In this document: positions 1 through 64,000 of the stretch, piece by piece
How positions within the stretch are numbered: the stretch's first letter is position 1
How the letters are laid out: each line of letters opens with the position of its first letter
Assembly: GCA_018069525.1 (NCBI GenBank)
Contig: JAGPUQ010000008.1
Location: forward strand, 186,001-250,000
DNA: 64,000 nt
Direction: 5' to 3'
Source: Porticoccaceae bacterium
Lineage (GTDB): Bacteria; Pseudomonadota; Gammaproteobacteria; Pseudomonadales; Porticoccaceae
Notes under the pieces: model-generated
What the model was told of the DNA's origin: nothing
Seen by the model: only the letters and a program-made list of their open reading frames with translations
The model's database searches: none
Program-made: the position numbers and the translations under genes

Positions 1-140
1 AATGTGCAGCTAAAGGAGTATTAGCTTTGGCGCGACTATTTTAGTAAAACCATGACGAGCCGGTCGAAGATGTGTCGTCTCATGGGCAAGCCAATTTGAT
101 ATCATGCTCGACCTGACAAGGCATGAGTGTGGAGAGGTCA

Positions 141-746
141 ATGCAAGCTAAAGGTAGGCTGTTACTGGTGCGCCATGGCCAGACGGCAGCTAATGTGGAT
201 AAGGTCTGGCATGGCCATACCGATACGCAGTTGAACCCTACGGGTCAGCAGCAAACGGTAAAGCTGGGAGAGTACTTTCACAACTATATGCCGGAAATCC
301 ACGCCATTTACTCCAGTCCCTTAGAGCGCGCCAGACACACCGCCGAGCAGATTGCCGGAGCGGGCGGCCATAGCATCAATATTGATCCGCGTTTGGTGGA
401 GTTCGGTATTGGTGAGTGGGAGGGCCGAAGTTTTGATGATCTTAAAAATGAGACGGATTTCGTGGATCGAATGATGACCGACGAGCATCATCGCGCACCG
501 GGCGGTGAAACTCGCTACGAGGTAACGCAGCGGTTTTTAACGGCGGTTGAGGGTTTCTGGCACAGTCATAGCAATGAAAATGTAGTGGTGGTCGCCCACG
601 GTTTGGCTATTGCGTTTACGCTGTCGCATCTGATAGAAAACGATACCGCTAAGTGGCAGGACTACCTGGTGAGCAATACCGGGGTGACTGAGGTTTGTTT
701 GAATCAGAAAGAAATTATTAGCCTTGGTCGCACGGATCATCTGTAA
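141..746 (+). CDS. Histidine phosphatase family protein (phosphoglycerate mutase-like)
   Basis: A 201-aa cytoplasmic protein of the histidine phosphatase superfamily. The N-terminal strand carries the LVRHGQT signature whose His is phosphorylated during catalysis. The second conserved His lies in VVVAHGLAI near residue 155, and SSPLERARHTAE is the usual conserved helix. The substrate cannot be read from sequence; relatives include alpha-ribazole phosphatase (CobC), broad-specificity phosphatases and PGM-like proteins. No cobalamin genes are nearby. An ATG at 123 is in frame, but the ATG at 141 has GGAG six bases upstream and is preferred. The gene stands alone before the FKBP gene. Confidence 0.85.
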   Translation: MQAKGRLLLVRHGQTAANVDKVWHGHTDTQLNPTGQQQTVKLGEYFHNYMPEIHAIYSSPLERARHTAEQIAGAGGHSINIDPRLVEFGIGEWEGRSFDDLKNETDFVDRMMTDEHHRAPGGETRYEVTQRFLTAVEGFWHSHSNENVVVVAHGLAIAFTLSHLIENDTAKWQDYLVSNTGVTEVCLNQKEIISLGRTDHL

Positions 747-830
747 CGAAATTATTTTATTTATTATTATTTCCGGCTTGAGATAAAGGTGCTTTTTCGC
801 TGAATCTTATCCCCGAAGTGGAGCTTTTGC

Positions 831-1313
831 ATGAAAATTGAAAACGACAAAGTGGTCACCTTTTATTATTCGTTAAAGGATGACGCGGGTGAAACGCTCG
901 AAAACCTACGGGAGGGCGACCCTAAAGCGTATTTGCATGGCCGTCGCAATATGATGCCGGCGCTGGAAAAAGAATTTTCTGGCCGCGAAGCGGGCGATAC
1001 CTTTGTGGCAACGCTTGCGCCGGAACAAGCCTACGGCATGCGTAGGGAAGTAGATGTGGTTCGCGTACCGGTGAAGCACTTGCTCACCAAAGGTAAATTG
1101 AAACCCGGCATGGTGGTAAGTATTAATTCCCACGATGGTGCACAGCAGGCCACAGTGGTTAAGGTCGGAAAATTTAATGTGGATGTAGACAGTAATCATC
1201 CATTGGCGGGAAAAACTCTGACCTTTGATGTGGAGATTGTCGAGGTGCGCGATGCTTCGGCCGAAGAATTAAGTCACGGGCATTCCCATGGCGCTGGAGG
1301 GCATCAGCATTAA
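831..1313 (+). CDS. FKBP-type peptidyl-prolyl cis-trans isomerase, SlyD-like
   Basis: A 160-aa SlyD-type prolyl isomerase and chaperone. The N-terminus (KVVTFYYSLKDDAGE) and the flap-domain insertion around residues 70-125 follow the SlyD layout. The last ~12 residues form a short His-rich tail (HGHSHGAGGHQH) like the metal-binding tail of SlyD, but much shorter than in E. coli. It acts on proline-limited folding in the cytosol; the tail may bind nickel or another metal. GGAG sits nine bases upstream of the ATG. ppnP follows 42 bp downstream, so the two may be co-transcribed. Confidence 0.9.
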   Translation: MKIENDKVVTFYYSLKDDAGETLENLREGDPKAYLHGRRNMMPALEKEFSGREAGDTFVATLAPEQAYGMRREVDVVRVPVKHLLTKGKLKPGMVVSINSHDGAQQATVVKVGKFNVDVDSNHPLAGKTLTFDVEIVEVRDASAEELSHGHSHGAGGHQH

Positions 1314-1355
1314 GAACAGAGCGTAAATCTACAAAGTATTTAGCGAGACAGTAAG

Positions 1356-1637
1356 ATGTTAGACGTGAATGAGTATTTTGATGGCAAGGTAAAGTCGATT
1401 GGTTTTCAAGCCGAGACTCTTCCTGCCACAGTAGGCGTGATGGCCCCGGGGAATTACACCTTTGGCACCAGTGAGCACGAAACTATGACGGTGGTGAGTG
1501 GCGCGCTGACTGTAAAATTACCAGATCAGGACGACTGGCAAACCTTTAATGCCGGTGAGGTATTTAAAGTAGAAGCCAAACAAAGTTTTGAGCTGCAAGT
1601 GGCCGTCTTCACGGCGTACTTGTGTGTTTATGGTTGA
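1356..1637 (+). CDS. ppnP: Pyrimidine/purine nucleoside phosphorylase PpnP
   Basis: A 93-aa single-domain cupin of the PpnP (YaiE, DUF1255) family, which catalyses phosphorolysis of diverse nucleosides to free base and ribose-1-phosphate. Family hallmarks are the N-terminal [13 protein letters not shown], the central [13 protein letters not shown] and the C-terminal TAYLCVYG. The length is typical. A strong hairpin 114 bp downstream separates it from the convergent TonB receptor gene. A decayed copy of the 3' half of this gene lies at about 4565-4684, beyond the receptor locus. Confidence 0.93.
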
Positions 1638-1750
1638 GAGTTTGGAATTAGGCTTGAACCGGAATTTATGTTTGGTCTGGTACTTAAGACGGGTTCCAAT
1701 CGTCACACCTAGCAGGGATCAATCACGTTTTCTGTCATAACTGAATTAGG

Positions 1751-1783
1751 TTTACCGAGCGCACGTACTGTGCGCTCGGTAAA
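1751..1783. terminator. Bidirectional hairpin terminator between ppnP and TonB receptor
   Basis: A perfect 14-bp inverted repeat (arms 1751-1764 and 1770-1783, GC-rich core CCGAGCGCAC) with a five-base loop. The arm ends give TTTA/TAAA tails on each strand. It lies between two convergent genes, so it probably ends both transcripts. Confidence 0.8.
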
Positions 1784-1812
1784 CAGTGCCGCTAGGAAAA
1801 CTTGCAGTTAAT

Positions 1813-3921
1813 CTAAAAACTTAGTCGCAGCCCCGCTTCAAGGGTGCGTCCGGGTGCCGGGGCAAAGTCTTTAATAAACGATGTGTGGTGTCGTTGCTCA
1901 TCGTCAGTGAGATTGCGGCCAACAATAAAGAGGCTGACCTGCGAATTGTTGAACTGCATATCAAGGCTAATATGGGCGCGCAGATCATTGTAGGCCGATG
2001 TGGGTAGTTCGGAATCGGCGATATTGTCCTGTTCAAGTGTGCGCACATAATTGATATCGGCACTTAGGGTATTGCTGGCCAGATACCAGCGACTGCCTAT
2101 GCCCAGACCCCAACGGGTTGCGGGAATGCGGGGGATATTGTCGTTGCCAGGGATGTCTAGCTCGGCTGATAAGGTGTCAAACATGGCATTAATACTCAGT
2201 TCGCCACTATCCCATTCTTTAATCAGTGCGCTGGCCTGTGCCTCAAGGCCAACAAAAGTGGCGTCACTTTGGCGGTATTGAAAGGCCGGCAGCTGGTCTA
2301 TTTCTTGCCCGGTATGGGCTGCATAAATGTAATCCTTGAAGGCAATGTGGTAAATGCTGGTTTCAAATTGGTAGTTGGCTGTGCTGTATTGCAGTGTGCC
2401 CGACAAACCCAAGGCCCGTTCTTCGTCCAGCTTGGCATTGCCCTGTTCGTAGCTCTGGGTGGTCAGGTGCGGGCCGTTTGAAAAAAGCTCTTCTGCGGTG
2501 GGTGCGCGTGAAGAAAAATCGCCATGCAGGCTGGCAGACCAGTTAAGGGATAGTGGAATAACGGCACCCAGGGCGGTGCTGAAAGCATTGTGCCTGCTGT
2601 CGTGCTGGTCGTTGCCACTGGGTTTGTGGGTGAGGGTTTCGATGCGCAGGCCTGTTTCTATATCGAAATTATCAAAGGGCTTTTCGGCTACCCAAAATAA
2701 ACCGGCTGAACGGGTTTTTACCGGTGCAATAAAGGCCTCTTCGCCTATTGCGCCAAAGTCTCGGTCGTTATATTGCAGGCCAATTGCACCCTGCCAGCCG
2801 ATAATTTCTTCGTGCTTGATTTCTATCCTCGCCTCCAGAGCATCGTTGTCAAAGCGCGTACCGGCTTCTCCCGATGCTTCAAATTCTGTGTGTTCATAGT
2901 TGTTAGCGCCGAGGCGAAAATTAAGATTGGAAAACCCGGTAAAAGGGTTTTCCAAACCGGCTTCTATATCAAGGCGCGTTTGCTTCATCTCTAACCACGG
3001 CGTTGTGCCATCGGTGCCGTGTTCACCGGGCAGGCCATATAAAGCGTCAAGGCGACTGATGGCCAGGCCGACGAAGCCCCTGTCTTTAATATAGGAAAAC
3101 CCGACGCCACCGCCTTTGAGATCAAGATGACTGCCGGGGAGCTCGCCTTTTGCTGGGGGCGCAGTTGTCCCTGTGGCGGCTGTTGCCCGTAAAGCGGAGG
3201 ACTCGGCTAGCGAGGGGATTTCATAATTGTCAGCATCTCGTCGAAAGCCGTCGATATGCCAGGCAATACTGCCTCCGCCACCGTTGAGCTTCAGAGCATT
3301 GACCTTTTGCTGGGCATTGTTACTGGCGCGCGTTTCAAATGCCCCTGATAGGTTCTTGTCAGGCACAGCATTGGGAATACGTCCGGTACGGATATTAACA
3401 ACGCCACCGATCGCCCCCGACCCATAGAGTAAGGTGCTTGGGCCTTTGAGTACCTCTATGCCTTCGGCAATAAAGGGCTCGATGGTGGTGGCGTGGTCGG
3501 CACTGCTCGTTGAAACGTCGAGTGTATCGATACGATCTTGCGTCACTTTTACACGGGGGCCGCTGAGGCCATGAATGACCGGGCGGCTTGCAGCTACGCC
3601 GAAAGATGACTGGTGTATGCCGGGTTCACTGGCCAGTGTTGCGCCAATCGAACCCTGTTTTTTGCGCGCCAGCTCTTCGTCCTTAAGGGAGATTGAAGCT
3701 TGCGCTAATTTTTTCGAAGAAAGAGGGTGGCTTGCAAATATTTGCACCTCTTCGATTATATCGGCCCTTTCTGAATCAGGCTTTGAGTGGAGCTTTAAGT
3801 TGAGCGTTGATTCGATCTTTGAAGCGTATGAGTTTTGAGAAGGTGGCTCGCTTTGGCTATCAGCATAAATAACGGTACTAATGAGCAATGTAGTGATGAC
3901 AGTAAATTTGTGAATAAACAT
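1813..3921 (-). CDS. TonB-dependent outer-membrane receptor (ZnuD-like)
   Basis: A ~702-aa outer-membrane gated channel. After a signal peptide (MFIHKFTVITTLLISTVIYA) come a TonB-box-like stretch (IIEEVQIFA), a plug domain (residues ~70-180; EGIEVLKGPSTLLYGSGAIGG is the classic plug motif) and a beta-barrel ending in an aromatic residue (LRLSF). The reading frame extends upstream to 4026, but the ATG at 3921 directly precedes the signal peptide and is preferred. Overall it resembles ZnuD-type zinc receptors; the substrate is inferred, not shown. The small secreted protein gene at 4062-4352 lies upstream on the same strand. The receptor locus sits between intact ppnP and a ppnP remnant, suggesting insertion or rearrangement. 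Confidence 0.88.
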   Translation of the reverse strand: MFIHKFTVITTLLISTVIYADSQSEPPSQNSYASKIESTLNLKLHSKPDSERADIIEEVQIFASHPLSSKKLAQASISLKDEELARKKQGSIGATLASEPGIHQSSFGVAASRPVIHGLSGPRVKVTQDRIDTLDVSTSSADHATTIEPFIAEGIEVLKGPSTLLYGSGAIGGVVNIRTGRIPNAVPDKNLSGAFETRASNNAQQKVNALKLNGGGGSIAWHIDGFRRDADNYEIPSLAESSALRATAATGTTAPPAKGELPGSHLDLKGGGVGFSYIKDRGFVGLAISRLDALYGLPGEHGTDGTTPWLEMKQTRLDIEAGLENPFTGFSNLNFRLGANNYEHTEFEASGEAGTRFDNDALEARIEIKHEEIIGWQGAIGLQYNDRDFGAIGEEAFIAPVKTRSAGLFWVAEKPFDNFDIETGLRIETLTHKPSGNDQHDSRHNAFSTALGAVIPLSLNWSASLHGDFSSRAPTAEELFSNGPHLTTQSYEQGNAKLDEERALGLSGTLQYSTANYQFETSIYHIAFKDYIYAAHTGQEIDQLPAFQYRQSDATFVGLEAQASALIKEWDSGELSINAMFDTLSAELDIPGNDNIPRIPATRWGLGIGSRWYLASNTLSADINYVRTLEQDNIADSELPTSAYNDLRAHISLDMQFNNSQVSLFIVGRNLTDDEQRHHTSFIKDFAPAPGRTLEAGLRLSF

Positions 3922-4061
3922 GGTGTTACCCCAGAAAGGCAATACAGCGCTGGCACTGTAGGGCAGGCTGTATAGCGCAGAATAAAAACACGGCGGCTCT
4001 GTGCGTGGGGGTTTACTCCTACACACATGCCGGGGAAAAGTAGCGAAAATGCTGCTAAAAG

Positions 4062-4352
4062 TTAGAAAAGCGTGACAGTAGGGGGTGCGCGTGGGGAATG
4101 GGGTCGAAAATCTTGAGGCGTAGGACTAGGTGTATAGCCCGAGTATGTCTGGGCATGGCTAACTGTAATAGCTGGCCAGATAAGAGTGTGTCTGACATCG
4201 ACAAGCTCAAGTAAATTGGGTTGTAAATACAGGGAGCACTTGACCCCAGCATGGTCGTGGGGGCCTGAGCCGTACTCAATATCGTGCGCCGCAAACAGTG
4301 CCTGAGCGCACAGTAGGGTCAAGATGAGGACTAAGGTTTTTGTCTGGGGCAT
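4062..4352 (-). CDS. Small secreted protein upstream of TonB receptor
   Basis: A 96-aa protein with a clear Sec signal peptide (TLVLILTLLCAQALFA|AHD) and a mature N-terminus rich in potential metal ligands (HDIEYGSGPHDHAG, then one Cys). The C-terminal half is proline-rich and unrecognised. Small His-containing exported proteins are often encoded beside zinc- or copper-responsive TonB receptors, and this gene lies ~140 bp upstream of such a receptor in the same direction, so a role in metal binding or delivery is plausible. No specific family is claimed. Confidence 0.6.
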   Translation of the reverse strand: MPQTKTLVLILTLLCAQALFAAHDIEYGSGPHDHAGVKCSLYLQPNLLELVDVRHTLIWPAITVSHAQTYSGYTPSPTPQDFRPHSPRAPPTVTLF

Positions 4353-4564
4353 GTTCAGGCTTGGTTGTGACTTGACTAGATTTGTGTGCCGTAACCGTCG
4401 CGGATAGATCTTGCGATCATCCTAAGTGTAATGTTATTAGATTGCAATTTTGAGGTAAAGCTAAATTGGGATTTCCCTCGGGTCTGAGTCTTGAGTAAAG
4501 GATGTTTGCGTTAGATGTGTTTGGTCAGGCTAGGGGAGTTCGGTGCGGATGCCCCTGGGAAAAA
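4353..4564. promoter_or_regulatory. Intergenic region with possible Zur-like half-site
   Basis: This is the upstream region of the minus-strand secreted-protein/TonB-receptor pair. Around 4427-4450 the sequence GTGTAATGTTAT is followed by ATTGCAATTT. The left part resembles a gammaproteobacterial Zur half-site (AATGTTAT), but the right half is poorly palindromic. This is a weak suggestion of zinc control. Nothing else is recognisable in the gap until the ppnP remnant. Confidence 0.2.
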
Positions 4565-4684
4565 GGATGGAGTAAATAACTGACAGGACGATTGGCAACG
4601 TTTAAGGCAGGTGATGTATTTCAAATCGAAGCTAAGTTTTAAGTTGCCATTGCCACCGAGTATTTATGTGTTTATGGTTGAGAG
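4565..4684 (+). pseudogene. Decayed 3' fragment of a second ppnP copy
   Basis: About 120 bp align with the 3' half of the intact ppnP. Matching blocks include GA(C/T)TGGCAA, GGTGA.GTATTT.AA and GAAGC.AA, and the last 18 bases (TGTGTTTATGGTTGAGAG) are identical to the end of ppnP. The fragment has small deletions, a frame change and an internal TAA, and no 5' half, so it is not functional. It lies just upstream of glpE. Confidence 0.8.
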
Positions 4685-4773
4685 GCTGCAATTAAAAATC
4701 AAAGGTTAATCATTCGATAAGTAACGTATTGTTTGAATGTCTAACATTTTAAAATTATTTTTTAAGGATGAGC

Positions 4774-5073
4774 ATGTCTTTTAAACGTCTTTCGGTTAGT
4801 GAGCTTAAGCAGCGCTTAGTCGATGCCCCAGTAGCCATGGTGGATATTCGCGACGACGCTGCTTTCGGTGCAGGCCATATCGAAGGTTCGGTGCCATTAA
4901 ATAATTCCAATGCGGCCGAATTTGTTGAACAGGCCGACAAAGCCGCAACCTTGGTGGTGGTGTGTTATCACGGTCACTCCAGTCAGGACGCAGCGGCGTT
5001 TCTGGCGACGCAGGGTTTTTCTGATGTCTACAGCCTCGACGGTGGTTATACTGCCTGGGCTGCAGGCAGTTAA
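4774..5073 (+). CDS. glpE: Thiosulfate sulfurtransferase GlpE
   Basis: A 99-aa single-domain rhodanese. The active-site loop CYHGHSSQ contains the persulfide-forming Cys, and VYSLDGGYTAW is the GlpE C-terminal motif. It transfers sulfur from thiosulfate to cyanide or to dithiol acceptors such as thioredoxin, in the cytosol. Two in-frame ATGs exist (4768 and 4774); AAGG ends immediately before the first and six bases before the second, favouring 4774. It is followed 30 bp later by an AhpD-like gene on the same strand. Confidence 0.92.
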   Translation: MSFKRLSVSELKQRLVDAPVAMVDIRDDAAFGAGHIEGSVPLNNSNAAEFVEQADKAATLVVVCYHGHSSQDAAAFLATQGFSDVYSLDGGYTAWAAGS

Positions 5074-5103
5074 TCGCTCAATTCCACTAATAGGCCAGGC
5101 CTT

Positions 5104-5673
5104 ATGTCTAATATTCCAGTTAGTCGTTTCCCCATTCCAGATCTCGATGAGTTACCGGAGGATCTTCGCGCTGCCGTATTAGCAGTACAGGAAAAAACCG
5201 GTTTTATCCCCAATGTATTTTTAGCCCTGGCCCATCGCCCCGACGAGTGCCGAGCGTTTTTCGCTATGCACGATGCCTTAATGCTACGCAAAGGCAATCT
5301 CACCAAGGCCGAAAAAGAAATGATCGTAGTTACGGTGAGTGGCGGTAACGAGTGTCATTATTGCGTGGTTGCCCACGGCGCAATTTTGCGGATTGTGGCG
5401 AAAAATTCTTTGCTCGCCGATCAGTTGGCGATTAATTATCGCAAGGCCGATATCACCGAGCGTCAGCGCGTGATGCTGGATTTTGCTGTTAAAGTCAGCA
5501 AGGAATCTTCCAGGGTGGGAGACAGTGATTTCGAATTACTGAAACAACATGACTTTGACGAAGAAGATATTTGGGATATCGGTGCAATCAGTGCGTTTTT
5601 CTGTTTGTCGAATCGCATGGCTAATTTGCTGAGTATGCGCCCCAACGATGAATTCTATTCGATGGGCAGATAA
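5104..5673 (+). CDS. Peroxidase-related enzyme (AhpD/carboxymuconolactone decarboxylase-like)
   Basis: A 189-aa protein with the AhpD-type core ECHYCVVAHG, in which the CxxC pair and downstream His form the redox relay of alkylhydroperoxidase-like proteins. The length and the N-terminal region (LPEDLRAAVLAVQEKTGFIPNVFLALAHRP) fit the 'uncharacterised peroxidase-related enzyme' family rather than AhpD itself. It probably reduces peroxides or acts in thiol redox. It sits in a short plus-strand run with glpE and a GNAT gene. Confidence 0.85.
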   Translation: MSNIPVSRFPIPDLDELPEDLRAAVLAVQEKTGFIPNVFLALAHRPDECRAFFAMHDALMLRKGNLTKAEKEMIVVTVSGGNECHYCVVAHGAILRIVAKNSLLADQLAINYRKADITERQRVMLDFAVKVSKESSRVGDSDFELLKQHDFDEEDIWDIGAISAFFCLSNRMANLLSMRPNDEFYSMGR

Positions 5674-5709
5674 TGTTGTGGTCGCGAGTGTGATGAAGAG
5701 ATCAATGTT

Positions 5710-5967
5710 ATGAATACATCAGGTATAGACGCGCAGCATCAGCCAGAGCGGCAGCGCTTTATTGCGATTGTTGATGGTCACGAAGCCGTTGCCGATTATC
5801 GCGTATCGGGCGTGGTGGTCGATTTTAATCACACCTACGTGCCGGAAGCTTTGCGTGGCCAGGGTGTCGCCGCACAGTTGGTGGCTGCGGCTTTGGCATG
5901 GGCAAGATCGAAACACTATAAAATCGAAGCCAGTTGCGGATATGTGCAGCGGTTTTTAGATACTTAA
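5710..5967 (+). CDS. Small GNAT-family N-acetyltransferase (YjdJ-like)
   Basis: An 85-aa minimal GNAT domain. HTYVPEALRGQGVAAQLVAAAL is the acetyl-CoA pyrophosphate-binding motif A (here R-G-Q-G-V-A), and the C-terminal segment (YKIEASCGYVQRFL) is typical of the short YjdJ-type family. The substrate is unknown. It lies 37 bp after the AhpD-like gene and may be in the same transcript. Confidence 0.85.
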   Translation: MNTSGIDAQHQPERQRFIAIVDGHEAVADYRVSGVVVDFNHTYVPEALRGQGVAAQLVAAALAWARSKHYKIEASCGYVQRFLDT

Positions 5968-5993
5968 CTTACCTAAAAAATAATTCAATCGAA

Positions 5994-6698
5994 CTACTCC
6001 TTAATAAAATCTAGTAGCCATTGCCCAACGTATTGGTGGTGGGTGGTTTGTGCCAGTGATTCGAGCGCTGCGCGGTAGCGCGCTTCCCCAATCTGCTCGC
6101 GACGACGCCCGATAAGTCGTCGAAAATATTCCGGGGTAAATTCCGGATGTCCCTGAAAGGTCAATACCGTGTTTCCCAAAGCCATGGCGGCATTGGGACA
6201 GAAGTCACTACCTGCCAGGCGGGTAGCTCCGGGAGGTAAAGTGACGACCTGATCTCGATGGCTGTGAATCAATTGCAGGGTGCCAGGCCTTGAGTCGTGT
6301 TGATGGTCAAGATTTGGAATTTGAGTGGCTAGCACCCCGACACCCCAACCCCGTGCACTTTCTTCCGCGTAGCCGCCCAGGCTATGGGCAATAATTTGAT
6401 GCCCGAAACAGATACCCGTTAATTTCGCATCGCGCTGATAAAAGTCGACGATCCATTTTTGTAGCGGGGCCATCCACGGCAGCGAGTCATACACACCGGC
6501 TTTAGAGCCAGTAATCAGATAGGCATCGCATTCGTCGGGGTGCTGGGGTAGCTCGCCTTGTTGCACCTGGTAGTAGCGATATTCAAGTTCTCCACTAAGC
6601 TCATCGAAAAACTGAGCGAACATTTGCCCGTAAGAGCCGTAGTCGTCGAGTAAATCGTCGTACAAGATATCGGTTTCGAGTAATCCAAGCGTGGTCAT
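5994..6698 (-). CDS. Class-I glutamine amidotransferase domain protein
   Basis: A 234-aa stand-alone GATase-1 protein. The nucleophile elbow is GICFGHQ (Cys ~97) and a C-terminal GHPEF provides the catalytic His. The N-terminal region (YDDLLDDYGSYGQMFAQFF, DAYLITGSKAGVYD) matches the GMP-synthase-like GATase subgroup often annotated as gamma-glutamyl hydrolase or amidotransferase. The acceptor substrate is not predictable. It is convergent with the preceding GNAT gene. Confidence 0.85.
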   Translation of the reverse strand: MTTLGLLETDILYDDLLDDYGSYGQMFAQFFDELSGELEYRYYQVQQGELPQHPDECDAYLITGSKAGVYDSLPWMAPLQKWIVDFYQRDAKLTGICFGHQIIAHSLGGYAEESARGWGVGVLATQIPNLDHQHDSRPGTLQLIHSHRDQVVTLPPGATRLAGSDFCPNAAMALGNTVLTFQGHPEFTPEYFRRLIGRRREQIGEARYRAALESLAQTTHHQYVGQWLLDFIKE

Positions 6699-6711
6699 AG
6701 TGGCGGAGCGC

Positions 6712-6759
6712 TCTAATGGCAGGGAAGTCTAATGGCAGAGAAGTCTAATAGCAGAGAAG
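6712..6759. repeat. Tandem repeat, 3 x 16 bp
   Basis: Three head-to-tail copies of TCTAATGGCAGAGAAG with one or two substitutions, then a partial fourth. They lie just upstream of the minus-strand amidotransferase start. The array is non-coding. Confidence 0.85.
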
Positions 6760-6957
6760 TCTAAGGGTTTGGATGCTGGTTAAGCTTATCTTAGTTAGCA
6801 TTATCGAAGTGAAGGCGCAGGGGTCTGAATATAAACCCCTTGAAAGCTGACTAAATGTATCCAAGACTGGTAAAATAACCGGCTTTTTATCACTGCGTAT
6901 ACCCCATTACCACTGCATATATCTCATTAATAGACACTTTAAGTAGGAACCTCTCCT

Positions 6958-9900
6958 TTGTCATCTTCCGAATTTAGTTCCGGCCAGCGCTGGGTAAGTA
7001 CCACCGAACCGGCCCTGGGGCTTGGGGTGGTCATTGAGTTAACTCGCCGTCAGGTCGAAATGCGTTTTCCTGCAGCGAGTGAAACCCGGATCTACGCGAC
7101 CGACAACGCGCCATTGGCGCGGGTGATTTACCCGAGCGGTGAACGTATCGCCACCGCAGATGGTGAGGAAATTACGGTCAGTGAAACTCGCGAGCAGAAT
7201 GGTTGCGTGATTTATATGGGGCTCGACGAAGCGGGTACGGAACTCGCCTTTCACGAAATGGAGCTGGATAGCTTTGTCCATTTCAGTCAGCCCCGCGACC
7301 GCCTGCTGACCGGCTCCATCGATAAACCCAACCGCTATCGCTTGCGACTGGAAACCCTCGAACACCTACATCGCCAGCGCCAGTCTTCGGCCTTTGGCTT
7401 ACAGGGCGGGCGCGTGCAATTGTTGCCGCACCAGTTGTATATCGCCAGTCAGGTGGGTAATCGCCATGCGCCTCGTGTACTACTGGCGGACGAAGTGGGC
7501 CTGGGTAAAACCATTGAAGCCGGACTGATTGCCCATCAGCAATTGTTCAGCGGGCGCGCCCAGCGGATATTGTTGGTGGTGCCAGAATCCCTGGTGCATC
7601 AGTGGTTGGTAGAAATGCTGCGGCGCTTTAATTTGCATTTTTCCATTCTCGATGCCGCCCGTTGTGAAGCCCTGGAAGAGCCGGACGAGGTTGATGAATT
7701 AGCAGGCGACGAATTAGCGGATGATTTCGACGACGTTGTAGAAGATGAAGGCGTAGAAGACGGTGATTCTGATGTCGAGGAAGGGGAAGACGTATTCGCC
7801 GGCATGGACATTCAAATAGAGACAGACACAGATACAAACAACGACACAGGCGCCGACACCGCCACCGGAGCTATCAACCCCTTCGAAGCCGCCCAGTTGG
7901 TTTTGTGCAGTCTGGATTTTTTAAGCGACAACCCCAAGCGTCATCGGCAAGCCCTTGCCGCAGGTTGGGATTTAATGGTAGTGGATGAAGCCCATCACCT
8001 GGCCTGGGATGAGAATGAAGGCAGCGCCGAATATCGCGCGGTGGAAGCGCTGGCACGGCAAACCCGAGGTTTGTTGTTGTTAACCGCAACCCCCGAGCAA
8101 CTGGGCATGGCCGGGCATTTTGCTCGTCTGCGCTTACTCGACCCCGATCGTTATTACAGTTTGCAGGCCTTCCGCGAAGAAGAAAGCGGGTATCAGGCGG
8201 TGAATCAGGTGGTGCAAAGTTTGTTGGCGGAAGATGCGCTGCAACAATTTAATAGCGATCCGGCATTGGTCGCGGGCGTCGCGGATTATTTGGGCGAAGA
8301 TGCCGTAGCCGCTTTACGCCTTGCGCTAAGCGATGATGACGCGGAAGCTTTCGCTGTCGCCAGCGCTGAAGTTGTCGCTAGTCTGCTCGATCGCCACGGC
8401 ACCGGCCGCGTATTATTTCGTAATACCCGGCAGGGCATCGCTGGATTTCCAGAGCGTCACTTACACACCTACCCCTTGCCAGCTCCGGCGGCGGCACTAA
8501 AGTTTGCTGCGGATATACCGGTAGAAAACCTTCTGCAAGCAGAGCAATTACTCGGTGATAGCTGGCTGGACGACGACCCCAGAGTGCCCTGGTTAGTGGA
8601 GTGGTTAGAGCAGCATAAAGAGGAAAAAGCCTTGTTAATTTGTGCCCGAGCCGCTACTGCGCGGCAACTGGAAGAGCATTTGCGTTTGCGTGAAGGTTTG
8701 CGCACCGCCGTATTCCACGAGGGGATGAATTTGCTGGAGCGGGATCGCGCCGCCGCGTATTTTGCCGACGAGCGCAACAGTGCCCAGGTATTAATCTGCT
8801 CGGAGATCGGCAGTGAAGGCCGCAATTTTCAGTTTGCCCACCACTTAGTATTGTTTGACCTGCCATTAAATCCAGATTTATTGGAACAGCGTATTGGTCG
8901 CCTCGACCGCATTGGGCAGCGAGCTAGCGTGGAGCTGCACGCTCCCTACTACGAGGGCAGCGCTCAGGCAGTGATGCTCGACTGGTATCACCGGGGGCTT
9001 AATGCTTTTGAAGAGGTATGTCCGGCAGGTTCCGCCGTTGCCGAGCAAGTTGCGGAAGAGTTAAGTGATTGTTTGCATCAACCCAGTGATACAAAAGCTA
9101 TTGAGAAAGTCATTGCTCACACCCAGGGTTTAATCGCGGAAGCTCGCCGAACCCTGGAAGCGGGTCGGGACAAATTAGTCGAGCTGAATTCTTGTAATGT
9201 CGATGTTGCCGCAGAGTTGGTTGCAGACATTGCGGACAGCAGCCTGGGCGGCGAGTTGGCCACCTACATAACCCAGGTATTCGACGAATATGGTGTGGAG
9301 CACGGCGAGCACAGCGCTAACACCATTATTGCGGAGCCGGGGCAGCACATGCATGGCCATAGTTTTCCAGGCTTGCCGGAAGATGGTATGACCGCCACGT
9401 TTTCACGCAGCAAAGCGCTGACCCGCGACGATCTGCACTTCTTCACCTGGGAGCATCCCCTGGTCGCAGGCGCCATGGATCAAATCGCCAATACCGACTT
9501 TGGCAGCGCCACGGTGTGTAGTATCAAATTGCCGCCCCTAAAGCCGGGTACCTTAATACTCGAAGCCATGTTTGTGCCGGTACTCGCCGCCCCCGCAGAA
9601 TTGCGTTTACAACGCTACTTGCCCGAAGCCTTGGTGCGACTGGTGACCGATAGCAACGGCAATGAACTCACCGGCATTGTGACCAAACTTCACCTGGATA
9701 AATTGGGTAAACGAGTGCCGTCGACCACGGCGCGAGAAATCGTTAAGTATGCTCGCGAGCCCATTCTCGAACTCACCGCCCGGGTGGAAAATTTATCGAA
9801 GCCCCTGTTGGGTGGCATTATCGAACAGGCGCGCGCCAATATGTTGGCCGAGCAGAACGGTGAACTCGAACGGCTGGAAGCCCTGGCGCAGGTTAATCCC

Positions 9901-10017
9901 AATATTCGCCGCGACGAAATTGATTATTTAAAACAAGTGATCGAAGTATCGGAAGACTATCTAGATCGCGCCAAGCTGCGCTGTGATGCCCTGCGGCTGG
10001 CGATTGTCGATGAATAG
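6958..10017 (+). CDS. rapA: RNA polymerase-associated helicase RapA with acidic insertion
   Basis: A 1019-aa Swi2/Snf2 ATPase that binds core RNA polymerase and promotes its recycling. The N-terminal Tudor-like region (GQRWVSTTEPALGLGVV) is followed by Walker A GLGKT (residues 181-185), DEAH (343-346), LLLTATPEQLGM and helicase motif VI (QRIGRLDRIGQ). The family is normally ~950-970 aa; the surplus comes from residues ~240-305, a Glu/Asp-rich insertion with a TD-repeat tail, placed before the INPFEAAQLVLCSLDFL segment. The start codon is TTG, with AGGA nine bases upstream. It is convergent with the PHP gene downstream. Confidence 0.95.
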   Translation: MSSSEFSSGQRWVSTTEPALGLGVVIELTRRQVEMRFPAASETRIYATDNAPLARVIYPSGERIATADGEEITVSETREQNGCVIYMGLDEAGTELAFHEMELDSFVHFSQPRDRLLTGSIDKPNRYRLRLETLEHLHRQRQSSAFGLQGGRVQLLPHQLYIASQVGNRHAPRVLLADEVGLGKTIEAGLIAHQQLFSGRAQRILLVVPESLVHQWLVEMLRRFNLHFSILDAARCEALEEPDEVDELAGDELADDFDDVVEDEGVEDGDSDVEEGEDVFAGMDIQIETDTDTNNDTGADTATGAINPFEAAQLVLCSLDFLSDNPKRHRQALAAGWDLMVVDEAHHLAWDENEGSAEYRAVEALARQTRGLLLLTATPEQLGMAGHFARLRLLDPDRYYSLQAFREEESGYQAVNQVVQSLLAEDALQQFNSDPALVAGVADYLGEDAVAALRLALSDDDAEAFAVASAEVVASLLDRHGTGRVLFRNTRQGIAGFPERHLHTYPLPAPAAALKFAADIPVENLLQAEQLLGDSWLDDDPRVPWLVEWLEQHKEEKALLICARAATARQLEEHLRLREGLRTAVFHEGMNLLERDRAAAYFADERNSAQVLICSEIGSEGRNFQFAHHLVLFDLPLNPDLLEQRIGRLDRIGQRASVELHAPYYEGSAQAVMLDWYHRGLNAFEEVCPAGSAVAEQVAEELSDCLHQPSDTKAIEKVIAHTQGLIAEARRTLEAGRDKLVELNSCNVDVAAELVADIADSSLGGELATYITQVFDEYGVEHGEHSANTIIAEPGQHMHGHSFPGLPEDGMTATFSRSKALTRDDLHFFTWEHPLVAGAMDQIANTDFGSATVCSIKLPPLKPGTLILEAMFVPVLAAPAELRLQRYLPEALVRLVTDSNGNELTGIVTKLHLDKLGKRVPSTTAREIVKYAREPILELTARVENLSKPLLGGIIEQARANMLAEQNGELERLEALAQVNPNIRRDEIDYLKQVIEVSEDYLDRAKLRCDALRLAIVDE

Positions 10018-10062
10018 TGGTTGTCTTGGTATAGAGACTTACTTGAGGCTAAGTGCTTAGCT

Positions 10063-10884
10063 CTACCAGTGTTCCCACACCGGAACGCAGCCCTCGGGTA
10101 GGGCTTTGTGCTTGCCGAGTTCGGCCCAGGGTTGTCCGGGTTTGTGAAAATCCGAACCGCAGGAAGACAGCAGCCCGAACTGCGCACACAGTTCGGCGAG
10201 TTTTTTCGAATCGCTGTTGTCCTGCCTGCCGGATACCACTTCCAAACCGTGGCCGCCGAGTTCTTTAAACTCACCAGCAAGATTCTGCAATCGCGTTCGG
10301 GTCATTTTGTATTTACTAGGGTGAGCAATCACCGCCGTGCCACCCGCTCCGCGAATCCATTTAATAATTTGTTCCAGCGTCGCCCATTCGTTTTTTACGT
10401 CGCCGATTTTCCCCGTACCGAGATATTTGCGAAAGGCCGCGTCAACGCTTTTAACCTGACCGGCAGCGACCAGGATATTGGCAATATGGGGTCGGCCAAT
10501 ACTGATGTCGTCACTGAGTTTTTCGACTTCGGAGATAACGTTCGTTAAGCCCTTTTTTTCGAGTCGCTCAGCTATGATTCCAGCGCGCTTACGACGTGCG
10601 TTTTGTTGTAGGGTGACGGCTTCAATCATGGCCGGAGCATCGACGCGAATATTTAGCCCGAGCACATGAATGCCGGCATTGCGCCATTGCGCGGACAACT
10701 CAATACCCGCCACCAGTTTTAAATTGCCGAGATCGCTATCTTTGAGTTGCGCGTAAGCAGTGGTGCAATCGTGATCGGTAATCGACAAGACATCCACGTC
10801 GTGCTCAATGGCGCGCTGCACCAGCTCTGGGGCAGTAAGCATCCCGTCGGAGGCGTTGGTATGGCAGTGCAAATCAAATAACAT
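10063..10884 (-). CDS. PHP-domain phosphoesterase (RNase AM/YciV-like)
   Basis: A 273-aa PHP-domain metal-dependent phosphoesterase. The N-terminal DLHCHTNASDG and LSITDHD motifs supply metal ligands, with further ligands in GIELSAQW, VIAHPSKY and SCGSDFHKPG. Characterised relatives (E. coli YciV/Rnm) act as 5'-3' exoribonucleases and 3',5'-nucleotide bisphosphate phosphatases. Length is typical. It is a monocistronic minus-strand gene, divergent from the GIY-YIG gene. Confidence 0.88.
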   Translation of the reverse strand: MLFDLHCHTNASDGMLTAPELVQRAIEHDVDVLSITDHDCTTAYAQLKDSDLGNLKLVAGIELSAQWRNAGIHVLGLNIRVDAPAMIEAVTLQQNARRKRAGIIAERLEKKGLTNVISEVEKLSDDISIGRPHIANILVAAGQVKSVDAAFRKYLGTGKIGDVKNEWATLEQIIKWIRGAGGTAVIAHPSKYKMTRTRLQNLAGEFKELGGHGLEVVSGRQDNSDSKKLAELCAQFGLLSSCGSDFHKPGQPWAELGKHKALPEGCVPVWEHW

Positions 10885-11040
10885 AATGGGATGGCTTGTC
10901 TAGTATAGGTGCATATAGGGTAAGTAAGCATTATACCCCGGTGAATAGCGTGAGTGCGTATACTTCGCTGGTGTTGGTCGGTGTGTGGAATTCCCCATAA
11001 TGATAGTCAGAGTGTAATCGCAATAGTGGCAAAGAGTGCA

Positions 11041-11301
11041 GTGGTAAGCTGGCACGTGTATATGATCGAAGCCAGCGATGGTTCGCTGTATACCGGTATC
11101 GCTACCGATCTGTCTCGACGTTTTGACGAACATGCTTCTGGCCGTGGCGCAAAATACTTTAACGCGGGGCGTAAACCCCTGCGGGTGGTGTATAGCGAAA
11201 CAGCAGAAGATCGCAGTGCAGCGCAAGTGCGAGAGGCAGCGATCAAAGGGCTGTCGCGGGTCGAAAAACTGGCTTTGGTAGAGAACTCAATTAAGATTTA
11301 A
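11041..11301 (+). CDS. GIY-YIG nuclease superfamily protein (UPF0213/YhbQ-like)
   Basis: A single GIY-YIG domain of ~86 aa: WHVYMIEASDGSLYTGIATDLSRRF holds the split GIY...YIG-type motif (here VYM/YTG) and the conserved Arg, with KYFNAGRKPLRVVY following. Such proteins are DNA endonuclease-like; the YhbQ subgroup has weak nuclease activity and an unclear role. The open frame extends back to 10954, but the extra N-terminal residues have no family match; the GTG at 11041 is the best guess and is not certain. Confidence 0.75.
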   Translation: MVSWHVYMIEASDGSLYTGIATDLSRRFDEHASGRGAKYFNAGRKPLRVVYSETAEDRSAAQVREAAIKGLSRVEKLALVENSIKI

Positions 11302-11406
11302 CTTTTATGAGATGATATTGCCCGCTTGGAATTTACGCCTACCAGTAGATTCAACCTGACTCAAAATTTGTTGTAATACCGTTCTTCAATGGAAATTTGA
11401 CCTCTC

Positions 11407-12513
11407 ATGATTAAACGTTTGATATTAATCGGCCTGTTAACGCTTCTATTATTTAGTGTTCTATTTGCTTGGCGCTTTATGCAGATCAAAGAGGCGAAGG
11501 AAAGTCATCGTCCGCCACCGCCCCCTACGATTGCTATCACCAGGGTGATCAGTGAACAGTGGCAACCTTTTTACTATTCTGTAGGTAGTTTGGTGGCGCT
11601 TAAGGGCATTGAGATCAGCAATGACCTGCCGGGGAAAGTGACACAAATTCACTTTCAGTCTGGTCAGGTCGCCGAGGCGGGCGAGCTTTTAATCGAGCTA
11701 GATATCGCAACGGAAGAAGCCGAACTGACAAGACTACAAGCGGCTCGTGACTTATCCAGCATTCAATATAAGAGGGCGGAAGAACTTGTCAGTACTGCCT
11801 TTGTGTCAAAGTCTAATTACGATGAAACTAAAGCGCTGCTCGCTCAGGCTGACGCTTCCCTGCAATTGCAGAAAACGCTTATCGAAAAAAAGAAAATCCG
11901 CGCACCTTTTTCTGGAAAGCTGGGGATACGGCGTGTTGATGTAGGCCAGTACCTTCCTGCTGGGACGGCGATAGTGCCCCTGCAAGCGATCAATACTCTC
12001 TACGCAGATTTCTCCTTGCCAGAACGTTATTTTTCCCAATTGGCTCTCGGCCAGGCCATAGATATTTATGTGCAGGCTTATCCCGAGCAGAGTTTCCAGG
12101 GCGTGGTAAGTGCACTCAACCCAGGTATTGATACGGATACGCGCAACGTTAAGTTAAGAGCGACACTGAGCAATAAAGACGAGCTGCTAAGACCGGGTAT
12201 GTTTACTCGTATCAGAGTTCGTCTCGGCGATGAAACGGCCGTGCTGACGCTGCCGGATTCTGCCATTACTTTTAATACCTATGGTGATTCAGTTTTTTTG
12301 GTGCTTGAAAAAGCAGATGGACATACCGTTGAGCGCCGCCAGGTAAAAACCGGTCAAACCAGAAATGGCCGGGTGGAAATCACCGATGGTCTTGAGGTCG
12401 GACAGGTCGTAGTCAGCGCTGGCCAGATCAAATTGAGAAATGGTATTCCGGTGTTGCTGGATGATCTACCTGCACCTGGAGAAAGACGCTCTACCAACGA
12501 GGATGGACGGTGA
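11407..12513 (+). CDS. RND efflux periplasmic adaptor (membrane-fusion) protein
   Basis: A 368-aa HlyD/AcrA-type adaptor. It has an N-terminal membrane anchor (LILIGLLTLLLFSVLFAW), a barrel-sandwich segment (LPGKVTQIHFQSGQVAEAGELLIELD), a short alpha-hairpin and a beta-barrel plus membrane-proximal domain. No lipobox Cys is seen, so it is probably anchored by the uncleaved helix. It overlaps the pump gene by four bases (GTGA), showing translational coupling. No outer-membrane factor is encoded nearby; a general TolC-like channel would be needed. Confidence 0.92.
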   Translation: MIKRLILIGLLTLLLFSVLFAWRFMQIKEAKESHRPPPPPTIAITRVISEQWQPFYYSVGSLVALKGIEISNDLPGKVTQIHFQSGQVAEAGELLIELDIATEEAELTRLQAARDLSSIQYKRAEELVSTAFVSKSNYDETKALLAQADASLQLQKTLIEKKKIRAPFSGKLGIRRVDVGQYLPAGTAIVPLQAINTLYADFSLPERYFSQLALGQAIDIYVQAYPEQSFQGVVSALNPGIDTDTRNVKLRATLSNKDELLRPGMFTRIRVRLGDETAVLTLPDSAITFNTYGDSVFLVLEKADGHTVERRQVKTGQTRNGRVEITDGLEVGQVVVSAGQIKLRNGIPVLLDDLPAPGERRSTNEDGR

Positions 12514-15500
12514 ATTTTACCGATATTTTCATCCGCAGACCGGTACTAGCCTCGGTTATCAGTCTGCTAATTCTGGCGCTGGGGCTGCGGGCATTGTCGT
12601 CGCTAGAGGTAAGACAGTTTCCCGAAACCAGGGATACGGTCGTTACCATCACCACCAGTTACCCTGGCGCGAGTAGTGAGCTGGTAAAGGGCTTTATCAC
12701 TACGCCCTTGCAGCAGGCAATTTCTGAAGCGGATGGCATTGATTATATTTCATCTATAAGCAGCCAGGGCCGATCTGTTATTCAGGCTCACATGCACCTT
12801 AATTACGACCCTAACGCAGCCGTTTCCGAGATTCAATCCAAGGTGGGTAGCAAACGAAATGTGCTACCGGAAGAGGCCGAAGACCCGGTGATTAGCTCCC
12901 GAACCGGTGGCAATACCGCGTTAATGTATATCTCCTTTTCAAGCGAAACACTAAGTCCCTCACAGATTAATGATTACGTGGTAAGGGTAGTGCAACCCCA
13001 ATTCCAGGCAGTTCCAGGGGTGAGTCGGGCAGTGCCTTCCGGTAATAAAACCTACGCGATGCGTATCTGGCTGAACCCCGAAAGAATGGCGGCCCTAAAC
13101 ATTGGGGCACAGCAGGTTACCGACATGCTGAAAGCTAACAATTACCTGTCTGGCGCGGGGCAGGTTAAAGGCGAGTACTTTGCCGTAGATCTTTCTGCCA
13201 CCACCGACATTGGTAACGTGGAAGCGTTTAAAAAACTGGTGGTTAGCGAACAAAATGGAGTTTTGATTTATCTGGAAGACGTTGCTCGAGTGGAGTTGGG
13301 CGCCGAGGATTACGAAAGCCTGACTCTTTACCAGGGCGTAAAGGCAATTTTTATCGGCCTTGAGCAGACCCCTGGCTCTAACCCCTTAACTGTCGCCAAA
13401 GCGGTGCGTAAAGTCTACGGTAACATCGCCAAAGATTTGCCCGAAGGAATAATGGTAGATATTCCTTATGACGGGAGTAAATATATTGAGGAATCTATCG
13501 ACGAAGTACTCGCGGGGCTGATCGAGGCCGTCGTCATTGTACTGTTGGTTATTCTGCTCTCCCTGGGTTCCTTCCGAGCTGCTCTGTTGCCTGCGGTTAG
13601 CGTGCCGTTGTCCCTGGTTGGCGCAGCGTTGCTCATGTTAATGCTGGGTTATTCGTTGAACTTGATGACGCTACTGGCAATGGTGCTGGCCATTGGCCTG
13701 GTGGTGGACGATGCCATCGTGGTGGTGGAAAATGTACATCGGCATATAGAATTGGGGGAAACGCCTTATCAGGCTGCGATACTTGGCGCTCGGGAACTGG
13801 GCCTGCCTATTATCGCTATGACCACCACTCTGGTAGCGGTTTACGCACCCATCGGATTTCTTGGGGGTTTGGTTGGCACACTGTTTACCGAATTTGCTTA
13901 TTCCCTCGCCGCGGCTGTACTTATTTCCGGCGTGGTAGCGCTGACCCTCGCCCCGATGCTGGCCTCTCGGGTTTTGAAAAGTAAGGGTACTGAAAACCGA
14001 TTTGAAAAGTTGGTTGAACATTTTTTTGAAGGCCTGGCTCACCGCTATCGTAAAATGCTGCACTGGGTACTGGAATATCCCTCCGCGATCATGTTGTTTG
14101 CCGTACTCGTGCTCGGCAGTCTCTATCTGATGTTTGCATTATCCCAAAAGCAACTGGCTCCGGACGAAGATCAGAGTATTATATTTTTTATGGGTACCGG
14201 CCCTCAGACAGCTACCCTGGAATACAGCCAAATCTACAACGATGAGCTGGTAGACATTTTCGAAACCTATGAGGAGGAGTACCACCACAGTTTTATCTAC
14301 GTGGGCTTCGAGAACCAGCCCAATGTCATTTTCGGCGGTTTTGCTATGAATTCCACAGCGGAAAGGCAACGTTCCCAGTTTGAGATTCACGCGGAAATGC
14401 AGCGCAAAGTCAGCGAGATAGCGGGGATGGAAACCGTGCTCTTTGCTCGACCGAGCCTGCCCGGCACCGGGGGTGGCTTGCCGATTCAATTTGTGGTCAC
14501 TTCGGATGCAGATTATGCCGAGCTGGATCAGATTGCGGATGAGCTGATAGGCCGTGCGATGGGAAGTGGTATTTTCGCGTTCCTGCAAAAAGGCAGTACG
14601 TTTTCTCGCCCTAAGGCTACGCTCGTCATTGACCGCAAGCTGGCCGCAGATTTGGGTATTTCCATGCAACAAATCGGTCGCGATCTTTCTTCTTTTCTCA
14701 GTGACAACGACAGCAATCGTTTCAATCTGGTTGGGCGCAGCTACAAGGTCATCCCCCAGGTAGACGATGCTTCTCGTCTCAATGTGGACAAGTTAGATAA
14801 CTACTACATAAAAACCGAAAACGGTGAGCAGATTCCCCTGTCTGCGCTGGTGCGTATTGAAAAGTCGGTTGAACCCAGTAAGCGCACCCAGTTTCAGCAA
14901 CTCAATAGTCTGACCGTGCAAGGTTTGATGGTTCCCCCCAATACCATTGGCGACGCTTTGGCTTATTTAGAAGAACAGGCAGAGGAGCTGTTCCCTCGAG
15001 GTTATCACTGGGACTACACCGGGCCGTCTCGACAATTCAAACAGCAGGGTGGCGCGCTGGTTGGCACTTTCTTTATGTCGATCCTGGTGATTTATCTGGT
15101 GCTGTCCGCCCAGTTTGAAAGTTGGCGCGACCCGCTGATCATTTTAATATCCGTTCCGCTGTCGATTGCCAGCGCCCTTGTTTTTATCATGTTAGGCGCG
15201 GCTACCATGAATATTTACACTCAGGTTGGCTTGATAACGCTGATTGGCCTTATTTCCAAAAATGGCATTCTCATTGTCCAGTTCGCCAACCAAATGCAAG
15301 TTCAGGAAGGGCTAGAAAAAAGAGAGGCTCTTGAGCAGGCAGCAGCTACTCGTTTAAGACCGATTCTTATGACCACTATCGCCATGATTATGGCCATGGT
15401 TCCTCTGCTTACCGCAACTGGCCCCGGTGCCGTGAGCCGGTTTGATATTGGTGTGGTGATCGCGAGTGGCCTGGGTATTGGTACGCTGTTTACCTTGTTT

Positions 15501-15569
15501 GTGGTTCCGGCTTTTTATTTGATTTTGGGTAAAGACCATCGAGCTGATGATTCGGAACTAAAAGGCTAG
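12510..15569 (+). CDS. RND multidrug efflux permease (HAE1 family)
   Basis: A 1019-aa inner-membrane proton-driven pump of the AcrB/MexB type. The start FTDIFIRRPVLASVISLLI is the typical first helix; TM4 carries GLVVDDAIVVVEN with the paired Asp needed for proton relay, and a second half repeats the fold (GLISKNGILIVQFANQ). The start is GTG overlapping the adaptor's TGA. The substrate is unknown; in a hydrocarbon degrader, solvent or aromatic efflux is plausible. Confidence 0.94.
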   Translation: MNFTDIFIRRPVLASVISLLILALGLRALSSLEVRQFPETRDTVVTITTSYPGASSELVKGFITTPLQQAISEADGIDYISSISSQGRSVIQAHMHLNYDPNAAVSEIQSKVGSKRNVLPEEAEDPVISSRTGGNTALMYISFSSETLSPSQINDYVVRVVQPQFQAVPGVSRAVPSGNKTYAMRIWLNPERMAALNIGAQQVTDMLKANNYLSGAGQVKGEYFAVDLSATTDIGNVEAFKKLVVSEQNGVLIYLEDVARVELGAEDYESLTLYQGVKAIFIGLEQTPGSNPLTVAKAVRKVYGNIAKDLPEGIMVDIPYDGSKYIEESIDEVLAGLIEAVVIVLLVILLSLGSFRAALLPAVSVPLSLVGAALLMLMLGYSLNLMTLLAMVLAIGLVVDDAIVVVENVHRHIELGETPYQAAILGARELGLPIIAMTTTLVAVYAPIGFLGGLVGTLFTEFAYSLAAAVLISGVVALTLAPMLASRVLKSKGTENRFEKLVEHFFEGLAHRYRKMLHWVLEYPSAIMLFAVLVLGSLYLMFALSQKQLAPDEDQSIIFFMGTGPQTATLEYSQIYNDELVDIFETYEEEYHHSFIYVGFENQPNVIFGGFAMNSTAERQRSQFEIHAEMQRKVSEIAGMETVLFARPSLPGTGGGLPIQFVVTSDADYAELDQIADELIGRAMGSGIFAFLQKGSTFSRPKATLVIDRKLAADLGISMQQIGRDLSSFLSDNDSNRFNLVGRSYKVIPQVDDASRLNVDKLDNYYIKTENGEQIPLSALVRIEKSVEPSKRTQFQQLNSLTVQGLMVPPNTIGDALAYLEEQAEELFPRGYHWDYTGPSRQFKQQGGALVGTFFMSILVIYLVLSAQFESWRDPLIILISVPLSIASALVFIMLGAATMNIYTQVGLITLIGLISKNGILIVQFANQMQVQEGLEKREALEQAAATRLRPILMTTIAMIMAMVPLLTATGPGAVSRFDIGVVIASGLGIGTLFTLFVVPAFYLILGKDHRADDSELKG

Positions 15570-15614
15570 GGTAGAAAACCAGGACAGATGACTAATAAAA
15601 ACGAAGGTATGTTT

Positions 15615-15950
15615 ATGAGTAATCCGGACCTCCGATCAAAACTAATAGCGGAGACTTCTAAAATTCCCTGGAAAGAGTTACAGAAATTTTTTGCCAGTGG
15701 CAATGTGCTGTACGTAGCGGAGGAACTGGATTTAATCGATGTAGCCTGCGAAATTTCTGCCGATAACGCCGCGGCGGTTGGCGTCTGGACGGGACAGGGG
15801 CAGGTCGCTTCGGTTAGCGATACACAGGCGCTGGAGTGGTTTGAGGCCAATGCTCTGATGTGGGCGACGGTGATTCGCCCCTGGGTGTTGGTGCAGCCGG
15901 TATTGGCGGGGGTGAACGAGGGTTACGCGCACAACGAGGACCCGGTGTGA
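15615..15950 (+). CDS. DUF2288 family protein
   Basis: A ~111-aa cytoplasmic protein. SKIPWKELQKFFASGNVLYV and the Trp-rich C-terminal ATVIRPWVLVQPV match the DUF2288 family, whose function is unknown. ATGs at 15588, 15609 and 15615 are in frame; 15615 is favoured by AAGG seven bases upstream. It lies downstream of the RND pump on the same strand. Confidence 0.8.
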   Translation: MSNPDLRSKLIAETSKIPWKELQKFFASGNVLYVAEELDLIDVACEISADNAAAVGVWTGQGQVASVSDTQALEWFEANALMWATVIRPWVLVQPVLAGVNEGYAHNEDPV

Positions 15951-16020
15951 AGTAAGGATTAACAGGGAGTGATGCCCGCAGATTTGTTAAACTGCTCGGC
16001 CCTGCACTTGTGAGTTCGTT

Positions 16021-17403
16021 ATGTCATCCGACCAGCTGTCGCCCAATTCTTCCATTACTGCTACCGCTTCTACTCCGGCAAAGCCCAAACCCAAAGTAGG
16101 TTTTGTCAGTTTGGGCTGCCCAAAAGCCCTGGTCGATTCCGAGCGCATCCTCACCCAACTACGCACCGAAGGCTACCAGATAGCGCCCAGCTACGACGGT
16201 GCCGATGTAGTGGTGGTGAATACCTGCGGCTTTCTGGACAGTGCCAAACAAGAATCTCTAGAAGCTATTGGCGAAGCGCTGACCGAAAACGGTAAGGTGA
16301 TTGTGACCGGTTGTATGGGGGGCGACGAGCAGGCCATACGCGACGTACATCCGGGTGTGCTGGCGGTGACCGGGCCACAGCAATACGAAGCGGTGGTTTC
16401 GGCGGTTCACGAGTACGCGCCGCCAGTCATTAATCACGACCCCTATCTTGATTTGGTGCCCGCCCAGGGTATCAAGCTCACGCCTCGGCACTACGCCTAT
16501 TTAAAAATATCCGAAGGCTGTAATCACGGCTGTACCTTTTGCATTATTCCCGACCTGCGCGGCAAATTGGTGAGTCGACCCATCGGCGATGTACTCGACG
16601 AAGCCGAGCGGCTGGTTAAATCCGGAGTTAAAGAGTTGCTGGTGATTTCCCAGGACACCAGCGCCTACGGTGTGGACATTAAATACCGCACGGGTTTCTG
16701 GCAGGGTCAGCCGGTGAAATCGAATATGTTAGAGCTGTGCCGCGCTCTCGGCGAGATGGGTATCTGGGTGCGCCTGCACTATGTGTACCCCTATCCCCAT
16801 GTGGACAATGTTATCCCGCTCATGGCCGAAGGCAAAATTCTGCCTTATCTGGATATACCTTTTCAGCACGCCAGCCCCGCGGTCTTGAAAGCGATGAAGC
16901 GACCGGCCCATCAGGCAAAGACCCTGGATCGTATTCGCGATTGGCGGCAGCAGTGCCCGGATTTAACCCTGCGCAGCACGTTTATAGCGGGTTTTCCAGG
17001 CGAAACCGATCAGGATTTTGAAATCTTACTGGATTGGCTGCAAGAAGCGCAGTTGGATCGGGTGGGGTGTTTTAAATACGAAGCGGTAGACGGCGCAAAA
17101 GCTAATGCCTTGCCCGGCGCGGTGCCGGAAGAATTAAAACAGGAGCGCTGGGAACGCCTAATGGAAACCCAGCAAGCCATTAGTGCCGCGCGTTTGGCCA
17201 GCAAAGTCGGGAGTAGCATTGAAGTGTTGGTCGATCAGGTTGACGAGGAAGGCGCGGTCGCACGCTCCTGGGCCGACGCGCCTGAAATTGATGGCAATGT
17301 GTATTTAAATGGCGAGCAGACACTAAAGCCTGGTGACAAGGTGAGAGTCACCATCGAACACGCCGATGAATACGATCTTTGGGGATCGCTGGAAACTGTC
17401 TAA
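16021..17403 (+). CDS. rimO: Ribosomal protein S12 methylthiotransferase RimO
   Basis: A 460-aa radical-SAM enzyme that adds a methylthio group to Asp of ribosomal protein S12. The N-terminal UPF0004 domain ([19 protein letters not shown], with Cys also in NTCGFL and TGCMGG) binds one 4Fe-4S cluster; the radical-SAM motif is [10 protein letters not shown]-terminal TRAM domain ends the protein ([17 protein letters not shown]). The first ~20 residues are low-complexity Ser/Thr/Ala/Pro. Length is typical. It stands alone, and its genomic neighbours are unrelated. Confidence 0.96.
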
Positions 17404-17521
17404 TAGTTAGAGTCAGCGGCCAGAGTCAGAAATCAGAATCAGCAACCAGATCCAGCAAGCAAAGTTGCCAACTAATACGGGTAATGTATTATTTTTTAGT
17501 TGATGAGGAAGGGAAGCGTCA

Positions 17522-18223
17522 ATGACTCTATTAATTGTGGCTAGTGCATTCTTTGTTCTGATACATTTTTTAATTGCCGGTACCGGCCTGCGCGATCGCC
17601 TGGTGGCCAGCATCGGGGAAGCCAAGTTTCGTCTACTATTTTCGGTATTGGCGGCGTTCGGTTTGGTGGCGATGGTCGTCGGCTATATGCAGGCGGAGGG
17701 ACATCCGGTGTGGAGCGGTGGTCGCGCGCTGTTGCCGATCTGGGTGTTTTATATAGGCAATCTGATGGCTGTGTTACTGCTGGTGATTGGCACCCTTACG
17801 TCCAGCCCCAATTCCATTCTCACTGAAAAAGCCTATCAAAGCGGCAAGGTCGAAGTGAGCGGGATACTGCGTATTACCCGGCATCCGGGTAATTTAGGGA
17901 TTGGCCTGTGGGCCTTGATGCACTTACTCGCTAACGGCGATAGCGCTGCCATGGTGTTGTTTGGTTCTCTGGCCTTGCTGGCTCTGTTGGGACCGCTGTC
18001 GATGGATCGAAAAAAGCTGAGGCTAGACGGCGAGCGCTACGCGCAGATTATGGCGCAAACCTCCTACCTGCCTTTTGTGGCAATGCTGAAGGGTCGAGCG
18101 CAGACCGATAAAAACACATCGGTATGGGCAGAAATTGGCTGGCTAAAACTGGTGTTGGCGTTGGGAGTGTTTGCCGGGTTGGTGCTGATGCATTCCTGGT
18201 TCTCGGGGGTGGCGATTTGGTAA
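17522..18223 (+). CDS. NnrU family membrane protein
   Basis: A 233-aa inner-membrane protein with about six hydrophobic segments. RITRHPGNLGIGLWALMHLLANGD is the hallmark of the NnrU/isoprenylcysteine methyltransferase-like fold. NnrU was named from denitrification gene clusters, but no such genes are here, and its function is not established. The C-terminal helix (LVLALGVFAGLVLMHSWF) completes the domain. Confidence 0.82.
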   Translation: MTLLIVASAFFVLIHFLIAGTGLRDRLVASIGEAKFRLLFSVLAAFGLVAMVVGYMQAEGHPVWSGGRALLPIWVFYIGNLMAVLLLVIGTLTSSPNSILTEKAYQSGKVEVSGILRITRHPGNLGIGLWALMHLLANGDSAAMVLFGSLALLALLGPLSMDRKKLRLDGERYAQIMAQTSYLPFVAMLKGRAQTDKNTSVWAEIGWLKLVLALGVFAGLVLMHSWFSGVAIW

Positions 18224-18262
18224 GGCCCGCACATATAGTAGTGGTGTTTGAACCTATTTAGA

Positions 18263-18688
18263 TCAAGTCTGGTTAACCAACATATTGGCGATGCTTTGAA
18301 AGGCCGGCATTAGCTGCAAGCGATATCGCTTGTCGATGCCGGTTTCGAGAATGGCAGTGTCCATACATTGCAGCCAGGCGTCGCGCGCCGCCATATCAAT
18401 CTCAAACTTCGCGTGGGGGCCGGTGAGGCAAGGGCTACCGTGTTTTTCTATATAGAGCGGAGGGCCGCCGAGCCAGCCACTCAAATATTCGAATAAACTT
18501 TGGCGCATCGGCGACAGGTCTGTCTGGTGCATGGCGCGCAGGTTGGCGACGTGCTCGTCGTCGTTTCCTTCGCTATCCATAAGGTCGTAGAATCGATCGA
18601 CCAGAGCCCGAACTACGGGTTCGCCGCCAATCCAGTCGTACATGCTACCGGCTTCAACCGGGACGCTATTTGCATTTTCAACGCTCAA
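18263..18688 (-). CDS. Group II truncated haemoglobin
   Basis: A 141-aa 2-on-2 globin. MYDWIGGEPVVRALVDRFYDLM is the conserved A-B helix region, GGPPLYIEKHGSPCL the loop before the F helix, and RDAWLQCM holds the group-II Trp. Group II globins bind O2 and NO and may protect oxygenases or deliver O2. The start is TTG at 18688 with AAGGA eight bases upstream; an internal ATG at 18643 has no clear Shine-Dalgarno. It is adjacent to the oxygenase cluster on the same strand and may be co-transcribed with it. Confidence 0.87.
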   Translation of the reverse strand: MSVENANSVPVEAGSMYDWIGGEPVVRALVDRFYDLMDSEGNDDEHVANLRAMHQTDLSPMRQSLFEYLSGWLGGPPLYIEKHGSPCLTGPHAKFEIDMAARDAWLQCMDTAILETGIDKRYRLQLMPAFQSIANMLVNQT

Positions 18689-18722
18689 TGTTTTGAATCC
18701 TTAAATGTAAACTCAGACGTAC

Positions 18723-19634
18723 TTAAGTGACGGCTTCGGCAAATGAGCTAATCATTTCCCGTCCGTGATAGAAAATAGCTTTGGGTGCCTGATCCGCAGT
18801 CCAGGTAACCACCTCGTCGTCGAAATAGGGAAAAGTGCCGCCGCAATAGGTCTCGTTGCGATTCCCGGAGGGGTCAAAGAAATACGTGGTCAAGCCGCGG
18901 GTTAGTCCGTGGCGGGATGGGGTGAGTTCGGTGGGGATGTCGTAGCGGCTTTGAATATCGGCGGCGCGCAACACCTCGTCCCAGGAGGACAAAGCAAAGG
19001 CCAGGTGATGTAGTTTTGCGTCGGGGCCTTTGATAAAAGCGATGTCGTGGGCTTTATTAGTAATGTGCAGGAAAGACGCCAGTGTTTCTTTGCCGTCGGG
19101 GGTGATCATCCGTTCACTTTGATGAAAGTCGAGGACTTCAACAAAAAACCGGGTCGCCTCAGCGACATCGTCGCAGGTCAGCAAGACATGATCGTAACGG
19201 TTTGCTCCCATACCGTGAATGTCGTCTGGCCAGGGCTGGGGGTTTTTACTGCCGACCTTGATGCCGGTGCGTTCCATGTCGTGGTAAAACTCGATGCGGT
19301 GCCCCGAGGATAATACGCTACACAGTGTTTCACCTTCGCCGATACGCGTGCCGGCGGCAACTTTGTGGGTTTCCAGGCCAAAAGCCTGGCAGCGTTTTTC
19401 GATATCGTCTAAATCGCTGGCGAAGCGAACCTTGAAGCCGACGTGATCCATTCCGGCACGATCCGATTCTTTGAGGATCAGGCTGTGGTGATCGTACTCA
19501 TCCCAGGCTTTGAGATAGACTCGCCCTGGTTCGCGGGCGACTTCGTAAAGACCAACATAATCTCGGTAATGAGTAAGCGCCGCGTCCAGATCCATCACCC
19601 GGATGCCAACTTTGCCGTTTCGCAGTACGCCCAT
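18723..19634 (-). CDS. Catechol 2,3-dioxygenase (XylE/NahH-type extradiol dioxygenase)
   Basis: A 303-aa two-domain vicinal-oxygen-chelate enzyme that cleaves catechols next to the hydroxyls, giving 2-hydroxymuconic semialdehydes. The sequence follows XylE throughout (GRVYLKAWDEYD, SRHGLTRGLTTYFFDPSGN, TYCGG, AIFYH). Fe(II) ligands are visible as His in YDHVLL, His in LHHLAF and Glu in NRNETY (about residues 149, 210 and 261). ATG 19634 has GGAG seven bases upstream, so it is preferred over TTG 19646. No other meta-cleavage genes are in the window. It is the downstream member of the minus-strand oxygenase operon. Confidence 0.92.
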   Translation of the reverse strand: MGVLRNGKVGIRVMDLDAALTHYRDYVGLYEVAREPGRVYLKAWDEYDHHSLILKESDRAGMDHVGFKVRFASDLDDIEKRCQAFGLETHKVAAGTRIGEGETLCSVLSSGHRIEFYHDMERTGIKVGSKNPQPWPDDIHGMGANRYDHVLLTCDDVAEATRFFVEVLDFHQSERMITPDGKETLASFLHITNKAHDIAFIKGPDAKLHHLAFALSSWDEVLRAADIQSRYDIPTELTPSRHGLTRGLTTYFFDPSGNRNETYCGGTFPYFDDEVVTWTADQAPKAIFYHGREMISSFAEAVT

Positions 19635-19686
19635 TGCGTTCTCCAATAAAAATAAGTCGCTTTGTTTAGTTGTTCGACCCCGTTAC

Positions 19687-20217
19687 CTAGACGTTGTAAA
19701 TATCCATAGGAATGGGGATCAAATCATTTTTGACCACAATTCTTTTCCGGGTAATAAGGTAGTTGTCGCTGCCGTCGCCCGCGGGTTTTAAGGTGTGCTC
19801 GTAGTGCCCGACGAAGGTAGTGGTTACCTTCCATCGATAACTCATGCACTGCCAGTTGGAGCGCACAAATAGCTGACCGCCGTCGAGTGCTTCTACCTCG
19901 ATGTTGGTAATCGAGTGAACGGTTCGGGGTAAGGGGCTAGAGGCGGACGACAGGCCAGTGCGGATCCGAAAGATGCGATCTTCGATACCGGATCGATCCG
20001 CGTAATACATTAAAGAAATTCCGGTTCTCGGATCATCGACAAGCTGGTGTTGACCGTCCCAGCTGGGGATCCAGTATTCGGCCTGTTGATCAAACAGTTC
20101 GATCCATTCGTCCCATTGCTGGTTGTCGATAAAGCGTGCTTCCTTGAACAAAAGCGCTGCGACTGCTTGCTGTTGATCCAGTGAAATTGTCTGTGGTTTT
20201 TTCATTGGCATAGCCAT
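19687..20217 (-). CDS. Aromatic ring-hydroxylating dioxygenase beta subunit
   Basis: A 176-aa structural small subunit of a Rieske oxygenase (SnoaL-like cone fold). DNQQWDEWIELFDQQAEYWIP is the conserved N-terminal motif and NYLITRKRIVVKNDLIP the C-terminal one. It pairs with the alpha subunit just upstream, separated by 10 bp. It resembles the benzoate and anthranilate dioxygenase beta subunits. A good Shine-Dalgarno (AAGGAGAG) precedes the ATG. Confidence 0.9.
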   Translation of the reverse strand: MAMPMKKPQTISLDQQQAVAALLFKEARFIDNQQWDEWIELFDQQAEYWIPSWDGQHQLVDDPRTGISLMYYADRSGIEDRIFRIRTGLSSASSPLPRTVHSITNIEVEALDGGQLFVRSNWQCMSYRWKVTTTFVGHYEHTLKPAGDGSDNYLITRKRIVVKNDLIPIPMDIYNV

Positions 20218-20227
20218 GATGCTCTCC

Positions 20228-21556
20228 TTAGTGTTGTTGCATGCAGTCGAGCCAGTGCCGGTGCTGGGCGATCATGATGCCTTCGTCTTCGAGTTGAGAG
20301 CCGCTGGTAAGCGGATTGATACCAAGCCGTTCGGCTGCTTCGTTCGGCCCCTGTGACAGGTGTTGAATACCGCGCCGCAAGTCGTTCCAGCGCGCTACCT
20401 TGCCATTAAAGCCATCCTGCGCGGCGTTAAATTCGGCGAGGTCGTCTGGCGTCGCCATACCGCTGGCATTAAAGAAATCTTCGTATTGACGTATGCGGTG
20501 ATTGCGCGCCTCGGGAGGCTCACCCACGGGAGCAATGCAATAAATGGTGACTTCGGTTTTATCGACGGACAGGGGTCGGAACACGCGAATTTGCGACGAC
20601 ATCTGATCCATTAAAAATACGTTGGGATAGAGCAATGTGTTGCGCAGATAGCCCACCATCCAGTTGGCGGTTTCCTCACCAAATTCGCTTTTGTATTTGT
20701 CCAGGTTAGGGTAAATAGCCCGGTCATTGGGGTTGGGCCAGGCGGCGTAGAGGGTGACATGGCCGTGTCCGTAATCGAAAAACCCGGATTCTGAACGGCC
20801 AACGCCACCCACTTCCATCGCTTTTACCGCGTCTTTATCGGCCATTAATTGTTTGCGATGTTCGGTGGTCATCACGTAGTTACCGTGGGTGGCAAACACG
20901 TGGTAACCATCTACGCCGTTTTCGGCCTGCACTTTCCAGTTACCGTCAAAGGTATAGGTAGAGTAACCGGGCAGTACTTCGAGGCCATCTGGAGATTGAT
21001 CCGCCATCATGTCGATCATTTTTGTGGCGTCGCCCAGATGTTCTTCCAGGCTGGAGACGTCGGCACTGAGGGAGCCAAAAATAAAGCCCCGGTAGTTTTG
21101 CATTCGGGGTAGGGGAGTAAGTCCCATGTCTTTTTTACAAAAGGAATCGGGGTATCCACCGCGACGTTCGTTCATCACTCCAATATTGTCGCCGTTGGAA
21201 TTAAAGATCCAGCCGTGAAATGGACAGGAGAATTCAGCTTTATTGCCGCGATCTTCCCGCGTCAGGGTGACGCCGCGATGCGCGCAGGCGTTGATAAAGG
21301 TTTTTAGCTCGCCTGCGGAGTTGCGGGTGATCAGCACCGGCTGACGACCAATCCAGGTGGAGAAAAAATCATCGGGATTGGGCAGTTGTGACTCGTGTGC
21401 CAAATACACCCAGTTGGATTCAAAAATATGTTTTATTTCCCGTTCAAAAATATCTGGATCAGTAAAAATAGAACGATCTACCCGACACACTCCCTCATCG
21501 ACGCGATCATCGACGTAGTCGGAGGGGTTAAATAAGTTGGTAACTGGTATATTCAT
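20228..21556 (-). CDS. BenA-like Rieske dioxygenase alpha subunit
   Basis: A 442-aa catalytic subunit. The Rieske [2Fe-2S] site is C91-x-H93 and C111-x2-H114; the mononuclear iron site is D216-x2-H219-x4-H224. It is clearly similar to benzoate 1,2-dioxygenase BenA along its length (SNWVYLAHESQLP, IGRQPVLITRN, GLEVLPGYSTYTF). A benzoate-like carboxylated ring is therefore a reasonable substrate guess, giving a cis-diol that could be dehydrogenated to a catechol for the adjacent extradiol enzyme. The BenC-type reductase and BenD diol dehydrogenase are absent here. Confidence 0.92.
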   Translation of the reverse strand: MNIPVTNLFNPSDYVDDRVDEGVCRVDRSIFTDPDIFEREIKHIFESNWVYLAHESQLPNPDDFFSTWIGRQPVLITRNSAGELKTFINACAHRGVTLTREDRGNKAEFSCPFHGWIFNSNGDNIGVMNERRGGYPDSFCKKDMGLTPLPRMQNYRGFIFGSLSADVSSLEEHLGDATKMIDMMADQSPDGLEVLPGYSTYTFDGNWKVQAENGVDGYHVFATHGNYVMTTEHRKQLMADKDAVKAMEVGGVGRSESGFFDYGHGHVTLYAAWPNPNDRAIYPNLDKYKSEFGEETANWMVGYLRNTLLYPNVFLMDQMSSQIRVFRPLSVDKTEVTIYCIAPVGEPPEARNHRIRQYEDFFNASGMATPDDLAEFNAAQDGFNGKVARWNDLRRGIQHLSQGPNEAAERLGINPLTSGSQLEDEGIMIAQHRHWLDCMQQH

Positions 21557-21986
21557 AGGAACCTCATCGTTTTATCTTTACTGTCGGTTTACAGGAAATC
21601 GCACAGAGTTTTATCGAGAGTCACCCCTTGACCGATCGCTGTATGTCGCGTCGCGCTAGCGGCTATTATTTTATTTAATAGCGGAAATTGACGAGCTCAT
21701 CATAAGTGTCGTTATTGGAGATTGAATTGATTTTGATCAATTCCGCTGGGGAAAGGCTGAGGTTACATGGGTGACGAGAGAGGAGTAAGAAGGTGCCATC
21801 CGGAGTGGCTTGGTCGGAGTGGCTTGGCCGGAGGGGTAGGGCGAAGGGATGGAGGGTGTCCTGTGACGAATCATTCGTGCAAAGGTGGGAAGGGAGGCCA
21901 ATGTATTGCATTCCATGAGCTATCACAGTATAAATAGACTCATACAATAATGAATGGCTGATTGAGCTGTTGCAGGGGATAAAGTC
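21557..21986. promoter_or_regulatory. Divergent regulatory region between two Rieske oxygenase operons
   Basis: 430 bp between oppositely transcribed alpha-subunit genes, so both promoters should lie here. A 14-bp direct repeat (CGGAGTGGCTTGGT/C) occurs at 21801-21828, with the start of a third copy following. No certain -35/-10 pair or gene was recognised. No regulator gene is adjacent. Confidence 0.5.
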
Positions 21987-23171
21987 GTGACTGAAGCAAG
22001 AAATATCGAGGTCAAGTGGCCTAAAAATGTTAACGAAGTGCCCAAGGAAGTGTTTGTCCGCGAGGACTTGTTTGAGATTGAGCAGGAAAAAATCTTTCGG
22101 GGGCCGGAGTGGCACCCGGTGGCACACACCGGCGAGCTGCCCAACAAGGGGGATTTTAAGACCTTCGATCTGGGCAAAGTACCGCTGCTGATTACTCACG
22201 GCCAGGACGGCGAGTATCGGGTGTTTTACAACGCTTGCTCCCACCGTTCTAACCAACTGGAAACGGCATCCTCGGGTAATAAAACCGAGTTCGAATGTCC
22301 CTATCATCGCTGGCTCTTCAACCCGGAAGGTGAGTTGATTGGCTGTCCCAACAGTAAGGAATTCTCTCCAGGCTTTAAGCGTGAAGATTATCCTCTGGGT
22401 AAACCGCGTACCGAGCTGAGCTACGGTCTGATCTTTGTCACCATGAGCGAAGAAACGCCGCCTCTGGAAGAGTGGATTGGTGATGTGATGCCAACCTTCA
22501 AGCAGGCGATGGGCGAAGACGGCGATTTGCGTCTGCTCGGCTATCAGAAGGTGAGTTATAAAAGTAACTGGAAAGGTTACAACGATAACGACGGTTACCA
22601 CGCGCCGCTATTACACACCGCATTTACTCTGTTGAATTGGCAAGGTGGCCAGGGTCATCAGTATATGGATAAGACTCGCGGCCATTTGGGTTTTGAGGCG
22701 GACTTAAAGCCCGTGCCGCAATCTGAAAAAATAAAAGATCACTCCCTGGTGGAATACATTGGTGATGAAGCCAATATGGGTTCGCGCCTGATTCAGTTCT
22801 TCCCGACCATGGTAATCACCCGCCATTTAAATGTGTACAACATTCGTTTTGCCATTGCTCGCGGGCCGGAAGACACCGAAGTTCACTATGCGTATTTTTG
22901 TCACAACAGTGACGACGAGGAAATGGTTAAGCACCGTACTCGTCAGGCGTCCAATCTACTGGGTCCCTGCGGTATGGTGAGCATGGAGGACGCGGCTATC
23001 TTCCACCGCATCCACATAGGCAGTAACACACCGGGTAATGCTATTTTTCAAAAAGGCGTGACGTCTTTCGACGAATTGCCGACCGATGTGAAACAAAATG
23101 ATGAGTCCGGCAATTTGCCGCGCTGGGAATATTATCGTCAAGTGATGGGTTTTGAGAGGGCGGAAGTATGA
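21987..23171 (+). CDS. Second Rieske aromatic-ring-hydroxylating oxygenase alpha subunit
   Basis: A 394-aa Rieske oxygenase. Ligands are C84-x-H86 and C104-x2-H107 for the [2Fe-2S] cluster and D202-x2-H205-x4-H210 for the catalytic iron. It is shorter than the BenA-like protein and not its close paralogue, so substrate and regiospecificity probably differ. The start is GTG. The next gene, its beta subunit, begins inside its stop codon (ATGA overlap), which implies translational coupling. The substrate cannot be assigned from sequence. Confidence 0.9.
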   Translation: MTEARNIEVKWPKNVNEVPKEVFVREDLFEIEQEKIFRGPEWHPVAHTGELPNKGDFKTFDLGKVPLLITHGQDGEYRVFYNACSHRSNQLETASSGNKTEFECPYHRWLFNPEGELIGCPNSKEFSPGFKREDYPLGKPRTELSYGLIFVTMSEETPPLEEWIGDVMPTFKQAMGEDGDLRLLGYQKVSYKSNWKGYNDNDGYHAPLLHTAFTLLNWQGGQGHQYMDKTRGHLGFEADLKPVPQSEKIKDHSLVEYIGDEANMGSRLIQFFPTMVITRHLNVYNIRFAIARGPEDTEVHYAYFCHNSDDEEMVKHRTRQASNLLGPCGMVSMEDAAIFHRIHIGSNTPGNAIFQKGVTSFDELPTDVKQNDESGNLPRWEYYRQVMGFERAEV

Positions 23172-23659
23172 GTGGGGTAAGTGTAGACCTGATCGCACAA
23201 ATTGATGCTTTACAGGCGCAATACATTCGAGCTTTGGATAACAAAGATTTTCAAGGCTGGACGGATACTTTTGATACCGCCGCAGACACGGCCTATTTTT
23301 GTACCCCGGCAGAAAATGTCGATAATAATTTAGAAATCGCCTTAATGTACGACGACTGCCGGAAACGCATTGAAGATCGGGTGACTTTTATTACCGACAT
23401 GTGGGCGGGAACATATCAGGACTACCGCACGCGTCATTTTATTCAGCGTACCCATTGTGAACAAAAACAAGAAGGGCTCTATCTGGTAGAGACCAATTTC
23501 TCGATTATTTATACCCCGGAATCCGGTCGCTCGGATGTGCAGGTGGCCGGGGTCTATAAAGACGAAGTACTTGTCAACGGTAGTGGCGCAAAATTTAAGA
23601 GTAAAAAAGCCATTTACGATACCACCGTGTTACCGCGTTATATCGTTTATCCCTTCTAA
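23168..23659 (+). CDS. Ring-hydroxylating dioxygenase beta subunit (second pair)
   Basis: A 163-aa SnoaL-like small subunit. IDALQAQYIRALDNKDFQGW is the conserved N-terminal helix and KKAIYDTTVLPRYIVYPF the C-terminal sheet region. It overlaps the alpha gene by four bases. It should form an alpha3beta3 oxygenase with that subunit and needs electron-transfer partners encoded elsewhere. Confidence 0.88.
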   Translation: MSGVSVDLIAQIDALQAQYIRALDNKDFQGWTDTFDTAADTAYFCTPAENVDNNLEIALMYDDCRKRIEDRVTFITDMWAGTYQDYRTRHFIQRTHCEQKQEGLYLVETNFSIIYTPESGRSDVQVAGVYKDEVLVNGSGAKFKSKKAIYDTTVLPRYIVYPF

Positions 23660-23750
23660 TCCGGTCGAGTTTTACTCCGTAATAATCTTCTGCTAGGCTC
23701 CAGCGTTGGCTGGGGTCGGCGTCTTCGTGTCAATTTACAAAGTTCCAATT

Positions 23751-23802
23751 ATTACAAATAAGTATTACAAATAAGTATTATAAGTAAGTATTACAAGCGA
23801 AT
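23751..23802. repeat. Tandem repeat, 4 x 13 bp
   Basis: Four head-to-tail AT-rich units of ATTACAAATAAGT; the first two are identical and the last two diverged. It lies in the gap between the second Rieske pair and the carboxylase operon. Confidence 0.85.
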
Positions 23803-23885
23803 AGTTCATATAAAGATTATTTCCGTGCCGCCTGGCTGCGGCACCGCTGATAACAATAGTTAATTACAGGGTGAGATAAAAACAA

Positions 23886-25823
23886 ATGGGTTTATTAGTC
23901 AATATCGATAATGGCGGGTCATTTACCGATGCCTTTGCCACTGACGGTGAGCGCGTAGCGCATATTAAAGCGCCGACTACACCACACGATCTTAGCCAGT
24001 GTTTTGTGGATTCCCTGAACCGACTGTCCCGCGAATTGTACGGCGCGGAGAATTTAGCGAAACTTCTGGGCGAAACCGACCATCTGCGTTACTCCACTAC
24101 CTCGGGCACCAATGCCGTAGTTGAACACAAAGGTTCGCCGGTGGGCGTCATGGTGGCTGCCGGTGAAGAGCAGGGTTTATATGGTGCGGCGGCGGACCTG
24201 AACGACTCCAGTCTTTGGCGGGCCATGGTGCCGAGTACCCCGGTCGCTATCCATATTAAAAAGGGCAAACTTGACGAAACCGAACTGATGGGTGGCATTA
24301 CCGCACTGATTTCTCACGGGGTCTCGCGCATCGTGGTGGCACTGCCGTCACCTGAAGACGAAGCGCTGGTTAAGGCTGCGGTGCTAGAGCGCTACCCCCG
24401 CCATTTGCTCGGTGCAATCCCCGTGTTGTTTTCTCACGAGTTGGTGCGCGATGACAATCATGGCCGCCGTTTATTGTCGGCGGTGGTGAACTCCTACCTG
24501 CACTCCGGTATGGAACATTTTTTGTACGGCGCAGAGCGCATTAGCAAACAACATCATCTCGCTAGCCCAATGTTGATTTACCGCAACGATGGCGATTCGG
24601 CGCGCGTCGCCAAGACCACGGCAATCAAAACCTATGGTTCCGGGCCGCGCGGCGGCATGGAAGGCGCGGTGGCGTATTCTGGTCTCTACGACGCTAGCAC
24701 GATGCTGGCGATGGACATTGGCGGTACTACCACGGATATTTCGATGGTGGTGGGCGGCGCACCCACTGAACTGGCTCACGGCTTAATTGGCGATGAGGAA
24801 ATACCTTCGTCTTTTGCGATGGGCGACATTGTCAGCATCGGTTACGGCGGTAGTTCGATTTTTCGTGTTGAAAACGGCGAAATCTTAATTGGTCCAGAAA
24901 GTGTCGGTGCAGCGCCCGGCCCGGCGTGTTTTGGCCGTGGTGGCACCATAGCAACGATCACCGATGCGCTGCTATTGGCAGGCATGATTGACCCGGATAA
25001 TTATTTGGGCGGTGAATTAAAGCTGGATAAAACTTTATCTGAAAGTGTGATTCAGCAAACTATTGCTGAGCCACTAGGGCAGTCTGTTGATCAGGCGGTC
25101 GATAGCATGATCACCGCCTATGAAGGTCAGATCGCCCAACACATGAAGGATGTTATTAGTTCTCGAGAGCTGGACATTGGCAACAGCAGCATGCTGGCCT
25201 TTGGCGGTGGCGGTCCGATGAATGCTGGCGGCATTGCCGAAGCGGCGGGTTTTAAGCGTTTAATCGTACCGGCTTATGCCTCGGTATTTAGTGCTTATGG
25301 CATCGGCTTTAGCGATCTATCTCACCATTATCGAGTGCCGCTGACCGAGGTCGAAGCGCGAGGTGAAGCCGCAGTGATCGCCGACATGCGTACCCGTGCC
25401 AGCCGCGATATGTACGGCGAAGGTGTAGAGGATGATGCGTGGACGGAAAAGCTGGAAGTTAGCGGTTCCGTTGGCGGTCGTCTAAACTCTAAACCTTATG
25501 TAAAAGGGAAATTGAGCAAAGCGGGTAAGGGTTTGGGCGACGTCGCAGTGCAGCTTACGGCGACCCATGCCTTGCAGCATCTGCAACTAAAACCGCTAAG
25601 TAAAACCCGCAGCAAACCGGCAACAGCTAGCGGAGAAGCCGCCATAAATCTCGGTAGTGAACAAATAAACTTACCGGTCTACTCCTTAAAAACCGCGCAG
25701 CCCGGTGATTGCGGTGCTGGCCCGGCGCTGTTTCGCGACGACTACCTGACCTGCCTGATTCGTCCGGGCTGGTCGTTTGCGGTGTCTGCCAACGGCGATT
25801 TAATTGTGGAGGTGCAGCCATGA
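23886..25823 (+). CDS. Acetophenone carboxylase-like subunit A (HyuA/oxoprolinase-type ATPase)
   Basis: A 645-aa protein of the hydantoinase A/acetone carboxylase beta superfamily with two ASKHA-type nucleotide-binding halves. The first phosphate loop is IDNGGSFTDA, the second MDIGGTTTDIS; SFAMGDIVSIGYGGSS and AFGGGGPMNAGGIAEAAGF are conserved. It is the first gene of an operon with order HyuA-short Zn protein-HyuA-HyuB-orphan, and its size fits ApcA of the ATP-dependent acetophenone carboxylase. Its role would be ATP-driven activation of bicarbonate or the ketone enol. Its stop overlaps the next ATG (ATGA). Confidence 0.85.
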   Translation: MGLLVNIDNGGSFTDAFATDGERVAHIKAPTTPHDLSQCFVDSLNRLSRELYGAENLAKLLGETDHLRYSTTSGTNAVVEHKGSPVGVMVAAGEEQGLYGAAADLNDSSLWRAMVPSTPVAIHIKKGKLDETELMGGITALISHGVSRIVVALPSPEDEALVKAAVLERYPRHLLGAIPVLFSHELVRDDNHGRRLLSAVVNSYLHSGMEHFLYGAERISKQHHLASPMLIYRNDGDSARVAKTTAIKTYGSGPRGGMEGAVAYSGLYDASTMLAMDIGGTTTDISMVVGGAPTELAHGLIGDEEIPSSFAMGDIVSIGYGGSSIFRVENGEILIGPESVGAAPGPACFGRGGTIATITDALLLAGMIDPDNYLGGELKLDKTLSESVIQQTIAEPLGQSVDQAVDSMITAYEGQIAQHMKDVISSRELDIGNSSMLAFGGGGPMNAGGIAEAAGFKRLIVPAYASVFSAYGIGFSDLSHHYRVPLTEVEARGEAAVIADMRTRASRDMYGEGVEDDAWTEKLEVSGSVGGRLNSKPYVKGKLSKAGKGLGDVAVQLTATHALQHLQLKPLSKTRSKPATASGEAAINLGSEQINLPVYSLKTAQPGDCGAGPALFRDDYLTCLIRPGWSFAVSANGDLIVEVQP

Positions 25824-26284
25824 GCGATACAACAGCCATGAGCGATAAGAAAGCCATGAGCGGGGATAAAACCTTGAGCGAACTCAGCGGAGTGACTATC
25901 GAAGACGGCAAAGTCGCTATCACCGAATACCTGTCGATAGATCTGGACAAAGAAACCTGGCACTGCCGACGTTGCGATCAAAATCTAGGTAGCGCACGCG
26001 GGCCGTACAAAGAAGCTTTGGTGGTTTACGAGCGCGAGCCCGCTGACATACACGACCCGGTTATCGATCCAAAAAAATACGCGTTTACTTATTCGCCAGA
26101 TCCAGACTGGTGCCGCATTATTGAATACTACTGCCCCCAGTGCGCAACTCAGATGGAGGTGGAATATCTGCCGCCGGGTCACCCGCTTACACTGAATGAC
26201 CTGGTGCTTGACATCGATAGCCTGAAAGCCCGACATCGAGCCGATGGACAGTCCGCGGACTCTGAACAAGGGAGTTCTAAATGA
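25820..26284 (+). CDS. Acetophenone carboxylase-like small zinc subunit (ApcB/gamma-like)
   Basis: A 154-aa protein with two CxxC pairs (C49/C52 in WHCRRCDQN, C105/C108 in YYCPQCATQ) forming a probable zinc ribbon, as in the small subunits of acetone and acetophenone carboxylases. The start at 25820 overlaps the preceding stop and is preferred over longer in-frame versions. Residues 1-18 hold three short repeats (MSDTTA, MSDKKA, MSGDKT) made by an 18-bp-type tandem duplication, an oddity absent from the core domain. It ends 1 bp before... the next ATG follows its TAA with no gap worth noting, so the genes are tightly coupled. Confidence 0.82.
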   Translation: MSDTTAMSDKKAMSGDKTLSELSGVTIEDGKVAITEYLSIDLDKETWHCRRCDQNLGSARGPYKEALVVYEREPADIHDPVIDPKKYAFTYSPDPDWCRIIEYYCPQCATQMEVEYLPPGHPLTLNDLVLDIDSLKARHRADGQSADSEQGSSK

Positions 26285-28446
26285 AGCGCGTCAGTGTTGA
26301 TATCGGCGGTACGTTTACCGATTGTTTTTTGGTGTTTGGCGATCAGCGTGCCGAAGCCAAGGCCTTAACCACCCATCACAATTTAGCCTCCGGATTTATG
26401 GCGGCCCTGGAAGATGCCTGCGGGCAGTTGAACCTGGGTATTGAGGAAGCCCTGTCTGCCGTGGATGCGGTGCGCTATGCGACCACACTCGGCACCAACG
26501 CCCTGATCGAACGCAAGGGACCGCAGGTGGGTTTGCTCACCACTTCCGGGTTTGAATTTTCGGTACCCCTGATGCGCGCCCGCGGTTATGGCGACGGTCT
26601 GAGTGATGCCGAGCAGCAGGATTTACCCGGTGCTTCGCGACCGATACCGATTGTGCCGCGGGCGATGATTGAAGGCATCGACGAGCGCATCGACTACAAA
26701 GGTGAAGTGGTGTTTGATGTCGATGCCGACAATGTGCGGCAGGCAGTGCGTCGCTTGGTCGATCGGGGTGCGCAGGCCTTCGTAGTGGCCACGGTCAATG
26801 CAGTGGTGAACCCGGAGAACGAAAAGAAAATCGAGCGCATTATCCTCGAGGAATATCCCAGTCATTTACTCGGTGCGATTCCGATTGTGCTGTCGCATCG
26901 CGTCGCGGGTCGCAAGGGTGAATACGCTCGCACCATGTCGGCGATTCTCGATGCGTATTTACACGACCAGATGTACCACGGTTTGGCGAGTCTGGAGAGC
27001 GTGCTACGCAAAAATAAATACAGCAAACCCATGCTGGTGGTACACAACAGCTGTGGCATGGCACAGATGAGTTCGACGCACTCCTTGCAAACCATCCACT
27101 CCGGGCCGGTGGCGGGTCTTGAAGCCACCGAAAGCCTGTCGCAACAGTTTAATGAAGACAATATGATTGCCACCGATATGGGCGGTACCAGTTTTGATAT
27201 TGGTTTGGTGACCAGCGACGGCGTTAAGTTTTACGATTTTAATCCAGTGATTGACCGCTGGTTAATTAGTACGCCGATGACCTACCTACATACTCTGGGT
27301 GCCGGGGGTGGTTCTATTGCGCGTTACGACCGGCTATGGGGTGCTGTAGAAGTCGGGCCAGAAAGTGCGGGTTCCGATCCCGGTCCCGCCTGTTATGGTC
27401 GCGGTGGTAAATACCCCACCACCACCGATGCTAATTTGGTGCTCGGCTATCTCGACGAGAAAAACTACGCGGGCGGTAATATTAAACTCAGTAAACGCCG
27501 CGCCGAGCGCGCCATTCGCGAGCATATTTGCGAACACACCGGCACCAGTGTGGAAGAGGCCGCGTTGGCGATTCGTCGCAAGGTCGACGCCAATATGGCG
27601 GATGCGATTTTTAAAGAAGTGGCGGTCAAGGGTTACGATCCACGTAACTTTACCCTGCTGTCCTACGGCGGCGGTGGGCCGCTGCACGCTTGCGGTTACG
27701 CCAGCAAAATCGGTATTTCGCGCATTTTAATTCCGCCCTTCAGTGCAGTCTTTTCTGCTCTGGGTGCGGGTAGTATGAATCAGCTACATATCCACGAACG
27801 CTCGTTGTATTTAATGCTCTACGATTCCTTAGAGCGCAAGGTCTTACAAGATTTTGAGCAGTTTAATGCCACCGTCGATCAGCTCGAAGCACTCGGTCGT
27901 GAAGATTTGCTACGCCAGGGCGTGGATGCCAGCGATATTAAATTCAGGGTGGAACTGGATATGCGCTACGGCAACCAACTGGCCCAAACGGCAGTGATCA
28001 GTCCGGTGGATCGCATTGAATCCGATCAGGATGTGATGACCCTGCTCGACCTGTTCAGCACCAGTTACGAAAAGCGCTTTGGTAAGGGCAGCGCGGCACC
28101 AGAGGCCGGTATTCGCGTCAACGTGATTCGAGTGGTGTCCTACGTCGAACACGAGGCGGTGGAGCTGGAAACCAGTAGCGCCAGCAGCGATGTTGTCGTG
28201 ACCTCTGCCAGCAGTCGTGATTGCTGGTTTGACCGCAGCTCTGATGGCGAGAGCGACCCACTGACGACCCGTGTTTATAACGTTGCGGATATCCCCGAAG
28301 GCGCGTCGGTCGATGGCCCGGCTCTGGTAGAAACGCCACACACAACTTATCTGGTTTACCCCGGTTGGTCGCTGACCATGGGCAAGCAGGGCTCCGCCTG
28401 GCTTGAACAACACAGCGTCAATGGAGGAGGAAAGCACCATGAATAA
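26281..28446 (+). CDS. Acetophenone carboxylase-like subunit C (second HyuA-type subunit)
   Basis: A 721-aa HyuA-type protein with canonical loops: VDIGGTFTDCF at the N-terminus, TTLGTNALIERKG, and TDMGGTSFDIG for the second half; SYGGGGPLHACGYA precedes the C-terminal domain. It is larger than the first HyuA-type subunit, as ApcC is larger than ApcA. The two together would be the alpha and alpha' subunits of the core complex. Its start overlaps the stop of the zinc subunit, and the HyuB gene starts within its last codons behind a strong GGAGGAGG. Confidence 0.87.
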   Translation: MKRVSVDIGGTFTDCFLVFGDQRAEAKALTTHHNLASGFMAALEDACGQLNLGIEEALSAVDAVRYATTLGTNALIERKGPQVGLLTTSGFEFSVPLMRARGYGDGLSDAEQQDLPGASRPIPIVPRAMIEGIDERIDYKGEVVFDVDADNVRQAVRRLVDRGAQAFVVATVNAVVNPENEKKIERIILEEYPSHLLGAIPIVLSHRVAGRKGEYARTMSAILDAYLHDQMYHGLASLESVLRKNKYSKPMLVVHNSCGMAQMSSTHSLQTIHSGPVAGLEATESLSQQFNEDNMIATDMGGTSFDIGLVTSDGVKFYDFNPVIDRWLISTPMTYLHTLGAGGGSIARYDRLWGAVEVGPESAGSDPGPACYGRGGKYPTTTDANLVLGYLDEKNYAGGNIKLSKRRAERAIREHICEHTGTSVEEAALAIRRKVDANMADAIFKEVAVKGYDPRNFTLLSYGGGGPLHACGYASKIGISRILIPPFSAVFSALGAGSMNQLHIHERSLYLMLYDSLERKVLQDFEQFNATVDQLEALGREDLLRQGVDASDIKFRVELDMRYGNQLAQTAVISPVDRIESDQDVMTLLDLFSTSYEKRFGKGSAAPEAGIRVNVIRVVSYVEHEAVELETSSASSDVVVTSASSRDCWFDRSSDGESDPLTTRVYNVADIPEGASVDGPALVETPHTTYLVYPGWSLTMGKQGSAWLEQHSVNGGGKHHE

Positions 28447-30676
28447 ACCACAAGCTCCCAGCGAACGCAGCCTGATCGAACAGTTTCTCGATGACAACGT
28501 ACTGTTTTTGGGTCCCGACCCGGACATTATGAGCGACCACAGTGTTTCAATTCCCAATGACAGGGAAGTCAGCGCGGTTAAAGCCTGGGGAGATCGCGCC
28601 GACGATATCAATTTAATCCGCAACCGTTTGCAAACCGCCTGTAATGAATCTTTCGACATGGTAGAGCAAATGGGCGCCGCCCCCGGCGCCAAGTGGGGCG
28701 ATTTAATTGCGGGGATTTTCTCCTGTCAGGGAGATTTGTCAATGTCCAGTGCCGGCGGTGTATTGATCTTCTCAGTACTGGCCCAGCATCCGGTAAAATT
28801 TGCCCTTAAATACTGGAAAGATGAGCCGACCGTTGGTATTAACGATGGCGACATCTTTATGCACAACGACGCTCGCTACGGCAATATTCACAACACCGAT
28901 CAAAGCCTGTGTTTACCGGTATTTCACGAGGGTGAAATTGTCTGTTTTGTTGGCACTATTGTTCACGAAGGTGAAAACGGTGCCTGCGAACCCGGTGGTA
29001 TGCCCGGCGGTGCAGAAAGTCCCTACGACGAGGGCCTAAAAATGCCGCCGCTAAAAGTTGGCGAAAATTTTGAATTCCGCAAAGATTTACTCACCTTCCT
29101 GCAAAACTCGGTACGCGAACCCAAGCTGCAACTGGAAGGGATGAAGTCGAAATTACACGCGAGCCTGCGCATTAAAAAACGCGTCGAAGAAATCATTAAG
29201 GATTATGGGGTAGATGCCTTTTTGGCAACCGTGCGCGGTACCTTGACTGATACCGAGATGGAAGTCCGTCGCCGTTTGCGTACCTGGCCCGATGGCAAAG
29301 TACAGTCCAACGTCTTTGCCGACAGTACCCTGCGGGAAAACGTGCTGATTAAGATTCGCTGCGAGGTCATTAAAAAAGATGATGAGCTGATTATCGACTT
29401 GCGCGGCTCGTCACCACAGTTTTTAAATCGGGCCAATAACACCGTGCTGGCTTCGATGAAGGGCATGTTGGCACAATTGTTTTTAATGTTTGTGTGGCCG
29501 GATCTGCCCCGTAACCAGGCGGTGTTTGCACCCATTAGCGTATTGACGGATCCAGGTTCAGCACTGAACTGCTCACCGGAAGCGCCTAATGCCCAGAGCA
29601 TGATGACCTTCTTCCCGGCATTTACGGCGGTGCAGAGCGCGATTCCAAAACTGTTGTTTGCGGCGGGTTATCGCTCAACCGATATTATCGCTTGCTGGTA
29701 CAACATGATTACTACCTTTGTATACGGCGGTTACAGCCAGCATCAGGAATTTGTTGGCAATGTATGTGCCGATCTCAACGGCATGGGCGGTGCCGCGCGT
29801 GCCACTCGCGATGGCGAACATTCTATAGCACCGATTTTTGCGTCGATGGCCGACATTGGCGAGCAGGAATTAATCGAAGAAGAAGTGCCAATGATGAAGT
29901 TGGTGCCCCACAAAGTGATGGTCGACAACTGCGGTTTTGGCAAGCAACGCGGTGGTCACGGTTATCAGCAGATCGTCACCCACAAAGACACCCAGGCCTG
30001 GGGCTATATGGTCAATACCATCGGTGCCAAGTTCCCCTCCACCTACGGTATTTTCGGCGGCTATGCCCCCGGTTGTTACCCTCTGTGTAAGGTTAAAGAC
30101 GTTAACGTATTCGAGGTGATGAAAGACAATCGCGACTTAATGCGCTTTACCATCGAAGAGATCATGAACAAGCAGCCCTTCCCCGACGCCACTTACAGCT
30201 CCCACCACGCGGGCCTGCAGTTCGAGCTGGCCGAGCAAGGTGAGCTGTACATGATTACCCAGGGTGGCGGCGGTGGTTACGGCGATATTCTCGAGCGCGA
30301 TCCGGCAGACATTGCTAAAGACTGGGCCGATGGCATTGTGTCAAAAAACACCATTGAAAATATTTATCACGTGGTAATGGATTACGGCACTGGTGCTCTC
30401 GATCAGCAAGCCACCGACAAAGCGCGCGCTGCCGAACGTAAAGCGCGGCTGGCGCGAGCTAAACCCTTCAAGGAGTTTGCCGCCGAGTGGACTAAGGCGA
30501 CGCCGCCGGAAAATCTACCTTTTTACGGTAGCTGGGACGACCCTGCTGTATTGCACCTGGGTAGTCCCGATAAAACCTGTCCGGCAGACGCCATTGAGCC
30601 GGTAATGATGCCCGACCCCAAGGACGTAGAAATTGCCCGGCTTAAGGCGGAACTCGCCGCACTTAAATCGATTTAA
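28439..30676 (+). CDS. Acetophenone carboxylase-like subunit D (HyuB-type)
   Basis: A 745-aa hydantoinase B/oxoprolinase-type protein, the catalytic carboxylating partner of HyuA-type ATPases. Family features include DIFMHNDARYGNIHNTD, PPLKVGENFEFRKDL, and the Gly-rich C-terminal segment MITQGGGGGYGDILERDP. An in-frame ATG at 28403 exists, but 28439 has an ideal Shine-Dalgarno (GGAGGAGG, 28423 onward). The long variant resembles ApcD and the acetone carboxylase alpha subunit. The C-terminus is a Lys/Glu/Ala-rich helix (VEIARLKAELAALKS). Confidence 0.87.
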   Translation: MNKPQAPSERSLIEQFLDDNVLFLGPDPDIMSDHSVSIPNDREVSAVKAWGDRADDINLIRNRLQTACNESFDMVEQMGAAPGAKWGDLIAGIFSCQGDLSMSSAGGVLIFSVLAQHPVKFALKYWKDEPTVGINDGDIFMHNDARYGNIHNTDQSLCLPVFHEGEIVCFVGTIVHEGENGACEPGGMPGGAESPYDEGLKMPPLKVGENFEFRKDLLTFLQNSVREPKLQLEGMKSKLHASLRIKKRVEEIIKDYGVDAFLATVRGTLTDTEMEVRRRLRTWPDGKVQSNVFADSTLRENVLIKIRCEVIKKDDELIIDLRGSSPQFLNRANNTVLASMKGMLAQLFLMFVWPDLPRNQAVFAPISVLTDPGSALNCSPEAPNAQSMMTFFPAFTAVQSAIPKLLFAAGYRSTDIIACWYNMITTFVYGGYSQHQEFVGNVCADLNGMGGAARATRDGEHSIAPIFASMADIGEQELIEEEVPMMKLVPHKVMVDNCGFGKQRGGHGYQQIVTHKDTQAWGYMVNTIGAKFPSTYGIFGGYAPGCYPLCKVKDVNVFEVMKDNRDLMRFTIEEIMNKQPFPDATYSSHHAGLQFELAEQGELYMITQGGGGGYGDILERDPADIAKDWADGIVSKNTIENIYHVVMDYGTGALDQQATDKARAAERKARLARAKPFKEFAAEWTKATPPENLPFYGSWDDPAVLHLGSPDKTCPADAIEPVMMPDPKDVEIARLKAELAALKSI

Positions 30677-30709
30677 AGAAATGTTTGTGGCTGGCGGAAC
30701 GTAGCCCTG

Positions 30710-31534
30710 ATGGCTGGGCTGATTAAAAACTGGTTAAACGGCGACACGCCCAGCTTGCGCTGGCTCGCGTTTGAAGATTACGCCCGCAAGGTATTTGGCA
30801 ACGAGCACGAGGGCTGGTATCGGGAACCGATGCGCTACGCAGCGGGCCTTGCCGACGCCAATAAAGTGCTGGGTTCTCAGGTTGTGACTTTTGATTTTGG
30901 TGCGGTTTTTTTGGCCAATGCGGCTCTGGCTAAAGAAAGCCAGGGTGCAGATCGGATAGCCGCTGTGTTAAATAACGAGGGCGTTAAGGCTTTTTGCAAT
31001 GACGCTATCTCGGCAATGGCTCACCAGCTTAACGCCCGGGTCGATTTGGTCTTGCAGTTACCTTCGCCTTCGGGCTTATTAATTACTTTGGGTGAAGACG
31101 CAGCAAATATTGATTTCGATATGCTCGACGATACCGCTACTGTACTGGCAGACATGCTGCGGGGCTTTTCTGAATTAAACATTGCTGGTGTGGTGGTGGC
31201 ATTTACTGCAAGTGGAGTAGATGTGGGTGAAGAGAGCGAAGCCTGCGAAGTGTTACAGAGCGTCGCCGATCACTACGACTGGATATTTGCACTGCGCCTG
31301 GTAGGCAGCGAGTTAGTGGGCGAGCTGAGTGACTTGCCTGCTGATTTGGTATTATTTTCCGCGCTGTCATTGAGCGAACTCGCGGAACAGAAAATCCCTG
31401 TCGGGGGTGGTTTGTCTGCTGATTTCTGGGGATCCGGCGAGTTGCCCACACAAACTCGAATGTGTCTTTACGGCGATGTGCCTGCTGGACTTGACCCCAA
31501 AGTCGTGATTGAGCGAATTGCGGCTCTGCCCTAA
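30710..31534 (+). CDS. ApcE-like fifth carboxylase gene (unrecognised fold)
   Basis: A 274-aa acidic soluble protein with no motif I recognise. It lies 33 bp after the HyuB gene on the same strand. Its place as the fifth gene and its size (~30 kDa) match ApcE, the loosely bound subunit that acetophenone carboxylase needs for activity. Partial TIM-barrel-like hydrophobic strand spacing (ARVDLVLQLPSP, IAGVVVAFTASG, DLVLFSALSLSELAE) is visible, which might suggest a MetE/UroD-like barrel. The assignment rests on context, not on a motif. Confidence 0.55.
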   Translation: MAGLIKNWLNGDTPSLRWLAFEDYARKVFGNEHEGWYREPMRYAAGLADANKVLGSQVVTFDFGAVFLANAALAKESQGADRIAAVLNNEGVKAFCNDAISAMAHQLNARVDLVLQLPSPSGLLITLGEDAANIDFDMLDDTATVLADMLRGFSELNIAGVVVAFTASGVDVGEESEACEVLQSVADHYDWIFALRLVGSELVGELSDLPADLVLFSALSLSELAEQKIPVGGGLSADFWGSGELPTQTRMCLYGDVPAGLDPKVVIERIAALP

Positions 31535-31653
31535 AATCAAACGAACAAACGCAGTATTCAGTCCTCTTCCCTGTTTCTTCTTTCTCGTTTAATGGAAATG
31601 GTTAAATCGTCATAGTCGAATCCAGGTTTTAACATTCGCGAGGCACTATCCAT

Positions 31654-33213
31654 ATGCAACTCACTAGCCAGTCCGCCCAGTTTATGTTCCGCAATGCGTT
31701 GTGGCGCTACGCCGCAAAAACCGCCGTGGTAATCGATGGCGAGTCCTACACCTATAAACAGCTGGATGATCTGTCGAGCAACCTGGCGGCGTGTTTGCAC
31801 GCCGAGGGTGTGGGCAAGGGCGATCGCCTGGCAATTCTGTTTCGTAATTGCATAGAGTATGTGGTTACCGACCTGGCCATTTTAAAGCTGGGCGCGGTGA
31901 AAGTACCGCTCAATGAAATGCTCAGTGCGAGTGATGTGGCCTACATGATTGCGCATTCCGGTGCGAAGGCCCTGGTGGTGCATAGCTCCCTGGTGGATAA
32001 ACTCAACAAAGCCGAGCTGGTGACGACTGATCTCTCTATTATTCACGAGTTGGACGATGTGGGTAAGGGCATTGATGATGCCCATAAAAACTGGTCTGAT
32101 TTTTTTGATGGTGAACTGGAAACGTTTGAGTGGTTGCCGGTAGCGCCCGAGGACCCCGCATTTATTCTTTATACCGGCGGCACCACCGGGCGCTCCAAAG
32201 GGGTGTTGCACACTCACGGTGCGATGATGATTAACGGCCTCACCCACGTAATGAATGCTGAAATTGGTGAAACCGAGAAATTATTATTAATTAGTCCGCT
32301 GCCCCACGCGGCGGGGTTTATGTTGCAGGCGGGTTTGTTGCACGGCGCTTGCGTCCATATTCAAAGAAAATTTGATCCGGAAGTTGTACTCGACACCATC
32401 GCTCGGAACAAAATCACCTGGACCTTTATGGTGCCCACCATGATTTATCGGGTGCTGGACGCCTACGATTCGACTAAACATGAAATCAATTCGCTGCGCA
32501 CTTTGGTGTACGGCGCCGCGCCGATTACCAAAGTGCGCTTGCAGGAAGTACTGGATAAATTTGGTCCGGTGTTGTTGCAGTTGTTTGGTCAAACAGAGGT
32601 ACCAGATTTCGCCACCAAGTTATCCAAGGCCGATCATTTAGACGAGCGCTTTTTGGGCTCCTGCGGGCAGCCCATTCTTACTGCTGACGTGCGCATTGGT
32701 GATGACAATGGCGAACCACTCGCCTTTGGCGAGGTGGGTGAAATTATGGTGCGCTCTCCCTATACCTTGGAGTGCTATTACAACGATCCGGAAAAAACGG
32801 CCGAGGTGTACGCGGGCGAGTGGCTGAAAACTGGCGACGTGGGTTATCAAATCGATACTGGTCATGTGTTTATTGTCGATCGCTCCAAAGATATGATTAT
32901 TTCTGGCGGGATGAACGTGTACTCTTCGGAAGTTGAAAATGCAGTACAGGAATATCCCGGTGTCAAACAGGTAATGGTGATTGGTATTCCCGACGACGAC
33001 TGGGGCGAGGCCGTGTGTGCGGCGGTTATTCCGTCTGACGAGAGTTTCGACCAGGCCGAGCTTATCGCGTTTTGTAAAACCAGGCTCGCAGCTTATAAAG
33101 TGCCTAAAACCATTGAGGTAGTCGATGATATTCCGCTCACAGCTTACGGCAAGCCCGATAAAAAAACCCTGAGGGCGAAGTATTGGGGAGAGCAATCTCG
33201 CCAGGTTAATTAG
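31654..33213 (+). CDS. Acyl-CoA ligase, ANL superfamily (candidate beta-keto/aryl acid ligase)
   Basis: A 519-aa adenylate-forming enzyme that activates a carboxylic acid as acyl-AMP and then CoA ester. The AMP-binding loop is YTGGTTGRSKGVLHTHG; other motifs are YGAAPITK, QLFGQTE, EWLKTGDVG and SGGMNVYSSEVEN, with the catalytic Lys in YGKPDKKTLR. It follows the carboxylase operon, just as benzoylacetate-CoA ligase (Bal) follows apcABCDE in ethylbenzene degraders, so the carboxylase product is the likely substrate. The specific acid is inferred only. Confidence 0.88.
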   Translation: MQLTSQSAQFMFRNALWRYAAKTAVVIDGESYTYKQLDDLSSNLAACLHAEGVGKGDRLAILFRNCIEYVVTDLAILKLGAVKVPLNEMLSASDVAYMIAHSGAKALVVHSSLVDKLNKAELVTTDLSIIHELDDVGKGIDDAHKNWSDFFDGELETFEWLPVAPEDPAFILYTGGTTGRSKGVLHTHGAMMINGLTHVMNAEIGETEKLLLISPLPHAAGFMLQAGLLHGACVHIQRKFDPEVVLDTIARNKITWTFMVPTMIYRVLDAYDSTKHEINSLRTLVYGAAPITKVRLQEVLDKFGPVLLQLFGQTEVPDFATKLSKADHLDERFLGSCGQPILTADVRIGDDNGEPLAFGEVGEIMVRSPYTLECYYNDPEKTAEVYAGEWLKTGDVGYQIDTGHVFIVDRSKDMIISGGMNVYSSEVENAVQEYPGVKQVMVIGIPDDDWGEAVCAAVIPSDESFDQAELIAFCKTRLAAYKVPKTIEVVDDIPLTAYGKPDKKTLRAKYWGEQSRQVN

Positions 33214-33248
33214 AGCTCCTTGATCATTTTTACTAAAGATCGTTCGCC

Positions 33249-34271
33249 GTGGTTCCAATTGCCGTGATTCCTATTACTGTGATCACAGGGTTTCTCGGCA
33301 GCGGCAAAACCACGTTGATTTCTCGCTTACTGCAAAGCCCTGACCTCGCCGACACGGCGGTGATCGTTAACGAGTTTGGCGAAACTGATCTCGATCACAG
33401 TTTGATTGCCGCGAGCAGCGAAAATATTTTACAGCTAATGAATGGTTGTATTTGCTGCACGATTCGCGAAGACCTGGCCCTGGAATTGCGCAATTTATTT
33501 CATCTGCGCGCGCTGGGCGATGTTCCGCGATTTAACCGGGTGGTAATAGAAACCACGGGGTTAGCCGATCCGGTACCGATTATTCACACGCTAATGGCGA
33601 ATACCGAACTCAGAAAAGTGTATCGCATGCAAGCGGTGATCACCGTAGTGGATGGGATTGTGGGCGCACGTACCCTGGCGGATCAGCAGGTTTCGACGCG
33701 CCAGGTTGCCCTCGCCGATCAGTTGCTGATTAGTAAAACCGATATTGCCGATGTCGATGCCGATACCACTGAGCTGGAGAACTTGCGAGCGATGCTGGGT
33801 GAAATAAATCCATCGGCGGTAATAGTTGATATACAGAATCAATCTGATTCAGCTTTGCTCTCGCTATTACTATCGGAAAACAGTTATCCGCTTAAGGGCG
33901 GAGTTGCCAATCTGGAGCATTGGTTGGGCGACACCTCTGCTTCGCGTCATGATCATGGCCATGGCTCAGGTATTCAAACCTTTACCCTGTATCGCGAGCC
34001 GGCCATCAGTTTGGCCGATTTAATATTATTTTTTCACGAACTGGTTAATTACCACCCCGATAAACTTTTGCGCGTAAAGGGTTTGGTGTTAATTAAAGAT
34101 AAAACGGATACGCCGGTGGTGGTGCACGCGATTCGCGAAAAAGTGTACCCCCTGGTGTGGCTCGAAGGTTGGCCCAGCGCTAAGCGAGAAACTCAGTTGG
34201 TATTTATTACCGATGGCATTGCTCGCGAGGAAATTGAACAGATGTTGAACACAGTCTGTAATGCTGAATAG
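33249..34271 (+). CDS. CobW/COG0523 G3E GTPase (candidate metallochaperone)
   Basis: A 340-aa G3E-family GTPase. Walker A is GFLGSGKT (residues 14-21), the metal motif is GCICC (CxCC), the G3 box is ETTGLADP and the base motif SKTD. A His-rich loop (HDHGHGSG) lies between the GTPase and C-terminal CobW domains. Members deliver zinc, cobalt or other metals to client enzymes. Placement 35 bp after the ligase gene suggests it matures a metal enzyme of this locus, perhaps the zinc-containing carboxylase or a nitrile/ketone enzyme. The start is GTG. Confidence 0.88.
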   Translation: MVPIAVIPITVITGFLGSGKTTLISRLLQSPDLADTAVIVNEFGETDLDHSLIAASSENILQLMNGCICCTIREDLALELRNLFHLRALGDVPRFNRVVIETTGLADPVPIIHTLMANTELRKVYRMQAVITVVDGIVGARTLADQQVSTRQVALADQLLISKTDIADVDADTTELENLRAMLGEINPSAVIVDIQNQSDSALLSLLLSENSYPLKGGVANLEHWLGDTSASRHDHGHGSGIQTFTLYREPAISLADLILFFHELVNYHPDKLLRVKGLVLIKDKTDTPVVVHAIREKVYPLVWLEGWPSAKRETQLVFITDGIAREEIEQMLNTVCNAE

Positions 34272-34310
34272 GTACAATAGGGCTATCTGAAACTAATGTC
34301 AGTACACAAC

Positions 34311-36479
34311 CTAAAATTGTTCCCAATCGTCGTCATCGGGCCTCGGGTTTTTAGGTGCAGGGTTTTCAGGTGCAGGGTTTTCAGGACTAGTTTCGTCGAC
34401 TGCGCTAGAGCTCGGTTTTGCAGTTGTTTTATAGGATGATTCTTTAGCATCAAGACCCTCACTTTTGGCCTGGGTTTTGGTTTCCTCTATATAGGATTCA
34501 GTTTTCGCTCCTCTGGTAGTGGTGCTGGTAATAGTCGGCACGGAGTCCGCAGCCTGTGGGGTCGTGCCTCCCTTACGCTTTTTCATGTCCTTGAGTTGAA
34601 AAAAGCTGACCATCTCCTGCAGTTGTTGAGCCTGTGTACTGGTCGACTCACTGGCCGCTGCGGCTTCCTCGACGAGTGCGGCGTTTTGTTGTGTAATGTT
34701 GTCCATCTCCACTACCGAGCGATTGACTTGCTGGATACCGGAGGACTGCTCCTGGCTGGCGGCGGCAATTTCGTTGACCAGGCTACTCACATCGCTGGAG
34801 GAAGACACAATCTGGCGGAGCATATCGCCAGAGTTGTTGGTGAGTTGAATACCTTCGGCAATATTGGCCACACCCTCGTCAATGAGCGCGCGCATCTCCT
34901 TGGAGGCCTTGGCGCTGCGACCAGCCAGATTGCGGACCTCGCTGGCAACCACGCTAAAACCGCGACCATGTTCCCCTGCCCGAGCGGCCTCTACAGCCGC
35001 GTTCAGGGCCAGCAGGTTGGTTTGAAAGGCAATGTCCTGAATAAGCTCAAGCATTTCGTTGATACGGGCATTAGAGGTTTCGATGCGATCCATCGCAGCA
35101 ATAGTTTTGGTAGAGACCTCATTACCTGCCGAGGCTACCTCGGTAGCGGCTTTAGCGAGTTCGGCCGCACGCGTGGCGTTTTCAGCGTTGGTGTCTACGG
35201 TGCCGGTCATTTGTTCCATGCTGGCGGCAATTTCTTCCAGGCTGGAGGCCTGTTCCTGGGTGCGCGAGCTAAGTTCGGTATTGCCGTTCATTACCTGACC
35301 AGAGGCAACAGCGACTTGTGTTGCTGTCTTGCGGATTTTATTGAAGGTCTTGCCCAGAGACAGAGTCATTAGAGCCATATGGCGCGCGAGCAGGCCCAGT
35401 TGGTCGTCCCAATCGGTGTGTTGCACATCTTGAGTCAAGTCGCCTTTGGTCAGGGCTTGAGAAGCCTGAAGCAGGCTACTCAGGCGCTTGAGAATGTTGA
35501 AGGCAAAATGGGCTGAAGCGGCGCAGACCGCAACGGCGGCACCCGCGAGTACCAGATAAAATATAAAACTAGCTGCGGCTCGTTTACTGGCGCTGGCGCT
35601 TTGATTGGCGATGCGGGACTGTTCCGCGAATTCGACCACCTGGTTGAGTAGGGGTTCTATGCGGTTAATGGACTCGGTGAAGATCTTTGTGCTGTTGTCG
35701 GTCTCGGTAAATAGCGCCTGTACTTTGGGCCACCAGCCCTGGTAGTCAGCGATTTTGCCCGCCAGGGTTTGCTGAGTGCTGAGCGTGAGGTCGGTGGTGG
35801 AGTTTATAACCTGGTGAAACTGATCCAGCTCTACTTTGATGGTGCTTAAAGCCGCCTGCCGTTGCCTGGCATCACCAACTAGATATTCAGTTTGAGCCTG
35901 ACGCAGGTTAAGCACTGACACCACCAACGCAGGATCGCCTCTTCCCGCTGTAAACACGCTGTCCTCCAGGCTGATGAGGCTTTGGGTTAATTTGGCATTT
36001 ATGCCCTTAGAGCGGTCAAAACCGATGCTCAGACGGTTGTTTGCCACGGTGCCAAAAAAATCACCGTAGTCCAGGAGAGCCTCGCGCAGCTTTGTGATAG
36101 CGAGCACACCTGTGGATAGCAAGTCCGCATCGAGATCGACAATGTTCTCCGACTCCCTCGCCATGTCATCGATCAGCGTTATTCCCCGCTGCAGTGTTTT
36201 GCTGTGGGCCGCCAGATAGCGTTCGTCACCGTTGCTGGTAAATCTGATTTCGTGCTGCCGGAGTTCGAGTACATTGATTTTTAGTTCTGTGGATAAGCGC
36301 ACTAGAGCCAGCGAAGTCTGTTCTACGTGGGCAACTTGCTTGTTAACGCTCTTTTCCGAGATATAAGCTAGGATGATAGCAATGGCGACAGCGATAACGA
36401 CGACGAAGATCAGAGCCAATTTTTGGCCAATTGACATAGTTCGATAGCTTGGCAGCCAGTTCAATGGTCTGTTTTTCAT
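34311..36479 (-). CDS. Methyl-accepting chemotaxis protein
   Basis: A 722-aa transmembrane chemoreceptor. TM1 (residues ~17-45) and TM2 (~300-325) flank a ~250-residue all-helical periplasmic sensor that could be of the HBM (helical bimodular) type. A HAMP domain follows, then the signalling tip (LIQDIAFQTNLLALNAAVEAARAGE). The C-terminal tail is long, disordered and carries a repeated ENPAP unit; it ends in DWEQF, like the CheR-docking pentapeptide of high-abundance receptors. Its position amid catabolic genes suggests sensing of an aromatic or organic acid. Confidence 0.92.
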   Translation of the reverse strand: MKNRPLNWLPSYRTMSIGQKLALIFVVVIAVAIAIILAYISEKSVNKQVAHVEQTSLALVRLSTELKINVLELRQHEIRFTSNGDERYLAAHSKTLQRGITLIDDMARESENIVDLDADLLSTGVLAITKLREALLDYGDFFGTVANNRLSIGFDRSKGINAKLTQSLISLEDSVFTAGRGDPALVVSVLNLRQAQTEYLVGDARQRQAALSTIKVELDQFHQVINSTTDLTLSTQQTLAGKIADYQGWWPKVQALFTETDNSTKIFTESINRIEPLLNQVVEFAEQSRIANQSASASKRAAASFIFYLVLAGAAVAVCAASAHFAFNILKRLSSLLQASQALTKGDLTQDVQHTDWDDQLGLLARHMALMTLSLGKTFNKIRKTATQVAVASGQVMNGNTELSSRTQEQASSLEEIAASMEQMTGTVDTNAENATRAAELAKAATEVASAGNEVSTKTIAAMDRIETSNARINEMLELIQDIAFQTNLLALNAAVEAARAGEHGRGFSVVASEVRNLAGRSAKASKEMRALIDEGVANIAEGIQLTNNSGDMLRQIVSSSSDVSSLVNEIAAASQEQSSGIQQVNRSVVEMDNITQQNAALVEEAAAASESTSTQAQQLQEMVSFFQLKDMKKRKGGTTPQAADSVPTITSTTTRGAKTESYIEETKTQAKSEGLDAKESSYKTTAKPSSSAVDETSPENPAPENPAPKNPRPDDDDWEQF

Positions 36480-36827
36480 TCAATCTGTTCCCTGTCTCGC
36501 TTGACTTGGATAGAGTACTACTCGATGCTCGTTATCCGTTCGAGTGGTACATGCTTTGATAGTAGAATCTTAGAATTTTTTGGTGTAACAGTCACGAGTC
36601 TATAAGGTAAGGTCACGGTGATCAAGGCGCTAGCTCGCAGTTTTAATGAGGGGCAGCTCCGCGATGAATTGCCGCTAAATTAATGGCGTTCTTTTTATAG
36701 GGTAAGTTTTATAGGGTAAGTTTTGTTAGAGTAAGTTTTTTAGAACAAGAATGATCGGTCTTTAATTGATCAAGCTCGAGTCCAGAAAATTAATTTAAAT
36801 AAGGTAACTTTCAGGAGGAATATCAAA
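36480..36827. promoter_or_regulatory. Divergent region between chemoreceptor and SDR, with repeats
   Basis: 348 bp of non-coding sequence. Two perfect 14-bp units of TTTTATAGGGTAAG and a diverged third lie at 36693-36735. A pair of GTCACG sequences at 36591 and 36612 has 21-bp spacing, compatible with a direct-repeat operator. A Shine-Dalgarno (AGGAGG) precedes the SDR start. No certain promoter was assigned. Confidence 0.45.
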
Positions 36828-37592
36828 ATGGGAAGAGTTCAAGACAAGGTGGCATTAATTACAGGCGGCACTGCGGGCATTGGTTATGCCAGCGCAGAAT
36901 TAATCTGTCGGGAAGGCGGTAAGGTGGTGATTACCGATCTGCGCCCGGCGGAAGGCGAGGCCTCGGCGCAAAAACTGCGTGATCAGGGCTACGATGCGAT
37001 GTTTGTCGAGCAGGACGTGACCGACGAAACGCGCTGGGAAGAAGTGATGGCCGAGGTGGTTAAACGGCACGGTCGCCTGGATATTCTGGTTAATAATGCC
37101 GGCGTCGGCATTGAAACCGATTTGGAGGAAAGTGATTTGGCCCACTGGCGATTTGTGAATGGGGTCAATATGGAAGCGGTGTTTATGGGCACCAAAAACG
37201 CCGTTAAGCAAATGAAACTCAACGGCGGTGGCAGTATTATCAATATCTCCTCCATCGAAGGTTTGGTTGGCGACCCTCGGTTTGGTGCTTATAACGCGAG
37301 TAAGGGCGGTGTGAGATTATTCACCAAATCGGCTGCACTCTATTGTGCCGAGAAAAAATATAATATCCGGGTGAATTCTGTGCACCCCGGTTTTACTCAA
37401 ACGCCGATGGTGGACGATGCGATCGGACTGTTTTCTGAAGCGGACGCCGAGCGTATTAATCGTGAAATTGCCATTGGTTATATGGCTGATCCTATTGATC
37501 AAGCCTACGGTATTTTGTTTTTGGCGTCCGACGAGTCCCGGTATATGACCGGCTCAGAGTTAGTGATTGACGGTGGTTACACGGCGCACTAG
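36828..37592 (+). CDS. Short-chain dehydrogenase/reductase
   Basis: A 254-aa classical SDR. The NAD(P) loop is TGGTAGIG, Asp in VVITDLRP suggests NAD(H) preference, NNAG is present, and the catalytic set is Ser in NISSIEG with Y-N-A-S-K. The end (GSELVIDGGYTAH) is typical. Between the carboxylase/ligase block and the CuMMO, it is a candidate secondary-alcohol dehydrogenase (compare 1-phenylethanol dehydrogenase, also an SDR) or a cis-diol dehydrogenase. Specificity cannot be read from sequence. Confidence 0.9.
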   Translation: MGRVQDKVALITGGTAGIGYASAELICREGGKVVITDLRPAEGEASAQKLRDQGYDAMFVEQDVTDETRWEEVMAEVVKRHGRLDILVNNAGVGIETDLEESDLAHWRFVNGVNMEAVFMGTKNAVKQMKLNGGGSIINISSIEGLVGDPRFGAYNASKGGVRLFTKSAALYCAEKKYNIRVNSVHPGFTQTPMVDDAIGLFSEADAERINREIAIGYMADPIDQAYGILFLASDESRYMTGSELVIDGGYTAH

Positions 37593-37633
37593 GTTTCCCG
37601 CAGAATTAATTTCTAGCAAGGAGTTTTAGAACT

Positions 37634-38284
37634 ATGCGTTCGATATTGGTAGTCAATGCCAAAGGTGGTTGCGGTAAATCGACCATTGCCACCAATTTGG
37701 CGGCGTATTACGCCATTAAGGGGAAGAGCGTAGTGCTGGCCGATTACGATCCCCAGGAGTCCAGTTTGGACTGGTTGGCGGAACGGCCCGCGGATAGAGC
37801 AAAAATTACCGGCATTGCTGCTCATCGCGACGGTCTTCGTGTGCCGAAAAATACCGATTACCTGATTATGGATAGTCCTGCGGCCTTACATGGCCGGCCT
37901 CTTGCGCAGTTGGTTCGCCGGGCCGATGCGATTTTAATGCCGGTGTTGCCATCGCCCATAGATGAACGGGCGGCGGCGCGATTTTTAGTGGAAATAAAAA
38001 ATTTGCGCCGCGTGGTTAACTCCGAAGTTCGCGTCGCAACCATTGCCAATCGGGTGCGTGATAACACGCTGGCCGCAGGTAGTTTGTATGAGTTTATGGG
38101 GGATCTTAAGCTGCCCGACGGCAAAAAGATGTGGCACCTGGCCGCACTTCGCCTAAGTCAAAATTACATTCGGGCAGCGGAGCGGGGCTTGTCGATATTC
38201 GAATTCGCGCCGGTAAAGACGCTGCCGGATCGAGAGCAGTGGGCGCGTACTATTCGCTGGCTAGCGAGCATTGAGAACCGATGA
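37634..38284 (+). CDS. Orphan ParA-family ATPase
   Basis: A 216-aa MinD/ParA-type ATPase with the deviant Walker A KGGCGKST and the DYDPQESSLDWL motif. No ParB gene or parS-like site is seen nearby, and there are no replication genes, so plasmid partition is unlikely from context. Such short orphan ParA proteins can position protein complexes, including chemotaxis clusters. It follows the SDR gene by 41 bp on the same strand. Confidence 0.85.
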   Translation: MRSILVVNAKGGCGKSTIATNLAAYYAIKGKSVVLADYDPQESSLDWLAERPADRAKITGIAAHRDGLRVPKNTDYLIMDSPAALHGRPLAQLVRRADAILMPVLPSPIDERAAARFLVEIKNLRRVVNSEVRVATIANRVRDNTLAAGSLYEFMGDLKLPDGKKMWHLAALRLSQNYIRAAERGLSIFEFAPVKTLPDREQWARTIRWLASIENR

Positions 38285-38331
38285 TTTTTTTAGGTTCCAA
38301 AGTCTGTGTTAGCAAATTCAGCATGCAGTAG

Positions 38332-38461
38332 AGCCGTCAGCAGGAAAGAGCCTTCAGCAGGAAAGAGCCTTCAGCAGGGAACAGCCTTCAGCAGGGAACA
38401 GCCTTCAGCGGGGAAGAGCCTTCAGCGGGGAAGAGCCTTCAGCAGGGAAGAGCCTTCAGCA
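38332..38461. repeat. Tandem repeat, ~7.6 x 17 bp
   Basis: Seven complete head-to-tail units of AGCCTTCAGCAGGGAAG and a partial eighth, with substitutions shared by neighbouring units. The last copy overlaps the 3' end of the minus-strand SDR and contains its stop codon. There are no spacers, so it is not a CRISPR array. Confidence 0.95.
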
Positions 38462-39274
38462 AGCGGTAGAGCCGCCGTCCACCACGATTTCTGCTCCAGT
38501 GACCCAGGGAGATTGATCGCTGGCTAAAAACAATGCGGCCTTGGCGATATCGGCAGGCTCACCTTTCATGCCCAGTGGAGTGCCGCGTTCAAAGGCTTGC
38601 TGTACCGCCGCTTCATCCGCGCCCAGGCCGAGATCGACAAAACCTTTTAGTACCGCTTCACCCATATTGGTGGGAATCAAACCGGGGTGGATGGAATTTA
38701 CGCGGATGCCGTATTGCAGTTGCCCGAATTCCACGGCGGCGGCTTTAGTCAAGAGTTTGACCGCACCCTTGCTGCCGCAATAGGCGCTTAAGCCGGAGTA
38801 ACCGCGCAAGCCCGCAACCGATGACAGGTTGATGATGGAGCCGCCTTTGCCTGCGATGCCGCCTGGTTTCATTGCCTTGCAGGCGTGTTTTAAGCCGAGA
38901 AAAACACCGTTAACGTTAATATCCAAGATACGCTGGAAGTCTTCCAGTGTGGTGTTTTCAAACAGCGAGCAAATTTCGATGCCGGCATTGTTGACGACGA
39001 TGTCCAGCCCGCCAAGTTGCTTAACGGCGCTGGCGACGACGTTTTCCCAATCGCTTTCGCTGGTGACGTCGTGGCGAATAAATACCGCTGTGCCGCCGCT
39101 ATTGTTAATCTCAGCCGCAGTCGCCTGGCCTTCTTTTTCGAGGATGTCGGTGATGATTACCGAAGCGCCAGCACGAGCAAAGGTGTGAGCCATTTCAGCC
39201 CCCAGGCCACGAGCAGCTCCGGTGATCAGGGCAGCTTTTCCCGCTAACGAAATTTCAATAGAGGATTGAGTCAT
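38456..39274 (-). CDS. Short-chain dehydrogenase/reductase (second)
   Basis: A 272-aa classical SDR. The dinucleotide loop is TGAARGLG, Asp in VIITDILEKEG points to NAD(H), NNAG follows, and the active site is Ser in NLSSVAG with Y-C-G-S-K. It ends with GAEIVVDGGSTAC. It is only moderately similar to the other SDR here and may act on a different alcohol or diol, or as a ketone reductase. Its stop codon lies in the flanking tandem repeat. It is downstream of, and in the same direction as, the AraC-type regulator. Confidence 0.9.
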   Translation of the reverse strand: MTQSSIEISLAGKAALITGAARGLGAEMAHTFARAGASVIITDILEKEGQATAAEINNSGGTAVFIRHDVTSESDWENVVASAVKQLGGLDIVVNNAGIEICSLFENTTLEDFQRILDINVNGVFLGLKHACKAMKPGGIAGKGGSIINLSSVAGLRGYSGLSAYCGSKGAVKLLTKAAAVEFGQLQYGIRVNSIHPGLIPTNMGEAVLKGFVDLGLGADEAAVQQAFERGTPLGMKGEPADIAKAALFLASDQSPWVTGAEIVVDGGSTAC

Positions 39275-39333
39275 TGTGGTTTCCTGTAATTTTAATGAAG
39301 AGATAATATTTTATTTAAAAACGGCACGCCAGG

Positions 39334-40401
39334 CTATCTTACTTTATCCCGATATTCGCTTGGTGATACGCCAAACCAGCGCTTAAACGCGCGACGAAAA
39401 CTGGTGGTATCCTGGTAACCCAGTTCCAGGGCAATGGAATCGATGGAGTTATCGGTGTTGCGCAAAGAGTCTATGGCCATTTGTTTGTAAATCATGTCGC
39501 GTAGCTCGCGGTAATTAGTACCTTCGGCCTGCAAGTACCGCATTAAGGTGCGCGAAGAAACGTTAAAATAACCCGCCATTTCCTTCAGCGTTGGCATTGC
39601 CTCCGGGGTTTTGCGCAACTCCGCTAATACGTGCTGCATGGTTAGATTGTTGGCGCGGATTTCCTGCATTTTTTGTTTCAGTTGTTCTTCGGCCAGGCGA
39701 TGGATTTGTGAATCCGCTGTGATGCAGCGAACGTTGGCTAGCGCAGCGGGTAATATCATTACGTTTTTGTCGCCGTTGAATTCGGTTTGCCCGGAAAAAT
39801 AGTTAGCGTATTGATCAACATATTTGGGCGTTGGAAACGCGAAGATGATTTTGCTATCAACTAATTTTTTTCCGCTGACAAATTCCAATGCATTCTGTAG
39901 CGTTAACATCAGTGTTTCGAGAATCACGGTTTGCATGTGTGGAAAAGAGTGCGTTTTCACCATTTCCAGAAAAATTTTGTCGTCCTGGTAATATACTTCC
40001 AGGTCACAGAAAGTAATAGAGGTTTGGTAATATCTGGCGGCATCTTTAATAGCCTGACCCACGGTTTCCGCCGAAATGATAGCCATGCCCACCGGGCCGT
40101 GTGTGGATATATGGAGCCTGGAGCCTAGGGACAATCCCGCATCCGGAATGTTTTGGGTCTCGATAACTTCAAACACCGCCGCCGCGAGGAGATCAAACTT
40201 AATCGATCCTGAGGAGTTTTCCAGCAATTCGCGAGTAATGCCGTGGCGGGAAAAAATCTCTTCCACGATAGGTGTGTTGCCCAGGGTATGGAAGACCAGA
40301 TTGGCGTAGCTGGAAGTCACAAATTTACTGTCGAGGGGCGGCTGCTGACGAGCAACTTGTTCGATGTTTTTACTGTCGGAATGCGGGGGTTCAGTCGTCA
40401 T
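39334..40401 (-). CDS. AraC-family transcriptional regulator
   Basis: A 355-aa regulator with an N-terminal arabinose-binding-type ligand domain (PF12625-like; HGPVGMAIISAETVGQAIKDAARYY) and a C-terminal AraC double helix-turn-helix (FNVSSRTLMRYLQAEGTNYRELRD; IALELGYQDTTSFRRAFKRWFGVSPSEYR). It is transcribed away from the CuMMO operon, with its start 690 bp from that of the C subunit, so it is the best local candidate to control the CuMMO and/or the SDR genes. The inducer is unknown. Confidence 0.92.
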   Translation of the reverse strand: MTTEPPHSDSKNIEQVARQQPPLDSKFVTSSYANLVFHTLGNTPIVEEIFSRHGITRELLENSSGSIKFDLLAAAVFEVIETQNIPDAGLSLGSRLHISTHGPVGMAIISAETVGQAIKDAARYYQTSITFCDLEVYYQDDKIFLEMVKTHSFPHMQTVILETLMLTLQNALEFVSGKKLVDSKIIFAFPTPKYVDQYANYFSGQTEFNGDKNVMILPAALANVRCITADSQIHRLAEEQLKQKMQEIRANNLTMQHVLAELRKTPEAMPTLKEMAGYFNVSSRTLMRYLQAEGTNYRELRDMIYKQMAIDSLRNTDNSIDSIALELGYQDTTSFRRAFKRWFGVSPSEYRDKVR

Positions 40402-40545
40402 GGTTTATCTTTCTGTGATCTGGTCGCTTACTGCATGGTTCACGGGCCTGCGCAACACGCTGCCGAGAAGCTCCCTAGTGTATGATGCTACGCTCGACAG
40501 TGCTAGATGAAAGGGCTACATGAAAGCGCTGCGGGATGTTTCGAG

Positions 40546-40623
40546 GCAATGTTGTGGGGCAATGTTTCGGAGCAATGTTTCGGAGCAATGTTTCGGGGCA
40601 ATGTTTCGGAGCAATGTTTCGGA
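40546..40623. repeat. Tandem repeat, 6 x 13 bp
   Basis: Six head-to-tail copies of GCAATGTTTCGG(A/G) plus a partial seventh. It lies in the 690-bp gap between the araC-type gene and the CuMMO operon. A short open frame across it (40507-40794) is mostly repeat-encoded and not considered a gene. Confidence 0.95.
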
Positions 40624-41090
40624 GCAATGGCCCTTCAGGCTCGGATTACCTTAATATTTGAGCTGCGGCGGTATTATTGGCCCTGCTTAGCAAGTAATGA
40701 CGGGTTTGATATGGAGCAACTACGTCACAAAAACGTAATACGGTGGTGTCGAGAGTTGCGATCAGTCAAAGCTTACCTAGCGATCGAAAATTAAAAAAAT
40801 AAATATAAAACAATAGGTTGAAGTAAATTTTTGGGTTTTAAGTGATGGCTTCTCGACGTTTAAGTGTCACTTTCGGTAACGAGGGTTGTCACATTTAGAC
40901 CTGTATCTGGGTGCTACATTCTTACTATAGTGGCCTTGGCAGATGATTGGCGATTATAAGCGAGATAACCTGCCTTTATCTTTATGTAGTTATTTTGGTA
41001 TAATTCGCGCCGCACAAATTTGAGTACAGACGACGGAACGGTTCGTTTGAAATTTGGACTAATAAATTGAGACTGAAGGGGTGTTAAAAC
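40624..41090 (+). promoter_or_regulatory. CuMMO upstream region with extended -10 promoter
   Basis: A perfect extended -10 element (TGGTATAAT, 40996-41004) lies ~87 bp upstream of the C-subunit ATG, with a weak -35 near 40975. It is the best-looking promoter in the window. Further upstream, two TGTCAC hexamers at 40865 and 40887 are spaced 22 bp apart, compatible with AraC-type direct-repeat binding. The rest of the gap has no recognised feature. Confidence 0.5.
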
Positions 41091-41882
41091 ATGTCACAAG
41101 CTAGAACAGCATATTACTCAGAGGCCAACCTCGTTAATGACTCGGGCGCTGCGGGCCACTTTCGTCGAAATCGCATTTTTTATGTGGGTGGCGCGGTAGC
41201 TCTGGCGATAGCCATAGCGCTTCGTATCTATCAGCAAACCATGTCATTTAGCGTGGGTACTGACTACTACGAGCCGGAATTCCAGACTTACTGGATGTCC
41301 CTGCTATATATCGAAGTAGTCGTCTTGTCGGCGATTGGGATAATAGGTTCGGTGTATGTGTGGTTCACACGCGAAACCGATGCCGCGTCGATTTCCCCTC
41401 AATTAGAGCTGAGCCGCTACTTCAAGCTATTGGGCGTGCTTTCGGTTATCGGGCTTTGGGCTGTTACCGTAGCCGCGCTGGCGATTGAGTCCGATGCATC
41501 CTGGCATCAGGTCACCATTCGCGATACTGACTTCACGCCAACTCATATTGTGATTTTCTACTTTGCCATCCCTTTGTTGACGGCGATTTTAATACCTACC
41601 TTTATCTGGACGCATACGCGTATCCCTGCCTTTATGAATCGCGTTTCTCTGCCTTTCCTCGCGGTGGTGTGCGGTATCTTTATGATTATGCCCAACTACG
41701 GCTTTAACGAGTGGGGCCATACCTTCTTCTACGCTGAAGAGTTGTTTTCTGCGCCGATTCACTACGGTTTTGTAGTGATGGGCTGGTCGCTATTCTTCCT
41801 GGTGCCTTTGGCAATCCAGATTATCCAGCGCATGGCTCAGTTAATTGCAGAGGTGTCTAAGGACGATACTGCTGTGGCCTAA
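41091..41882 (+). CDS. Copper membrane monooxygenase subunit C (PmoC/AmoC family)
   Basis: A 263-aa polytopic membrane subunit of the CuMMO superfamily. Both copper sites of PmoC are intact: D135-x3-H139-x12-H152 (CuC site, in SDASWHQ...FTPTH) and N206-x3-H210-x13-H224 (CuD site, FNEWGH...APIH). This spacing equals that of characterised methane monooxygenases, so the enzyme should be catalytically competent. No methanol dehydrogenase or hydroxylamine oxidoreductase is present, which favours a hydrocarbon monooxygenase over methane or ammonia oxidation. A strong hairpin separates it from subunit A. Confidence 0.93.
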   Translation: MSQARTAYYSEANLVNDSGAAGHFRRNRIFYVGGAVALAIAIALRIYQQTMSFSVGTDYYEPEFQTYWMSLLYIEVVVLSAIGIIGSVYVWFTRETDAASISPQLELSRYFKLLGVLSVIGLWAVTVAALAIESDASWHQVTIRDTDFTPTHIVIFYFAIPLLTAILIPTFIWTHTRIPAFMNRVSLPFLAVVCGIFMIMPNYGFNEWGHTFFYAEELFSAPIHYGFVVMGWSLFFLVPLAIQIIQRMAQLIAEVSKDDTAVA

Positions 41883-41930
41883 TTGACCGGCACGCTTTTG
41901 ACTTAGACCTTAGCTACTCTGAGTGTTGTA

Positions 41931-41963
41931 TAGCCCCCGCGAAGTAAAGCTTTGCGGGGGCTA
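41931..41963 (+). terminator. Hairpin between CuMMO subunits C and A
   Basis: A perfect 10-bp GC-rich stem (TAGCCCCCGC / GCGGGGGCTA) with a 13-base loop, followed by a short T-containing stretch. It lies 49 bp after the C-subunit stop. It may attenuate transcription or stabilise the 3' end of a C-only transcript. Confidence 0.75.
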
Positions 41964-42092
41964 TCTTATTAAGGGTTTAATTTGTTGTTAGCAGATTGTC
42001 GTTTTAACGGCTTGCTTGTTTGCCGTTGAGCCTGTGTTATAAGTGACAAAATATTATTCTAATTTGTTTCTCAAAAATTTGAGGTTATTGCG

Positions 42093-42881
42093 ATGAGTGT
42101 TGAATTACCCGCTGATAAAATCACTGACGTACAGAGATTTGATTTGTCAGTACTTACCCGGCCGTCGGCGCAGAAGTTCTATAAGCGTTTCGACGGTATT
42201 ATTATTTTTGTTCTATTCGCCTTTATTGCTCTTGGCATCATGCTGCAATACTCGCTGACGGCGGGCGATTGGGATTACTGGGTCGACTGGCGCGATCGTC
42301 GCTGGTGGCCCCTGGTAACACCCATTACCTTTATGATTTTTATTGGTGGCTTTATGTACCCAGTATGGCGAGCCTTTCGCCTGCCGGTTATCGCCACCGC
42401 GGTTACCACATTGCTGGCCTTATCTTCGTGGGTTAGTCGCTACTACAATTTTCATCTGTTTGCCGATTTCCCCATGAGTTTTGTGTTTCCGTCTACCTAT
42501 ATTGCTTTAGGTATTTTGATGGACTGCGTGCTCGCGATGACTCGCAGCATGATTATGACCACAATTGTAGGTGCTTTTTTATTCGCAGGTTTGCTCTGGC
42601 CGGTTAACTGGCCTTTGTTAGCGGCGTATAAAGTGCCGGTGGAGTACAACGGTTTACTACTGTCGGTTTCCGATTTGATGGGCTACGAATACGTTCGTAC
42701 TACCACGCCTGAATATTTGCGTATTATCGAGGAGTCCACCTTGCGTACCTTCGGTGGCTCGGTGACGCCGCTGACGGCGGTGTTTGCGGCCTTTGCCAGT
42801 ATATTGGTTTTCGCGTTGGCCACCATGGCTAGCTCAGCGATCTATAACTATGCAGGTCGTTACACCCGACGTATCGCTTAG
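42093..42881 (+). CDS. Copper membrane monooxygenase subunit A (PmoA/AmoA family)
   Basis: A 262-aa polytopic membrane subunit. Recognisable family features are the N-terminal loop GDWDYWVDWRDRRWWPLVTPI, FPSTYIALGILMDCVLAMTRS, WPVNWPLLAAYKVPVEYNG and the C-terminal GYEYVRTTTPEYLRIIE. PmoA/AmoA forms the trimer interface and the membrane cavity with subunit C and is the usual phylogenetic marker. Its length lies between PmoA (~247) and AmoA (~274). It is preceded by a 210-bp gap containing a terminator and GAGG before the ATG. Confidence 0.94.
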   Translation: MSVELPADKITDVQRFDLSVLTRPSAQKFYKRFDGIIIFVLFAFIALGIMLQYSLTAGDWDYWVDWRDRRWWPLVTPITFMIFIGGFMYPVWRAFRLPVIATAVTTLLALSSWVSRYYNFHLFADFPMSFVFPSTYIALGILMDCVLAMTRSMIMTTIVGAFLFAGLLWPVNWPLLAAYKVPVEYNGLLLSVSDLMGYEYVRTTTPEYLRIIEESTLRTFGGSVTPLTAVFAAFASILVFALATMASSAIYNYAGRYTRRIA

Positions 42882-43018
42882 CTTCGCGACGTAAAATTTC
42901 GATTCAGTGGCTCGACTTGGCAATAACCTTGCAAGTCGGGCTAGTTAATTCAAAGCACGTTTAGTGTGCGATATTATTGGCAGCGTCATTTGGGCGCTAC
43001 TTACGACAGGTGTTTTTT

Positions 43019-44266
43019 ATGAACCTTGGCACAAAATTTTTAAAACTTATCAGCGTACTGGCTTTGCTGGTATTGGTATCCGGCGATGCAATGGCTCACG
43101 GCGAGCGCGCCCAGTTGGCTAGTATGCGCATGCGAACTGTTCACTGGTTCGATATTAAAGTCGAGCCACAGAACGCGAAAGTGGGTGACACCATTGTTAT
43201 GACGGGTAAGTTTATCCCTTCTAAATTTTGGCCAGAGCAACTACCTAGCGTTGACGATACGTTTTTTCTCAATGTCGGTTTGCCCGGTCCAAAATTTATT
43301 CGTGTGAACTCTGAAATAAATGGCGTGCCAATGATCCGCTCTACTGCAGCGGAAAAGGGTAAGCTCTACGAGTTTAAAGTTGTGGTGCGGGCGCGGGTTG
43401 CCGGTCGTTACCATATGCATCCTTTACTCAACGTGAAGGACGCAGGTACTTTGGTAGGTAAGGGTACCTGGATCGATGTTGATGAAAGCGACAGCGATGC
43501 CCCCTATGTGAATGAAGTCACCACCATGCAAGGGGATGTTATTGACCTGGAAAACTATGCGCTAGGCAATGTGTATTTTTGGCATGTAGTTTGGATTATT
43601 TTAGGTGTCGCCTACCTGGTTTACTGGTTAATTTTGCCGAAAAAAGGCGTGTTTATTCCTCGTTATATGTTCATAGCTGAATCGGGTATTGATAAAGCTA
43701 ATAGCCTGGTTACCAAGAAAGACTTTATGGTTTCCGGTGTATTTTTTACCGTTACTTTGGCTATTATTTTGACTGGTTATCTGTGGGCGGAAAGCAAATA
43801 TCCGGTTACTATTCCGCTACAGACCGGTAAGGTGGAAGTGGTCGGCTACGAAGTGCCTACAGGTGGTCTGGAAATCGCGGTCGAGAACGCGACCTACGAA
43901 TTAACCGGCCGCAACTTGTCAATGCGCACGCGAATGAAAAATACCAGTGCATCACCGATACGCATTGCTGAGTTTATTACCGCTAACATACGCTTTATCA
44001 ACGACAAAGTGCCAGGTACTGGTATGGTTGCTGGCGAAGAGATGGTTTCTAAGGACGGCCTGAGTGTTTCGGTAGATGTGATTGCGCCCGGACAAGAAGT
44101 GGATGTGTTGCTTAAGGCAGAAGATGCACTTTGGGAGAAATATCGCATGACCGGTTTGATTTACGATCCGGATAGCCGCTTTGCCGGCATGCTGTTTTAC
44201 TACGATGCCCAAGGCAATCGTTATCAGCAGGAAGTTGGCGGCGCAGTATTGCCTTCTAACTTCTAA
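43019..44266 (+). CDS. Copper membrane monooxygenase subunit B (PmoB/AmoB family)
   Basis: A 415-aa subunit with two periplasmic cupredoxin domains joined by two TM helices (~195-215 and ~235-260). The signal peptide is cut after AMA so that the mature chain begins with His (H27), the N-terminal copper ligand. H132 and H134 in GRYHMHP complete the CuB site, as in PmoB. An in-frame TTG at 42977 is less likely than ATG 43019. It follows subunit A by 137 bp and is followed by a hairpin. Confidence 0.94.
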   Translation: MNLGTKFLKLISVLALLVLVSGDAMAHGERAQLASMRMRTVHWFDIKVEPQNAKVGDTIVMTGKFIPSKFWPEQLPSVDDTFFLNVGLPGPKFIRVNSEINGVPMIRSTAAEKGKLYEFKVVVRARVAGRYHMHPLLNVKDAGTLVGKGTWIDVDESDSDAPYVNEVTTMQGDVIDLENYALGNVYFWHVVWIILGVAYLVYWLILPKKGVFIPRYMFIAESGIDKANSLVTKKDFMVSGVFFTVTLAIILTGYLWAESKYPVTIPLQTGKVEVVGYEVPTGGLEIAVENATYELTGRNLSMRTRMKNTSASPIRIAEFITANIRFINDKVPGTGMVAGEEMVSKDGLSVSVDVIAPGQEVDVLLKAEDALWEKYRMTGLIYDPDSRFAGMLFYYDAQGNRYQQEVGGAVLPSNF

Positions 44267-44313
44267 AAACATGCTAAACGGCGCTGCGTGCATCGATGTA
44301 TGCGTCTTCGATG

Positions 44314-44339
44314 CGGGCTGCCATTAGGTGGCCCGTTTT
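44314..44339 (+). terminator. Terminator after CuMMO subunit B
   Basis: A stem CGGGCTGCC / GGTGGCCCG with an ATTA loop (some G-T pairs) followed by TTTT and TTTT after one G. It ends or attenuates the C-A-B transcript before the accessory genes. Confidence 0.7.
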
Positions 44340-44401
44340 GTTTTGGGGAAAATAACTAAAACCTGCTTTAGCCGGTAGTGTTAAATGTGGAGTGCTTGTT
44401 T

Positions 44402-45019
44402 ATGTGCCGCTTTATAGAAATGAAACTAGCTGCAATGCTTGTTCTACTATCGCTTACCTTCGCTCCGGGTTTGGCCCTGGGTCACGGTGGCGTTTCGGTG
44501 GAGGACGACGTATGCCTTATCAAGCTGGGAACCTACCGAGCGCACTTTACTGGTTACTTGCCTAAGACCCGTGCTACCCAGGAATTTTGTGAAGATATTC
44601 CCGAGGCCACAGATAGTATTTTTGTGATTGATTTTATCAGCGACGAATTGCGCGATATGGAGTTGGACTTTCGCATCGTTCGCGATGTTAAAGACATCGG
44701 TGTTCAAGCGACCTATGAAGACCTGGGTGGCGAGCAAGCTATCGAAGAGGCGACTATTTTCTACAATCCCCCGACCATTTACCCAAAGGGAGTCTTCAAC
44801 GTCCGCTATCCCTTTACAGAGGACGGTGGCTATATTGGCATCGTCAATGTTCACCATGTTGAAACCGGATTAAAGTACCGCTCTGTATTCCCTTTCAGCG
44901 TGGGTGGGGCTCAATACGGTAAATATATTGTTTACTACGCATTGCTGTTTGCCTTTTGTGGCGTATTTATTTGGGGAGCGGGCCGCAACGCGTTTTTCAC
45001 CAAGCGCCAGGAGAAGTAA
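44402..45019 (+). CDS. HGG secreted, membrane-anchored protein of CuMMO locus
   Basis: A ~205-aa protein with a signal peptide ending LGHGG, so the mature N-terminus contains His near position 1, a periplasmic domain with two Cys (DVCLIKLG and FCEDIP) and a C-terminal TM helix (YIVYYALLFAFCGVFIWG). This topology resembles PmoD/AmoD, the accessory proteins of CuMMO operons, but I could not see the CuA-like motif of PmoD and do not assign it. The ATG at 44402 has GGAG nine bases upstream; 44420 is an alternative. It is five bases from the multicopper oxidase start, so the two are probably translated together. A role in copper handling is inferred. Confidence 0.65.
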   Translation: MCRFIEMKLAAMLVLLSLTFAPGLALGHGGVSVEDDVCLIKLGTYRAHFTGYLPKTRATQEFCEDIPEATDSIFVIDFISDELRDMELDFRIVRDVKDIGVQATYEDLGGEQAIEEATIFYNPPTIYPKGVFNVRYPFTEDGGYIGIVNVHHVETGLKYRSVFPFSVGGAQYGKYIVYYALLFAFCGVFIWGAGRNAFFTKRQEK

Positions 45020-45024
45020 TCTTC

Positions 45025-46803
45025 ATGGGGTCTTTGGCGCGCGCAACCACTGTCGTTATTTTGTTGCTGGTGTGTGCGCTGCTATTACCCTGGGAGTCCT
45101 ACCCCCGCAGCTGGAAGCTTTGGTACGCCGATACCTTCGGTGCAACCTCCTATAACCCCGCCTCGGCTTCCGTACCTAGTACACCGCCTGCTACCCAGAC
45201 AGAAGACTTCGAAGAAATTTGTCCCGCGGACGTCAAAGGTTGGCGCAAGGCTCAAACCATCGCCGGGGTCAAAATTTCTGCTTCCCCCGTGTGCATGCCC
45301 GACAACCCCTGGGCGATTGCCGCTTTTGTGCAGGGCACTAACAACGTCAAACATATGGCCTTGATGAATGCCCGCTTAGCCCCCGATGCGGTGGTCAAGG
45401 GTAGGGATCTCGACGGCGATGGCGACCCCGATGAAATTCATATTCGGCTTGAAGTCTTTGAGCTCAACGGCGGCTCCCCCGATCTGGATGTACCTGTGGT
45501 GCAATTCCCCATCGCCCCCGGTATTAAGCCGGGCCTGTGGGTGTTTGCGCCGAAGTCTTCGGGAATGTCTACGGAAAACTTTGAGTCGATAATGGCCCAG
45601 CCGGGGATACGTTTACCTTCACCGGCGATTCGGGTTGAGCAGGGTGACGTGGTCAAGGTGACCCTCGAAAACACCCATTACATGCCCCACACCATCCATT
45701 TTCACGGGGTGGATCACCCCTTCCTCGATGCCGAGGGCGAGGGTAACGACGGCGTGCCGGTGACCAGCGAATCCCCGGTGATGCCCGCCCATACCCGCAC
45801 CTATAATTTCCAGCCCCGCCAGCCGGGCACCATGTTTTACCACTGCCACGTACAGGTGCAGGCCCACGTGCTGATGGGTTTGCAGGGCATGTTTGTGATT
45901 GAAGAAAACCGCCCTAACAACTGGGTGCAGACCTTCAATATTGGCGACGGTTATGTGCGCCACAGTTCGGTGGCGGTGCGGGAGAAATACGACCGCGAAT
46001 ACGATCTCCACTATCAGGATATCGATAAGGAGCTCGGCGAGCGGGTGCAGGCATCCAACGATCCCCGCGTTATTACTCGCCTGATACATCGGGATTACGA
46101 CATCACCCAGGCCGACGCGGACTATTTCACCCTCAATGGCCACTCCTTTCCCTATACGGCTCGGGATGCCCTGATCGTCACCAAACCCGACGAATTGCTG
46201 AAGTTGCGGGTATTAAACGGCGGCAGCGAAGGTATCGCGCTGCACACCCACGGCCACAAAGTCACCATTTCTCATTACGATGGCGTCGAATACCCCGAGC
46301 CGGTGCGTATTACCCGCGACGTGGTGTGGATCGCTTCCGCCCAGCGACTTGATCTCGAGCTGTCGGCTAAAAACGATGGTTTGCACAGTTACGGTGAAGG
46401 CGTGTGGATACTGCATGACCACCAGGAAAAAGGTGTTACCACTGGCGGCATCGGACCGGGTGGCAACGTGGGCATTATTGTTTACGATAAATATTTAGAG
46501 GATAACGGCTGGCCGATGACCTTTGGGGTCGATTGGAGCAACTATTTCAGCGAAGATTACTATCAACGCAAAATCCCGGTGTGGAGTAGCTACGACGACA
46601 CTAATCGTTTCGGTGATGTGCAGGGCAGCGTTTGGCCGAAGCTCAAAATCGTGCTGCTATTGCTGTTGTCCGGTATTGCCCTGGGTCTTGTCTATCGCTG
46701 GGTTTTTACTGGGGACAAGGGTTTGGACCTTAAGGTCTCTGACGATAAGGCTTCTGGAGATAAGGTCCCTGGAGATAAAACCTCTGGAGATCGGCATGAT
46801 TGA
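45025..46803 (+). CDS. Membrane-anchored multicopper oxidase of CuMMO locus
   Basis: A 592-aa laccase-like protein with a TM helix at each end (N: VVILLLVCALLLPW; C: IVLLLLLSGIALGLVYRW) and a periplasmic body. Copper motifs are HTIHFHGVDH, FYHCHVQVQAHVLMGLQG (HCH...H with Leu/Gly at the T1 axial position), LHTHGHKV and ILHDHQEKG. The HCH-type motif is in the middle rather than at the C-terminus, so domain order is unusual for a classical three-domain laccase. The C-terminal cytosolic or periplasmic tail has a 15-bp-encoded (S/P)GDK repeat. It could oxidise Cu(I) or pass electrons. Start 45025 is preceded by AGGAGA. Confidence 0.85.
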   Translation: MGSLARATTVVILLLVCALLLPWESYPRSWKLWYADTFGATSYNPASASVPSTPPATQTEDFEEICPADVKGWRKAQTIAGVKISASPVCMPDNPWAIAAFVQGTNNVKHMALMNARLAPDAVVKGRDLDGDGDPDEIHIRLEVFELNGGSPDLDVPVVQFPIAPGIKPGLWVFAPKSSGMSTENFESIMAQPGIRLPSPAIRVEQGDVVKVTLENTHYMPHTIHFHGVDHPFLDAEGEGNDGVPVTSESPVMPAHTRTYNFQPRQPGTMFYHCHVQVQAHVLMGLQGMFVIEENRPNNWVQTFNIGDGYVRHSSVAVREKYDREYDLHYQDIDKELGERVQASNDPRVITRLIHRDYDITQADADYFTLNGHSFPYTARDALIVTKPDELLKLRVLNGGSEGIALHTHGHKVTISHYDGVEYPEPVRITRDVVWIASAQRLDLELSAKNDGLHSYGEGVWILHDHQEKGVTTGGIGPGGNVGIIVYDKYLEDNGWPMTFGVDWSNYFSEDYYQRKIPVWSSYDDTNRFGDVQGSVWPKLKIVLLLLLSGIALGLVYRWVFTGDKGLDLKVSDDKASGDKVPGDKTSGDRHD

Positions 46804-47527
46804 TCTGGTTGCGATACGGTCAGGGCGCGGCGGTTTGAATCTGGCGTCGTCAGCAGGGCTGTCATTAAGGGGTCTATTATTAGTAGGTCTATTAATAGGC
46901 GGTCATGCCTTTGCGGAAGAGAAGGGTGGCATGGCCATGGATCACAGCATGCAGGGCGGCATGGTGATGGATGCCACCGGGATGGTGATGAATGCCAACA
47001 GCGAGAGATTGCCGGAAGATTGCGAAAAAATTTCTCGGGACTACGAATTTACTGTTATCGCCGGCACTAAATACGCCGAGCCCTTTGCGGATACCATGTT
47101 CGGCTTTAACCAGCACGAGTGGAAGGTGGAGCCCTGCAGCCGGATTACCGTGACCTTTAAAAACGAAGATCAGGTGCGCCACCAGTGGATGGTGCACGGT
47201 TTACCCAAGTATATTTACGATCAGGGTATGTTTCACATGGAGGCGGCCGGGGGTCACACCCAGGTCGGCACCTTTATCGTACCCAGCGACGATCGCACCT
47301 ACCTTGCTCACTGCGATATTGCTCAGCATATGGAAAAAGGCATGAAGGCTCAGCTGGTAGTGGGCCGAGGCGACGGCGATTTGTGGAGCATCCCCGGGCT
47401 TACAGCCAAGTTCGAGCGTCCACCCACCGCGACATTTCTTCCTCGCTGGATATGGCTGGGTTTGTTACTCGTCGGGTTTATAAGCGCGGCCTATCTGTGG
47501 CCGCGGTTGATTAAAAGAGGTCGTTAG
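46796..47527 (+). CDS. Met-rich membrane-anchored cupredoxin
   Basis: A 243-aa protein whose signal peptide is followed by a Met/His-rich segment (GGMAMDHSMQGGMVMD), typical of Cu(I) binding. A cupredoxin domain follows with type-1 ligands: His in VRHQWMVHG and the Cys-His-Met set in AHCDIAQHMEKGM. A C-terminal TM helix (WIWLGLLLVGFISAAYLW) anchors it. It starts inside the 3' end of the multicopper oxidase gene (8-bp overlap), so the two form a unit. It could donate electrons or copper to the CuMMO or the oxidase. Confidence 0.85.
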   Translation: MIDLVAIRSGRGGLNLASSAGLSLRGLLLVGLLIGGHAFAEEKGGMAMDHSMQGGMVMDATGMVMNANSERLPEDCEKISRDYEFTVIAGTKYAEPFADTMFGFNQHEWKVEPCSRITVTFKNEDQVRHQWMVHGLPKYIYDQGMFHMEAAGGHTQVGTFIVPSDDRTYLAHCDIAQHMEKGMKAQLVVGRGDGDLWSIPGLTAKFERPPTATFLPRWIWLGLLLVGFISAAYLWPRLIKRGR

Positions 47528-47799
47528 CACGGCCAGCTGTCGGTTTGGCCCTGTGCTCAATCATAGCGCAGCTGCGTCCCCCTCCCTGCTTCCATGCCAA
47601 CTTCTTGGGCCGCCTTGCTATATTAGGCAATCTTAATATAAAATTGGATTCTTTTCTGCGGCGCGAGTCGTTACCATTCACCTGGGCGGTCAAATTGAGG
47701 CCCAAAATTGTGGATGTGTTAATTTCAACGTGATAAAGTTCGCCGTCGTTATTTTGCGACAGATTCACAACTATATAAATTAAGGTAAGGAGGGGAGAA

Positions 47800-50229
47800 T
47801 TGGAGACAACACGGTATCGCATAGCCCGATTTATGATGGCTAACACGTGGGCATCTATGGCCGTATTATTGGCCATCACGGTGTTTTTTCTGGTTGGCGT
47901 TAAAAACGTCGAACTTAAAACTATCTTTACAGATTTGCTGCCGAAAGATCATCCTTTCGTTCAAACCTATAAAGATCACCCCAATTTTGGTAACCCCCTG
48001 ACTGTGACTGTGATGGTCAAGCGGATCGATGGGCAAACCATCTACAATCCCGAGACCTTGCAAAAAGTCTGGGATATGACCCGCAATATCGATCTGGTCG
48101 CTGGTGTCGATCACGATCAAATTCTGTCCATTACCACAGAAAAGGCCCGTTACGCTCAGGCCACGCCCTTTGGTATTGATAGCCAACCCTTGATGGGCGA
48201 TCGCCCACCTCAGACTGATGAGGAAATGGAAATTTTCAGGGATTTGGTGAAAAAATCTCCGGGTAGCCGGACTTTTTTGATCTCCCAGGATGAAACCGCC
48301 ACCTTAATTCAGGCTACGTTTATCGAGCGTGTACTCGATTACGGTGTGGTGTTTGAGGAAATTCAGAAAAATATTATCCAGGCCGAACTCGATGATGTTC
48401 ACGAGATACACGTGGCGGGCCAGCCGATGCTGACCGGGTGGGTGTATTTTTACGAAAAAGAAATGCTGGGCATTTTCGCCGTCACTGCGGCAGCCTTGTT
48501 GCTGTCTTTAGTTTTTTATATGAGAAATGTTGTCGGCGTAGTGGTGCCGGTGGTATGCAGTATCGTGTCGGCCATTTGGGGCTTCGGTTTTGTCGGTTGG
48601 ATCGGCGATCCCATCGAGCCGCTGATTATGGTGGTTCCCCTGCTGTTGATTGCGCGCTCGTTTAGTCACTGTGTGCAGTTTATCGAACGCTATTACGAGG
48701 TTTACTACCACGTTAAGGACAAAAAGAAAGCCGCTGAAATTTCCCTTAGCGTAATGATGGCTCCGGGTATCCTGGGTATTGTCACCGACTCTATCGGTTT
48801 GTTTTTGATTGCGGTTGCACCGATTCCCACCATGGAACGTTTTGCGGTATTTTGTGGCTTCTGGGCGATGACCCTAATTCCTGCCAACGTGTTCCTGGGC
48901 CCGCTATTGCTGGCAGTTTTGCCTGAGCCTAAAAACGTTAAAAAGATGATTGGTCTGGATACCGGTGGTGGCTTTAGCTTCCACGCCAGTCTTAAGCATA
49001 TGCTGCAAAAGGTTGCGCGCGTCAGTTACGGTGGCCCAGCCAAAGTGACCACTGTTGTATTGGTGGTGCTGTTTGGCTTGAGTATTTACAAGATGCTGCA
49101 AATCAAAATCGGCAACCCGGTCGAGGGTAGCAATTTGTTGTGGAGCGACTCGGAATACAATGTGGCGGTAGGTAAAATCAACGCCCATTTCCCCGGTTTG
49201 AATACCCTCGAAATTATTTATGAGGTTAAGGAGGAGTCGGCTCAGCGCTTGCTTAAGCAGGCCGATCCTATCTTTGCGATGACGCAATTGCAGCGCCTGA
49301 TGGAAAGTGGCGAAAATCCGCCAGTGGCGACCCTGTCATTTGCCGATTATTTACCGGAGGCAAGTCGTTTATTTAGTGGCGGTAATCCCAAATGGGGCCC
49401 GTTGGACAATGACGATGCGGCGGTGAGCGCGTCGGCGGGGGCAGTGCTGTTTGGCAGTAGTCCGAAAGCCTTCTCCCACGTGACTGACTTTACTCAGCAA
49501 AACGGCACCGTGTCTCTGTGGTACAAGGACAACAAGCAAGAGACGGTAGACCGGGCTCTCGAGCAGGTACGTGGCGCATTGGATGAAGTGGGCATCGAGC
49601 GAGACACCTACAATATTCGTTTGGGCTCGGGCACTATTGCTCTGCAGCAGTCCATCAACGACACGGTGGATAAATACCAGTACGTCATTCTTGCCCTCCT
49701 TAACCTGGCAATTTTGATTACCTGTAGCTACGCCTATCGCTCGGTTGTCGCTGGAATACTGCTACTGATACCAGTGAATATGTCCAATTGCTTTTTGGCA
49801 GCGGTGATGGTGTATATGGGCATGGGTCTGGATGTAAACACCCTGCCGATTGCGGCCATTGGTATCGGCGTGGGTATCGATTACGGGATTTACCTCTTAA
49901 GTCGAATCTGTGAGGAATACCAGGAACATCAGGACTACGGTCTGGGAATTGTCGCCGCTGTTGCGACAACTGGTAAAGCGATTTTCTTTACCGCGAGTAT
50001 TGTGTTGATGGGTATTCTGCCCTGGTACTTTATGTCGGAGCTGAAATTCCTCGCCGACATGGGTCTGTTACTGGTCATGGTGATGTTGATCAATATGGTT
50101 ATCGCCCTGGTGGTCGTACCTTTGCTGGTGTGGTTGATCAAGCCGAAATTTGTTAGCTCTAAAGACCTGCTGGTTAGCGAAAGCGTGGATTTGTCGGATT
50201 ACACGGCTGGCGACGAGGCGTACGAATAA
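47800..50229 (+). CDS. MMPL/RND-superfamily transporter
   Basis: An 809-aa inner-membrane transporter with 12 predicted TM helices and two large periplasmic loops, of the MMPL/hopanoid-exporter type. GIGVGIDYGIYLLSRICEEYQE is the signature of TM10-type proton-relay segments, and its N-terminal counterpart is WIGDPIEPLIMVVPLLLIARSFSH. The start is TTG behind AAGGAGG. It is coupled to the downstream YCF48-like gene. In aromatic and lipid degraders, such proteins cluster with DUF1302 and DUF1329 genes, as here, so envelope transport of a hydrophobic compound is the likely role. Confidence 0.88.
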   Translation: METTRYRIARFMMANTWASMAVLLAITVFFLVGVKNVELKTIFTDLLPKDHPFVQTYKDHPNFGNPLTVTVMVKRIDGQTIYNPETLQKVWDMTRNIDLVAGVDHDQILSITTEKARYAQATPFGIDSQPLMGDRPPQTDEEMEIFRDLVKKSPGSRTFLISQDETATLIQATFIERVLDYGVVFEEIQKNIIQAELDDVHEIHVAGQPMLTGWVYFYEKEMLGIFAVTAAALLLSLVFYMRNVVGVVVPVVCSIVSAIWGFGFVGWIGDPIEPLIMVVPLLLIARSFSHCVQFIERYYEVYYHVKDKKKAAEISLSVMMAPGILGIVTDSIGLFLIAVAPIPTMERFAVFCGFWAMTLIPANVFLGPLLLAVLPEPKNVKKMIGLDTGGGFSFHASLKHMLQKVARVSYGGPAKVTTVVLVVLFGLSIYKMLQIKIGNPVEGSNLLWSDSEYNVAVGKINAHFPGLNTLEIIYEVKEESAQRLLKQADPIFAMTQLQRLMESGENPPVATLSFADYLPEASRLFSGGNPKWGPLDNDDAAVSASAGAVLFGSSPKAFSHVTDFTQQNGTVSLWYKDNKQETVDRALEQVRGALDEVGIERDTYNIRLGSGTIALQQSINDTVDKYQYVILALLNLAILITCSYAYRSVVAGILLLIPVNMSNCFLAAVMVYMGMGLDVNTLPIAAIGIGVGIDYGIYLLSRICEEYQEHQDYGLGIVAAVATTGKAIFFTASIVLMGILPWYFMSELKFLADMGLLLVMVMLINMVIALVVVPLLVWLIKPKFVSSKDLLVSESVDLSDYTAGDEAYE

Positions 50230-50291
50230 TGTTGAAACAATACTTAGTTACCAGGCGACGCGTATCGTCTGAGCAAAAGAGGAATTCAATA

Positions 50292-51242
50292 ATGGTGTTT
50301 AGAGCTTTGTGTTCTATTTTGTTACTGCTTGGCATTAGCTCTGCGCATGGGGCTGAAGCTGAGGAAGGCCTGCTGACCGAGCGCTATCGGGGCATTGCTC
50401 ACGACGCCCTCTACGATGTCTGTTTTGATCAAGAAAATGGCATGGCGGTCGGCGTTGCTGGCACCGTACTTGAAACAGCAGATGCCGGGATCACCTGGAC
50501 CTCTACTTCAATGGCCCTCCCGGCGGCTTTACTGGGCGTTGATTGCCTGGGTCAAAGACCGATTGTCGTGGGCCAGGGTGGCATCATATATACCAAGTTG
50601 GGTGGTGCCTGGCAGCAAGTCGAGTCTGGTACGCAGGAGCGGCTGATGTCCGTTAGCGCCAATCGCCAGGGTTTGGCTGTTGCCGTTGGTGGTTTTGGTG
50701 CTTTGCTTAAATCTGTCGACGGCGGTCAAACCTGGGCGTCGCTTAGCGTCGATTGGGAAGCGGTGTTGAACGACTTTTTAGAGCCCCACCTCTACGACGT
50801 ACACGTAACGGAAGCGGGTATTATTATTCTCACCGGCGAGTTTGAGTTAATCATGCGTTCTGCCGATGGTGGTGAAACCTGGGAAACCTTAAACAAGTCC
50901 GACTCTTCACTATTTGCGATGTATTGGATAGATGACGCCACCGGGTTCGCGGTGGGTCAGAATGGTAAGGTATTGCGGACGGCGGACGCTGGCCTAAGCT
51001 GGGAAAGTCTTGATGTCGATACCGATCAGAATTTACTTGATGTCTGGGCCGACGCCGATGGTAGCGTGGTGGTTAGTGGTATTCGTACTCTGCTCAAAAG
51101 TGCTGATAAGGGCTTGAGTTGGTTGTCGGTGCGAGAAGGCGATGTGTCCGTGCAGTGGTATCAGGCGGTAGCTGCTTCTGGTGGCGCAGAGCGCAATGTA
51201 GTGATGGTTGGCCACTCTGGCCGCGTCGTACAGGTAAACTGA
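50292..51242 (+). CDS. YCF48/BNR-repeat periplasmic protein
   Basis: A 316-aa secreted beta-propeller. The signal peptide (FRALCSILLLLGISSAHG) is followed by repeated GxTWxxL-type BNR/YCF48 units (DAGITWTSTS, DGGQTWASLS, DGGETWETLN, DAGLSWESLD, DKGLSWLSV). An in-frame ATG at 50229 overlaps the transporter stop, but 50292 has GAGGAA eight bases upstream and starts the signal peptide. Members are named after a photosystem II assembly factor but in heterotrophs accompany MMPL transporters and DUF1302/1329 proteins. Probably a scaffold or partner of the transporter. Confidence 0.85.
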   Translation: MVFRALCSILLLLGISSAHGAEAEEGLLTERYRGIAHDALYDVCFDQENGMAVGVAGTVLETADAGITWTSTSMALPAALLGVDCLGQRPIVVGQGGIIYTKLGGAWQQVESGTQERLMSVSANRQGLAVAVGGFGALLKSVDGGQTWASLSVDWEAVLNDFLEPHLYDVHVTEAGIIILTGEFELIMRSADGGETWETLNKSDSSLFAMYWIDDATGFAVGQNGKVLRTADAGLSWESLDVDTDQNLLDVWADADGSVVVSGIRTLLKSADKGLSWLSVREGDVSVQWYQAVAASGGAERNVVMVGHSGRVVQVN

Positions 51243-51311
51243 TCTAGATGAGTTAGGCTGATCTAAAAGAGTCAGTCCGGGCGCACAGGGTCGAACACCA
51301 GTGCAATCAAA

Positions 51312-51343
51312 CACCTCGCAAAGTCATTTTGCGGGGTGTTTTT
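51312..51343 (+). terminator. Terminator after YCF48-like gene
   Basis: An 11-bp stem (CACCTCGCAAA / TTTGCGGGGTG) with a five-base loop, followed by TTTTT. A textbook intrinsic terminator closing the transporter operon. Confidence 0.88.
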
Positions 51344-51480
51344 GTATGTGGTGTATTCCTCCATAACTGAACGCGCACTGCCGCTCTAAGTTATTACGGT
51401 CAAAACACCGGTTGCCGAGCTTGCGATAACCCGGTTATTATCTGAGGATCAAATTCTTTACCGACTGTGGTTAGTACGCT

Positions 51481-52068
51481 ATGAGCGAACAGTACGACGT
51501 TTATTTCCGTGGCGACATCGCACCCGGACATCAGATGGTAGAAGTGAGGCAGCGTTTACAGGCCCTATTTAAGCTAGACGACGCGCGTGCCGCCAAACTG
51601 TTTTCCGGGCGACCGCTAGCTATTCGCCGCGACCTGGATAAGGCCGGCGCGGAACAATACCGCGAAACTTTGTTAAAGGCCGGTGCGCTGGTGGAGCTGC
51701 GGTCATCGGCTAGTGGCGAAGTGCTTGCGGCAAGTTCGCCCGCCGCGTCGTCAGTTGAAACCCCGTCAAGGGATTCCAGCTTAAACGATTCTGAGTTAAG
51801 TGGTTCTGAGTTAAACGATTCTGAATTAAGTGCTGAGGCCGCAGGGTCGAAGTCAGAACCAGAATCTGCCGAAGCTTTTTCGCTGGCTCCCGCGGGTGCC
51901 GATGTCTTGCTCCCGGAGGAAAGGGTGGTGGTGGAGGCCGTCGAAGTCGATACCAGCGCGCTGGATCTCGCTCCGGTAGGTGGGGATCTACTTAAGGACG
52001 ACGAAAAGCGAGTGCTCGAAGATCTTGATATTGACCTGTCTCACCTCTCTGTTGAGCCCATTGACTAG
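51481..52068 (+). CDS. Hypothetical acidic protein with conserved N-terminal domain
   Basis: A 195-aa soluble protein. The N-terminal ~80 residues (YDVYFRGDIAPGHQMVEVRQRL...LFSGRPLAIRRDLDKAGAEQY) form a small domain I have seen at the start of various gammaproteobacterial hypotheticals; its function is unknown. The middle is a Ser/Glu linker with a repeated L(S/N)(D/G)SEL unit, and the C-terminus is an acidic segment with LDLAPVGGDLL motifs. It lies 63 bp upstream of the oxidoreductase gene, same strand; a functional link is not established. Confidence 0.7.
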   Translation: MSEQYDVYFRGDIAPGHQMVEVRQRLQALFKLDDARAAKLFSGRPLAIRRDLDKAGAEQYRETLLKAGALVELRSSASGEVLAASSPAASSVETPSRDSSLNDSELSGSELNDSELSAEAAGSKSEPESAEAFSLAPAGADVLLPEERVVVEAVEVDTSALDLAPVGGDLLKDDEKRVLEDLDIDLSHLSVEPID

Positions 52069-52131
52069 CATCGTATGACCGATATCCCATCTTTTATCTA
52101 TTTTTATAAAGCGCTAAAGTGAGGCACAGCA

Positions 52132-55100
52132 GTGGCAGTTTCTCTCGACGATAAATATACGCTGGCTAACGGTCGCGCTTACATGAGTGGCATCGAAGCA
52201 CTGGTAAAATTGCCGATGTTGCAGCGCCAGCGCGACCTGGCCGCCGGTCTCAACACCGCAGGTTATATTTCCGGTTATCGCGGCTCGCCTCTGGGTGGTT
52301 TTGACTTCGCTTTGTCGAAGGCCCAGAGCCATCTCAAACAGCATCATATTCACTTTCAGCCCGGCGTTAACGAAGAGCTGGCGGCCACCTCGATCTGGGG
52401 TTCCCAGCAGGTCAACCTGTTTGAGGGGGCTAAATACGACGGTGTGTTTGGCCTTTGGTACGGCAAGGGCCCGGGTTTGGATCGGGCCATGGACGCCATC
52501 AAACATGGCAACAACACTGGCGCTTCCCGCTTGGGTGGTGTGCTGGCGGTGGTGGGCGACGACCATCTGTGCAAGTCCTCTACCCTGGCCTTTCAAAGCG
52601 AGCCGATGTTTGCCGCCGCCACCATGCCGGTATTGAACCCCGCCAGTATTCAGGACGTACTCGATTTCGGCTTGCTGGGCTGGGCCATGTCCCGCTACAG
52701 CGGCTGCTGGGTGGGCCTAAAAACCACGGCAGCCAATATGGACGCCAACGTGTCTACCGATGTCGATCCCGATCGCGTCAACATTGTGATACCACAGGAC
52801 TTTGATTTGCCGGAGGGCGGGCTCAACAGCCGCTGGCCCGATCCACCGCTGGCCCAGGAAGCGCGTCTGCAGCGTTCAAAAATTTATGCCGCGCTGGCGT
52901 TTGCCCGCGCCAACAATATCGATCGCGTGGCGATCAGCCATCCTAAGCGCCAACTGGGTATTGTCACCACTGGCAAGGCTTACCTCGATACTATGCAGGC
53001 CCTCAGCGATTTGGGCATTGATGAGGGCCTGGCGGCTGATATAGGTCTTGGCGTCTACAAGGTGGGTATGAGTTGGCCCCTGGAACCACAGGGAGCCAAA
53101 GCCTTTGCGCAAGGCTTTGACGAGCTGCTGGTGATTGAAGAAAAACGCAGCCTGATTGAGGATCAGCTCAAAGGCCAGCTCTATATGCTGCCCGATGGCG
53201 AGCGTCCGCGCATCGTCGGCGAATACGACGAGGCCGGTGCATTATTAGTGAGTAACGTCGGTGGGCTTAACCCCGGTGACATAGCCCAGGTTATTGTCCA
53301 GCGCCTGCTGTGCTTGCCCGATGCCGCTGAGTGGCGTGAGCGCTTACTACTGTCAAACGGTATTGCAACAGCTTTACCCGCGCCCGGTACTTTACCCCAG
53401 CGCCAGCCCTGGTTTTGCTCCGGTTGTCCCCACAACACTTCGACTCGCGTGCCGGAGGGCAGTCGCGCCCTGGCCGGTATCGGCTGCCACTTTATGGCGA
53501 CCTGGATGGATCGACAGACCGACACCTTTACCCAAATGGGCGGGGAAGGCTCAAGCTGGATTGGCCAGGCACCGTTTACCGAAACTGCCCACGTGTTTCA
53601 AAATCTCGGCGACGGCACCTATTTTCACTCCGGTATTCTCGCCATTCGCGCCGCCATCGCCTCCGGCGTCAATATCACCTACAAAATTCTCTACAACGAC
53701 GCCGTCGCTATGACTGGCGGGCAGAACCTGGATGGCAGTCTCAGTGTCGAGCAAATGATTCAGCAATTGCAGGGCGAGGGCATTACTCGTATTGCATTGG
53801 TTAGCGATCTGCCAGAAAAATATAAACGTGGTCTGGCCAGCGGCGGGCTCAGTGTCGATCACCGGGACCGTCTCGACGCCATCCAGCGCGAACTGCGCGA
53901 ACTGCCCGGCACCACCGTGATTATTTACGAGCAAACCTGCGCCACCGAAAAGCGCCGTCGCCGCAAGCGCGGCCTGCTCGAAGACCCGGACAAGCGCGTG
54001 TTTATTAACGAGCGTGTGTGTGAGGGCTGCGGTGACTGCGGTGTGCAGTCCAACTGCCTGTCGGTAATTCCCAAAGAGACCGCTCTGGGCCGCAAGCGCG
54101 CCATCGATCAAAACTCCTGTAATAAAGATTATTCCTGCGTTAAGGGCTTTTGCCCGAGTTTTGTAACCGTACATGGCAGTGCGCTACGCAAAAAAGACCC
54201 CAATGCAACGAGTGGTGTCAGTGATATTCAGTTTCCGCCACTACCCGAGCCACAGGTACCAGCACTTACTCAGCCCTACAGTATTTTATTGCCGGGGGTT
54301 GGGGGCATGGGTGTGCTCACCGTGGGTTCGGTTATCGGCATGGCCGCCCACCTCGAAGGTCTAGGCACCGCAGTCATCACCCAAACTGGGCTGGCGCAGA
54401 AGTTCGGCGCGGTGACCTCCCATGTGCGCATTGCGCCTCGGCAGCAGGATATCCACGCCTATCAAATTTCCGAGGGTGTTGGTGACTTGCTGCTGGGTGC
54501 CGATTTGGTGGTGGCCTCGGCGCGAGATAGCCTGGCTTTGATGCACGCCGGAGCTGGCGCGGTGGTAAATAGCCACGATTCCCCTACTGCCGAGTTTACC
54601 CACAATCCGGATGCGGCTTTCCCCGGTCGCGAGATGGAAGCCGCCATTACTAATGCCTTGCATGACGTAAATAGTGGTTCGGAGAGCCAGTCGGGCAGCC
54701 ACTTTGTCGATGCCACTGGCCTGGCGACGGCGCTAATGGGCGATGCCATCGCCAGTAACTTTTTGTTGCTGGGCTACGCCTGGCAATTGGGTTTGCTGCC
54801 CTTGCGGCTGGAATCTCTGGAGCAAGCGGTGCGCTTAAACGCGGTTGCCGTAGAGTTAAACCTCAATGCGCTGCAGTGGGGACGACGCTACGCCGAGTGC
54901 CCGGATAAAGTGCGACAGGCCGCAGGCATTCAGGAAGTTGACTACGACCCGCCAATGCCCAGCCTGGATGACCTGGTTAGCGAGCGCGAGCGCTGGCTTA
55001 CCCAGTATCAAAATGCCGCTTACGCCGAGCGCTACCGTGTGCTGGTCGATCAGGTGCGTAGCGTTGATATTGCTCTGCACGGTTCGGCAGGTGAGCTATC

Positions 55101-55737
55101 CGAGGCGGTCATTCGCAACTACTACAAATTGCTGGCCTACAAAGACGAATACGAAGTCGCGCGCCTGTACAGCGACGGTGAATTTATTCAGCAGCTCGAA
55201 CAGCAGTTTGAATCCGGTTATCGCCTGTCTTTCCACCTGGCGCCGCCGCTCTTGGCGAAGCGCGATAAAGATAACGGTCGCCTGCTGAAACAGGAGTTTG
55301 GCGCGTGGATGCTGCCGGCGTTTCGACTGCTGGCAAAGCTCAAATTTTTGCGTGGCACGCGCCTGGACCCCTTTAGCTATACCGACGAGCGCAAGATGGA
55401 GCGGCAGCTAGTCGATGATTATGTAGCAGGGATCGAGCAGTTGCTTGAGTCTTTAGCAGCCGACAGCTCTACTGATGCTTACGCCCTCGCCGTTAAAATT
55501 GCGGCGCTGCCCGAGTTTATTCGCGGCTATGGCCATGTCAAAGAGGCTAATGTGGTCAGCGTTCGCCGCCGCCGGGCCGCGTTGTGGCAGCAGCTGCTCA
55601 ATCCGGATCAGCGGGGTAGCAATAACGACGATGGCGGTGAGGATTTTGATGGTTCGGTCAATAATTATGCGAACGATGTCGGCAACCCAGTCCAGATTGT
55701 TAATATTCAGGAACCGCTCGCTCCGACACCTGATTAA
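52132..55737 (+). CDS. Fused indolepyruvate-type 2-oxoacid:ferredoxin oxidoreductase
   Basis: A 1201-aa single-chain enzyme with TPP-binding alpha-type regions (GYRGSPLGGFDFALSKAQ; FCSGCPHNTSTRVPEGSRALAG; ILYNDAVAMTGGQN), a 4Fe-4S segment (VCEGCGDCGVQSNCLS), and a C-terminal gamma domain (GVGGMGVLTVGSVIG). It would oxidatively decarboxylate an aryl- or branched-chain 2-oxoacid to an acyl-CoA, reducing ferredoxin. Such fused forms are common in aerobic proteobacteria. The start is GTG. The C-terminal tail has Asn/Asp-rich low complexity. Its link to the CuMMO locus is by proximity only. Confidence 0.9.
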   Translation: MAVSLDDKYTLANGRAYMSGIEALVKLPMLQRQRDLAAGLNTAGYISGYRGSPLGGFDFALSKAQSHLKQHHIHFQPGVNEELAATSIWGSQQVNLFEGAKYDGVFGLWYGKGPGLDRAMDAIKHGNNTGASRLGGVLAVVGDDHLCKSSTLAFQSEPMFAAATMPVLNPASIQDVLDFGLLGWAMSRYSGCWVGLKTTAANMDANVSTDVDPDRVNIVIPQDFDLPEGGLNSRWPDPPLAQEARLQRSKIYAALAFARANNIDRVAISHPKRQLGIVTTGKAYLDTMQALSDLGIDEGLAADIGLGVYKVGMSWPLEPQGAKAFAQGFDELLVIEEKRSLIEDQLKGQLYMLPDGERPRIVGEYDEAGALLVSNVGGLNPGDIAQVIVQRLLCLPDAAEWRERLLLSNGIATALPAPGTLPQRQPWFCSGCPHNTSTRVPEGSRALAGIGCHFMATWMDRQTDTFTQMGGEGSSWIGQAPFTETAHVFQNLGDGTYFHSGILAIRAAIASGVNITYKILYNDAVAMTGGQNLDGSLSVEQMIQQLQGEGITRIALVSDLPEKYKRGLASGGLSVDHRDRLDAIQRELRELPGTTVIIYEQTCATEKRRRRKRGLLEDPDKRVFINERVCEGCGDCGVQSNCLSVIPKETALGRKRAIDQNSCNKDYSCVKGFCPSFVTVHGSALRKKDPNATSGVSDIQFPPLPEPQVPALTQPYSILLPGVGGMGVLTVGSVIGMAAHLEGLGTAVITQTGLAQKFGAVTSHVRIAPRQQDIHAYQISEGVGDLLLGADLVVASARDSLALMHAGAGAVVNSHDSPTAEFTHNPDAAFPGREMEAAITNALHDVNSGSESQSGSHFVDATGLATALMGDAIASNFLLLGYAWQLGLLPLRLESLEQAVRLNAVAVELNLNALQWGRRYAECPDKVRQAAGIQEVDYDPPMPSLDDLVSERERWLTQYQNAAYAERYRVLVDQVRSVDIALHGSAGELSEAVIRNYYKLLAYKDEYEVARLYSDGEFIQQLEQQFESGYRLSFHLAPPLLAKRDKDNGRLLKQEFGAWMLPAFRLLAKLKFLRGTRLDPFSYTDERKMERQLVDDYVAGIEQLLESLAADSSTDAYALAVKIAALPEFIRGYGHVKEANVVSVRRRRAALWQQLLNPDQRGSNNDDGGEDFDGSVNNYANDVGNPVQIVNIQEPLAPTPD

Positions 55738-56214
55738 TTAAATGACTGGTATCTCTATGAAAGCTAATAATTTTTTAGATTATTGGCGAGGGATTTCCGA
55801 GTCTAAAGCGGTCATGCGATATTGAAGTGACATATTGTTATATTATGGCTTGAATAAGCAGCAGTTATTGTGCAAGAATTGCGGTCATTGCTGATGGTTA
55901 CGACCACGGTGAGGGGGTCTTACTTGTATGTGGACTTAGTTTCAGCAGCTCGACGCTGAATTAAAGCGGGTTCAACCGGGTATGAGTCAAGAAAGTTTGG
56001 GTCGATAAGCGTTCGATTGATAAATTATCAAGAGTAACCAATAAGAGTGATAGAGATTGAATAATAACGACCGAGCAAAACGTTACTACCTATAATAATG
56101 ATCGGAAAATGATGAGTGGGATAACCATTAAAATTCAGCTTAAGTTCAGCTTAAGTGCAGCAACAAAGAAAGTAAAAAAACTATAGATAATCAAAGTAGT
56201 TAGGAGAATGGGGT
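55738..56214. promoter_or_regulatory. Long leader upstream of first DUF1302 gene
   Basis: 477 bp without a gene. Positions 55841-55863 hold the first copy of a shared motif (TATGGCTTG, then AATAAGC; dyad GCTT-N4-AAGC) that recurs before both DUF1329 genes. A short repeat (CAGCTTAAGT/CAGCTTAAGTG) lies near 56137-56160. GGAG precedes the ATG. No other feature is recognised. Confidence 0.5.
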
Positions 56215-58161
56215 ATGAGTAAAACAACAATTAAACTGGCAGCAATAGCGGCCTTGTCGGGATGCGCAGCGGTGTTCGCGCCGCTGGCCAGCGCCCTCGA
56301 CGTCACAATGTCGGGTTTTATCCGTCAGGAGATGGCCTACAAAATATCCAACGAGGAAAACCCGGCAAATAGGGGTGGGTTTAAACATCAAGAGGCACCG
56401 CTGCTTGATGGTCCTTTTATAGCGGGCCTTACAGGGGGAGCCCTCACTGAAGTTGCTTGCGGCGGGCTCTCTGTCGGTACTTGTCAAGAGGACAAAAGTA
56501 CCGACAACGACTGGAACGTCTTCGCCACCAAGGCGGAGCTGGACTTTAATATCCAGATCAATCAAAACTGGACCGGTTTTGTCAAGTTGCGCGGCTACTA
56601 CCAGCCCGACGTGTTTGACGAAGCCGATGTTTATTATCCCGGTGAAGACAATGCCGACTTCGGCGACGACACCGACCATTTTGGCGTCAAAAACTTCGCC
56701 AATGGTGAGGCTACTTACCTGTCCTATAGTAATGAAGACTATATGATCGATATACCGGCGCTGTACCTGGATTACCAGAAAGGCGCGTTCTGGATGCGTA
56801 TCGGGCAGCAGCAAATTGCCTGGGGTGAAGCGCTGTTCTTCCGCGTAGCCGATGTGGCTAACGGCCTCGATCTGCGTCGCCATTTGTTTTTCGATCTGGG
56901 TGCCGAGGAATACGCCGATGAGCGTGTGGCTTCGCCCGGGGTTCGCGCCAGTTATGTACTGAGTGATACCTGGCAGATCGAAGGCTTTGCGCAAATGTTC
57001 CAGCCTTCCGTGCTCCCGCCTCGCGGCAGCCCCATGAGCCTGGTGTATCAGCCCTTTGGTATCAGTTATCACGATGGCTTCCAAAAAGTAAAAGATCAGG
57101 TTAACGTTGGTGTGCGCTTACAGGGTAACTTCGGTGACCTTGAAGTACAGGCCTTTGCGGTCAGTCGCCATAACCCCGATCCGATCTTTAGTTTAGAGGC
57201 GGGCGGGCAGACTAATGGACCATTTGGAACCGGCCCTGCTGGCCCCTATGTACCAACTCCGGGCACATCCTTTGCCGACCAGCCCTTTATTTACGACCAG
57301 TTCAACAATGGGTTTGGGGGTACTGATGGTACCAACTCGCCGAATATGTGGTACTGGGCGGCCGGATTAGCCGGGGTTGATGGCACGGCGGTACTCGATA
57401 ATTTAGCCGCTATAACCTGGGTGGACGAAGCTTTTCGATTCGGTTTCGGCCTGGTGCCAGACGCAAACGGCGACTTCGTAACGTCTGCATTGGGTCCCCA
57501 CTCTATTACCGGCGTCAGTGGCTACGACGTACTGGATGCGTTTTTCGCATTTGGTGGTATCAGCGGTAATTTGGGCGTTACCTACGCGGCTGAAGATGTT
57601 TTCGGTATTGGCTTTAATTATATTAATTACTCCACGCCAGACAGCTTTTTCGACCAGCTAGTAATGCGCTTTGAGGCCAGCTATACCCCGGACAAGAAGT
57701 TTACGGCGAACGATTTAAGCTCGAACTTTATTGTTGAAGATGAATATGTGTTCAGCTTTGTGTTTGAGAAATATCATCGCTTTAGCCAAAGCTTCCCGGC
57801 CACTTTCTTTATCCTCGAATGGATGCACAAAAGCGAGTCTGACTTACTCGGCCGTCATCTCAGTGGCCTGGGTGGTACTGAGTACAAAAGCCCCACTGGC
57901 GGTGAAGAAGATGGCGGTTGGGACGGCATAGTGTTCGCCTTCCAGCAACCTTTCCCTAACTTGGTATGGCGTGCTGATTTGTCCGTGCTCTGGGATCTTA
58001 ACGGCGGCCTGTTTATCCAGCCTGCCGTGCGTTACAAGCCTTCTGGAAACTGGACTGTGGAAGCCTTTGCTAATCTGATTGATTCCAAAGATAATGCGTC
58101 AATCTTCGCGACCACCGATTGGTCCGACGATTTAACCGTACGCTTGACCTACCAGTTCTAA
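56215..58161 (+). CDS. DUF1302 outer-membrane beta-barrel protein
   Basis: A 648-aa protein with a Sec signal peptide ending ASALD and a long beta-rich body. The chain ends RLTYQF, the aromatic C-terminus used by the BAM complex, so it is an outer-membrane barrel. DUF1302 motifs include LDVTMSGFIRQEMAYK, the conserved block DFDL-type RVADVANGLDLRRHLFFD, and QQIAWGEALFFR. These proteins are typically partnered by DUF1329 proteins and MMPL transporters in hydrocarbon and aromatic degraders, and probably admit or export hydrophobic molecules. A paralogue is at 62089. Confidence 0.88.
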   Translation: MSKTTIKLAAIAALSGCAAVFAPLASALDVTMSGFIRQEMAYKISNEENPANRGGFKHQEAPLLDGPFIAGLTGGALTEVACGGLSVGTCQEDKSTDNDWNVFATKAELDFNIQINQNWTGFVKLRGYYQPDVFDEADVYYPGEDNADFGDDTDHFGVKNFANGEATYLSYSNEDYMIDIPALYLDYQKGAFWMRIGQQQIAWGEALFFRVADVANGLDLRRHLFFDLGAEEYADERVASPGVRASYVLSDTWQIEGFAQMFQPSVLPPRGSPMSLVYQPFGISYHDGFQKVKDQVNVGVRLQGNFGDLEVQAFAVSRHNPDPIFSLEAGGQTNGPFGTGPAGPYVPTPGTSFADQPFIYDQFNNGFGGTDGTNSPNMWYWAAGLAGVDGTAVLDNLAAITWVDEAFRFGFGLVPDANGDFVTSALGPHSITGVSGYDVLDAFFAFGGISGNLGVTYAAEDVFGIGFNYINYSTPDSFFDQLVMRFEASYTPDKKFTANDLSSNFIVEDEYVFSFVFEKYHRFSQSFPATFFILEWMHKSESDLLGRHLSGLGGTEYKSPTGGEEDGGWDGIVFAFQQPFPNLVWRADLSVLWDLNGGLFIQPAVRYKPSGNWTVEAFANLIDSKDNASIFATTDWSDDLTVRLTYQF

Positions 58162-58176
58162 AAATGGAGTTGTGAT

Positions 58177-58204
58177 AAGAAACGGCGCGTTTGCGCCGTT
58201 TCTT
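58177..58204 (+). terminator. Terminator after first DUF1302 gene
   Basis: A 12-bp perfect stem (AAGAAACGGCGC / GCGCCGTTTCTT) with a four-base loop and T-rich end. It separates the DUF1302 gene from the DUF1329 gene, so the latter must have its own promoter. Confidence 0.85.
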
Positions 58205-58258
58205 ATTGATTGAACTGATTTATAAGCGATCTGTCTGATACCCCGGCTATTACATTTT

Positions 58259-58281
58259 ATTATGGCTTGCATAAGCTGCAG
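58259..58281 (+). promoter_or_regulatory. Shared dyad motif upstream of first DUF1329 gene
   Basis: Second copy of the 23-bp motif (TATGGCTTGCATAAGC core, dyad GCTT-N4-AAGC), matching 55841-55863 and 60187-60209. It is ~170 bp upstream of the start codon. GG and GC are spaced 9, not 10, bases apart, so a sigma-54 promoter does not fit. It may be an operator. Confidence 0.5.
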
Positions 58282-58451
58282 CTATGAAGTTGCAGCTATG
58301 GAGTAAAACGGCATTAGATGAATCGCGAGCAGGTTGTAAAACAAACATCGATGGATAGAGCACCTGGTTTGGGCGAAATTATTTGGCCAATAACCTAAAG
58401 TCTTTATTTTACAGTGCTTTAGACAATAAATAGTTAAACGGGAGTTAAATT

Positions 58452-59861
58452 ATGCACATTAAAAAATACGATCACGATTTCAGCCGTCGCCTCTTTATGG
58501 AGAAAACGGCTAAAGGTACTGTGGGGGCTGGTGTACTCACCTCTTTGTGGCCGCTGATTGGTGAAACTGCGGATATTACTAAGGCTTATCCAGAAGAACT
58601 GCTGTCGATCGATGCCTACACCAAGGGTAAGGTCAGTACCGGTGATATCATCGACGCTGGTAATGTTGAACTGGTCAAAGACCTGCTGGATCCCATCCTG
58701 TATACCCAGATTTCACAAATGGGCCGCAAGATTCGCATTGCCCCGACGACCACCGACGTCACAAAACTGTTTCCCAAGGATTTCCTCGATGCCTCGCTGA
58801 AAAATGCAGGTAAAGCGGGTTTCGACGCCGATGGTAATGTGATCGTTAAAGACACGGGCGAAAAATGGATTGGCGGTATGCCTTTTCCAGATCCGAAGAG
58901 CGCTTATGAGGGCTATTCGAACTTGACCCTGAGCTGGGGCCGTCACGATACCTCCATCTTTGCAGTCGATTCCAAATCCATTGACGCCCAGGGCAATATG
59001 GCTTACGAATATGATCTCCTCTGGGTTGAGCAAAATACCCAGGGCCTGGTTAGTGATCCCAATGGCTTAACCGCCAAGCCGGGTTCTGAGCACTTACTGC
59101 GCAACCAAACTGCACTGTTTACCTATCCCAACGATGTTAAAGGTACCGCCTTCTTGAGTATCTGGGATTACGATCAGCGTAAATTCCCCGATCTGTACGG
59201 CTATCTGCCGGCCTTTAAGCGGGTGCGTCGCTTCCCCACCAATCAGCGCTTTGAGCCGTTGGTACCGGGTATGACCTTCTTCCTGTCCGATGCCTGGGGC
59301 GCGGGTGATCCGGCGCTAACCTGGGGTAACTACAAAGAAGTGGGTCGCCAGCCGATGTTGGGTTCCCAGTCGGGTACCTGGTACGGCGATCAGGAGGCCT
59401 GGAGCAAAGATGGTACTTTGCACGGTGGCCCTCAGGACAATAGTTTCTTCCTGATGGATTTTGAGTTTTGTCCGGAAGTGGCAATTTACGAAGCGGAGCC
59501 AACGGGTTATCCCCGTGCCCCTATTGGCAAAAAACGTGCTTATATCGATGTGCGCAATAATGTCTATATCGGCTACATCACTTATGACCGTCGTGGCGAA
59601 ATGTGGCGTTCGTTCGAAGTTGGCTTTAGCCAGCAGAAAAAAGGTGATCTGGTCAATGCAGATAACAGGGGTAATCCTGAGTGGTCCTGGTCTTATGTGC
59701 ACTCCATGGATATCCAGACGGGCTTTTTGACTCGCTTTACCCACGGTGAGAAAACTCGCAGCGGGATTATGGCGGGTTTCGATACCAACTCATCCGAGAG
59801 TCCAGAAGATGTTTATAATAAATATCTGACGGTTCAGGCAGTTCGTCGCCTGGGTACTTAA
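58452..59861 (+). CDS. DUF1329 periplasmic protein (copy 1)
   Basis: A 469-aa DUF1329 protein, a family with a LolA/LolB-like fold thought to handle lipidic or hydrophobic cargo in the periplasm. The N-terminus has SRRLFMEK followed by a hydrophobic stretch (GTVGAGVLTSLWPLIG), resembling a twin-arginine (Tat) export signal. Conserved blocks include RRFPTNQRFEPLVPG, WGNYKEVGRQPMLGSQSGT and YIGYITYDRRGEMWRSFE. GGGAG is the ribosome-binding site. It is ~90% identical to the neighbouring copy and shares its upstream region. Confidence 0.9.
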   Translation: MHIKKYDHDFSRRLFMEKTAKGTVGAGVLTSLWPLIGETADITKAYPEELLSIDAYTKGKVSTGDIIDAGNVELVKDLLDPILYTQISQMGRKIRIAPTTTDVTKLFPKDFLDASLKNAGKAGFDADGNVIVKDTGEKWIGGMPFPDPKSAYEGYSNLTLSWGRHDTSIFAVDSKSIDAQGNMAYEYDLLWVEQNTQGLVSDPNGLTAKPGSEHLLRNQTALFTYPNDVKGTAFLSIWDYDQRKFPDLYGYLPAFKRVRRFPTNQRFEPLVPGMTFFLSDAWGAGDPALTWGNYKEVGRQPMLGSQSGTWYGDQEAWSKDGTLHGGPQDNSFFLMDFEFCPEVAIYEAEPTGYPRAPIGKKRAYIDVRNNVYIGYITYDRRGEMWRSFEVGFSQQKKGDLVNADNRGNPEWSWSYVHSMDIQTGFLTRFTHGEKTRSGIMAGFDTNSSESPEDVYNKYLTVQAVRRLGT

Positions 59862-59913
59862 TCGTTTTGACCCCATATTGCTAATGGCTTGATTTGCTGT
59901 TGCAATAAGAAAT

Positions 59914-59952
59914 AACCGTACTACTGATTCGCATTGGTAGTACGGTTTTTTT
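59914..59952 (+). terminator. Terminator after first DUF1329 gene
   Basis: An 11-bp stem (AACCGTACTAC / GTAGTACGGTT) with a 12-base loop followed by a run of T. Intrinsic terminator. Confidence 0.85.
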
Positions 59953-60036
59953 ATGGATGAAATAATATTGGCGCTTAGCTATAGGGCTACGAAGGGATAT
60001 TGAGAGATTTTATCTAACTGTGAGGCGGTGAAAAAC

Positions 60037-60106
60037 AAAGTCATACCATAAAAGTCATACTATAAAAGTCGTACTATAAAAGTCGTACTATAAAAGGCAT
60101 ACTATA
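60037..60106. repeat. Tandem repeat, 5 x 14 bp
   Basis: Five copies of AAAGTCATACTATA with small changes (GTAC/CATAC). It lies in the gap between the two DUF1329 genes, upstream of the duplicated regulatory region. Confidence 0.9.
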
Positions 60107-60186
60107 AAAGAACGATATTGGCACTATCGCTCATCGATGGAACTGATTTTTGACCGATCTGTCTGATACTCCGACTATTACATTTT

Positions 60187-60209
60187 ATTATGGCTTGCAT
60201 GAGCTGTAA
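60187..60209 (+). promoter_or_regulatory. Shared dyad motif upstream of second DUF1329 gene
   Basis: Third copy of the motif (TATGGCTTGCATGAGC core; one change in the dyad). It sits at the same distance from its gene as the copy before the first DUF1329 gene, as expected if the duplication included the promoter region. Confidence 0.5.
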
Positions 60210-60359
60210 TTATGAGGTAAAACAGCTTTGAATCGAAAAGATTGTAAAAATTAACATCGATGGCTAGAGCACCTGGCCTGGACGGAATTATTTGGCCAAT
60301 AGGGTAAAGTTTTTATTTGGCAGCACTTAGACAACAAATAGTTAAACGGGAGTTAGATT

Positions 60360-61769
60360 ATGCACATTAAAAAATACGATCACGATTTCAGCCGTCGCCT
60401 CTTTATGGAGAAAACGGCTAAAGGTACCGTGGGGGCTGGTGTACTCACCTCCCTGTGGCCATTGATCGGCGAAACTGCGGATATTACCAAAGCCTATCCT
60501 GAGGAAATGCTGTCGATCGAGGGCTACACCAAGGGTAAGGTCAGTACCGGTGATGTCATCGATGCTGGCAATGTTGAGCTGGTCAAAGACCTGCTGGATC
60601 CCATCCTGTATACCCAAATTTCGCAAATGGGTCGGAAGATTCGCATTGCCCCGACGACCACCGACGTCACTAAGCTGTTTCCCAAGGATTTCCTCGATGC
60701 CTCGCTGAAAAACGCGGGTAAAGCCGGTTTCGACGCCGATGGTAATGTGATCGTTAAAGACACGGGCGAGAGATGGATTGGCGGTATGCCTTTCCCCGAT
60801 CCGAAGAGCGCTTATGAAGGTTATTCAAACATGACCCTGAGCTGGGGCCGGCACGATACCTCCATCTTTGCGGTCGATTCCAAATCCATTGACGCTAAAG
60901 GCAATATGGCTTACGAATACGACTTTCTGTGGGTCGAGCAAAACACCTCGGGCCTGGTCAGTGATCCCAATGGTTTGACCGCCAAGCCGGGCCAGGAGCA
61001 CTTGCTGCGCAACCAAACCGCACTGTTTACATATCCCAACGATGTCAAAGGTACTGCCTTCTTGAGTATATGGGATTACGACCAGCGTAAATTCCCCGAT
61101 CTGTACGGCTATCTGCCAGCCTTTAAACGGGTACGTCGCTTCCCCACCAACCAGCGCTTTGAGCCGCTGGTACCGGGTATGACCTTTTTCCTGTCCGATG
61201 CCTGGGGCGCGGGCGATCCGGCGCTAACTTGGGGTAACTATAAAGAAGTGGGTCGTCAACCCATGTTGGGTTCCCAGTCGGGTACCTGGGAGGGCGATGA
61301 GGATAGCTGGACCAAAGATAATACCTTGCACGGTGGTCCTCAAGACAGTAGTTTCTTCATGGTGGATTTTGAGTTTTGTCCGGAAGTGGCGATTTACGAG
61401 GCGGAGCCGGTGGGTTACCCCCGTGCACCCATTAGTAGAAAACGCGCTTATGTCGATGTACGTAACAATGTGTACGTTGGCTACATTACCTATGACCGTC
61501 GCGGTGAAATCTGGCGTTCCTTTGAAGCTGGCTTCTGCCAACAGAAGAAAGGTGATCTGGTTCGTAACGACCTCAGAGGTAATCCTGAGTGGTCCTGGTC
61601 TTATGTACACTCCATGGATATCCAGACCGGCTTTATGACTCGCTTTAACCACGCCGAGAAGACGCGTGCTGGGGTGATGGAAGGTTTCGATACCACTACT
61701 ACCGAGAGCCAGGAAGATATCTATAACAAATATCTGACGGTTCAGGCGATCCGTCGCTTGGGTACCTAA
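60360..61769 (+). CDS. DUF1329 periplasmic protein (copy 2)
   Basis: A 469-aa near-copy of the preceding DUF1329 protein, same length, with the same Tat-like start (SRRLFMEK). Differences cluster in a few surface-like spots: for instance the region around 'EGDEDSWTKDNT' versus 'YGDQEAWSKDGT', and the C-terminal 'GVMEGFDTTTTES'. No stop or frameshift; both copies look functional. Duplicate dosage or partial specialisation is likely. Confidence 0.9.
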   Translation: MHIKKYDHDFSRRLFMEKTAKGTVGAGVLTSLWPLIGETADITKAYPEEMLSIEGYTKGKVSTGDVIDAGNVELVKDLLDPILYTQISQMGRKIRIAPTTTDVTKLFPKDFLDASLKNAGKAGFDADGNVIVKDTGERWIGGMPFPDPKSAYEGYSNMTLSWGRHDTSIFAVDSKSIDAKGNMAYEYDFLWVEQNTSGLVSDPNGLTAKPGQEHLLRNQTALFTYPNDVKGTAFLSIWDYDQRKFPDLYGYLPAFKRVRRFPTNQRFEPLVPGMTFFLSDAWGAGDPALTWGNYKEVGRQPMLGSQSGTWEGDEDSWTKDNTLHGGPQDSSFFMVDFEFCPEVAIYEAEPVGYPRAPISRKRAYVDVRNNVYVGYITYDRRGEIWRSFEAGFCQQKKGDLVRNDLRGNPEWSWSYVHSMDIQTGFMTRFNHAEKTRAGVMEGFDTTTTESQEDIYNKYLTVQAIRRLGT

Positions 61770-61821
61770 ACGACGAGAACCAGGTAATAGCAATGGTTTA
61801 ATCGCTGTTGTAGTAACAATA

Positions 61822-61858
61822 AACGCCGCACTAATTAAGTTTAGTGCGGCGTTTTTTT
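61822..61858 (+). terminator. Terminator after second DUF1329 gene
   Basis: A 13-bp stem (AACGCCGCACTAA / TTAGTGCGGCGTT) with a six-base loop and seven T. A strong intrinsic terminator that uncouples the last DUF1302 gene. Confidence 0.9.
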
Positions 61859-62088
61859 ATGGGAGCAATACAGGTTTATGGCCAGGTTTTATTTGATGTA
61901 GAGATCTCCAGGGTGTTGAGCTTCTGAGGGGAAGCCCTTAGTGCTCAAATTATAAGCTAGAAGCATTATTATTATATACTATCATGTATGTATAAATTAT
62001 ATTAATTTGTATAAGTTATAAGGCTAAACCGTTAAGATAAGGACACACATATATAGTTATTAGTTTGCTTAGCATTTGGAGATTGAGC
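61859..62088. promoter_or_regulatory. AT-rich promoter region of second DUF1302 gene
   Basis: About 230 bp, very AT-rich around 61960-62030, with several TATA-like sequences. The dyad motif of the neighbouring genes is absent, so this gene may be controlled differently. GGAG lies seven bases before the ATG at 62089. Confidence 0.35.
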
Positions 62089-63969
62089 ATGAAGTTTTCT
62101 ATAAAGGGTGCCCTCGTATCGGCATCATTACTGGCTGCGTCGGCGCTGTTTTCAGCAAGTACCCAGGCCCTGGACGTCAGTGTTTCAGGTTTTATAAGGC
62201 AGGAAATGGCCTATAAATTGAACAATGATGAAAATCCGATGAACCATCATGGAAGCCTCTTAAACGGTGAGACGGTGCCCAACTCGGCGCTGACTAATCC
62301 TGGAAGTGTTGCGTTGTTGGATGCACTGACAGGCGGAGCCGCTAGCGGTGGGTTTTTACCGACGTCATTTACCAAGTTGGATGAGGGCAACGAAAACGAT
62401 TGGAACGTGTTTGCCACCAAGACTGAAATCGATTTCAGTCTTGGTATTTCGAATAATTTGAGCGGTTTTATCAAGCTGCGCGGCTACTACCAGCCGGATG
62501 TCTTTGAAGAGTTTGGCGACAACGATGGTTTTCGTGTTGATAATCGTGGTAACGAAGCCACATTACTGTCGTTTAGCGACGATGACTACATGATCGATTT
62601 CCCTTCGCTGTATTTAGACTATCAGCGTGGGCCACTGTGGTTGCGCGTTGGTCAGCAGCAAATCGCCTGGGGTGAAGGGTTGTTTTTCCGGGTTGCCGAT
62701 GTGGCTAATGGACTTGATTTGAGACGGCATCTCTTCCTCGACTTCGGTGCGGAAGAGTACTCAGATGAACGCATGTCTGCGCCCGGTATACGCGCAAGCT
62801 ATGTGATCAATAACGAATGGGAAATAGAAGCGTTTGTGCAAATGTTCCAGCCTTCCGTGTTACCCGTCAGGGGCTCTCCTTATAACTTGGTAAGTTATGC
62901 CTTTACGCCTAACTATCAGGAAGGTTTTGATAAGGTGGATGATAACTGGAACGCGGGCTTTCGCTTGCGAGGTCAGCTCGGCGATTTGGGTTTGCAGTTC
63001 TTTGCTGTGAGTCGCCACAATCCCGACCCTATTTTTACCTGGGCATCCGGCGGTCAGGTGCTGACGGGTGGAGCGGCGGCGTTGAATGGGCCGTTTGGTG
63101 CTAGTGGCAGTACTTTTGCCGACCAACCTTTTGTTCAGGAGCCAACTTATGGCGTTGACTCCGCCGTTGAGTGGTTTACTGTAGCAGGTCTGTCCGGTCT
63201 GGATGGCGTAGCAGCCTTAAACCGCCTGGTTGATGACTATGCTTACACGAATGATGCTTTTACTTTATTTAGTTTATTCGGCTTGACCGATGGCGCTGAT
63301 CCACATATTTCAACGGTTGATCAGGCCTATCCGATTCTTGATACTTTCTTTACCGGTTTGGGGCCTATAGGTGCTGAGTTAGAGGCAACGTATGCCTATG
63401 AAAACGTGTTCGGTTTTGGTTTTAACTACATCTTCTACGCTGAACCCGATACTTTAATGGATCAACTGGTGGTGCGTTTTGAAGCCAGTTATACGCCGGA
63501 TAAAAAATTCACCGATCCGGGCCTGTCGATTGACCACCTTGAGAAAGATGAGTGGGTGACGAGCCTGGTCTTTGAAAAATATCATCGCTTTAGCAATGAG
63601 TTCCCGGCGACATTCGTTGTCTTCGAGTGGATGCATAAATCGCAGAGCGATATGCTGGGACGTCATCTCAGCGGCCTCGGCGGCGATGCCACCCACCGAC
63701 CCGGTGGCGGTGAGGATGACCGAGGTTGGGATGGTTTGGTGTTTGCTTTTCAGCAGCCTTTTCCCAACCTGATCTGGCGCGCTGACCTGTCGGTATTGTA
63801 TGACTTGAATGGCGGTTTGTTTGTGCAGCCAGCAGTGCGTTATAAACCTTCAGGCACCTGGGCAATAGAGGCGTTTGCTAATTTTATCGATTCGAAAGAC
63901 AACGCGTCTATCTTTGCAGGCTCAGATTGGTCTGACGATGTTACTCTGCGGGTAACCTACCAGTTTTAA
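62089..63969 (+). CDS. DUF1302 outer-membrane beta-barrel protein (second)
   Basis: A 626-aa paralogue of the protein at 56215. Signal peptide MKFSIKGALVSASLLAASALFSASTQA; the mature start LDVSVSGFIRQEMAYK and the C-terminus RVTYQF parallel the first copy. Core barrel blocks are alike (QQIAWGEGLFFR; DVANGLDLRRHLF; FEASYTPDKKFT), while extracellular-loop-like segments differ in length and sequence, so the two probably differ in ligand range. An in-frame ATG at 62065 is less likely than 62089. A truncated GC-rich inverted arm follows at the window end. Confidence 0.88.
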   Translation: MKFSIKGALVSASLLAASALFSASTQALDVSVSGFIRQEMAYKLNNDENPMNHHGSLLNGETVPNSALTNPGSVALLDALTGGAASGGFLPTSFTKLDEGNENDWNVFATKTEIDFSLGISNNLSGFIKLRGYYQPDVFEEFGDNDGFRVDNRGNEATLLSFSDDDYMIDFPSLYLDYQRGPLWLRVGQQQIAWGEGLFFRVADVANGLDLRRHLFLDFGAEEYSDERMSAPGIRASYVINNEWEIEAFVQMFQPSVLPVRGSPYNLVSYAFTPNYQEGFDKVDDNWNAGFRLRGQLGDLGLQFFAVSRHNPDPIFTWASGGQVLTGGAAALNGPFGASGSTFADQPFVQEPTYGVDSAVEWFTVAGLSGLDGVAALNRLVDDYAYTNDAFTLFSLFGLTDGADPHISTVDQAYPILDTFFTGLGPIGAELEATYAYENVFGFGFNYIFYAEPDTLMDQLVVRFEASYTPDKKFTDPGLSIDHLEKDEWVTSLVFEKYHRFSNEFPATFVVFEWMHKSQSDMLGRHLSGLGGDATHRPGGGEDDRGWDGLVFAFQQPFPNLIWRADLSVLYDLNGGLFVQPAVRYKPSGTWAIEAFANFIDSKDNASIFAGSDWSDDVTLRVTYQF

Positions 63970-64000
63970 GCGTTACGATTGCAAGAAAACGGCGCCTCAG

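Follow-up and report, generated by a model that had tools for sequence, protein, structure and literature searches.

The closest described relatives of the gene set reported here are the PmoD/AmoD/AmoE proteins, the two-domain multicopper oxidases (MCO) and the copper insertion systems of cytochrome oxidases, of which Sco, PCuAC and TlpA are known. The structure 3g5w, the blue copper oxidase of N. europaea, represents the MCO class labelled 'type C'. The role of PmoD/AmoD in methane or ammonia oxidation has been hard to settle, partly because the hosts are hard to manipulate and PmoD was reported only together with CuMMO. In the passages of Fisher et al. (2018, PMC6189053) considered here, PmoD bound copper and a pmoD mutant showed a copper-dependent growth defect, a representative of the Cx9HxnC class gave no CuA when tested, the proximity of PmoD to MCO genes was tied to the Cx8MxnC class, and PmoD was claimed to be exclusive to genomes with CuMMO.

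A stretch of 64,000 nucleotides from a marine bacterium of the Porticoccaceae (the window) was analyzed. ORF calls on the window placed all six genes of the CuMMO locus on the + strand at 41091-47527, where a sequence-only reading had put them (Table 1).

Table 1. Features of the CuMMO locus and its surroundings (window coordinates).
Feature	Coordinates	Strand	Basis
Acetophenone-carboxylase-like ApcA-B-C-D cluster (ketone carboxylation)	23886..30676	+	NCBIfam ApcA/B/C/D matches, all under curated cut-offs
Acyl-CoA ligase	31654..33213	+	Pfam AMP-binding; upstream of CuMMO locus in G010, G063, G064
Second SDR dehydrogenase	36828..37592	+	Pfam; 83-85% identity in L007, L015, L040
SDR dehydrogenase	38456..39274	-	Pfam adh_short_C2; 78-80% identity in L007, L015, L040
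AraC-family regulator, divergent from CuMMO operon	39334..40401	-	Pfam Arabinose_bd and HTH_18
CuMMO subunit C (PmoC/AmoC family)	41091..41882	+	Pfam AmoC 1.4e-67
CuMMO subunit A (PmoA/AmoA family)	42093..42881	+	Pfam AMO 7.3e-72; phmmer to pMMO/AMO structures, top 6cxh 4.5e-59
CuMMO subunit B	43019..44266	+	Pfam Monooxygenase_B 2.3e-119; single match in genome
Terminator-like hairpin between B and PmoD	44313..44336	+	Consensus scan, 10 pairs, tail TTTGTTTTGG
PmoD/AmoD homologue of the Cx9HxnC class (HGG protein), with periplasmic domain and C-terminal helix	44420..45019	+	Match to PmoD 6cpd
Two-domain MCO (type-1 copper in domain 1) with hydrophobic ends and an additional N-terminal domain	45025..46803	+	Top PDB profile match 3g5w 1.1e-38
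Met/His-rich type-1 cupredoxin with C-terminal helix	46796..47527	+	ATG start; type-1 ligand motif
MMPL/RND transporter, start 47800 or 47830	47830..50229	+	Pfam MMPL 5.2e-28; synteny in relatives
YCF48-like protein	50229..51242	+	Pfam PSII_BNR 1.3e-20; synteny in relatives

Subunits C, A and B all scored above their Pfam cut-offs (AmoC, AMO and Monooxygenase_B), and the nine copper ligands named beforehand for a complete CuMMO were all recovered at the positions given. D135/H139/H152 and N206/H210/H224 of subunit C were invariant in 28/28 aligned sequences, and H27/H132/H134 of subunit B in 34/34, the window being included in both alignments and sequences of up to 230 aa (C) and up to 380 aa (B) being left out. 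His27 was the likely mature N-terminus of subunit B. When the NCBIfam models were applied, subunits C and A stayed below the AmoC and AmoA cut-offs (247.4 vs 319 and 249.6 vs 290 bits), subunit B exceeded that of AmoB (462.7 bits, cut-off 336), and all CH4_NH3 models remained below theirs (222.4 vs 280.6, 226.5 vs 318.15 and 357.1 vs 394.9). In a quick tree with few named references the window CuMMO belonged to a gammaproteobacterial clade of 31 rows, among them rows of Solimonas, Panacagrimonas and Porticoccaceae; in the same tree it did not fall among the methane- or ammonia-oxidizing rows, standing apart from the pMMO-like G618 and G730, the AOB-like G803 and the actinobacterial rows. In line with the stated absence of a nearby methanol dehydrogenase, none was found among the 28 Pfam-scanned window proteins (of 52 ORFs of at least 150 aa).

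An AraC-family gene preceded the CuMMO genes in L007, L008, L015, L040 and also in L016 (38%). In G010 the Apc set occurred together with the CoA ligase, SDR, AraC and CuMMO genes, and the ApcA-B-C-D-like cluster is a possible downstream pathway of the CuMMO. On the other side, the conserved gene run in the loci of relatives extended past the PmoD, MCO and cupredoxin genes (the trio) into the MMPL and YCF48 genes. Because of the hairpin lying between B and PmoD, transcription of the trio may be weaker than that of the CAB genes or separate from it; the scan, however, returned 17 terminator-like sites vs 12.9 (sd 4.1) in shuffles, so that the support for this hairpin is weak.

The HGG protein was considered as a new family, and this was rejected on the basis of both profile and fold. 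In a profile search of the PDB it matched Methylocystis PmoD (6cpd) at 3.3e-21, which was the sole match up to E=10, and the Foldseek comparison of its model with 6cpd gave 1.1e-13 with a TM of 0.86 on the target and 0.56 on the query. The window protein shares with PmoD/AmoD/AmoE a cupredoxin-like periplasmic domain, a C-terminal helix (residues 166-193 in the structure model), the location in a CuMMO operon and two conserved cysteines, C32 being present in 84/85 sequences (one gap) and C57 in 85/85. The HGG motif was invariant in a 30-sequence alignment. The difference lies in the class: the window protein is of the Cx9HxnC type and does not fit the CuA motif Cx7MxHxnC, C+8 being Arg in the window and Arg/Lys in 29/30 aligned homologues, where the CuA-forming PmoDs carry Met. 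A His-brace at the N-terminal His of PmoD was set aside as well, as LPMO fold matches were weak (E ~2e-3), residues 22-25 had a pLDDT <50 and the His was missing in some copies.

The MCO carried a single HCH in the first cupredoxin domain and HTHGH and HDH in the second; its type-1 and trinuclear ligand set was spread over the two domains, with the Cys in domain 1. The 11 assigned copper ligands were kept in 39-41 of 41 sequences, the remainder being gaps. The motif order had been called atypical, which did not hold: the top PDB profile matches, 3g5w and 2zwn, are two-domain MCOs with type-1 copper in domain 1, and share the order HxH, HCH, then HTHGH or similar, and HDH. The window MCO differs from them by an additional domain at the N-terminus, which contains two conserved Cys and a DxDxDGDPDE loop; further, window-type MCOs mostly have hydrophobic N- and C-terminal ends, and 36/41 of them have Leu at the expected axial position.

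The cupredoxin start at 46796 overlapped the MCO gene by 8 nt, which corrects the earlier annotation. The protein combined an HCD...H...M motif with a Met/His-rich N-terminus, and the type-1 ligand set was complete, H130/C174/H179 being kept in 37/37 and M184 in 36/37 sequences. Its model (pLDDT 77) resembled two-domain laccases and auracyanin; a profile search of the PDB returned no sequence at E<=0.01. All three accessory proteins were apparently exported and membrane-anchored, as had been suggested; the signal peptide of the HGG protein was assigned by eye.

With its ligand set complete, the MCO could work in detoxification as a cuprous oxidase. In that case the trio would hold down periplasmic Cu(I) against the copper load brought by copper-rich membrane enzymes and deliver nothing. 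The MCO is distantly similar to CopA/CueO, the cupredoxin is Met/His-rich, and in one genome a single 669-aa protein joined the MCO to a cupredoxin-like domain and CusF (4.2e-13). Moreover, G062 of the same genus possessed the MCO-cupredoxin pair with neither CuMMO nor PmoD detected. Nevertheless, we regard detoxification as unlikely, because at many loci hardly any gap separated the trio from cytochrome c oxidase (COX) or CuMMO genes and the MCO scored far below the NCBIfam cut-offs of CopA (51.9 of 478.95 bits) and CueO (39.5 of 525 bits).

Synteny in relatives, set as a test beforehand, was conserved, the MCO gene being found at 27/48 loci with CuMMO and PmoD. It was not seen at the other 21/48, some of which were truncated, L028 having an MCO fragment at the contig end. 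A co-directional cupredoxin gene adjoined the MCO at 34/39 MCO loci (one fused), and the other 5 ended at a contig boundary. The MCO-cupredoxin pair was also present where the stretch read held no PmoD, CuMMO or COX gene (L075, L077, L207 and L208, the last of 3.6 kb). The trio was nearly contiguous, with gaps of 5 and -8 nt in the window and of 5 and 2 nt at the COX-operon locus L148. These locus counts leave out the duplicates L154 (=L027) and L165 (=L024) as well as L041-L070 and the short loci L079-L108, L129-L147, L168-L178 and L191-L206, and they are not independent, since L007, L015 and L040 correspond to G063, G064 and G010 (same species). A chance neighbourhood was ruled out by the synteny across many genomes.

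Among 390 genomes of the order, CuMMO was detected in 9, PmoD in 29 and the MCO in 13. PmoD occurred in 9/9 genomes with CuMMO vs 20/381 without it, and the MCO in 8/9 vs 5/381. In the window's family the MCO was present in 16/16 CuMMO genomes, two of which had it on other contigs, while 17 CuMMO-less members, among those listed, were without it. The MCO is thus strongly tied to CuMMO, even where unlinked. Loss of the MCO-cupredoxin pair in the same-genus L007 and L015 was considered and rejected, as both genomes keep it on contigs other than that of the CuMMO. At another CuMMO and PmoD locus (L151, G620), a CsoR-like and a P-type-ATPase-like gene were noted by eye. Plasmid records gave PmoB matches in 5 and MCO matches in 36, none of the latter covering 80% of the query and mostly from haloarchaea and Cytobacillus among the matches listed (15/36); at two actinobacterial Hmo plasmid loci no gene was annotated as PmoD or MCO.

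The earlier reading of a copper gene set behind CuMMO was therefore sustained in part: the set was conserved, but it was not CuMMO's alone, because the trio was also found in or beside COX operons of CuMMO-less genomes. PmoD occurred without a Monooxygenase_B match in 20/29 PmoD genomes of the order, in a further 2/12 and in 2/4 genomes reached through loci; the 20 of the order were 97-100% complete. This contradicts the 2018 claim (PMC6189053), which the window genome itself fits. Six CuMMO-less genomes held the whole trio; COX1 lay within the stretch read in five of them, and CyoE in the sixth, where the contig measured 4.3 kb. COX1 was present at 12/35 PmoD loci without subunit B vs 0/48 with it (stretches of ~3.6-20 kb). 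All 11 COX2 proteins above 300 bits at the former loci had the CuA motif CxxxCxxxHxxM together with fused CxxCH motifs, two in 10 and one in the eleventh. Thioredoxin-like and heme A/O synthase genes adjoined some COX-linked copies. In the window genome, a second PmoD gene stood upstream of COX2-COX1-COX3-COX3-COX4, at a distance of 350 nt. The stretch read showed no COX gene in 15/24 CuMMO-less PmoD genomes, of which seven had PmoD alone and eight PmoD-YtkA-peroxidase runs.

Since the type-1 sites are complete in both cupredoxin and MCO, and CuMMO and COX both carry out redox chemistry in the same membrane, the cupredoxin and PmoD might instead relay electrons among the respiratory chain, the MCO and CuMMO/COX, for example as a source of reductant for CuMMO or by passing excess electrons to O2 via the MCO. 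Di-haem peroxidase genes, which adjoined PmoD at 10/35 loci without subunit B, agree with such electron transfer. It appears quite unlikely, however: the window PmoD class has no CuA-site methionine and its representative tested in the cited passages of PMC6189053 gave no CuA, the CusF fusion and the Met/His-rich tail indicate metal binding, and an extra electron donor would be without obvious use because the neighbouring COX2 proteins bear their own CxxCH motifs. The COX context and the MCO-cupredoxin-CusF fusion favour copper handling over electron delivery.

In the trio tree of 31 loci with all three genes (L154 left out), the COX-linked rows formed a single clade (100/100) nested among CuMMO-linked trios, and a single clade of all CuMMO rows was rejected (p-AU 0.004), this clade test being post hoc and chosen after the other trees. 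The PmoD tree (reduced from 87 to 83 rows by leaving out L154, L165, the fragment L021 and L162) and the MCO tree (38 rows, without L154 and matches <300 aa) were midpoint-rooted, and several tree rows were long branches. The deep branches of the PmoD tree were mostly CuMMO-linked. These branches, as well as the MCO and PmoD frequencies in the order sample and the 16/16 CuMMO genomes of the family (two unlinked), would suit subunits or loaders for CuMMO alone, with the COX neighbours as unrelated later reuse. Such exclusive service to CuMMO is very improbable given that PmoD and MCO-cupredoxin were found in near-complete CuMMO-less genomes and the whole trio within a COX operon.

We proposed, with confidence slightly above even, that this is a CuMMO operon of the non-methanotroph, hydrocarbon type, to which a transferable module of PmoD, MCO and cupredoxin is attached; the module most likely collects periplasmic copper and hands it to the neighbouring membrane copper enzyme. 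The presence of the trio next to respiratory oxidase genes in some CuMMO-less bacteria suggests a transferable copper-handling kit and not a component of a single enzyme. Observed are the ligands and gene content, the pairing of MCO with cupredoxin, the synteny with CuMMO and COX as two unrelated copper enzymes and the nested COX clade; that copper is transferred, in which direction and to which targets, we infer, synteny being no proof of it. Cu(I) would be taken up by the Met/His tail and type-1 site of the cupredoxin, the MCO would set the copper redox state with O2 as the acceptor, and PmoD (Cys32/His42/Cys57 and, close to the mature N-terminus, His22) would relay copper to the sites of the CuMMO. 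The trio of some relatives would serve the CuA subunit of COX in place of CuMMO. More tentatively, and with chances somewhat short of even, this may be a single module that metallates unrelated membrane copper enzymes; it would have arisen with CuMMOs, been handed once to a CuA-type COX and then spread to CuMMO-less bacteria as an undescribed CuA assembly route.

The trio is a concrete candidate for copper supply to CuMMOs, and the occurrence of PmoD in CuMMO-less genomes revises its use as a marker of methane or ammonia oxidizers. With PmoD and its two partners in COX operons of such bacteria, the role becomes addressable by ordinary COX assays in easier hosts. PmoD, two-domain MCOs and cupredoxins of the window type are not known to act in COX assembly. 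The sequence-only reading did not know the set as described; the HGG protein belongs to the known PmoD family, and the set had been described in part, Fisher et al. having reported some PmoD genes near MCO genes (PMC6189053). The methanotroph loci in those passages have the same neighbours, PmoD near MCO, and a cupredoxin accompanied both here in G618 (L163), whose CuMMO groups as pMMO-like; the same passages make no mention of a cupredoxin partner or of COX operons. The trio resembles Sco, PCuAC and TlpA in comprising exported copper proteins, and thioredoxin-like neighbours were found at two COX-linked loci, in one case from a Pfam match and in the other by eye.

The six genes that the sequence-only reading had placed at 41091-47527 on the plus strand were borne out by the sequence, namely subunits C, A and B (CAB) of a copper membrane monooxygenase (CuMMO), an HGG protein, a multicopper oxidase (MCO) and a cupredoxin. 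The three subunits were matched by Pfam families, and all nine copper ligands named by that reading were present at their residue numbers and showed no variation across 28 C and 34 B sequences, window counted. Monooxygenase_B, the Pfam family of subunit B, gave one match across the window genome. Genes C and A were separated by 210 nt, B and the HGG gene by 153 nt, the latter and the MCO gene by 5 nt, and the MCO and cupredoxin genes overlapped by 8 nt. Since a terminator-like hairpin (44313-44336) lies behind B, in the 153-nt gap, co-transcription of the accessory genes with CAB is not assured. A GC-rich inverted repeat was seen by eye between C and A (41932-41963) and was absent from the terminator scan listing.

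Pfam and NCBIfam searches with the HGG protein returned zero matches. The sole PDB match up to E=10 of a 30-homologue profile was PmoD 6cpd (3.3e-21), and an AlphaFold model (pLDDT 87) was matched to 6cpd by Foldseek (E=1.1e-13; TM 0.86 on the target, 0.56 on the query). Both matches identify the HGG protein, by profile and predicted fold, as PmoD. The top PDB profile matches of the MCO were 3g5w and 2zwn, the latter named a two-domain laccase. Its 11 assigned type-1 and trinuclear ligands were kept in 39-41 of 41 sequences, the rest being gaps; the putative axial position, assigned from motif spacing, was Leu in 36, Met in 4 and a gap in 1. An additional N-terminal domain of the MCO contained two conserved Cys, and most members had hydrophobic ends, as judged by eye. 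Each of the cupredoxin's four type-1 ligands was kept in 36 or 37 of the 37 sequences, Met133 and Met146 in all 37, and His135 and His148 in 36. Its model (pLDDT 77, pTM 0.59) was matched to auracyanin with E=3.7e-6 and TM 0.61 on the target, and to two-domain laccases with a best E=5e-7 and a TM of only about 0.34.

A self-contained periplasmic copper module had been proposed, to be checked by conserved CuMMO-PmoD-MCO-cupredoxin synteny in other genomes, and such synteny was found. A PmoD protein search of the species-genome collection yielded 39 loci, which were compared jointly with 48 further stretches and the window (88 stretches, two duplicates removed). CuMMO and PmoD occurred together at 48 loci, with the MCO at 27 of these and several others ending early. 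The cupredoxin adjoined the MCO on the same strand at 34 of 39 MCO loci, and the remaining 5 stop at a contig edge; some loci and genomes are of the same species, so these counts are not independent. The window's kin carried MMPL and YCF48 genes downstream of the PmoD-MCO-cupredoxin trio, five loci an AraC regulator upstream of CuMMO, and three an SDR there (78-80% identity). One genome (G825) had a CuMMO operon flanked on both sides by sequence-divergent PmoD on the same strand (L161:5593-9818) and, elsewhere, a stand-alone trio (L156). CsoR-like and P-type-ATPase-like genes were seen by eye in G620 (L151:14695-16002), ~6 kb from a CuMMO and PmoD locus without MCO.

In a quick PmoA and PmoB tree, the window fell into a gammaproteobacterial clade of 31 rows that also included Porticoccaceae and Nevskiaceae, separate from pMMO-like and actinobacterial rows. 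Against NCBIfam, subunit B scored above the AmoB cut-off, and A and C above none. Passages of two papers note a CuMMO of unknown function in Solimonas aquatica (PMC6215863) and phmo copies in n-pentane-blooming Cycloclasticus MAGs, one of which falls in a clade whose function is given as 'unknown' (PMC12510462). Two SDRs were also found upstream of the window CuMMO. G010, which belongs to a different genus of the family, also has the SDR, CoA ligase and Apc set beside its CuMMO, and its ApcABCD is 73-92% identical. G063 and G064 kept the ligase and SDRs, with zero Apc matches in the stretch read; in G091, G006, G093 and G087 the upstream set was not found, except for a 35% ligase match in G006. 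The ApcABCD-like cluster and ligase, kept beside CuMMO in G010, suggest that hydrocarbons may be oxidized subterminally via a ketone. A route from secondary alcohol through ketone to carboxylation would account for a methanol dehydrogenase not having been seen, but the substrate is our guess. Near the Apc-like cluster lie a Rieske ring-hydroxylating dioxygenase large subunit and, on the strand opposite to it, an AndAd/BenB-like small subunit (20228-23659). A tandem pair of near-alike DUF1329 genes (469 aa each; 92% identity over a 300-nt stretch at the gene starts) has a DUF1302 gene on either side (58452-61769), and several relatives have such genes downstream of CuMMO.

Co-occurrence was scored at E<=1e-8 for PmoD and E<=1e-40 for the MCO, with a Monooxygenase_B match taken as CuMMO. 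Among 390 genomes of the order, Monooxygenase_B was detected in 9, PmoD in 29 and the MCO in 13; PmoD was present in 9/9 CuMMO genomes versus 20/381 without CuMMO, and the MCO in 8/9 versus 5/381. Those 20 genomes were 97-100% complete, one being a single contig. CuMMO was found in 16 of 112 genomes of the family, all 16 with the MCO, which in G063 and G064 (window's genus) lay on a separate contig from CuMMO. Seventeen CuMMO-less family members listed gave zero MCO matches; in another, G062, MCO-cupredoxin was present, and CuMMO and PmoD were both undetected. PmoD was found in 13 of 369 genomes of the class; besides the window genome, 10 of 12 had CuMMO and two (G526, G648) had none. The phylum sample (279 genomes) gave PmoD in 3, one new (G1002). 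Zero Monooxygenase_B matches were obtained in the L031 and L029 genomes, of completeness not given, the latter of only 1.3 Mb. Altogether, 24 of the genomes examined had PmoD without detected CuMMO.

Cytochrome c oxidase (COX) genes adjoined several of these PmoDs.

Arrangements of PmoD and of the genes upstream of CuMMO
Genome or locus	Coordinates	Genes	Remark
Window	23886-33213	ApcABCD-like acetophenone/ketone carboxylase cluster, CoA ligase	8-17 kb upstream of CuMMO
Window genome, second PmoD	L109:7687-8358 (G000:C22:38686-39357)	PmoD, COX2-COX1-COX3-COX3-COX4	outside window; 350 nt upstream of COX2; COX operon of CuA type
G526		CyoE-COX2-COX1-COX3-COX3-COX4-PmoD-MCO-cupredoxin	single run, one strand
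G305		PmoD-MCO-cupredoxin-thioredoxin-like-COX2-COX1
G380, G324		trio adjoining COX operon	COX operon on opposite strand
G241		CyoE-PmoD-MCO-cupredoxin	4.3-kb contig
L031		trio, COX2-COX1	trio immediately upstream
G168, G227, G172		PmoD adjoining COX2-COX1
L117, L118, L149	L117:7570-8601, L118:7093-8145, L149:7714-8703	PmoD in frame with YtkA-like domain, then di-haem cytochrome c peroxidase

Pfam confirmed COX1, COX2 with cytochrome c, COX3 and UbiA in G380, COX2 in G305, and CtaA next to the G168 copy. COX1 lay in the stretch at 12/35 PmoD loci without subunit B versus 0/48 with it, although stretch lengths differ, and the CuA motif was present in 11/11 neighbouring COX2 proteins above 300 bits. 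The stretches read for 15 of the 24 CuMMO-less PmoD genomes contained no COX genes, which counts against COX linkage as a general rule. Seven of these, from one genus, had PmoD alone, and in eight PmoD was accompanied by YtkA-like and di-haem peroxidase genes, being fused to YtkA in one of them; in two further genomes COX genes occurred together with the peroxidase and a PmoD fused to YtkA. Unfused PmoD-YtkA-peroxidase runs of similar order were seen in other genomes.

The PmoD tree (83 rows, midpoint-rooted) united 29 PmoDs, 13 COX-linked (one via CyoE only), 8 peroxidase-linked and 8 other, in one clade (100/99), sister (98/92) to a 17-row CuMMO clade including the window. The midpoint-rooted MCO tree agreed: its 7 COX-linked rows grouped together (100/98), and their sister group was the clade of 15 rows that holds the window (93/84). 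When the trio was aligned jointly, with two stand-alone trios as outgroup, 6 COX-linked trios formed one clade (100/100) among 23 CuMMO-linked ones. Forcing the CuMMO trios into one group was rejected (p-AU 0.004), that group having been named after the earlier trees were seen and several branches being long; the fork uniting the COX clade with the window's clade was supported only at 84/73. The simplest reading of these trees would be a single transfer from a CuMMO to a COX context.

A single 669-aa protein in G302 (L076:8090-10099, minus strand) joined the MCO, a cupredoxin-like domain in which some conserved residues have been lost, and CusF. This fusion and the MCO-cupredoxin pairing argue for a copper function recruited by CuMMO and COX operons alike. 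We propose that copper would be captured by the cupredoxin, its redox state set by the MCO, and the metal delivered by PmoD; families, ligands, gene order, co-occurrence and tree shape are what was directly obtained. Electron transfer or detoxification may, with lower probability, be the function of the trio instead.

A passage of Fisher et al. 2018 (PMC6189053) states that every PmoD genome also has CuMMO, and the 24 CuMMO-less genomes go against this. Among the matches listed for the open-access literature (titles and abstract openings; subscription papers, preprints and supplements outside scope), none dealt with PmoD in CuMMO-less bacteria or COX operons. Fisher et al. also report that PmoD homologues bind copper and that a pmoD mutant has a growth defect dependent on copper. 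The window PmoD has the motif Cx9HxnC with Arg at C+8, where 29 of 30 aligned homologues have Lys or Arg, whereas CuA-forming PmoDs have Met at that position.
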